From NCBI GenBank assembly GCA_030765365.1, contig JAVCCS010000325.1, positions 1 to 34,010 of the forward strand: a stretch of 34,010 bases of DNA, in the 5' to 3' direction. This stretch comes from Candidatus Theseobacter exili. Lineage in GTDB: Bacteria > Auribacterota > JACPWU01 > Theseobacterales > Theseobacteraceae. Below, one piece after another: positions 1 through 34,010 of the stretch. The notes under the pieces are model-generated. The model saw nothing but the letters and a program-made list of their open reading frames with translations. It was not told the DNA's origin and did not search any database. Position 1 is the first letter of the stretch. Each line of letters opens with the position of its first letter. The translations under genes were made by a program, and so were the position numbers.

Positions 1-3000
1 ATGAGATCTTCATCTGAAAAGCCCTGGACTATGTTGGTTCCGGGAGTAAACGGCGCTCCACCGTTTACAACCATATTGTATCGGGAAAAATCCTCGCCAA
101 AGTACCATTCGTCAAAAAAGTTTTCATAGTCACCGAGTAAAATATCATCACCCTGCCGCTTGCGTCCTTCAAGTCGCCGCCGTGCCTCTGAATACGGAAC
201 AAAATAACCAATAGATTCAACTGTGTTTTTTAAATAATCTTTGCCGTTAATAACCGCCGTTTCATACACATTTGCTATCTCCTCTGTTGAACCATACCCT
301 TCAACTATATAAATGGTATCAGGATCATAAGGCTCCGGGGTGCCTTTGCCCATATGTGTCATAAACCTGTCTTCCTGAAAATCGTCTCTATCTATAACCC
401 GCACCTTTAATCGGGATACTTCAGGATTAGTTGAAATACCTATTGCAGCAGAAATTCGTTCACCAAGGTTTTTTGCAAATGTTGATTTCCCAGCTCCGGG
501 CACACCGGTAATCACATACAGTTTTTCTACGGCTTTATCGGGATTACTTATAATCTGATCAACAAGCATATCTTCGGCTCTTTGCTTGGCAGCCACATTG
601 CTTTTTGGATAACTCCACGGACTTACTTCTCTTTTTTCATTACTGCTAATCCCGTTAATATTACCAATTGCCTTAATCATTTCTTCATTAATTACTTCCA
701 GTTCCCTGACAATATCATAGTTATAAAGTATTGCCTGAAGATTGATTCTTGTTTGAATTTGCTTGAAAAGAGAAGCAATAGTCTGAGGATCACTCCTTTG
801 TACTATTCCGGACGCCAGGCTTGGAATCGCTTTATCTGCAGATTCTAACCGCTGCAATAATTCAGAAGCTCTCTTTTCAACAGGTATGATTCGATATAAT
901 TCTAAAAGCATTCTTTCAAGAATTCTATCTGAATCCACTGAAGTTCCGGATACTTCCTGAACAGCCCTCAAAAAAGCCCTTAGATACTTTCCATCAACAC
1001 CCTTTAATCCTTCAGCAAAACTGCGGGCAGTCATAATTTTATTAAAAATGTCGTCAGGAACATTATTTCTACGGCAAGCTATTTCAAGAGGACGTATCAA
1101 ATCACCTGCACGAGTTCCGGAAACAACAGCATCAATAAAACGCACGGAATTGCTTTCAGGATCCAGCTGGAAAAGGCTCCATATCTTCATGAAGTTTTCA
1201 AGGTTGCGAATATTCATCATTGAACGGCGCAACAGCTGGTAATTGAGCTCGGAAATTGATTTCATATTCTCTGAATCGCTTACTATTTCCCAAATTCGCT
1301 GTACCATGCCGGAACTTGCTTCCTGACGGCCCGGCACCCATTCTCCGCCTTTCATCTCTCCATGAGGAAGAGTAAAAATTCTGAACCCTCCAAACAGTTT
1401 GCGAAACACCTGGTGTTCTTCAAAAAATGGATAAAGGTAGTTTCTTGAAACAACAACCGGAACCCCCATTGACATGGCTTCCATTGGAGTTCTTCCAAAA
1501 GTTTCGCGGTCCGACGGCTGGCTCATAACATGGGAAAATGTCATTCCTGCCAGTACTTCTCTTTGCTTAATGGAACCTAAAAAATATACCTGATCTTCAA
1601 TTCCAAGTTCCCTGGCCATCCGGACCATCCTCTGATATGTCTCCCTTTCGTTACCGGAAACATCCTTTGCTTCTCCAGCATCCTCAGCAGTACCAAGATA
1701 CTGGCCAAGAAAAAGGACACGAACTCTTCTGGAAATTCTTCCTGCTTCTGCTGCTTTATTATCCTCAATATCCTGAAGATCTTTTGCAAGTCTTAACGTA
1801 CTGTCAGGACGTTTGTTAGCATCCATTCGAGAAGGCTGAAGTATTATTATGTCACGTTTTTCCGGATCCCCGTCCAAAATAACAGGATCTTTCCCTTGCT
1901 CTCTGGATTTTGTTTCAAGAATTTCTCTAAAACTTTCCATTGCACCATTAAAATCTTCATACGCAGCTTTTTCCTCTGAATCAATCCTGGAAAGGGTTCT
2001 TTCTCCCGGCGCCCTCATTTGATCCTGAATACTTCTGTTGTCAAAAAAATCCATATCAAAAATCTTAACTGCTTCATAAAGAACAGATGGCCGAAAACTA
2101 AAAAGTTCCTCAAAAATATCTGCATTTGTTTCTGATTCTACAAAGATCTCAACAGGATCATTCGGGGTCGGCATATAGATATTTATTCTTGGTTTTGTTC
2201 GTGGCTGACGAAAATAGTTTTGGCGAACATAACATATGGCTTTTGTTTCAGATGAACGAATTTTGTTCACCTCCTCAAGAGCTCGCACGATACCTGCATA
2301 GACAACAGGATTTTCAACAGGAAGAGCAACCTGGCCTATCATTACAACATCCAGATTTTTTTCCAAAATCCAGTGAACTATAGCATTCTTTGTTTCCTCA
2401 ACACAGAAATCATGAACAGCCTGAAGGAGATCTATCCTTTGAATTTCAGAAAGCGGATTTCCGCTTCTTGCTTCTCTAAGAACCCCGGAAAGACCTCTTT
2501 TTTCAAAAAATTCAGTTTGTCTCTGCTTTATAGCATCAAAGCTGTCTACACCAGCAACTTTACCAACAATCGGATCCGTCACATCTGCGCTTTCCTGCAT
2601 ACCTCTTATCACACTGTCCATTTTGAAAACAACATCAGCCATATCCTTGTCAGAAAGAGGCTCTTCACTGAAAACTGCATTTGCAAGTTTCTTGTAAAAA
2701 TATCCGTCAACAAAGTAGTTTCTGCTGCGGTTTTCGTTAGCTCTGTCACCAAAATAAACGTTCTCATCATAGTTGCCTGCTAAAACCTCAACCCCATCAC
2801 CAAACATGTTGTCTTTTGTAAAAACATCACGAATCCATGTCTCTGTCTCAATGCTTGCCCCGCCTAAACCAAAACCTCCGCGGATAACGCCTATCTTTTT
2901 ATCACTAAGAAGATTTTTAAACCTCTCTTTACCTCCAACAACTCCTACTGCAGGTTGAACCTGATTATTTGCAGAAGCACCTTGAAAAACTTTGGAAACA

Positions 3001-6000
3001 GCCCAGCGTTTATTCCATCCATAAGAAAAGTGCACAACTGAATTAACAAGCCAGGCCGAACCTGTTCTTGCCAAATGAGCTAGTGCCCCTACAACAGTTT
3101 CATCCTTGTTAATCGCTGAAGGAGGACCTCTCGCAGGAAATACATTCATTATGCGTTGCGGCCGGGACCTCTTTTCTTCTGCCAGCTCATCCAGCTTGAA
3201 TTGCAGTATATTTCCTTCTTCTGTTTCTTCAATCGATATATCCAGGGTTTTTCCGGTTTTTCTTTCAAGAAGCTCATTTAACTCTTCAAGACTGTTAAAA
3301 TTCTGGACCTCTTCATCTGTAATCTGTGACATCATGGAACCAAGCCGTCCAACCACAATATCCGAACCGTTTTCCGAAAGAGCCTGCTCAGAAAATGAAT
3401 TAAGCATTATAATATTCTCGATAGCTGCAAGACGGGAAAGCATCTGATAAAAACGTCTGAACTGGCTTGAAAGGACATCGGGAATAATACAGTTTTTTGC
3501 ACCTAAGAGAGAAAAAATAATCTCGTTAAGCTTTTCATCACTAAGCTGTGCCATCATTTCCAAAAATTCCGGACTGATATTTTCTCCTCCTTGTCCGGTT
3601 TGCAAATCCATGACTTTATCAAAATAGCAGGCAAGTCTGTAATGAGTTTTCATAAAAGGATTAGTTAACGGGTTCCGAGCTTTTTGAAAAGCCTCTGCAA
3701 TACGGGATCCTGATAATCGGGGATTTTTTAAAGGTATACTTTCGGCAAGTTCACTTGTCCATTCTACTATTGAACAGCTTGGAGGTGCTCTTTTACCTTC
3801 CAGGGATACAATAATAGAATCCTCACCGAAAAAATCCAAAAGCATAACATTCCCAAGCCATAAAAGCGGATCAGACATTATTTCTGACAGATTTACAGGT
3901 ATACCGGGCTGTTTCTCATAAACCCTGTTACCTATCTCAACATATTCTTTTCCCCCTGCTCTATATCGTGTTACTGGCAGTTCTTTGCTGCCTTTTCGCA
4001 AAACAGCAGTATCTTCATCAATCTGTTCTGTTGAAATATCGTCGCTGTAAAGTTCACCTAAAGCAACCAGGTCACGTCTTGACATTATCTCGACGGCATG
4101 AATCAAAAGGTACGAAAGCTTTAAAGTAAACAACATTCCTGTCCTGTCCTCATAAAAGAGGCTGCCGGGAGTTAAAAAATTATTCACAAAATCGTTAAGG
4201 TTGTTAGGGCTAATTAAGAAATTGTACCCGGCAGAGAATAAAGCCTGATGAAAATCATCTTGACCATATGTTTCCCTCCATAATAATTTTGATACCGGAC
4301 CGGAAATTGCAGGATACTGATTGTGATATTCATCCAATAATCTGTCGGCTGCAGCTATCTTCTCCGCATCGCTCATTCTATCAACTTCAGCAAAAACTGC
4401 AGCGACTTCTCCTGGCTTATTGCATGTTAAGACATGAGATGCTTGAAATCTATCTCTTGCGGCCGTATTTGATCTACGCTGAAAAAAACGTTCAAGCAGG
4501 GGATTATTCAATAACAGATTATTTCTGACAGTTTCGCGCAGAACAGGCTGAAGAGCTCCCTTGAAAGGACGCGGCAGCCCCATTGCAGCATCATTTATAA
4601 CCGCACCGCTATTTTTATCAACCATTGCCTTGTAGCTAATCCGGATATAACCTTTTTTGCCTTCAACTCTTTCGTAGCTAATCAAAGGAAGAAGTCTTTT
4701 AGAAACTATTCTTGCGGGAACTTCTATGGAAATTTCTTGAAAGTTCCCTTGGGCATAGTTGTCATTAAAAAGAGGATTATTCTGCTGAGCTATTATTGTA
4801 AAGTAATGACCCCACTCAGATTCATCACAATGAACCTCATGCCAAATGAGTTCTCGTACTTTTTCAGGTCCGGCCCTGATCGCATCAGATACCGATTCAC
4901 GTGAAAGATACACAATATTTTCATCATGATCTGCCCAGTTTAGAATAAACTTTTTGTGATCTTCAATCTCAGCATCAAATAAAACTATCTTGTAAGAAAC
5001 CCCTTCTTCGTCAGTCAAAACATCACTGTATTCAGTTTCAATTGCTATTGCCCGATTATCTCGTAATGTTGAATCCTTTGCCTTAATTTCACCTTTCTTT
5101 GAAGCTAAATCTTCAGGCAAATATCCCTGGGCAATACTGCTGTCTCCCGCTCCAGAAACATTTTCAGGTGGCTGCAACCTGTTTTCTTCAAGCCTTTTGA
5201 AGACTATCTCTAATTCCCGATCATATCTCTCATGTTTTTCAACATCCATTTCCTTAGGCATTTCTTTTAAATCAGCAACGTTTACCAGAACCGGATCTCC
5301 GTCTTTTCTTACCATAAAGTTTCCAGCTGAAAGATCTGCTATACTATATCCAGACATGGCGATTTCATGAAGCAACACTTCCAGTTTTCTAAAAAACAGA
5401 GCGTTTTGAGGGCCTGCTTCCTGAAGATTTGCACCATCAACCTTTTTTAACAATAGTGCTTTCCCCGAATAATGCTTTACGATTTCAGGTACCGATACGC
5501 CGGATCTCCTTATAAGGTCATCAAGAATTCTTGCTTCACGATCGATTTCAGTCTCTCTGCTTTCTGCTCTTTTATCTATCGGCAAATAAGCCTCTTTTAA
5601 CACCATTGAACCTCCAAAACCTGTACTATGCTGCACCAGTTTCACAACGGCATCTTTCCAGACTCCAAGCAATTTTTCATATTTTATTGAAGGATCAAGT
5701 TTATTAGTTTGCACCAATTCACTAGCACGACCCGAGCCCAGAAGCAACTCGTCAGCTTCCTCAATACTTATTCCAATATCTGTAGCCCTGCTTAATATTG
5801 CGGCTAATGCCATAAAGTCATTTTTTACTGCATAAGTTTTTATCTCATTGGTTTCAAGGATACCCAGCACAAGTTTTTCATATATCTTCCCTAACAATAT
5901 TTTTGCTTTCTCTTTGTCTCCAGGATATTGAAAAGATTTTTCTGTCTCATTTGAAACAACTTTTTCATAAACATAACTAATTCTTTGAAGCAGATCAAAG

Positions 6001-6629
6001 ATCTGGTTTAAAGTAGTTTCACTAACATATACCTCGCCAAAATCATCCAGACTTAAACGGCCTTTCCTGCTGAATTCTTCAATCGCATTCCATTTATAAA
6101 CAATAGGCATCTGCTGGGAAACAACCTGCTGCAGTATCGGCCTGAGTTCACCCATATATGGTTTTGGCAAAGGAATCCCGACCCAGTCAACAAGCGTACC
6201 GCTAACTACAAGCTGTGTAATACCTGTTACAAATTGCTTACCTACAATAAATCTTTGTTCTGCCGGAGCCTGTCTTTTTTCGGCTTTATATTCAAGAACA
6301 ACAGTTCCATCTGCTCCCATACTATGAGGAATCACATCAAGAACATGTTCCGGTATTCTCCAGGCAGGCAAGCGTACTGTTACCGTTTCATACATGTCTG
6401 ATGTTTGCTCAAAAAAATCCCTGAACCTCGGATCATACTGTTGAGCAACAACTGTAAAAAACTGCCCGAATGGAGACAAATCGCTGTTTACTGCCTGATT
6501 CACCAGCCTTTGTATTGACCCGACAGGTCCTACGCGAGCAGCCAGCACTGCTTTTCTTCCTATATAAACCTTGCCTTTCTCCCCTGTTTTGACAGGTTTC
6601 TCACGCCAGTGAAGAAAAAACCGCCGGGG
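1..6629 (-). CDS. Giant multidomain protein, downstream part (GT4 glycosyltransferase, kinase-like, P-loop), open at left edge
   Basis: This frame is stop-free from 6629 down to position 1, giving at least 2209 codons, and has no stop at the window edge. Read 5' to 3' on the minus strand it holds the C-terminal half of module A (to about 6060), a helical stretch, a protein-kinase-like domain (about 5635-5240), module B (about 5040-4470), a long mostly helical region of unknown role (about 4470-3010), a GT-B fold glycosyltransferase of GT4 type (about 3010-1350), another helical stretch and a P-loop domain (about 530-90). The frame opens just after an in-frame TAA, inside a domain whose beginning lies in the neighbouring frame. 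It is therefore best read as the continuation of the 6601-9864 gene after a frameshift. The only nearby independent start is GTG 6548, preceded by AGGA, but that would cut the domain in half. The whole protein is probably exported or envelope-associated; its function is unknown. Confidence 0.85.
90..530 (-). repeat. P-loop kinase-like domain, copy 2 (left giant)
   Basis: The copy contains KLYVITGVPGAGKSTF (Walker A codons at 480-506), RVIDRDDFQ, DTIYIVEGYGSTEEIANVYE, SIGYFVPYSEARRRLEGRKR, and then GFSDEDL at the window edge. It is paralogous to copy 1, and the helical stretch before it also resembles the one before copy 1. This suggests that a larger helical-plus-P-loop unit was duplicated. 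Confidence 0.7.
1350..3010 (-). other. GT4-type glycosyltransferase domain in the left giant protein
   Basis: The N-terminal half starts with IGVIRGGFGLGGASIETETW, a glycine-rich loop typical of GT-B folds. The C-terminal half has ILQPSRMDANKRPDSTLRLA, VRVLFLGQYLG, VYFLGSIKQREVLAG, and MSQPSDRETFGRTPMEAMS followed by GVPVVVS. The latter is the E-x(7)-E nucleotide-sugar site of GT4 enzymes. It lies between the two P-loop copies. Donor and acceptor are unknown. Confidence 0.8.
4470..5040 (-). repeat. Module B of the left giant protein
   Basis: The module begins SDVLTDEEGVSYKIVLFD and continues with KKFILNW, VYLSRESV, WGHYFTIIAQQNNPLF, ISIEVPARIV, GYIRISYKA and MGLPRPFKGALQPVLRE, all in one uninterrupted frame. 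It matches module A block by block and is the reference that reveals the frameshift there. Confidence 0.7.
5240..5635 (-). other. Protein-kinase-like fold in the left giant protein
   Basis: A glycine-rich segment GFGGSMVLKEAYL comes first, then LLLKKVDGANLQEA (hinge-like). Next is SIADLSAGNFMV, which resembles the D-x(4)-N catalytic loop, then VLVNVADLKE, which resembles a degenerate DFG-type strand. The order fits the protein kinase/aminoglycoside phosphotransferase superfamily. Activity cannot be judged, because the HRD His is not evident. Confidence 0.5.
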
Positions 6630-6710
6630 TTACCAAAACCATTAAGTCGGTATCATATAAGATAATTTCGTATTTATTACCCTCAACATCAGTAAGGACA
6701 TCCGCACAAT
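6060..6710 (-). repeat. Module A of the left giant protein (spans the frameshift)
   Basis: The module begins with DVLTDVEGNKYEIILYD in the upstream frame. After the shift it continues with RRFFLHW, VYIGRKAV, FGQFFTVVAQQYDPRF, VTVRLPAWRIP, GTVVLEYKA and GIPLPKPYMGELRPILQQ. It is paralogous to module B downstream and is rich in predicted beta strands. I recognise no named family. Confidence 0.7.
6601..6629 (-). other. Frameshift joining the two halves of the left giant gene
   Basis: The upstream frame ends at TGA 6603-6601, while the next frame opens at 6629 just after TAA. Continuing in the new frame gives RRFFLHW followed by VYIGRKAV and FTVVAQQ. These match KKFILNW, VYLSRESV and FTIIAQQ in module B of the same protein. 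The required shift is +1, meaning one extra base in this sequence. Candidate sites are a T6 run (A6 at 6615-6620 on the plus strand) and a C4 run (G4 at 6626-6629). A homopolymer indel, biological or technical, is the simplest cause. Programmed frameshifting is possible, but I see no known stimulatory signal. Confidence 0.8.
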
Positions 6711-9700
6711 CTGTTTCTAGTTCACTGGCAAGTTCCCTGTTAACCTTTGCTGCAGATGAATTTCCTTTTTCTCGAATTGTCTGCTTACGCTTGATTTGAG
6801 TCCGAAAACCTCTTAATTCCTCAGGGCTCAATCCTTTCATTGTTCTTCTTGGCTGATACGGAATCCGGACAACAGTAGCTCCATCAATCAGGTATTCACA
6901 AGCAGCATAATGAAAATACATTTTGTTATATAATTCAGAATACTCTTCAATAATAACTCTATCACTGACTCTGTTGCCTTTTTCAGTTCTGCCACGTTGA
7001 CGAACACGTTCTAAAGCAACTTCATAAGGCAGGAAAATTCCTATAGGTACAATCTCCTTTTTCTTCACTTCCTCTTCACCTTCAACTAAATCATCGTATG
7101 TTTCAGCGACTGCCTCAGGAGGACCAAAACCTTCGACAATATAAATTGTATTGGGATAATATTGTGTTTTAAATGCCTCAGCAGCATCTTTTGCTTCCTG
7201 AATCTCATCCGGTCTGATCACACGAAACTTTAACGGAAGTTGTCTTTTGTTTATTTCCTTGAAAAGTTCAACCATTATAACATTAGTAAATGTTGTTTTC
7301 GAAGCTCCGGGAACACCAACTATTACATAAAGCTTTTGAGGTTCTCTTATCATACGATCAATTAACTTGGGAAGCGCAATACTTCCATCTGAAAGAGCAA
7401 CAGATCCTATGGGTGGCCTACTTCTGTCCATTTCCAAACGATCCATTAAATCCGATAATACCTGTTCAGCCCTATATAGTTCAGGATTAAAAGCTGCGAA
7501 TACATTCCTTACATCAGTATCCGTATATGCCTTTTCCATGCTTATAAACATTTCAAGAAATTCAACCAATAAACCTTTTTGATACGGAGAAAGAAAAACG
7601 GCTGCTTCTATTGCCGCTTTTGATTCCACAGTGGAATCACCAATAAGATCATCATGTAAATTCTTTACAACATCACCACTAGAAATCAATCCCATAAGCT
7701 TATTCTGCATCTGTACAGCTAACTCAGCTGCTTCTCCTCCATTATAAGCAACCCGTCTAACTGCTTTTAGCATTCTAAGGCCGTTTTGCTTATCAATTTT
7801 TGAAAAATTATCAGTTAATTCATCAGGCCCCATTGCTAATGCGCAAACCTCGTCAGGAACCCCGTATACCTTCATGTAATTATAAATGTCTCCCAGCCGG
7901 CTGCGAAGATCCTCTTCAGTAACAATTTGCCTCAAAGCCTCTTCTTCCTGCATTTCTGCATACCATTCTGCTGCTGTTTCAGATAAAGGATGATTTATTT
8001 CTTCAAGAAACCGCAGGGTAAGTTGAGCTGTTGCCGGGCCTGAACCAAGTAAATTACGAACAGATTCTTCTGTAAAGATATCTGTAATTTCTGCTTGATA
8101 ATATGTCACTGAATGGCTACGCATTCCGGCGATCAATTCTTCATTTTTATCTGTAAAGGTCCCTGCTGATCTGAGATTTCCTTCCCAGGCATCTAAAAGT
8201 CGGTCGAGAACCTTCTTAGAATTTTCAGCAGGAATCCCATGGGATGAAAGAAATACAGAAATATAAGCATTTATTAAAGCTTCGTTATTCTCCTCTTTCA
8301 TCGCAGGGCTTAGTCTTTCCATAAGAACATTAAACTGGGAGACAAATGAAAGAGCGTTAAAATCAATTCTTTCATCCATCATCAGGCTTTTATATGCAGT
8401 CATATCAACTTGTGATGTCATAGGTGTCAGGACAGTATAACCAATACCCTTTTTGCGGAAATTCTCCTTGAGCCCATCCGTATGAAAACCTCCACAGATA
8501 ACGACAGCTGTTTTTGCTTCCTGTTCATTCATCCTTAATATTGCATTCCTGTAGAGTGCACTATCACGTTTAATAGCAAGCTTATAAAACCTTTGTATTG
8601 ATTTCATTTCGCTTTTAGCTTCGGTTGCCAAACGAAGAATCCCATCTTTATCAGGTAAAGAAATTTTACTTTTTGAAAAATCAAACAGACTTTTACAAAA
8701 ACGCACAATTTCAAAAAGCCTTTTTGAAGAAAATCCGGAATAGTCATCGCGCGAAAGCTCAAGACTGGCAGACCTTACAATAACCTGAAAATCATCTGAA
8801 AAACTACACAACTGTTTTTCTTCTTCGCTCTTAGCTAATTTATTACGAATATCTGCCTGAATTCCATTGATCTCCTGAAAAAGGCTGTTCTTGTCTATTT
8901 TGCTTTCCTCTTTGACAACTTTCATATACTCACAAAAATTCATGTATTTTTCAGTTAACCCAACGGATCTAATCATCTCATCTAACAAACTAAAATATGA
9001 ACTTTGCCCTGCTTTACCCATTCGATATTCAAGACTCATTTGAAGTAATTTTGCCACTTTTTCATTTGGGAGTTTTTCAGCGAGTACAGGAAGAAGCTTT
9101 TCCATTTCCTGTTGAACGAGATCAAAATTCACAGATTCCATAGGGTCAATCAAATTGATAAAAGCTTCAAATGAAGGATACCTGCTTGTTCTGATGCCAT
9201 AAAAATTATTTTCTTTAAGAAACTGCATGTATTTTGATATCGATATCTCGTCATTCTCAAAGCTGTACTTTACTTTTATGAACTTTTTCAATTGCGTATC
9301 GGCAACAGATTCAGTAAGACGAACAAATAAAGAATCCAGCTTATCGGTCAACTCATTTAAAGCTTCACAGTTTTGAAACGTTTCCCGGTATGCTTTAAAG
9401 TTATCAACGTAAAGATCCGCATCTTCTATTCCCCAAAGTTCAAAAGAATTAATCTCACCATTGACAATAGAAAAATATTCAGGACCTGTAACAACACCTT
9501 CTTTCACAAACTTTTTTGTGATTTTCTTTCTTACAAGCTTGTCAGGAAAGGCAGAATACAGACCAGTTTTAACTTTTCCATAAGCTCCTTCTACAAAAAC
9601 GGCAGGCATTTCATCTCTGTTTTTGAGTATAATCTCAAGTGTACGGGCAATATTGAGCTGTGCTTCAAGATTACAATGAAGATCACGAATCAATATGACG

Positions 9701-9864
9701 TGCCTGTTTTCATCTCCGCTGAAACGATCGTTTATTGAAGCAATATTAGGGGGAATGCTTATTTCACTAACAGGAACATTGCGATTATGCTTAGTTCCCG
9801 CATGAGCTGAATAGCTGAGAAAAACAACAGCAACAGTTATAAAAATCAGTTTGCGAAATGGCAC
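6601..9864 (-). CDS. Giant multidomain protein, N-terminal part: signal peptide, ChaN/TIKI-like domain, P-loop domain 1
   Basis: The ORF has 1087 codons. It starts at GTG 9864, supported by AGGTGA six bases upstream (tcacct at 9871-9876 on the plus strand). Residues 1-23 are a Sec signal peptide ending in AHA. Residues 54 to about 495 carry HVILIRDLHCNLEAQ (D61, H63), VFVEGA and, near the end, CGGFHTDG (H461). This spacing recalls the ChaN/EreA/TraB-TIKI clan (GExH..N...Q, then E, then a terminal G-H), so a metal- or heme-binding or hydrolase-like fold is possible but not shown. A helical region follows to about residue 840. Then comes a P-loop domain with Walker A GVPGASKTT (K856), followed by IYIVEGFG and an Arg-rich RVRQRGR lid, like zeta-toxin or AAA_33 kinases. 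The last 45 residues begin module A and end early at TGA 6601, which looks like a frameshift rather than a true C-terminus. Confidence 0.88.
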   Translation of the reverse strand: MPFRKLIFITVAVVFLSYSAHAGTKHNRNVPVSEISIPPNIASINDRFSGDENRHVILIRDLHCNLEAQLNIARTLEIILKNRDEMPAVFVEGAYGKVKTGLYSAFPDKLVRKKITKKFVKEGVVTGPEYFSIVNGEINSFELWGIEDADLYVDNFKAYRETFQNCEALNELTDKLDSLFVRLTESVADTQLKKFIKVKYSFENDEISISKYMQFLKENNFYGIRTSRYPSFEAFINLIDPMESVNFDLVQQEMEKLLPVLAEKLPNEKVAKLLQMSLEYRMGKAGQSSYFSLLDEMIRSVGLTEKYMNFCEYMKVVKEESKIDKNSLFQEINGIQADIRNKLAKSEEEKQLCSFSDDFQVIVRSASLELSRDDYSGFSSKRLFEIVRFCKSLFDFSKSKISLPDKDGILRLATEAKSEMKSIQRFYKLAIKRDSALYRNAILRMNEQEAKTAVVICGGFHTDGLKENFRKKGIGYTVLTPMTSQVDMTAYKSLMMDERIDFNALSFVSQFNVLMERLSPAMKEENNEALINAYISVFLSSHGIPAENSKKVLDRLLDAWEGNLRSAGTFTDKNEELIAGMRSHSVTYYQAEITDIFTEESVRNLLGSGPATAQLTLRFLEEINHPLSETAAEWYAEMQEEEALRQIVTEEDLRSRLGDIYNYMKVYGVPDEVCALAMGPDELTDNFSKIDKQNGLRMLKAVRRVAYNGGEAAELAVQMQNKLMGLISSGDVVKNLHDDLIGDSTVESKAAIEAAVFLSPYQKGLLVEFLEMFISMEKAYTDTDVRNVFAAFNPELYRAEQVLSDLMDRLEMDRSRPPIGSVALSDGSIALPKLIDRMIREPQKLYVIVGVPGASKTTFTNVIMVELFKEINKRQLPLKFRVIRPDEIQEAKDAAEAFKTQYYPNTIYIVEGFGPPEAVAETYDDLVEGEEEVKKKEIVPIGIFLPYEVALERVRQRGRTEKGNRVSDRVIIEEYSELYNKMYFHYAACEYLIDGATVVRIPYQPRRTMKGLSPEELRGFRTQIKRKQTIREKGNSSAAKVNRELASELETDCADVLTDVEGNKYEIILYDTDLMVLVTPAVFSSLA
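6850..7345 (-). repeat. P-loop kinase-like domain, copy 1 (left giant)
   Basis: The copy contains KLYVIVGVPGASKTTF, a basic/acidic stretch with RVIRPDEIQ, NTIYIVEGFGPPEAVAETY, PIGIFLPYEVALERVRQRGR and, at its end, GLSPEELRG. Copy 2 at 90-530 has the same landmarks in the same order. The motif set resembles zeta-toxin/AAA_33 nucleoside or sugar-nucleotide kinases; the substrate is unknown. Confidence 0.7.
8380..9705 (-). other. ChaN/TIKI-like domain of the left giant protein
   Basis: Landmarks are LIRDLHCNLEAQ near the start, VFVEGAYGK, SAFPDKLVRKKITKKFVKEG, FELWGIEDADLYVDNFKAYR, GGFHTDG and LMMDER at the end. All recur in the same order in the right giant protein (20717-22085). The clan assignment rests on motif resemblance only; the paralogy between the two copies is clear by eye. 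Confidence 0.7.
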
Positions 9865-9880
9865 AAATATTCACCTATTG

Positions 9881-9898
9881 TATATATTTAAATATATA
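9881..9898. promoter_or_regulatory. AT-only palindrome upstream of the left giant gene
   Basis: TATATATTTAAATATATA is a perfect 18-base palindrome five bases before the ribosome binding site of the giant gene, in its predicted leader. It could be an operator or simply low-complexity AT sequence. Confidence 0.25.
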
Positions 9899-9989
9899 TC
9901 TACATTCTGTACATTTAACATATTAGTTGGTATAGTTTAGCATCTTTTTTGTATTTTGTAAATATACAGACAGATACATATAGTAAAAA

Positions 9990-10010
9990 ATGTGAAAAAC
10001 TTTTTCACAT
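9990..10010. promoter_or_regulatory. Perfect palindrome at the predicted glgP transcription start
   Basis: The arms ATGTGAAAAA and TTTTTCACAT surround a single C. The palindrome begins about five bases after the predicted -10 box, so it sits at the transcription start. It could be a repressor operator or a 5' hairpin of the mRNA. The TGTGA/TCACA ends recall CRP/FNR half-sites, but their 9-base spacing does not fit those regulators. Confidence 0.45.
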
Positions 10011-10092
10011 CTTCATATCAGATTATATACAATTATGTTTAAAAACTGTTTTCCCTGTAAATTATTAGCCTTCGGAAAGGGGAACTTGTATC

Positions 10093-12618
10093 ATGGGAAC
10101 TTCAAAAAAAGCAAATAAAGAAAACGGACGTCCGGATCTTTGGAAAGATTATAGAAAAGGCCTTGATGTAGAATCTTTAAAGCTGAGTTTTTCAAACCAG
10201 CTAAAATACTCACTCGCAAAAGACAAGTATTCAGCAACAGATCACGATCGTTTTTACGCTCTTGCTTTGGCTGTAAGAGACCGCCTGATCGAGCGCTGGA
10301 TTACCACTCAACAAACCTATCATAACGTTGGAGCAAAGCGGATTTACTACCTTTCCCTGGAATTCCTTCTTGGCCGTGCAATGGTTAATAATGTAATCAA
10401 CATGGAAATTGAAGATGTATGCAAACAATCCATGAATGAATTAGGGCTTGACTGGAACATGCTAGGCGAAATGGAAGAAGATGCAGGACTTGGTAATGGA
10501 GGCCTTGGACGGCTTGCGGCCTGTTTTATTGATTCTATGGCTACGATGAAACTGCCCGGAATGGGCTACAGTTTAAGGTATGAATACGGAATATTTAACC
10601 AAGCTATCCGTAATTGCGAACAGGTAGAACTTCCTGATAACTGGCTTAGACTCGGCAATCCCTGGGAAATTTCGCGGCCTGAATTTATGTTCAAAGTCCA
10701 TTTCTATGGCCGTGTTGAAACTTACAATGATAATGGTGAACCACACTACCGCTGGAGCAACACCAGGCCTGTTATCGGTATCCCTTACGATATTCCTATT
10801 GTTGGATATGGAAGTAATAACGTTAACAACCTGCGTCTTTGGTCTTCTAAGGCAACTGAGGACTTTGATTTCGAGGACTTTAATCAGGGAGATTATCAAA
10901 AAGCCGTAGAACACAAGATACTTGCAGAAAACCTTACAAAAGTGCTTTACCCCAATGACAATGTGATGCAGGGCAAAGAACTCCGGTTCAAACAGGAGTA
11001 TTTTTTTGTATCATGTACAATACAGGATATTATACGCCGCTATTTGAATGATCATAAAGATTTCATGGCATTTCCTGACAGGGTCGCAATTCAGCTTAAT
11101 GACACACATCCGGCTCTTGCAATTCCAGAACTTATGCGTATTTTGATTGATATTTACAGAGTCACCTGGAATACCGCCTGGGAGATTACAGTTGCAACTT
11201 TCGCATACACTAATCATACTTTACTGCCTGAGGCACTTGAGGAATGGCCTGTAGAGTTTTTTAAAAAAATACTTCCACGTCACCTTCAGATCATTTACGA
11301 AATAAACCGCCGCTTTTTAAGAAAGGTCGCAAATCGCTACCCAAACAATCTTTCAAGGCTTGGACGTATGAGTATTATAAAGGAAGGAGCTCAAAAAAAT
11401 GTGCGTATGGCATATCTTTCTATTGTTGGATCTCACTCTGTAAACGGGGTTGCGGCTCTTCACACCAAGCTGCTAAAAGAAAAGGTCGTGCCGGATTTTT
11501 CAGAGTTTTTTCCTAAGCGCTTTAACAATAAAACTAACGGTATTACACAAAGAAGATGGCTGTTAAAATCAAACCCACGTCTTGCTTCTTTAATCACTGA
11601 ACGCATTGGTAAAGGATGGATCACCAAGTTAAGTGAATTAAAAAAATTGGAAGAACATATTGACGATAAGGGTTTCCTTGAAAGATTTGATTCAATAAAA
11701 AGGGCTAACAAGAAAGACCTGGCAAATTATATAAAAACAATAAAAGGCATACAGGTTAATCCAGACTCAATTTTTGATGTACATATAAAGAGGATCCATG
11801 AGTATAAGCGGCAACTTTTGAATATTCTTCACATTATTTTGCTTTACGACAAGCTGAAGAACAATCCGTCTATGAACATCTATCCCAGAACATTTATTTT
11901 CGGAGGCAAAGCAGCTCCAGGTTATTTTCAGGCAAAACTAATTATTAAACTTATTAATGAAGTTGCCGAAGTGGTGAATAATGATACCGATATTAATGAT
12001 TCAATTAAAATCGTATTTCTTCCTAATTATCGTGTTTCTCTTGCAGAAAAGATCTTCCCTGCTGCAGATGTTAGCGAACAAATTTCAACGGCAGGAACAG
12101 AAGCTTCCGGAACAGGAAATATGAAATTTGCCTTAAATGGCGCTGTAACAGTGGGAACACTTGATGGAGCAAATATTGAAATCCTTGAAGAAGTAGGAAA
12201 AGAAAATATTTTTATATTCGGACTTACGACTGAAAAAGTCTCTCAAATGAAAGCAAGAGGCAATTATGATCCTGTCTCTATTCGCAACAAAAACAAGGAT
12301 ATTGACAAACTGTTTGCACTTATTGAAAGCAATTTTTTTGCTCCCGACGAACCAGGCATTTTTCAACCTATTCTAGACAGTCTTTTCAGATGGGGCGATC
12401 AATACTTCCATCTTGCCGATCTTCCAATGTACATTAAATGTCAAAAGAACGTCGAAGAAATATATAAAAACAAAAATAAATGGTTACGGATGACTGCTTT
12501 AAACGTATGCCGTTCAGGAAAATTTAGCTCGGACAGAACAATAGCAGAGTACAATAAAGATATATGGCATGTAAAACCTGTTGATATTGTTCTTAACAAA
12601 GAACCCAACAAAATATAG
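10093..12618 (+). CDS. glgP: Glycogen/starch phosphorylase
   Basis: This protein of 841 residues has the usual length of GT35 family glycogen phosphorylases. It is expected to release glucose 1-phosphate from alpha-1,4-glucan with inorganic phosphate in the cytoplasm. Visible family landmarks are YYLSLEFLLGR near residue 90, DAGLGNGGLGRLAACF, QLNDTHPALAIPELMRIL, NGITQRRWL, RIHEYKRQLLN, and the pyridoxal-phosphate site EASGTGNMKFALNGA with Lys678. The start is ATG 10093, with a strong purine-rich ribosome site (ggaaagggg) about ten bases upstream. It opens an operon: purM begins eight bases after its stop. The palindrome in its predicted leader suggests specific regulation. Confidence 0.97.
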   Translation: MGTSKKANKENGRPDLWKDYRKGLDVESLKLSFSNQLKYSLAKDKYSATDHDRFYALALAVRDRLIERWITTQQTYHNVGAKRIYYLSLEFLLGRAMVNNVINMEIEDVCKQSMNELGLDWNMLGEMEEDAGLGNGGLGRLAACFIDSMATMKLPGMGYSLRYEYGIFNQAIRNCEQVELPDNWLRLGNPWEISRPEFMFKVHFYGRVETYNDNGEPHYRWSNTRPVIGIPYDIPIVGYGSNNVNNLRLWSSKATEDFDFEDFNQGDYQKAVEHKILAENLTKVLYPNDNVMQGKELRFKQEYFFVSCTIQDIIRRYLNDHKDFMAFPDRVAIQLNDTHPALAIPELMRILIDIYRVTWNTAWEITVATFAYTNHTLLPEALEEWPVEFFKKILPRHLQIIYEINRRFLRKVANRYPNNLSRLGRMSIIKEGAQKNVRMAYLSIVGSHSVNGVAALHTKLLKEKVVPDFSEFFPKRFNNKTNGITQRRWLLKSNPRLASLITERIGKGWITKLSELKKLEEHIDDKGFLERFDSIKRANKKDLANYIKTIKGIQVNPDSIFDVHIKRIHEYKRQLLNILHIILLYDKLKNNPSMNIYPRTFIFGGKAAPGYFQAKLIIKLINEVAEVVNNDTDINDSIKIVFLPNYRVSLAEKIFPAADVSEQISTAGTEASGTGNMKFALNGAVTVGTLDGANIEILEEVGKENIFIFGLTTEKVSQMKARGNYDPVSIRNKNKDIDKLFALIESNFFAPDEPGIFQPILDSLFRWGDQYFHLADLPMYIKCQKNVEEIYKNKNKWLRMTALNVCRSGKFSSDRTIAEYNKDIWHVKPVDIVLNKEPNKI

Positions 12619-12625
12619 GTCAATA

Positions 12626-13642
12626 ATGAAAAAAAATCTTACATATCAAAGTTCAGGTGTAGACATAAAAAAAGCAGATCTTTTCCTGCATTCAATAATT
12701 CCTATGATCAATACAACACGCAGGCCCGAAGTTGTTGGTTCTTTAGGTAGTTTTAGTGGTTTTTTTCGCCCTTCTTTGCAAAACATGAAAGACCCTCTTC
12801 TTGTTGCTGCAACTGATGGTGTGGGAACAAAACTGCTCGTTGCTAATCAGGTCGGTAAACACGATACAATTGGCATTGACCTGGTTGCGATGTGTGTTAA
12901 CGATATAATTACTTGTGGAGCCGAGCCGCTTTTTTTTCTGGATTACATTGCTACAGGATCTATACATATTGAACAAGCAAAAGCAATTATCAGCGGAATT
13001 ACAAAAGGATGCCGTCAATCAAATTGTTCATTAATTGGAGGTGAAACTGCAGAAATGCCAGGGCTTTATGAAAAGGAGCATTATGATCTTGCAGGTTTTT
13101 GTGTTGGCATTGTTGATAAATCAAAAGTGATCGACGGGAAAAAAATAAAATCTGGCAATTTAGTGCTTGGTCTTGAATCCAGCGGCCTGCATTCCAATGG
13201 ATATTCACTTGCAAGGAAAGTTTTCACAGAAGAAGAACTGGAAGGAAAAGCAGGTAAAACTTTGTTAAAGCCAACACGTGTTTATGTAAAACCCATTTTA
13301 GATCTTCATAAAAAGAATTTGTTAAATGCTGTTGCGCATATAACCGGTGGAGGACTTTTGGATAATATCCCTAGAGTTCTTCCAAAAGGCTATTCGGTTG
13401 AAATTGACAGAAAAACCTGGAAAATCCCAGGTATCTTCCGCGAAATTCAAAAACGCGGACAGATTGAAGACATGGAAATGTTTCATACATTCAATATGGG
13501 AATAGGCATGACTATAATCATAACCGAAGAAAATATTGCTGAAGTAAAGAAAATATTACAGGAGCATTCTGTTCGTTCCTCGGTTATCGGTCAGGTAATT
13601 AAAAGCAAAACCGGGACAGTTCAAATAAATGGAAGCAATTGA
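12626..13642 (+). CDS. purM: Phosphoribosylformylglycinamidine cyclo-ligase (AIR synthetase)
   Basis: PurM makes aminoimidazole ribonucleotide from FGAM with ATP, the fifth step of de novo purine synthesis. The 338 residues match the family length. Landmarks are YQSSGVDIKKAD at the N-terminus, ATDGVGTKL, GIDLVAMCVNDI, GAEPLFFLDY, GGETAEMPG, SSGLHSNGYSLAR and HITGGGLLDNIPRVLP. I chose ATG 12626 over an upstream in-frame ATG at 12581, because the latter would lie inside glgP and add a non-homologous leader. AGGTCA, overlapping the glgP stop, is a fair ribosome site. The gene overlaps the next one by 14 bases, so the three genes are very likely co-transcribed. The pairing with glgP is not a metabolic one I recognise. 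Confidence 0.96.
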   Translation: MKKNLTYQSSGVDIKKADLFLHSIIPMINTTRRPEVVGSLGSFSGFFRPSLQNMKDPLLVAATDGVGTKLLVANQVGKHDTIGIDLVAMCVNDIITCGAEPLFFLDYIATGSIHIEQAKAIISGITKGCRQSNCSLIGGETAEMPGLYEKEHYDLAGFCVGIVDKSKVIDGKKIKSGNLVLGLESSGLHSNGYSLARKVFTEEELEGKAGKTLLKPTRVYVKPILDLHKKNLLNAVAHITGGGLLDNIPRVLPKGYSVEIDRKTWKIPGIFREIQKRGQIEDMEMFHTFNMGIGMTIIITEENIAEVKKILQEHSVRSSVIGQVIKSKTGTVQINGSN

Positions 13643-14597
13643 AGTAAAAGAATTCGGGAGTACAGCAGTATTAGAAAATGTCGAAATCCCGGAACCTGTT
13701 TTGAAAGCCGGCGAAGTCCTTGTAAAGGTCAAGGCTGCCGGTGTAAATTATGCTGATATAATGATGAGAAGAGGCGGGTACATTGGCGGGCCGCATCCTC
13801 CGTTTATCCCCGGACTTGAAGCTAGCGGAATTGTTGATATTGTCCAAAATAAATCCTCTTTTAAGCCAGGAGATCCCGTTCTTTTCCAGGTTCCTTGCGG
13901 AGCTTATTCAGAAAAAATCGCTGTTCCTGAGAAGGAACTCCATTGTCTCCCTGGTTCATTAAGTTTTGAAGAGGGCGCCGGAATTTTAATCAATTATCAA
14001 ACAGCCTTTCATCTACTGCAAACACTTGGTCAAATAAAGCAACATCAGACATTGATTGTTCATGCAGCTGCAGGAGGTGTCGGAACTGCAGCTGTACAAC
14101 TTGCAAAGATATGGGGAGCAAATGTTATTGCGACAGCCGGTTCGCAGGAAAAGCTGGATCTTGCAGCCTCGTTAGGTGCGGATATTACAATTAACTACAG
14201 AAAAGAGGATTTTAAAAAAATTGTTATGCAACAAACTAAAGGAGAAGGTGCAGATCTTGTGCTTGAGTCTGTTGGTGGAGACGTTTTTCAGAAAAGTTTG
14301 AGCTGTCTCAAACACCTTGGAAAACTTCTTGTATATGGCATATCATCGGGCAGAATTGAAGAAGTAAGCACACAGGATTTATTGTTTTCCAGCAAATCGG
14401 TATCCGGATTTCACCTTTCTTCCATAAATAACAATAATAAATTAAAACAAGATGCACTAAATTGTATTTTTGACTTCTTAATTAACAATAAATGCAAGGT
14501 CATTTTAGGTCATAAGCTCTCTCTTGCTGAGGCGCCGCGAGCACATTACCTTTTGGAACGAAGAAAATCAATCGGTAAAATTGTATTAGTACCTTAA
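13629..14597 (+). CDS. NADPH:quinone oxidoreductase-like medium-chain dehydrogenase
   Basis: This zinc-independent member of the medium-chain dehydrogenase/reductase family has 322 residues, the usual size for quinone oxidoreductases. The N-terminal GroES-like half shows AGVNYADIMMRRGGY and FIPGLEASGIV. The Rossmann half shows HAAAGGVGTAAVQLAK, the dinucleotide-binding loop, then VIATAGSQEKLDLA and GADLVLESVGG. No cysteine cluster for structural zinc is present. It probably reduces quinones or alpha,beta-unsaturated carbonyls with NAD(P)H in the cytoplasm; the substrate cannot be read from sequence. Its ATG lies inside the end of purM, indicating translational coupling. It is the last gene of the glgP operon. 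Confidence 0.88.
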   Translation: MEAIEVKEFGSTAVLENVEIPEPVLKAGEVLVKVKAAGVNYADIMMRRGGYIGGPHPPFIPGLEASGIVDIVQNKSSFKPGDPVLFQVPCGAYSEKIAVPEKELHCLPGSLSFEEGAGILINYQTAFHLLQTLGQIKQHQTLIVHAAAGGVGTAAVQLAKIWGANVIATAGSQEKLDLAASLGADITINYRKEDFKKIVMQQTKGEGADLVLESVGGDVFQKSLSCLKHLGKLLVYGISSGRIEEVSTQDLLFSSKSVSGFHLSSINNNNKLKQDALNCIFDFLINNKCKVILGHKLSLAEAPRAHYLLERRKSIGKIVLVP

Positions 14598-14684
14598 CTA
14601 TATTTTACATTGCTCTGAATAAATAAAAAAAGTTTTTTTATATGTTATAATTTTATATTGTGAAAAAATTTTTAGGAGATAGCT
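14598..14684 (+). promoter_or_regulatory. AT-rich leader of the DUF362 operon, with an A7-G-T7 palindrome
   Basis: This 87-base gap holds a perfect palindrome at 14623-14641 (ATAAAAAAA, G, TTTTTTTAT) and a TATAAT box at 14646-14651. AGGAGA lies just before the next start codon. The palindrome followed by more T could weakly terminate the glgP operon, but its stem has no GC pairs. No clear -35 box is visible. Confidence 0.35.
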
Positions 14685-15617
14685 ATGGGAAACAAATCAA
14701 GACGCGAATTTCTAAAAACTGTAAGCAAAGCAGCATTAACAGCAACCGGATCACTGCTTATCCGACCTTTATTCCCAAATATTGCTCCAGTCCTGTCAGC
14801 AACTCCGGAAACAACTGACTTGTTTGTTGTGGAAGGAACCGATTATCGTGCTCTCGTAAGAGAAGGCTTTAAACAGATGGGTGGTATACAGCGTTTTGTC
14901 AAGAAAGGTGATTCGGTCGTAATTAAACCTAATGCAGCCTGGAGCCGCACTCCAGAACAGGCTGCAAATACACATCCTGATATTGTTGCTGAAGTTGTAC
15001 GCGTATGTAAAGAAGCCGGGGCAGGGAAAGTAGAAGTCATTGAACATCCCTGTGATAACTATAAATCTTCTTTTCGAATTAGCGGTATTAAAGAAGCCGT
15101 TGAAAAAGCAGGCTCAAGATTGTATTCACTTTCTGAAACGCAGGATTTTTCCACGGTAAATTTGCCTGAAGCAAAAATATTAAAGAAGCCTGATGTTGCC
15201 ACACAAATTCTTAACGCAGATTGTTTTATAAATATGCCCATCGCTAAAAGTCATGGTTCAGCCCGATTGACAATGGCAATGAAAAACCACATGGGCGCGG
15301 TAAAAGACCGCAGATTTTTTCATACAACAGACCTTGATCAGTGTATTGCGGATATCAGCAGTTTTCTTCGTCCTGATTTAACTATAATGGATCACACCAG
15401 AGTCATGACCACACGAGGCCCCAAAGGACCAGGGAACGTGGTCATCCTGAACAAAGTCGTATTTGGGACCGATCAAGTAGCTGTTGATGCATATGGAACC
15501 AGTTTATTCGGAATGAAACCTGATGATCTTGGATATCTTAGAGCTGCAAAAGAAATGAATTTAGGTATTACCGATCTGGATAAAATCAATATCAAGAATA
15601 CGAAACTTTCTCAATGA
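14685..15617 (+). CDS. Tat-exported DUF362 domain protein
   Basis: The 310-residue protein starts at ATG 14685 behind a good AGGAGA site. SRREFLK at residues 5-11 plus a hydrophobic stretch is a twin-arginine signal, so the folded protein probably goes to the periplasm. The rest fits DUF362: GDSVVIKPNAAW, NTHPDIVAEVVRVCKEAGAGKVEVIEHP, FINMPIAKSHG, LTMAMKNHMGAVKDRRFFH, IMDHTRVMTTRGP and VAVDAYGT. DUF362 proteins are often linked to iron-sulfur ferredoxins. Here the next gene is one, overlapping by four bases (ATGA). A joint redox role at the membrane is likely, but the reaction is unknown. I see no cysteine cluster in this protein itself. Confidence 0.87.
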   Translation: MGNKSRREFLKTVSKAALTATGSLLIRPLFPNIAPVLSATPETTDLFVVEGTDYRALVREGFKQMGGIQRFVKKGDSVVIKPNAAWSRTPEQAANTHPDIVAEVVRVCKEAGAGKVEVIEHPCDNYKSSFRISGIKEAVEKAGSRLYSLSETQDFSTVNLPEAKILKKPDVATQILNADCFINMPIAKSHGSARLTMAMKNHMGAVKDRRFFHTTDLDQCIADISSFLRPDLTIMDHTRVMTTRGPKGPGNVVILNKVVFGTDQVAVDAYGTSLFGMKPDDLGYLRAAKEMNLGITDLDKINIKNTKLSQ

Positions 15618-16807
15618 GATTACCTGGTCAAATCGGAAAAAAGTTAGTTAAATTTGCAATAATTGCTGGCTGGATTGCTATATTCTATTTACAGTTTCAC
15701 AGGCCTTTTATTGCTTTAGCTGCACAAAACGCAAGTCCCAATTTTCTATTAGTCTCAATACCTAATTTTCTGTTTTTTATTGCATGGATTTCCGTTCCGC
15801 TTCTTGTGCTGTCAGTTTTTAAAAACCGCTATTTTTGTTTTAAAATCTGTCCTGTTGGTCTTCTCCAGGATCTTACAGTTTCATGGCAAAAATCACATCC
15901 AGGCAACTTTAACCGGTTCTTCTTTCTTTTTCTCCTGGCGTTTAGCCTTATCAGCATCAATCTCGTTGGCCTGCTAGATCCTTTAGTTACAATTAACCGT
16001 GCAGTTGTAGTACTCATAATACTTGAACATCACGTTATTCTTTTTGGCCTTTCATTTCTAATTATTTTAATTCTAAGCTTAATTCTCAAAAGGTTCTGGT
16101 GTTGGAAACTGTGCCCTCTCGGAGCATTATTCGATTGGATTACAATCATTAAAAAACGCATAACGCGGAAAGAAAAATCTCTGGACACAGGAAGAAGAAA
16201 GGCTCTTTTATCGATAGCAACCGGTCTTGTTAGTGGTGCTCTTTTAAGAACAACGAGAGTTTTTGCCAAACGTGACAACAGGCTTCTTCGTCCACCGGGA
16301 TCAATTAACAAAGATACTTTTTCTGAACGCTGTATCCGTTGCGGCAGTTGTATTGGAGTCTGTCCTACAGGATGCTTGCGTCCCTCACTCACTGAAAACG
16401 GCATTGAACAATTTTTAACACCAAAACTCGTTCCTAGGCATGGGGCTTGTGATGAATTCTGCAATAAATGCGGTCAGGCCTGTCCTTCACAGGCAATTAA
16501 AATGCTGCCTCTTGAAAAGAAAAAACTTTTTAAAATTGGAACGGCAAAAATTGACAAAAGCATCTGTATTGGATGGGAACATAATAAACTATGTCTTATT
16601 TGCCAGGAATATTGCCCGTACCTTTCAATAAAAATTACAAATAATAAAAATGGAATTCCCTGCCCTGAAATGATACCGGAACTCTGCAGGGGATGCGGCC
16701 TGTGCGAACAACACTGTCCGGCAACTCCTATACGTGCAATAAAAATCTACAATGATGGCGAAGGAACTTTTATTGATTTAAAGACTCAAGAGAAATATTT
16801 AGGATAG
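15614..16807 (+). CDS. NapH/NapG-type fusion: polytopic membrane protein with four cysteine clusters
   Basis: The protein has 397 residues. The N-terminal half has about four membrane helices (roughly 12-30, 45-68, 100-120, 128-158) and two NapH-type CPxG motifs, CPVGLLQD at 79 and CPLGALFDW at 167. Residues 193-218 (GRRKALLS plus a hydrophobic stretch) look like a second, internal Tat-type signal. The C-terminal half is a polyferredoxin. Its cysteine groups are at 240/243/246/250, 279/283/286/290, 318/327/330/334 and 358/361/364/368, in the style of NapG. It probably passes electrons between the quinone pool and a periplasmic partner, plausibly the DUF362 protein with which it is translationally coupled. 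Fusion of the two Nap-type subunits is the notable point. No catalytic Nap subunit is nearby, so nitrate reduction is not implied. Confidence 0.9.
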   Translation: MRLPGQIGKKLVKFAIIAGWIAIFYLQFHRPFIALAAQNASPNFLLVSIPNFLFFIAWISVPLLVLSVFKNRYFCFKICPVGLLQDLTVSWQKSHPGNFNRFFFLFLLAFSLISINLVGLLDPLVTINRAVVVLIILEHHVILFGLSFLIILILSLILKRFWCWKLCPLGALFDWITIIKKRITRKEKSLDTGRRKALLSIATGLVSGALLRTTRVFAKRDNRLLRPPGSINKDTFSERCIRCGSCIGVCPTGCLRPSLTENGIEQFLTPKLVPRHGACDEFCNKCGQACPSQAIKMLPLEKKKLFKIGTAKIDKSICIGWEHNKLCLICQEYCPYLSIKITNNKNGIPCPEMIPELCRGCGLCEQHCPATPIRAIKIYNDGEGTFIDLKTQEKYLG

Positions 16808-16900
16808 CTATAATTTCTCGTGGTTCTGTAGTTAGCAAAATTTGCAAAAAAGCAGGATGAGAACTTTCCTTTTTACAGAGATTACAACTTTTGTATTCAT
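16808..16900. other. Convergent intergenic gap
   Basis: These 93 bases separate two convergent genes. The only symmetry I see is a short GCAAA-A-TTTGC palindrome at 16835-16845 followed by A5. It could act weakly as a terminator; no strong GC stem is present. Confidence 0.25.
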
Positions 16901-18556
16901 TCAGAAAACCAAATGTTTAGAACCATATTTTTCTTTACAAGAATTATAAAAATCAACGTCTTTAGCATTCAGTAAATAGAATTTACTTTTTAGCTCATCC
17001 GATATCGAAGATAGCTCAACTTTTTTTGTATTTGATGTATTTTCATAAATTGATTCATTTTCGAATTTAATCCCAAACAAACTCATAAATCTTGACTTGT
17101 ATAAGTCAAACTCTTCCTGAAGGCCTATTAGTTCAAAATCATCAATCTCAAACCCCTTCAATTGAGTAGTCATAATGTTTACAAACCACTCGTCTTCTAT
17201 AAAGTTTTCAAAGGTCATGTTTTTCGCTTTGTCTACTATAGGATTACTATCCGGTCTATCGTTAAGGTAATTATATAGACTTATAACTAACGCCAGCGGT
17301 TCTCTTACTATCGTAGTAAACTTAAATATACCGCGAAAAGAAATGTATTTTTTTGCATAAAAATGACCGTGTATTATTTTAGGAAGCTCTTCATGTTTTA
17401 ATTCTAATAAATAATCTATTTTTTTCTTCCTTCTTTCCTCCCTGAACAAATTAGTTTTTGAGCTTGAATCCATTATTTTGTCGCCATAATCAAACATTAC
17501 TCGATCATGATAAGTAGAGCTCAATATTTTTCTAAAACTAGTTCCTGCTGTTTGTGGTAAGTGTATAGATACAACTGTTTCATTTTTTATAATTTTTTTA
17601 ATTATGAAGTTTTTTCTCTCCTCTAAAATCGATTTTGTTACATCATTGCCATCTCTATAGGTTTGTTTGGAAACATGTGAGTGATTGAAAGAACCAAAGC
17701 CGTGTGATGGTTGAACGTAACTATTAGGTTGTTTGCATACTTGTTCCCATACTTTAGCCATACTATGGTTTTTGCATGTCTCATTAAACAGATAGAACAT
17801 CCAAAAATAAGGTATGTGACCTTTTAATTCTGCCCATTGTAAATACTCATAGCCAGTTAATTCTCTGGAAATAAAATTGCGCGTTTGATCACTATTCACT
17901 AATCCGTGAACTGATAAGCAAATATCTCTTTTTTTTGAAAGATAATCTAAAGCCTTATTCATTAAATTATGAATAATCTCTCCACCTTGATTAGATGCTA
18001 CAAACCAAAATACCATTTGTCTATCAATAACATTTTCAGGTTGCCTAAAGCAAAAAAAATTAGTTTGAGAGATATCCAACCATTCATTAATTGGTTTAAG
18101 GCAATATGTGGTAGCATCAACCCATACCCCTCCAAACCGATATAAAATATATAATCTAAGAACATCTGACATCCCGGCTTTACCCAATTTTACCGAAGGG
18201 AAAAAACTGAAAAGTTCAGTAAAGTTAAATTTTAAGACTTGATTTATATTTTCATCATGCAGGAATACAACCTCTCTATCCGGGTTCATTTTCAGCCAAC
18301 TAAAATAAGATGTTTTGACTATATCCGGAGAGTTGGTAAAACCAGTATCCCAATAAATCCATATGACATTATGCCTTTTTTCATTGGGGTTTATTTTAGT
18401 ATTTCTCACTAAATCTAATAGATTTGTTTTGTTGTTTTTTTCCTTGATAATATCAGTGCCTTCATTCAATCTATCATTAGTAATTGGGACTTGTGGTCGG
18501 AAACCGCGAGCTAAATACATTAATTCATGAGCCATTTCTAAGATATTCTTTTTCAT
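16901..18556 (-). CDS. Fused capsular-type glycosyltransferase and sulfotransferase
   Basis: The protein has 551 residues from ATG 18556; a TTG six codons upstream is possible but lacks a ribosome site. Residues about 60-290 resemble capsular polysaccharide synthesis glycosyltransferases of the GT32-like Caps_synth group: IWIYWDTG, then SDVLRLYILYRFGGVWVDAT, the acidic metal/nucleotide-sugar site. Residues about 325-551 look like a sulfotransferase. They contain VVSIHLPQTAGTSFRKIL (PAPS 5'-phosphosulfate loop), IHGHFYAKKY, and FTTIVREPLALVISLYNYL (3'-phosphate motif). It could transfer a sugar and sulfate it, making a sulfated surface glycan. The gene is visibly more AT-rich than its neighbours and has no other glycan genes beside it, which suggests horizontal gain. 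Confidence 0.85.
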   Translation of the reverse strand: MKKNILEMAHELMYLARGFRPQVPITNDRLNEGTDIIKEKNNKTNLLDLVRNTKINPNEKRHNVIWIYWDTGFTNSPDIVKTSYFSWLKMNPDREVVFLHDENINQVLKFNFTELFSFFPSVKLGKAGMSDVLRLYILYRFGGVWVDATTYCLKPINEWLDISQTNFFCFRQPENVIDRQMVFWFVASNQGGEIIHNLMNKALDYLSKKRDICLSVHGLVNSDQTRNFISRELTGYEYLQWAELKGHIPYFWMFYLFNETCKNHSMAKVWEQVCKQPNSYVQPSHGFGSFNHSHVSKQTYRDGNDVTKSILEERKNFIIKKIIKNETVVSIHLPQTAGTSFRKILSSTYHDRVMFDYGDKIMDSSSKTNLFREERRKKKIDYLLELKHEELPKIIHGHFYAKKYISFRGIFKFTTIVREPLALVISLYNYLNDRPDSNPIVDKAKNMTFENFIEDEWFVNIMTTQLKGFEIDDFELIGLQEEFDLYKSRFMSLFGIKFENESIYENTSNTKKVELSSISDELKSKFYLLNAKDVDFYNSCKEKYGSKHLVF

Positions 18557-18701
18557 GCTAATGCAGTATCCCAAACTTAATGGATTTCATCTTACCCATA
18601 ACACTTTAATTTTTAGTTTCCAAACTATCAATCGATGATTTAGAAACTTTTGTGCCTTATATAACGCCATCCGTGACATATTTTAATGCCAACCCTAAAA
18701 A
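18557..18701 (-). other. Gap upstream of the glycosyltransferase-sulfotransferase gene
   Basis: This AT-rich stretch of 145 bases has no gene, no clear terminator and no convincing promoter. Confidence 0.3.
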
Positions 18702-19157
18702 TTATAGCACCGAAGACAATCTTGCAGATTCCTCAACTTCGACATCAATTTTGTCATCAAAGCTGAATGAATATATCATCCATTTGTCCTTAGGTTTATA
18801 GAACTCAAATTCAAACCGCAATGGTTGTCTTTCATATGCAACAAAATAGCTAATATAGATAAATCTTTCTGCAACAACCTTTTCAATAAGTTTTTTATGA
18901 GTACAATATTTCCCAACTATCTGGTCTAAATTCAACATCTGTGTTTTTATATTCTGGATTGCATCGGCCGCTCTGTTCATCCAGGGATTATCCGAATAAA
19001 TAAAATCAACTGCCTCTGATACTTTTCCATCATTCACCTGTTTAAAAAAAGATTCTACCCTGTCATGAATCTCTGTTGCATCGCATCTTATTATTCCTGC
19101 TGATGAAAGCAAAAAAACGGCAAATATCACCATTACTAAACTCATTCTTTTAACCAT
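18702..19157 (-). CDS. Small secreted protein, possibly NTF2-like
   Basis: The 151-residue protein starts at ATG 19157 behind a near-perfect AAGGAGG ribosome site. Residues 1 to about 28 form a signal peptide with a hydrophobic core (LVMVIFAVFLLSSAGII), so it is exported. The mature part begins with a helix (HDRVESFFKQVNDGKVSEAVDFIYSD), then a second helical stretch, and ends in strands with FEFEFYKPKDKWMIYSFSFDD. This helix-then-sheet order, with a closing W-x-(I/L) strand, recalls the NTF2-like/SnoaL superfamily of small binding or stress proteins. I see no catalytic motif and cannot name a ligand. It is co-directional with the ferredoxin and zinc-ribbon genes upstream. Confidence 0.75.
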   Translation of the reverse strand: MVKRMSLVMVIFAVFLLSSAGIIRCDATEIHDRVESFFKQVNDGKVSEAVDFIYSDNPWMNRAADAIQNIKTQMLNLDQIVGKYCTHKKLIEKVVAERFIYISYFVAYERQPLRFEFEFYKPKDKWMIYSFSFDDKIDVEVEESARLSSVL

Positions 19158-19213
19158 CTTATCCTCCTTATTTATTATACGGTAATTTTATAGTCCGCCC
19201 CTCCGGGACATGA

Positions 19214-19426
19214 CTAACGAGGTACTCCACAGGATCCGTCCATGCAGGTTGACTGCCCACATGGCATTTTGCTACTACTTTTCATCACATTATTGACTGA
19301 AAATATTTTTTTCAAACGGTCGCGGCCGCAATATTTGCAAATAATTTCTGCTTTCCTGCTGTTTACACCAACAAGAAATTCTCTGACTTTTGAACATATA
19401 CCACAGCGGTATTCATAAATCGGCAT
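19214..19426 (-). CDS. FmdB-family zinc ribbon protein
   Basis: The protein has 70 residues, starting MPIYEYRC, the hallmark of the FmdB/CxxC_CxxC zinc ribbon family. CGIC and CKYCG supply four metal-binding cysteines, and KKIFSVNN matches the usual end of the ribbon. A short Cys-rich tail (CGQSTCMDGSCG) follows. I chose ATG 19426, because TAGGAG lies eight bases before it, whereas the TTG two codons earlier is too close to that site. FmdB proteins were first tied to formamidase gene regulation, but most have no known role. Small nucleic-acid or metal binding is the cautious reading. Confidence 0.88.
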   Translation of the reverse strand: MPIYEYRCGICSKVREFLVGVNSRKAEIICKYCGRDRLKKIFSVNNVMKSSSKMPCGQSTCMDGSCGVPR

Positions 19427-19501
19427 TTTCAAGACTCCTAAATAAGATATTCGCTAATTATACATTACATAAATTGAACTAAAAAATGCATTATACCAAT
19501 A

Positions 19502-19783
19502 TTAAAAAGTTTTAATAGCCTTTACCGGACAAATTCTATAGCAAGCTCCGCATTGAACACATAAATCCTGCTGAATATAAGCAGTATCTTCAACCATTTT
19601 CATAGCATCAAAACTACATCCTTCCAAACATTCGCGGCATCCGATGCAAAGCTCAGGATCTACTTTATAGCCCTCTTGCCCAATGTCAGCAAATACTCTT
19701 TTGTTCAAACAAGAAATAAGTATACAGCAAAAAGATCCCACTAATAGACAACCACCTTTTATGATAAACTTTCTTCTATTCAT
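19502..19783 (-). CDS. Exported 2[4Fe-4S] ferredoxin
   Basis: The protein has 93 residues from ATG 19783; a GTG three codons upstream is less likely. NRRKFIIK followed by a hydrophobic stretch is a Tat-type signal or anchor, and a cysteine in ISCLNK could be a lipid site. The rest is a classic eight-cysteine ferredoxin: CIGCRECLEGC and CVQCGACYRICPVKAI, each ligating one 4Fe-4S cluster together with the last Cys of the other motif. The location is probably the outer face of the inner membrane. It could exchange electrons with the NapH/NapG-type protein encoded nearby on the other strand; that link is inference. It follows the phosphoribosyltransferase gene after a 36-base gap. Confidence 0.9.
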   Translation of the reverse strand: MNRRKFIIKGGCLLVGSFCCILISCLNKRVFADIGQEGYKVDPELCIGCRECLEGCSFDAMKMVEDTAYIQQDLCVQCGACYRICPVKAIKTF

Positions 19784-19819
19784 TACGTCCACTCTTAATT
19801 AAGTGAATATATTTACAGA

Positions 19820-20344
19820 TCACTTACCAATTTCTTTACAGTTATTTCCTGTCCAGATAAAGCGGCATATATATTTTCCCACCAGTTGAGAATTCTTTTC
19901 ATTTTCTATCCTGCCTATTCCGGTAATGCCTGAGACCATACCGCCCTGGTTTTCAATTAATTGTATAGCCGCTTTCGCCTGTATCCCGGTAACCATCCAT
20001 TCTTCAACAAGCAGAACTCTGCATCCTTCAGCAATAATACCTTTTGGAAGTGTTAATTCTCCTTCAGGATTAAATCTGTCAGAGAAAATCTGTCTATCAA
20101 CATTAATATGCCAGCTGCGTGCTTTCCGGATACAAAGAAATCCCTTCTTAAGATGAGCTGCAAGTGCTGCGCCAACAACATATCCCATTGATTCAGTTCC
20201 TGCGATCAAATCAAATTCAAGGTCAAACACCTTTGTTTCAAGATCTTTTATCAGAGCTGTAAATGCATTCTTATCAGCAAAAAGCGGTAAAATATTATTC
20301 CTCTGTCCGGTTAAAGTATCAATTAGCTGTAAATATTCACACAT
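19820..20344 (-). CDS. Phosphoribosyltransferase-family protein (adenine/orotate type)
   Basis: The protein has 174 residues and starts at ATG 20344 with AAGGAT six bases upstream. The fold marker is the PRPP loop RVLLVEEWMVTGIQAKAA at residues 109-126, in which the usual two Asp are Glu114 and Glu115. GTESMGYVVGAALA at 49-62 is the PPi-binding segment of adenine and orotate phosphoribosyltransferases, and CIRKARSWH follows. It may salvage a purine or pyrimidine base in the cytoplasm. The base is not predictable, and an Glu-Glu-Trp loop suggests a side branch of the family. It is divergent from the right giant gene and shares a short control region with it. Confidence 0.82.
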   Translation of the reverse strand: MCEYLQLIDTLTGQRNNILPLFADKNAFTALIKDLETKVFDLEFDLIAGTESMGYVVGAALAAHLKKGFLCIRKARSWHINVDRQIFSDRFNPEGELTLPKGIIAEGCRVLLVEEWMVTGIQAKAAIQLIENQGGMVSGITGIGRIENEKNSQLVGKYICRFIWTGNNCKEIGK

Positions 20345-20434
20345 TCTGTAATCCTTATGTTATTAAAAAGTGCTTTTAATACTGCTCCCTGCCAAATTGA
20401 CAAATCCTCTATAAGATGGTATACTTTACGAGTC
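20345..20434. promoter_or_regulatory. Divergent promoter region between phosphoribosyltransferase and the right giant gene
   Basis: On the plus strand TTGACA (20397-20402), 17 bases, then TATACT (20420-20425) is close to a perfect sigma70 promoter. Transcription would start near 20432. On the minus strand TTGTCA (20403-20398), 16 bases, then TATTAA (20381-20376) could serve the phosphoribosyltransferase. The -35 boxes overlap, as they do upstream of the left giant gene. Confidence 0.55.
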
Positions 20435-23400
20435 ATGAAAATGCTTATATATGTATATATACTATTACTGCGAATTATCAGGTTCCGGATATATCATAAA
20501 CAAACACATTTATCCGTGAAGTTTGTACACATTGCCTTTTGTGCTCTTATAAGTTCCTCCATGATATTTCAATTTCCATTTTCTGGCAAGATTAGACAGG
20601 CATCTTCACAAACTGTTTTTTCTGTCCCGGAATTAGAATCTCCATCAACTACTTTTAGAAAAGTAAACGACCTCTCATTACAGGGGATGAAAAAAGGCAA
20701 ATCTTTTTCCGGAAAGAATGATCTTTTTCTCATTTTGATAAGAGATCTGCATTGCCAAAAAGAAGCCCAGCTGAGAATTGCAAAAGCAATACGCCAGCTG
20801 CGCCAAAAAGCTGGGATTTCTTTTGTTTTTCTTGAAGGTGCTGAAGGAAAACTCAGAACCCTTCTATTTGAATCTTTTCCTGACAAAAAGATCAGGCGAC
20901 ATATTGGAAAAAAATTTCTTGAAGAAGGATATCTGACTGGTGCTGAATTTGCTGCTATCGAAATGGGGCTTGATGGAAACTTAAAGCTTTTCGGAGCTGA
21001 AACAACCGATCTTTATCTTCAAAATCTGAAAGCTTTCAGAAAGACCCGCAACGCTTTTTCCAATATGCAGGAAATGATTGATGATATGGACAACTGGATC
21101 ACACAGGCCAAAGAAATTTTGTTCTCCAAAGAACTGAAAACCCTGGACAATATTCGCTCAATGCTGGATGGCGAAGGTATGGATCTTGAAAGAGCACTTT
21201 CTGATCTTGCATCATTGCTGGGTTGGAAAAATTCTGACAGCACATCTTCTCCTCAGGAATCTGTTCTGATTGATGCTCAGGAAATGTACAAGCTTGGAAC
21301 AGAACTTGATCAACAGGAAGTTGAGAAGGAACTCTCAAATCTTATTTTCCTTCTTGAAAAAAATCTTGTAGCTGAAGATCTTAAAGAAATGGCCAAGAAA
21401 GCAATCCAATTTCGCCTCGGTCAAATACGTGCGTCTGAATATCTTGCAGCCCTTAAAGATCTATACTGGGAGAATGATATCGGCTCATTTCCTTTTGAAA
21501 AAGAATATCCTAATCTGGAGAAATGGGTTGCTTTGACAAATAAACAGGAAAAGCTTGATATCAACGCTGTTTGGCAGCAGCTTGAAAATGTAGTAGAAAA
21601 AACCAGAAAGCAGCTTGCTGTAGAAGAAAATGTTACTTCACTACTTGTTATTGATAACCGCTGGAGATTGATAAAAAAGCTTATTCAGCTACAATTAACA
21701 AGAAAAGATTTGAAGAAAATTAAGCTCGATGGTGCTGTTGGAAAAGTGGACGAAATTTTCAAGAAAATGAAGGCTCTAAAAAGAAAATCGGAAAACCTTC
21801 CAGATGCTCCTCAGGGAGCTTCATCTTTTACATCTCTTGCAGAAACGGCAACCAGCTTTTATGAGCTGGCACAAAAGCGTGATGCCGTCCTTGTAGAAAA
21901 AACCCTGTCACAACTGAAGCTTGAAAAAACTAATGGAGGAATTCTAGTTACCGGCGGTTTTCACACAGAAGGGATACAAACAAGATTAGAGGGTGAAGGC
22001 ATTTCATATGTAACGTGGACACCTACCGTCACCAGTGAAGTTGACGGAACCAGATATGAAGAAATAATGATGGACGAATCATATGATCTGGATGAAATAG
22101 AGTTTTCAGACAAACGTATCGCCTGGCGTAATGAAAGCTTAGAAGTTAAAAAAATGCTGTCTGTTCCTGCAATGACCGGCAGAATTATGAACAGGTTGAG
22201 CCCTAAAGGAAAAGAGATATTCGGAGAACTGGTTCAGTCAATGGTAGAAGCAAAGATAAGTGAAGGAACTCCGGTTAACACTGTTATTAATGACTGGATG
22301 GAGCAAAAAGGACCATCCGATGAGGTTGTACGTGAAACAGAATGGGATGATATCCTGGTGCTTCTAAAAGCAATTTCAGGTTTTTCCGGAATCTTTATTA
22401 ATTTTATGGCTCTTGAAAACCAACCTATCTCGAAAATGCAGAAAAGTCTTGCAATAAAAACTGTTGAAGAAGCTTTTGGCAAAGATTCAGGACTCGCACA
22501 GCTCACACGTCGTTTTTGCGAAGAAACAGCCACGGATGAAGGGAAAAACCTACAATCTCCCGCAAGTGATACAACAGGACAGGGAGCCGTGACTGAAACA
22601 GTTACTGATCCTACTGCTTTTTCAGCAGAAGAGCTTCAAATGATATTAGATGTTGCTGAACTTCATCTCGGCTCAATCGAAAAACTGCAGGACCCTGAAA
22701 AAGCGGAATCGGGAATAAGGCCACGGATTGAAATACGAAAAGACCTTCTGAAAAATGTTGTTCAGGTTGCTCTATGTTCACAATCCAAAGCAATAAACAA
22801 TAAAATAGCTGCATCACTTTCTGAATTATTCGGCAAAAACCCTGACAACCGTCTTTCTTTTAATCAAGCAGGATTGGGCACTATTGAAATCGGAATAAAA
22901 GGCATTGATTTTCGTAGTGCTCGTCAATTTGTTAAAAATAATTTCGATCAGATTTTACAGCAAATGCATTACAAGCATAAGGAGGGACAGCTAATTGACG
23001 CAAAAACAACAAAAACCATTGTTTTTGCCGAAGCAGACGGAGCGATTTATAACAGACCTGTTCCAGGTAGGGCTCCCATTGAGAATAATCTTGAAAACTC
23101 TGCAGCAAGGGACTCTTTAGTTCAATATCTTGAAGCCGGAGGTATCGTTGCTGTTACTGCAGGAAACGATCTTTTCCGCACTGCAAAAAGAATTTTTAAA
23201 GGAATTCCGAAAGAAAAAAGGCATCTTCTGACGAATATCCTGATAATTGCTGATGGAGGAGGAGTAATTTCGACAATAAGCCCAACCGGAAGCCTGAATC
23301 AAGTAGCTTTATACCGTAGGACAGCACTATTAACTGAGAATCAGAATGTCTCCTCTGAACATTTTGATGATATTTATATAGGTCAGGAATATCTTCCTCC

Positions 23401-26400
23401 TGAGAATTCCTTATCCGTGTCACTATTGCCACCTTCTCCACATGATGTAGACAGGCATCTCGGGAATCATGATGCTGGTGCCCGTACATTCTTTGAAGCC
23501 GCAATTAATCAGGCACGAAAAACTCCATTAATGCCGCTTTTCCTGAATCAGCAAGTAAATAATCTTGTTGCAACAGCACGTAATCTTCAAGCCAAAAGAC
23601 CTAAAGAAACAGATAATGCTGAAAAAGGACCAATATTAATCTCCCCGCAAACTGCTCAAATCATTCTTGAAACTGCAGAAAAAATCATACGTCTACGCAC
23701 AGATATTCCAAACGAAGTTGATCTTCAGAGTAAGGAACGTGCTGAAAAAGGGAAACGTCCACGCATTGAAGTAAGAACATTTCAGGACGACATTATTCAA
23801 ATTACAATTGGTGCTGAAAACAAGGTGCTCAGAGATATTATGCAAAAACTGCTTTCAACACTGCCTGAAAGTGAAGTCGGACGGCTTTTTATAGTTTCAG
23901 CCGGTTCAGCTTCTGTAGAAATAAGTATTGATGGCGTTGACAAGGGTCTGCCAATTGGATTTCTCGAAAATCATTTTGATGAAATACTGGATGAAATTGG
24001 CTACGTTCACAGAGAAGAAGAACCTATTGACGCAAGAAAAACCAGAACTGTCATTATAGCCGACGGTGACGGAACAACATATGATAAACCCATTCTGGGA
24101 AAAAGCCCGACGGAATTTACACTCGAAAACTCAGAGGCACGCAATAACTTAATTGAATATCTTGAATCCGGAGGAATTTACGCTTTCAATTCAGGAAATG
24201 ATGCCCAGAGAACAGCCCAGAGAATCCTTGCTGGAATTCCTCCAAACAAAAGAACTTTACTATTAAGCCGGATTATTGTTATAGCTGCCGGTGGCGGAAT
24301 AATGGCAAGGATTGATCCAGAGACCGGTGCTCTCCGGGAAATTGCCAATTATAGAAAAAATGCATTGGATGAAAAATCAAAAGGACCGGCACAAAATCTT
24401 GATATCATTTATGTTGGAGATGACTATAAAGCTACAGGAAACGATTCTGCTGCTTTTTTAAAAGTCGGACTAACCTCAGATAGTTCCGGATCCGCAATAC
24501 TTGTTTCAGACAGAACACCTGAATATGCTGTTTTATCTAGTAATCAGATTGGAGGATTTGTTAAAGGCACTTCATCTTTGCTTAAAGCTGTCACAGAACA
24601 TGCCAGAGCAAATCCCGGACAGCCAATATTTACACAAGAAACCATTCCGGCAATCATAGACCATTCCCGAAATATAAAAATGGCATTATTAGAAGCTGAA
24701 AATGCACCGGATCCAGGGACAACTGACGAAGAATCTCCTCTTTTTCAGATTGCTGAAAACACTTTTCAAAAAGCTCGGGCAGCAGCCACAGCTCCACGCT
24801 CTGCTTTCCAGAAGGAAATATTTTATATTCAGGCTATTCTTAGGTCCGGAAACCTGAATGCGATCAACCAAAGCGGTTTAAGCCTAATTGATGATTTTGC
24901 TTCTCTTACTATTGGCGATGGACAAACAATCCTTGAAGACAGACCGGAAATCAGGCAGCTGGCTAAAGCTCAAAAACGACCTCTTCCTGAAATTATTAAA
25001 CTTGCTAAAACTCTTTATCCAGACCGCAAACGCCACTATCTTGCCGCAGTACAATTCGCAATTTTTTCACGAATGAAAATTAGTGAAGGTGCAAATGTAT
25101 CACCTTTAGTTCTTCTGTATCTTGCCGAAAAACTTGCTGACAGAATTGCCGATACGAATGATCCTTTTTCTGAGGATCAGCTTGTAATTGGCGGAAACGT
25201 CATTATTCCAGGTGTTGCAAAAGATAGTTCCATTGATTTCAACCAGGTTACAGTAGGTGGGAAACCCATTTTGAACCTTTTCCCTGAAGAAAAGGATATT
25301 AATTCTGCAATCCTTAAAACAGCAGTTAGAAACAGAATGCTCCACTCCTTACTTGGTCTGATTACTGACAGTGTCAAGTTTACTGAAGGCGATGATATAG
25401 AAGTCATATATTCAGATTTCATCAACGATAACATTGGAATTGCTCTTGAAGGAGTATCCGGAGACTACAAAAACCGCGTTGAAGAATATGCCGCTATTTT
25501 CAGCAGAAGACATTATCTAAAAGACAGGGCCCTTGTTGAGCAGAAACTCTGGGATTGGAGATATGCAAGGTTTGTCGGTCTTGTAGCCCGTCTGGGTACA
25601 AAAGAACAAACTCCAAGAATATGGGAAGAACTTGATGAGTTATGTGGAAGGATATTAAAAAATTCTCCGAAGGAGCTTAAAGGTAAAACTTTGGAGGAAC
25701 GAATATTTGCTGTTCTGCAAAAAAGAATTAGCAGTCGTGTTAAAAAGGCCGGGCTATTAAGTGAAATTATAACCGGGCTTTCTGAAGGAAGTTTTTCTGT
25801 CCAATTTTTTATTAATCGCAAAAAAGACTGGAACGATTACCTTTCAATGACTCACTCAGATATTGTTCAGAATAGATTTTACGAAACACATGGTGCAATA
25901 GTCGGAGGACTCCTGGGCCATAAGGTAACAAATCGAACATTTAAATCAATGGGTTTTGCTTTGACACCCAAAGCACAAACACTGACAAAATTAACTCACG
26001 GGTTTTATAAAGCAGACGACAAATACTATCATATCAGAAGGATTGGAGAAAAAACAGTTGTCTCGGAATGCACACCTGATTTCGTTACAGCAAAAATAAA
26101 CCAGCAAATCGAAAAAGGCTCAGCTTATGGAAAATTAATTGTAGAACTTATAGGTAAGAAGGTTTTTGTGAATGAAGATCTGGCGATTCTCGAGCGCCAG
26201 AAAAACTCAATGGATGTTATTGAAAAAGTTTCAACTCAAATTCAAAAGGTTCTCCAGGACTGGTCTGAACCACAAGACGGGACGGACCCGTACAATCACA
26301 AATTATTTGGACAAGTCTACATGGAAAGCTCTGACGGGAAAATAGTATCGGATAATATCTTCACAGATCCTGAAGATGCAGCTGTTCTTGAATATCTTAT

Positions 26401-29400
26401 TACTTCAAAATCTAAAGCCCTAAGCGTTGATGCCGGGACAAAGCAGGATGCAGAGGAAGGAGAAACACCGGTATGGATATCAGGAAATATGCGTTTAACT
26501 CTTACTGAAACCAAACAGGATGACACTATAAGAGCTTTTGTCTCAAATTTTAATTCACACCCTAAAAATGCCGATAAAATCCTTCATATCACGACACGGA
26601 TGGGGATAAGCAGAAAACCTATCCCTGCATCCGTTGAAACTGATTCCATGGCAGCACTTTCAGTCGATGACGGAAATAATATTGTAGCTGAGGACAGTGT
26701 AAATTTACAGGTCGGCAGCGTTATTGAAGCTTCAATTCAGGGACGTATACAACAGCTCTACAAATCAGTTTCTCCTTACTTTAAACCTGCTATAGTGTTA
26801 AAAGCCGTTTCAGATCGCAGCGCTCTACACGGTATTCTTAGAGAGATGCAACAGACAGGTCAACGAATTTGGGCCAGGCCTTTAGATGATCCGATTGCAA
26901 TTAATAATCATGAAATCCTTTTTTCATCTGAAACTTTAGATATAATAAGAAAAAATAAAGTAGCAATCCTATATCATGAAATTTTTGGTACAGATAGACC
27001 CTCTTTATTGCAGAAACAACTTACTGCCAGGGTTCTGTCCCTTGCTTCAGACTTCTTTAAAGAACAAGCATTTAAAACAGGATTCACAACTCCATCGGAA
27101 ACAAGCCACTATAGTGAAGAAGCTTTCAGGAAGTTTGTAGACCCAAATGATCCTATCTTAATTTCATTTAATGAAAAACAGTTTCGGGGACTGTATGAAT
27201 TTGCTGTTATCCAAAGACTCTTTGACCTTCGCGAATCTCTACTTGACGACTTTACAATTCCAAGAAACCAGTACGGCAATCCTGAAGCAGAAGGGAAAAC
27301 AACTTTATTTAATCACGCACTCAGGGAAAACAGTATAAAGGCTTCCAGGGTTATAGACGCACTGCAAAATGGTCCTGAAACTGACGAGAATAGACGAATA
27401 AGTGAATCAGCGCTACTCGTATTTCTTAACAATATAAATCAAGATCTTACAGATGTTTTTATGAATGATCCAAGAAATCCCCAAATAGAAAGCTATGATG
27501 CCTTTGCTTTCAGGATTGGAGAAGATTACAGTAATTTTGCTAATAGCGGACAACAGTATTTTGTAGGTTTTGCGGATGTAAGAGGTTTTGCTGAAGTAAA
27601 CCACTGGCATTATGAGGCTCTTATGGAAGAGCTTTCTTACCTGCTTAATGAGCAACCTCAAACACCTGCAAGGTCAGAATTTTCTCAAAATATCAAAGGG
27701 GATCAAGACTTTACACAAGCTATACAGCTTTACGATTCGCATATGGAAGAATTCCTTAAAAAAGTTGATAGAATTTATAAAGAAAAATTCCGTTATGATC
27801 TCATGAGCGATCAGCTCAAAAGACAGGTAAAAGAAAAAATTGAAATGTTATTACATGCACGTAAATATCAGTTATTCCAGGAAGCATTATACCTTAACGG
27901 AAAAACAGATCGCGGTCCTCCTTCTTTGAAACAAGCACTCGATACATTCAAAGCGCAATACGATCCGTCAACCGGAACAATTGGTGAATATTTTAAGGCT
28001 TTAGTGGAAAGCGAAGAATTAGCATACAAAAAATACGTAATTTATAATGATTCCCTAAAGGAAATTACGGACCCCAATGCAACAGGATACACACTAATAG
28101 AGCTTTTCGAGGCAAATGCTTTCAGAGAAGGTGGTGACGAAATCTACTTTGCCGGAGCTATCCTGACAGAAGAAGTGATGGAGGCTTTTACCGAGTTTCA
28201 GGTTAATCTTACCGGCAAAGGTCAAACAACAGCCCACTTACGCGTACTTGCTGAAGATCCGGCCGTGGCCGTCCATGGAAGAAACCCTGTTATTGCGGTT
28301 TTTAAAGCACTTGCAGATACAGACGGCAGACTTGTTCAGGAAGCAAAAAAGCATGAAGGCATAGAAGGCCGTTCAATGGTATTAAAACGTTCTCATTATG
28401 TGTTCGACCCGGATGGAGAACAAGCTTCAAAAGAAGAAGTTCTTGTCAGACATATTAACGGATCAATCAGGTATAAAAAAGTCAAAACTCTTCAGTACAG
28501 TAATGGTTATAAAAATATTATCGCAGAACGCTTGCGAGCTATAGGAGTAAATCCGGGAGAAGCAGCGGGGCTTGCAGAAATTGTAGTCTTTGCTGATGCA
28601 ACGGGCCAAAACTGGGTTGCAAGAGAAAAGCTTGTTGATCGTCTTAGCGGCGACTCTGAAACAAGCGCATTTTTAAGACAGATAAAGGCTGGTTTACCTT
28701 CTGAAGACAGAATCTACACAACTCTCAGAGATGTTATTCTTAAAGAGCTTGAACAGTGGGATTTCTTAAGAAGCATACCCCTGAAAACGCTTCAGGATGA
28801 AGAAATAAAAGTCAGCGAATATATTGACAAAGCTTTTTATGTCATTGACAAATTAGCTCCTTTTATAAATAGAAGCATTATTCAGCAAATGGTATTGAAC
28901 CTGCCTGATTTTGTTTTCTCGAAAACCGATAAAGCAGCTTCAAATCATTTAAGGAAAAGATTTTTCGATACACTCATCTTTCACAAGAAAATGAATAGTC
29001 ATGAAGTTCTTAAATATTATAGAGAAATATTAACCGCTAAAGAAACTATTGAGACACCGACCGTATCCATGGAAGGCCTGCCTCTTATTAATCAGAGCCC
29101 AATATCCTGGCGCGGCAATAGCATTGAAGGCAAAAAAATCGAACAGGTTAAAAGCGAAGTTAAAACACAGTCTGCATCTTTAGGCAAAATAGAAGGCAAA
29201 GAAGTCTGGGTTGATACTGCACTTATTTCCAGGTTCGAAGACTTTGGATACACCTCCCAAGACGAGTTTGAAGCGTTCTTAAGAACATTTCTTTCTGAAC
29301 AGTTCACACATGCGCCTCCCATAGAAGATGAAATAGTAATAGCAAGCCTGTCGTCTTCAGAACATTTATTTGAAGACCACAAAGAAAACGGATTTATTGG

Positions 29401-32400
29401 AACAAACGAGCAATTATTTAAGCCCACGATATCCCCCGCTTTACGGTTAAAACTTCTTCAGTTAGGACTGAGGCATGAGCTGGCACATGAAGCTATAGGA
29501 CCATTAAGTGGAGATGCTCTTAATCAATTTGAAAAAGAACAATTATTAGAAGATGTCGATTACGCAAAAAGCCTTGGAATAACTTCACAAGAACTGTTTG
29601 AAACCGGTTTGTTCCCTTGGGGATCATGGCTCCATATTTTATTGATGGACTCGATAAAACCATCAGATATTCCTCCTGCCAACTGGACAGCAGCCAACGT
29701 CAGGCCTGAAGTAAAATCTCCTGTTTATGAAACCATTGATGAATTATTAGCTCACAATCAGGCTAAACTGCTTTTCCCTACTGAAAGATTGCCGCAAATT
29801 GATTCCGGAATAGCACAGACAACCAATGCTTCTGGAATATTTCTGGGTTTCATTGAGGGAATAACAAACCCTGTCATTATTAAACTATTCCCTATTAAAA
29901 GAAAGTCTATACTGTCTGTGGACGATACAGAACTGCAGAAGGCACAGACATTTTCAAACCTGGGTGTCGGGCCTGAATTCTATGGAATAGTTCAAACTCC
30001 TATTGTTGAGGAAGATGGAAAGACCCGTATGGCGACAGGATTTGCAATGCAGCCTGTGGCTATTGACGAAACAGCTACGGAAACAGAAATCACAGCTATA
30101 AAAAGCCCTGATTTTCGCAAGATCCTAACGCGTCTGTCCAGGATAGGCCTGACTCTCGGAACCCCGGTTAAAACAGTTCAAGGCGGAAGAATATCAATAG
30201 ATGCAGGTAATGCAATGCTTATGGAACCGGCTTTATATAACAGATATTTAGATTCATCAAAACCAGCTGCGGGCAAAGGCGTACTCGGCTTTATTGCACG
30301 CGGAGTTTTCGGCATCGCAAATGCACTGCAAATACCAATGACACAAAGAATCAACGGCTTTATTGAAGATATTGTTATTCCCACTATAGAAGAAGGTCTA
30401 CTTTTGGGACTATCATTTGGTAATCCTCTCGTATATACAGGTCTTCGAGCACTTTTTGTTGGCCTTCATGCTGTACAGGACCGCGCGTCTCCTGAAGGTA
30501 AAAAGAGAACTCTTTGGGAAAAGATAGCTTTGCCGTTTTTTATGTCCACGGTATCTTTAATAACCCTTGCTTTCTTTCCACAAATGCTTCCGCTTGCCGC
30601 ATTGGCTGGATTAATCGCACATATAGCTTCAAATACATATGTAACATGGCGTAAATCCAGGTTACAGAAAGGGATTGTTGGACCATCATCATGGGAAACT
30701 GAAGCAAAGGCAATTGAAAATATTCAAGGAGCAATTGAAGAATACCGCCCGGATATTTTTCAAAGATATGAAGCTCTCTCATCTTTGTCACCCGAGCAAA
30801 TTGAAGATCTTAACAATGATATATATGCTATCACCCAGGGACATTTGCAAATTTGGGGATTAAGATCGGCTCTCAGCAGAAAAACATGTCCATATTTTAA
30901 CGGCAGCTATATCAAGGCGCTACAGCTTGCTTTTCCTGGGCTGGATTTGACCCCTCTGGGCTTTCAGCTTGATTTTAAAACCCTGGAAAAAGGCATTGAA
31001 TCTGTCAGGTTTATTCTTGACCGTGAAAGACCTGATATAGCAGAACAATATTCACGTATTTCAGAACTTAACTCCGATGAAATTGATCAATTAAGAAATT
31101 CAGTTTATGAAATAAGCTCTGCTCACCTTGAAGTATGGGGCCTTTCTAATGCAAAAAAGAAAAAAAGTGCTCCTTACTTTAACGGCAGTTATATTACTGT
31201 ATTGCAGATAGCATTTCCTGACCTGAATCTTAATTCTCTTGGTTTTAAACTGGATTGGTCCTCTCGGGAACAAGCTGCAGCCTCTATCAAATATGTTCTT
31301 AAAAGAGAAGCTTCCAGCATAATAGAAAGATATTCAAAGCTATCTTCTCTCTCTCCAGCCCAAAGAATTGATCTTAAAAATGATATATATAATATTAAAC
31401 AATCCCATTTCAGAGTTTGGGGCCTTGGAGGTGTAAAAGCAGTTCCATATTTTAATGGAAGTTATGTTTCAGCCCTTGGGCTAATTTTTAGTGATCCTCT
31501 ACTGGATTTTTCAGAAAAAGAAATGAAAAAGCACAGACTGGTTCAACTTGAAAGAAAATACAGCTGGAAAAATGGATTGCAGGAAGCAATTGGAAACGTT
31601 AGAGATGCAATTGAAGAAAACCGGCCGGATCTTATCAACAGATACAATCAGTTTGCCACACTTAATGCCAAAGAAATCACGGCTTTAAAAGATGACATCT
31701 ACAGGCTAACCGGAGGCCATCTTAACCTTTGGGGAGTGCGCTCTGCATTGTCTACAGAAACTGCACCGTATTGGGAGGGCAGTTATGCTTCTGCTTTAAG
31801 CTCTGTTTTCCCCGCTCTAAAACTGAATCCCCTGGGATTCCAACTTGACTGGACAACTCCTGAAAAAAGCATTGAATCCGTTAGTTATGTTTTTAATAAT
31901 AATATTCCTGAAATTATGGCTGAATATGCCCGCCGGCATTCCTTAACCCCATCTGAATTAGAACGCCTTAGAAATAAAATCTATAAAATAACCTCTGCTG
32001 ATTTTTCAATATGGAAGCTTTCAGGCGCTATTAATGCAAACTCTTGCCCATATTTTAACGGAAGCTACATAAATGCCATACAGGCTATATTTTCTGATCT
32101 AACCCTGGATCCCCTAGGCTTTAACCTGAACTGGTCAACACCAAAACAGGGAGTAGCTTCAGTACAATATATTTTTGAGCGTGAAATTCCTTCCATTATG
32201 GAAAAATATAAAAATCTTGATTCTCTTGAACCGGAAGAAATAGACCTTTTAAAAAATAAAATCTATGCCATAACCTCAAAACATTTCAGGGTTTGGAAGA
32301 TAGCCGCAGCCAGCAATCAAAAAACAGCCCCATATTTTAAAGGGAGCTATATTAATACAGTTATGTCAGTTTTTAATGATCCTCGTCTGGGTCTAGAAAC

Positions 32401-34010
32401 TGAAGGATTTAACAATCTGCAAAAAGCTTCAAAATCCAAAGGTGTACCCGGCAGTAATTTTGATCTGACTAGAGAAGGCGTTGCATCAGGAAGGCAATCC
32501 AAGATCGCTTCAGATCAGTCAATTGCACAATTCTTCAATGATAATGATTCGCAGGGAATACAGCCGTTGATTGAAGGTCTGTCTCTTGAAATAGTCGGAG
32601 AAATTGATCCGACTTCTGCTGAAAATATCAAGAATCAGCTGATAAGTTTTTTAAATAACGAAAAACACAAAGGCCTTCTTGAACAGTTTAAAAACTATTC
32701 TAATGGCACTCGGTTAGCTGTCCTGTCCGGGCTTGTTGCTTTAGCAAAAGAAACAGGTAAAGGCGCAAGCTACGCCCATTACGGAGAGGCCGTCGGTTCT
32801 ACAATTTTTTCAGGGAGCAAATTGCTTTCTAAGCTTTTGGAAACCGGGCACTGGCCCAGCCTGGAAACCTACTTAAAACTCGAGCTTGAACGCAGACGTT
32901 ATCGTGCTGAAAACCCGGAACAGCCTGATTCCCGTGGGTCATATGAGGTTATGCAGGCTGCAGGTATTACAAAAAACGAAAGGGACCAGCTTAAGATGGT
33001 TGTTGCAGAAGCCGAAGCAGAAGAACTTATGGATCGTTACAAGCATGAGGATCTAACAAAAACAATTCTACAGATGGCAACGGATCTGGAAAGAGAAGTT
33101 CAAGACCGTAAATCCGATATCTGTTCTGTTGAACTGGGACAAATGACTGGACTGGTTCTTGATGCTCTTGGACGTTTGCTTGGTGAAAGAATGCGTAAGG
33201 TTGATGCGACAGATGCTGAAAAAGTTCAAAGTGCCGTAAAAAGAATTGGAAGTGAACAGGACAGAATTATGGCAAAGGAGGTTTCTGATGCCCTGATTTC
33301 CCGGCTTTTAGCTGAATCCGACAATAACGCTGAAGTAATAGGCCTTAACCTGCTTATGAACGAAGTTGTAATTTATGATAAGTCAGGGAACACACGTAAT
33401 ATTTCCCTTTCTTCTGAAGAAGCAAGGGCGCTAAATCTTATGGTAGGCAAATTAGCAGGCAATCATGAATGGGTATTTATTGATTTAAAAAGAAATATAA
33501 CCCATGAACAATTCAAAGAATTCTTTGCAGAAAATATCGCAGCGCTTGTAGGCGAGAAGGATATCCCGAGTAATTCATGGCTTGATTCTATCAGTTTAAA
33601 TGATCAGGATGTTCTTCTTCTTTCAAAAGGGAAGTCCGGACTTAATAATCTCATACAAAGCCTTGACTATTTTCAATCAAATCCTGCGGGTCTTGAAAAA
33701 GACATGCCTTTTGCTCTTACAAACGCTAAACATCTTTTGAAACTGCAAGAACAGGAATGTATTGAGTTTCTGCAATCTAATGCAAACAGGTTAGCAATAT
33801 CAGAAGAAGATCTTGACGCGTTTGAGCTTATTCTTCCTAATAATCTATTGGCAAAATTGCGTTCAAACTGGAAAAGATGGAGAAATGTTCCCAAAGATCA
33901 AAAGGTTGCAGTTATGCTTCTTGATACTGTTGCAACAAAAATTCCTGAACAACTAATGGAAGGGATGGAACATGTTTGTGTTATTCCTGTTAAAATAAAT
34001 CCTGTTCAAA
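20435..34010 (+). CDS. Giant multidomain exported protein, at least 4525 residues, open at right edge
   Basis: One frame runs without a stop from upstream of 20435 to the window end. From ATG 20435 the order is: a hydrophobic N-terminus, ChaN/TIKI-like domain (about 95-550), duplicated HAD-like units (about 730-1420), a long unassigned region (about 1420-3000), HELAH metal site (3014-3018), kinase-like fold (about 3127-3271), CAAX-protease-like membrane segment (about 3310-3405), six tandem repeats (3420 to about 3991), then unassigned helical sequence. The start is uncertain. ATG 20435 sits about three bases after the predicted transcription start and would be nearly leaderless. GTG 20516 would give a standard signal peptide (KFVHIAFCALISSSMIF) and a length to the RDLH motif like that of the left giant. 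Neither has a clear ribosome site. The protein is probably exported or membrane-bound; its function is unknown. Confidence 0.9.
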   Translation, partial: MKMLIYVYILLLRIIRFRIYHKQTHLSVKFVHIAFCALISSSMIFQFPFSGKIRQASSQTVFSVPELESPSTTFRKVNDLSLQGMKKGKSFSGKNDLFLILIRDLHCQKEAQLRIAKAIRQLRQKAGISFVFLEGAEGKLRTLLFESFPDKKIRRHIGKKFLEEGYLTGAEFAAIEMGLDGNLKLFGAETTDLYLQNLKAFRKTRNAFSNMQEMIDDMDNWITQAKEILFSKELKTLDNIRSMLDGEGMDLERALSDLASLLGWKNSDSTSSPQESVLIDAQEMYKLGTELDQQEVEKELSNLIFLLEKNLVAEDLKEMAKKAIQFRLGQIRASEYLAALKDLYWENDIGSFPFEKEYPNLEKWVALTNKQEKLDINAVWQQLENVVEKTRKQLAVEENVTSLLVIDNRWRLIKKLIQLQLTRKDLKKIKLDGAVGKVDEIFKKMKALKRKSENLPDAPQGASSFTSLAETATSFYELAQKRDAVLVEKTLSQLKLEKTNGGILVTGGFHTEGIQTRLEGEGISYVTWTPTVTSEVDGTRYEEIMMDESYDLDEIEFSDKRIAWRNESLEVKKMLSVPAMTGRIMNRLSPKGKEIFGELVQSMVEAKISEGTPVNTVINDWMEQKGPSDEVVRETEWDDILVLLKAISGFSGIFINFMALENQPISKMQKSLAIKTVEEAFGKDSGLAQLTRRFCEETATDEGKNLQSPASDTTGQGAVTETVTDPTAFSAEELQMILDVAELHLGSIEKLQDPEKAESGIRPRIEIRKDLLKNVVQVALCSQSKAINNKIAASLSELFGKNPDNRLSFNQAGLGTIEIGIKGIDFRSARQFVKNNFDQILQQMHYKHKEGQLIDAKTTKTIVFAEADGAIYNRPVPGRAPIENNLENSAARDSLVQYLEAGGIVAVTAGNDLFRTAKRIFKGIPKEKRHLLTNILIIADGGGVISTISPTGSLNQVALYRRTALLTENQNVSSEHFDDIYIGQEYLPPENSLSVSLLPPSPHDVDRHLGNHDAGARTFFEAAINQARKTPLMPLFLNQQVNNLVATARNLQAKRPKETDNAEKGPILISPQTAQIILETAEKIIRLRTDIPNEVDLQSKERAEKGKRPRIEVRTFQDDIIQITIGAENKVLRDIMQKLLSTLPESEVGRLFIVSAGSASVEISIDGVDKGLPIGFLENHFDEILDEIGYVHREEEPIDARKTRTVIIADGDGTTYDKPILGKSPTEFTLENSEARNNLIEYLESGGIYAFNSGNDAQRTAQRILAGIPPNKRTLLLSRIIVIAAGGGIMARIDPETGALREIANYRKNALDEKSKGPAQNLDIIYVGDDYKATGNDSAAFLKVGLTSDSSGSAILVSDRTPEYAVLSSNQIGGFVKGTSSLLKAVTEHARANPGQPIFTQETIPAIIDHSRNIKMALLEAENAPDPGTTDEESPLFQIAENTFQKARAAATAPRSAFQKEIFYIQAILRSGNLNAINQSGLSLIDDFASLTIGDGQTILEDRPEIRQLAKAQKRPLPEIIKLAKTLYPDRKRHYLAAVQFAIFSRMKISEGANVSPLVLLYLAEKLADRIADTNDPFSEDQLVIGGNVIIPGVAKDSSIDFNQVTVGGKPILNLFPEEKDINSAILKTAVRNRMLHSLLGLITDSVKFTEGDDIEVIYSDFINDNIGIALEGVSGDYKNRVEEYAAIFSRRHYLKDRALVEQKLWDWRYARFVGLVARLGTKEQTPRIWEELDELCGRILKNSPKELKGKTLEERIFAVLQKRISSRVKKAGLLSEIITGLSEGSFSVQFFINRKKDWNDYLSMTHSDIVQNRFYETHGAIVGGLLGHKVTNRTFKSMGFALTPKAQTLTKLTHGFYKADDKYYHIRRIGEKTVVSECTPDFVTAKINQQIEKGSAYGKLIVELIGKKVFVNEDLAILERQKNSMDVIEKVSTQIQKVLQDWSEPQDGTDPYNHKLFGQVYMESSDGKIVSDNIFTDPEDAAVLEYLITSKSKALSVDAGTKQDAEEGETPVWISGNMRLTLTETKQDDTIRAFVSNFNSHPKNADKILHITTRMGISRKPIPASVETDSMAALSVDDGNNIVAEDSVNLQVGSVIEASIQGRIQQLYKSVSPYFKPAIVLKAVSDRSALHGILREMQQTGQRIWARPLDDPIAINNHEILFSSETLDIIRKNKVAILYHEIFGTDRPSLLQKQLTARVLSLASDFFKEQAFKTGFTTPSETSHYSEEAFRKFVDPNDPILISFNEKQFRGLYEFAVIQRLFDLRESLLDDFTIPRNQYGNPEAEGKTTLFNHALRENSIKASRVIDALQNGPETDENRRISESALLVFLNNINQDLTDVFMNDPRNPQIESYDAFAFRIGEDYSNFANSGQQYFVGFADVRGFAEVNHWHYEALMEELSYLLNEQPQTPARSEFSQNIKGDQDFTQAIQLYDSHMEEFLKKVDRIYKEKFRYDLMSDQLKRQVKEKIEMLLHARKYQLFQEALYLNGKTDRGPPSLKQALDTFKAQYDPSTGTIGEYFKALVESEELAYKKYVIYNDSLKEITDPNATGYTLIELFEANAFREGGDEIYFAGAILTEEVMEAFTEFQVNLTGKGQTTAHLRVLAEDPAVAVHGRNPVIAVFKALADTDGRLVQEAKKHEGIEGRSMVLKRSHYVFDPDGEQASKEEVLVRHINGSIRYKKVKTLQYSNGYKNIIAERLRAIGVNPGEAAGLAEIVVFADATGQNWVAREKLVDRLSGDSETSAFLRQIKAGLPSEDRIYTTLRDVILKELEQWDFLRSIPLKTLQDEEIKVSEYIDKAFYVIDKLAPFINRSIIQQMVLNLPDFVFSKTDKAASNHLRKRFFDTLIFHKKMNSHEVLKYYREILTAKETIETPTVSMEGLPLINQSPISWRGNSIEGKKIEQVKSEVKTQSASLGKIEGKEVWVDTALISRFEDFGYTSQDEFEAFLRTFLSEQFTHAPPIEDEIVIASLSSSEHLFEDHKENGFIGTNEQLFKPTISPALRLKLLQLGLRHELAHEAIGPLSGDALNQFEKEQLLEDVDYAKSLGITSQELFETGLFPWGSWLHILLMDSIKPSDIPPANWTAANVRPEVKSPVYETIDELLAHNQAKLLFPTERLPQIDSGIAQTTNASGIFLGFIEGITNPVIIKLFPIKRKSILSVDDTELQKAQTFSNLGVGPEFYGIVQTPIVEEDGKTRMATGFAMQPVAIDETATETEITAIKSPDFRKILTRLSRIGLTLGTPVKTVQGGRISIDAGNAMLMEPALYNRYLDSSKPAAGKGVLGFIARGVFGIANALQIPMTQRINGFIEDIVIPTIEEGLLLGLSFGNPLVYTGLRALFVGLHAVQDRASPEGKKRTLWEKIALPFFMSTVSLITLAFFPQMLPLAALAGLIAHIASNTYVTWRKSRLQKGIVGPSSWETEAKAIENIQGAIEEYRPDIFQRYEALSSLSPEQIEDLNNDIYAITQGHLQIWGLRSALSRKTCPYFNGSYIKALQLAFPGLDLTPLGFQLDFKTLEKGIESVRFILDRERPDIAEQYSRISELNSDEIDQLRNSVYEISSAHLEVWGLSNAKKKKSAPYFNGSYITVLQIAFPDLNLNSLGFKLDWSSREQAAASIKYVLKREASSIIERYSKLSSLSPAQRIDLKNDIYNIKQSHFRVWGLGGVKAVPYFNGSYVSALGLIFSDPLLDFSEKEMKKHRLVQLERKYSWKNGLQEAIGNVRDAIEENRPDLINRYNQFATLNAKEITALKDDIYRLTGGHLNLWGVRSALSTETAPYWEGSYASALSSVFPALKLNPLGFQLDWTTPEKSIESVSYVFNNNIPEIMAEYARRHSLTPSELERLRNKIYKITSADFSIWKLSGAINANSCPYFNGSYINAIQAIFSDLTLDPLGFNLNWSTPKQGVASVQYIFEREIPSIMEKYKNLDSLEPEEIDLLKNKIYAITSKHFRVWKIAAASNQKTAPYFKGSYINTVMSVFNDPRLGLETEGFNNLQKASKSKGVPGSNFDLTREGVASGRQSKIASDQSIAQFFNDNDSQGIQPLIEGLSLEIVGEIDPTSAENIKNQLISFLNNEKHKGLLEQFKNYSNGTRLAVLSGLVALAKETGKGASYAHYGEAVGSTIFSGSKLLSKLLETGHWPSLETYLKLELERRRYRAENPEQPDSRGSYEVMQAAGITKNERDQLKMVVAEAEAEELMDRYKHEDLTKTILQMATDLEREVQDRKSDICSVELGQMTGLVLDALGRLLGERMRKVDATDAEKVQSAVKRIGSEQDRIMAKEVSDALISRLLAESDNNAEVIGLNLLMNEVVIYDKSGNTRNISLSSEEARALNLMVGKLAGNHEWVFIDLKRNITHEQFKEFFAENIAALVGEKDIPSNSWLDSISLNDQDVLLLSKGKSGLNNLIQSLDYFQSNPAGLEKDMPFALTNAKHLLKLQEQECIEFLQSNANRLAISEEDLDAFELILPNNLLAKLRSNWKRWRNVPKDQKVAVMLLDTVATKIPEQLMEGMEHVCVIPVKINPVQ
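20717..22085 (+). other. ChaN/TIKI-like domain of the right giant protein
   Basis: LILIRDLHCQKEAQLRIA (D104, H106 from ATG 20435), VFLEGAEGK, ESFPDKKIRRHIGKKFLEEG, KLFGAETTDLYLQNLKAFR, VTGGFHTEG (H510) and IMMDES occur in the same order as in the left giant protein. The charged and His residues of the first and last motifs are kept in both copies, which suggests a preserved metal or ligand site. The clan assignment is by motif resemblance only. Confidence 0.7.
22621..23600 (+). repeat. HAD-like unit, copy 1, with changed nucleophile position
   Basis: RPRIEIRKD, then a strand-rich part, then TIVFAEADGAIYNRPVPG, LENSAARDSLVQYLEAGGI, AVTAGNDLFRTAKRIFKGIP and NILIIADGGG. Alignment with copy 2 places Glu866 (23030-23032) where copy 2 has the first Asp of DGDGT, and Ala where it has Thr. 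A HAD phosphatase needs that Asp, so copy 1 is probably non-catalytic. Confidence 0.65.
23638..24700 (+). repeat. HAD-like unit, copy 2, with intact DxDGT motif
   Basis: RPRIEVRTF, then TVIIADGDGTTYDKPILG (Asp1210 and Asp1212), LENSEARNNLIEYLESGGI, AFNSGNDAQRTAQRILAGIP, RIIVIAAGGG and DIIYVGDDYKATGND. Motif I and the late GDD-x(4)-ND segment fit the HAD phosphatase superfamily, close to the sugar-phosphatase type. The substrate is unknown. Confidence 0.65.
24701..29440 (+). other. Long unassigned part of the right giant protein
   Basis: About 1580 residues with no motif I can name. Composition and spacing look like soluble alternating helix and strand segments, with no membrane helix and no low-complexity repeat. 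Local features include VAILYHEIFG near 26970 and a Gly/Asp-rich stretch ISFNEKQFRGLYEF near 27170. It remains in frame throughout. Confidence 0.6.
29450..29520 (+). other. HExxH metal-binding motif in the right giant protein
   Basis: LGLRHELAHEAIG places His3014, Glu3015 and His3018 in the HExxH pattern of zinc metallopeptidases, inside a predicted helix. A third ligand cannot be assigned; acidic residues follow within 25 positions. A single HExxH can occur by chance in a protein this long, so protease activity is only a possibility. Confidence 0.45.
29815..30245 (+). other. Degenerate protein-kinase-like fold in the right giant protein
   Basis: PVIIKLFPIKRK (beta3-like Lys), ELQKAQTFSNLGVGPEFYG (helix C and strand 4), TGFAMQPVA (hinge) and GGRISIDAGNAML (metal-loop-like strand) follow the order of RIO/choline-kinase-like folds. 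The HxD catalytic loop is not recognisable, so this may be a pseudokinase. Confidence 0.45.
30260..30670 (+). other. CAAX-protease (CPBP/ABI)-like membrane segment in the right giant protein
   Basis: Several hydrophobic helices carry the three CPBP signatures in order. EE at 3319-3320 (30389-30394) lies in IPTIEEGLLLG; FVGLH fits FxxxH (Phe3341, His3345); HIASN fits HxxxN (His3396, Asn3400). The Arg of the usual EExxxR is Leu here. CPBP proteins are intramembrane glutamate/zinc-type proteases or their inactive relatives. Confidence 0.5.
30692..32412 (+). repeat. Six tandem ~94-residue repeats in the right giant protein
   Basis: Repeat starts are at 30692, 30974, 31256, 31565, 31850 and 32132, with spacings of 94, 94, 103, 95 and 94 residues. 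Each unit runs: W or F, a helix with (I/V)E.(I/V), (E)YRPDI-like, RY..LSSLS.EEI..L.N.IY.IT, H(F/L).(V/I)W(G/K)L, then PYFNGSYI or a variant, then (I/F)F.DL.L.PLGF.LDW. The fourth unit has PYWEGSY and the third has a nine-residue insertion. Units share protein pattern but their DNA has diverged, so this is an old, selected array rather than a recent expansion. Confidence 0.88.
32413..34010 (+). other. Unassigned C-terminal region of the right giant protein within the window
   Basis: About 530 residues, mostly helical and charged, continue in frame to the window end. Examples are KLELERRRYRAENPE near 32880 and SVELGQMTGLVLDALGRLLGE near 33125. I recognise no named domain. The last full codon is at 34007-34009, with no stop. 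Confidence 0.6.

What the first reader, a model, noticed from the sequence alone, without database searches (positions are those of the whole stretch)
20435..34010. A single ORF of at least 4525 codons with an unusual domain mix
One frame is open for 13.6 kb and leaves the window. It joins a ChaN/TIKI-like domain, HAD-like phosphatase units, an HExxH site, a kinase-like fold, a CAAX-protease-like membrane segment and a repeat array. I know of no characterised protein with this order. Giant genes are a known feature of Omnitrophota and a few other predatory or host-associated lineages.
Basis: partly seen in the sequence, partly recalled or inferred. Interest (0 to 1): 0.85.

Follow-up and report, generated by a model that had tools for sequence, protein, structure and literature searches.

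The report
Giant exported proteins sharing head and tail
The 13.6-kb reading frame is real and belongs to a family of very large, apparently exported proteins in poorly known bacteria (Auribacterota and Omnitrophota) that share an enzyme-like domain at the front and a conserved stretch at the very end but carry different middles, so giant genes that looked unrelated can be treated as one family.

Summary
In detail: the frame is open for 4551 codons (4525 from the ATG at 20435) and is cut only by the contig end. The front is a ChaN/TIKI-type domain with invariant D-x-H, E and H (70/70 homologues); the HExxH site belongs to a module conserved across giants; the HAD, kinase and CAAX-protease labels are not supported by the tests run. 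The host shares a phylum with Candidatus Auribacter (Auribacterota), not Omnitrophota, though Omnitrophota share the family.

The larger finding lies outside the coordinates. The same head recurs at about 19 places in this genome and in many relatives and Omnitrophota, after a signal-peptide-like start and usually before long, divergent tails that include degenerate metabolic enzymes and protease motifs. Complete giants, with or without the head, often end in a conserved ~35-residue C-terminus finishing [ASM][AVLM] (18/19 held-out headed giants, 3/87 ordinary ORFs, 0/12 stand-alone heads) that matches no Pfam or NCBIfam model. Most likely these are exported modular envelope or effector proteins with a TIKI-type hydrolase head and a C-terminal sorting or processing signal; export, activity and the role of the C-terminus are inferred.

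The parts
20397..20425 (+). sigma-70-like promoter TTGACA-17-TATACT with extended -10 TG
   Evidence: 11 of 12 consensus matches, best site of the region
20435..34010 (+). giant coding frame (likely start ATG 20435; open to the contig end)
20510..20569 (+). hydrophobic segment, signal-peptide-like (aa 52-71 counted from 20357)
   Evidence: hydropathy only; homologues carry similar N-termini
20648..22156 (+). ChaN/TIKI-superfamily head domain (aa 98-600) with a ~270-aa helical insertion (aa ~220-488); invariant D130, H132, E160, H536
   Evidence: invariant in 70 sequences; AF2 pLDDT 88.2, pTM 0.81; hhalign to ChaN with column-shuffle control
22574..23611 (+). first unit of an internal tandem duplication (HAD-like by motif only, degenerate)
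23612..24679 (+). second unit (motifs DGDGT and GDDYKATGND by eye; Pfam Hydrolase_3 E 0.14, not significant)
25052..29038 (+). middle region shared with headless giant C224 (34-38% identity) and weakly with G001:C44; no known domain
29057..29656 (+). metalloprotease-like module with HELAHE (aa 3040-3045), conserved in giants of several genomes
   Evidence: HExxH 52 observed against 3.9 in shuffles
30329..30691 (+). hydrophobic module with FxxxHA and AHxxSN motifs, recurring in giants of G001 and G002; not shown to be a CAAX protease
30692..32479 (+). repeat array, six copies of ~94 aa with PY[FW]xGSY; also in paralogue C105
   Evidence: AF2 low confidence, all-helical
32480..34010 (+). C-terminal region homologous to the last part of complete paralogue C202 (and weakly C23b); stop not reached
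6601..9864 (-). 5' part of a second giant gene of the same family (signal-peptide-like start, head at 8341-9726)
3..6629 (-). continuation of that gene in another frame (glycosyltransferase group 1, ABC1-like and P-loop kinase-like regions), open at the contig end

Best explanation
The window gene encodes one member of a large paralogous family of giant, probably exported, modular proteins in Auribacterota and Omnitrophota. Shown from sequence: (1) a signal-peptide-like start, (2) a ~480-residue ChaN/TIKI/erythromycin-esterase-superfamily head with D-x-H, E and H residues conserved in every homologue aligned, (3) a long tail assembled from diverse modules, and (4) in most complete members, a ~35-residue conserved C-terminus ending in [ASM][AVLM]. 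Inferred: the protein is exported by Sec; the head is a hydrolase acting at the envelope; the C-terminus is read by a secretion, anchoring or tail-specific processing machine; the variable tail supplies binding and some enzymatic modules, several being dead metabolic enzymes reused as binding folds, for dealing with other cells or the organism's own surface.
For: Head at ~19 places in the own genome, many in long frames; in 10 of 44 genomes of the phylum (one of the ten a single weak match) with up to 50 matches per genome; and in Omnitrophota (six frames in CP070780.1, titled a chromosome). Invariant residues in 70/70; H-to-E spacing of 28 as in RRSP and Bcr135. hhalign head vs ChaN prob 73-92%; insertion-free core score 42 vs at most 20 in 20 column shuffles; PF04187 hit weakly by 6 of 34 members. 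Signal-peptide-like N-termini in most ORFs listed. 62 of 80 loci fused to tails of 200 aa or more, 12 stand-alone. C-terminus in held-out Omnitrophota loci: 18/19 headed giants; all frames of 1000 codons or more 24/35 vs 3/87 of 300-600 codons, p 5e-14; 0/12 stand-alone heads (HMM test); no credible Pfam or NCBIfam model. PGK and EPSP copies in giants have lost active-site residues while separate housekeeping genes exist. Nine of 13 own heads form one supported clade (97/91), while the window's closest head (C157), middle (C224) and repeats (C105) lie in three different paralogues.
Against: No expression, localisation or activity data. Foldseek of the whole head model gave no significant hit; HopBA1, a TIKI-fold protein, was the most probable of the listed hits (0.80) but at E 0.69. 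Hydropathy, not a signal-peptide predictor, was used. Some tail enzymes keep catalytic motifs (PGM TASHNP/DGDADR), so not all are dead. The window gene's own C-terminus is beyond the contig. One headed giant of the held-out set (L126) and three frames of the window's genome that look broken lack the ending. The C-terminal criterion was suggested by the data, although the test loci were not used as seeds of the HMM.
Confidence: 0.5

Rival explanations
1. Predation or host-interaction weapon: surface-displayed giant proteins whose head and metalloprotease-like modules attack neighbouring cells, as proposed for Omnitrophota giant ORFs.
For: Giant ORFs are tied to predatory or symbiotic lifestyles in Omnitrophota (PMC10066038) and gigantic multi-enzyme proteins there were read as anti-prey (PMC12419801); HExxH strongly enriched; patchy distribution; SLT transglycosylase in one tail.
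Against: In the Pfam scans run, no adhesin or carbohydrate-binding domains were among the families listed for these tails; degenerate central-metabolism enzymes are not obvious weapons; the host's lifestyle is unknown.
Confidence: 0.25
2. Self-processing polyprotein: the tail is cut by its own protease-like modules or by a tail-specific protease into separate proteins, and the conserved C-terminus is the recognition end.
For: Protease-like modules abundant; the nonpolar C-terminal ending resembles, from general knowledge, substrates of tail-specific proteases; modules look like separable domains.
Against: No cleavage-site signature was looked for; several modules lack enzyme residues.
Confidence: 0.15
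3. Decaying genomic debris: fused pseudogenes that happen to stay open.
For: Some copies look broken: frameshift in the minus-strand gene, TAG in C23; dead enzyme copies.
Against: Head residues invariant in 70 sequences; conserved C-terminus; open frames of up to 24,620 codons carry a head; strong promoter-like site.
Confidence: 0.05

Closest known systems
ChaN / TIKI / erythromycin-esterase superfamily (Pfam PF04187 and relatives; RRSP, Bcr135, HopBA1)
   Same: acid-x-H, E 28 residues later and C-terminal G-x-x-H; profile similarity above shuffled controls
   Different: first acid is Asp; ~270-aa helical insertion; fused to giant tails; activity unknown
Giant ORFs of Omnitrophota (Seymour et al. 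2023, PMC10066038)
   Same: very long, few recognised domains, related lineage
   Different: no shared head or C-terminus reported in the passages read; window gene is about 14 kb, below that paper's 20-kb cut-off
Gigantic Omnitrophota proteins with Skillet-clade Lipocone domains (PMC12419801)
   Same: giant, combine polysaccharide enzymes, peptidases, signalling domains and TM segments
   Different: Lipocone not tested here; shared head and C-terminus not in the passages read
C-terminal sorting signals such as T9SS CTD, PEP-CTERM, LPXTG (general knowledge)
   Same: short conserved C-terminus on exported proteins
   Different: no hydrophobic anchor seen; no credible NCBIfam or Pfam match

Membership tests
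ChaN/TIKI/Ere superfamily | 2His/2Glu-type active-site residues | tested here: met
   D130-x-H132, E160, H536; invariant in 70 sequences; Asp replaces the first Glu; H-to-E spacing as in RRSP and Bcr135
ChaN/TIKI/Ere superfamily | sequence-profile similarity to known members | tested here: met
   hhalign to 19 ChaN proteins prob 73-92%, shuffled controls at most score 20; PF04187 weak hits in 6 of 34
ChaN/TIKI/Ere superfamily | core fold | tested here: inconclusive
   AF2 model confident but Foldseek not significant; HopBA1 prob 0.80, E 0.69
ChaN/TIKI/Ere superfamily | haem binding or hydrolase/protease activity | not testable with these tools
   needs purified protein
Omnitrophota giant ORFs (PMC10066038) | ORF longer than 20 kb | tested here: not met
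   13.6 kb seen, about 14 kb predicted
Omnitrophota giant ORFs (PMC10066038) | from Omnitrophota | tested here: not met
   window genome shares a phylum with Candidatus Auribacter fodinae
CAAX-type (CPBP) protease | profile similarity to PF02517 | tested here: not met
   hhalign score 13.7, within shuffles 7.6-18.2; motif resemblance only; query of three sequences
Zn-dependent metalloprotease (HExxH) | conserved HExxH in a homologous module | tested here: met
   HE--HE invariant in 13 aligned sequences; no known family matched and activity not tested
HAD phosphatase | significant family match and motifs | tested here: inconclusive
   motifs by eye in second unit; Pfam E 0.14
Protein kinase-like fold | family match or fold | tested here: inconclusive
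   no Pfam match to the slice; fold not predicted
Known C-terminal sorting signals | match to a curated model | tested here: not met
   no credible hit among 46 C-termini in NCBIfam or Pfam

The most novel reading that the evidence does not exclude
The conserved ~35-residue C-terminus is the address tag of an undescribed export, anchoring or processing system dedicated to giant proteins in Omnitrophota and Auribacterota, with the TIKI-type head as the shared enzyme and the tail as exchangeable cargo.
Probability: 0.3. Interest if true: 0.85.

Novelty: new variant of a known kind. Interest (0 to 1): 0.66.

Why it matters
Giant bacterial proteins have been hard to study because most have few recognised domains and look poorly conserved. 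A shared head and a shared C-terminus give two handles: they allow giants to be recognised and counted as one family across two phyla, and they make two questions directly testable, what the head cleaves or binds and what reads the C-terminus.

Tried and rejected
Omnitrophota as host: rejected in favour of the phylum of Candidatus Auribacter. CAAX-protease identity of the membrane segment: hhalign within shuffled controls. Kinase and HAD identity by Pfam on slices: no significant match. PDB sequence search with the head profile gave mostly centrin, calmodulin and troponin matches to the helical insertion, taken as spurious; phmmer of the whole protein found nothing. Foldseek of the head against PDB and viral models was dominated by coiled-coil and helical proteins. 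AF2 of the repeats was low confidence (pLDDT 64.9) and was not searched; a combined HExxH-to-repeats alignment misplaced its rows and was dropped. Viral contigs: one head hit, none for the HExxH module. My notebook entry put the window gene's stop 20-30 codons past the contig end; the alignment is ambiguous there and the longer homology to C202 and C23b favours 80-130, so that entry is withdrawn. 'About 19 heads' counts matches, some of them fragments at contig ends. In the tree L120, L160 and L148 are labelled OMNI but come from isolates R3-B46 and AUK210 of the window's phylum; this does not affect the own-genome clade.

Full report
1. The frame. The window is the whole of contig C136 of a 2.76-Mb, 334-contig genome. 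On the plus strand one frame is open from after a stop at about 20332 to the contig end: 4551 codons from ATG 20357, 4525 from ATG 20435. A near-consensus promoter ends at 20425, so 20435 is the likelier start. Codon-position GC is uniform along the frame. Pfam, NCBIfam and PDB sequence searches of the whole protein find nothing significant. The other end of the contig holds a second giant gene on the minus strand that appears broken by a frameshift near 6550-6630; its head is 30% identical to the window's.

2. A family, not a one-off. The first ~650 residues match about 19 places in the same genome, many in frames of 2000-5100 codons, several complete. With a 70-row profile the head is found in 10 of 44 genomes of the phylum: nine in families f1, f2, f5, f6 and f11, and one single weak match in f10. 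Genomes have up to 50 matches (some heads give two), in frames up to 24,620 codons; the other families have none. A scan of one genome for each of 84,980 species confirmed 181 loci; of the 80 kept, most records are titled Omnitrophota, with Auribacterota, isolate R3-B46, AUK210, a 'Chlamydiae bacterium' and a Bugula symbiont among the rest. Eight named genomes carry 1 to 42 matches, including six in CP070780.1, titled a chromosome. The window's phylum is inferred to be Auribacterota because G020 and the genome of L118 (Candidatus Auribacter fodinae) give the same contig positions and E-values (taxonomy).

3. The head. Across 70 sequences D130, H132, E160 and H536 (numbering from 20357) are invariant. 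The acid-x-H and the 28-residue step from H to E match RRSP and Bcr135 as described in PMC6254334, and E-x-H, E and H are likewise invariant in 19 ChaN-family proteins aligned here. hhalign of the head with those proteins gives probability 73-76%, the C-terminal part alone 92%, and the core without the helical insertion 85% with score 42, against at most 20 in 20 column shuffles. Six of 34 members hit PF04187 weakly. AlphaFold2 gives pLDDT 88.2 and pTM 0.81, with a long helical insertion that dominates Foldseek; no hit is significant, HopBA1 being the most probable listed (0.80, E 0.69). I therefore place it in the ChaN/TIKI/Ere superfamily by sequence; the fold comparison is inconclusive and activity is unknown.

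4. The tail of the window protein. An internal duplication follows (aa ~740-1440), then a long region shared with the headless giant C224, then a module with HELAHE that recurs in 13 aligned sequences from giants of several genomes with HE--HE invariant, a hydrophobic module, six ~94-aa repeats also found in C105, and a C-terminal region like that of C202. HExxH occurs 52 times in 212,060 residues of family frames against 3.9 on average in shuffles.

5. Tails of other members. Pfam finds phosphoglucomutase/phosphomannomutase domains in 11 of 32 tails, and one or two cases each of transaldolase, phosphofructokinase, UDPGP, pyruvate phosphate dikinase, ABC1, SLT, M48 and others. In the own genome: PGK and FBPase (C105), EPSP synthase (C202), phosphorylase and HATPase (C257), AAA_5 (C82), PPDK_N, HATPase and kinase (C274), GNAT (C138). 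The PGK and EPSP copies are diverged and lack active-site residues relative to separate housekeeping genes in the same genome (residue roles from general knowledge); some PGM copies keep theirs.

6. The C-terminus. Complete giants end in a similar ~35-residue stretch, roughly hxLPxxxPIDYxxxhxxYxxAxxAhxxAA, finishing [ASM][AVLM]. An HMM from odd-numbered Omnitrophota-scan loci finds end-anchored copies in even-numbered loci. In the even-numbered loci 24 of 35 frames of 1000 codons or more have the ending against 3 of 87 frames of 300-600 codons (Fisher 5e-14): 18 of 19 headed and 6 of 16 headless; none of 12 stand-alone heads shows the tail motif. In the window's genome C138, C202, C257, C274, C23b and headless C224 end in AA or MA. 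No Pfam or NCBIfam model matches credibly. The pattern was noticed in the data before it was tested.

7. Evolution. Nine of 13 own-genome heads form one supported clade (97/91) and the window's head is sister to C157's, while its middle is nearest C224 and its repeats C105. Heads have multiplied within the lineage while tails differ, consistent with module exchange; no formal recombination test was run.

8. Reading. Giant ORFs in Omnitrophota and their link to predation or symbiosis are known (PMC10066038), as are gigantic multi-enzyme proteins there (PMC12419801) and large proteins in PVC relatives (PMC12057145). I found no mention of the shared head or C-terminus in the passages read or in the searches run, which covered only open-licence full text; the West-Roberts giant-gene preprint is not held.

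Noticed in passing
window 3-9870 (-): Second giant gene of the same family, apparently broken by a frameshift near 6550-6630; its two parts share a repeated sub-domain.
   Followed up: partly
L022 7713-7715 (C23): Single in-frame TAG splits a headed giant into 1066 and 2676 codons; the second part keeps the giant C-terminus.
   Followed up: partly
L101, L107, L113, L116, L117, L119, L121, L122, L124, L125, L127, L132: Stand-alone heads of about 500-650 aa, mostly with signal-peptide-like starts, lacking the giant C-terminus.
   Followed up: partly
G006:C19, ORF of 28,618 codons (L171): Giant frame with the HExxH module and a C-terminus ending FDEAA; no head was listed for it.
   Followed up: no
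L183 (IMGVR_UViG_3300045144_000334): A contig of the viral collection encodes a head; may be host DNA, not checked.
   Followed up: no
window 10093-12618 (+) and the C257 giant: Ordinary glycogen phosphorylase gene beside the giants, while a giant in the same genome carries a diverged phosphorylase domain.
   Followed up: no
window 16901-18574 (-): Capsular polysaccharide synthesis-type glycosyltransferase (PF05704) between the two giant genes.
   Followed up: no
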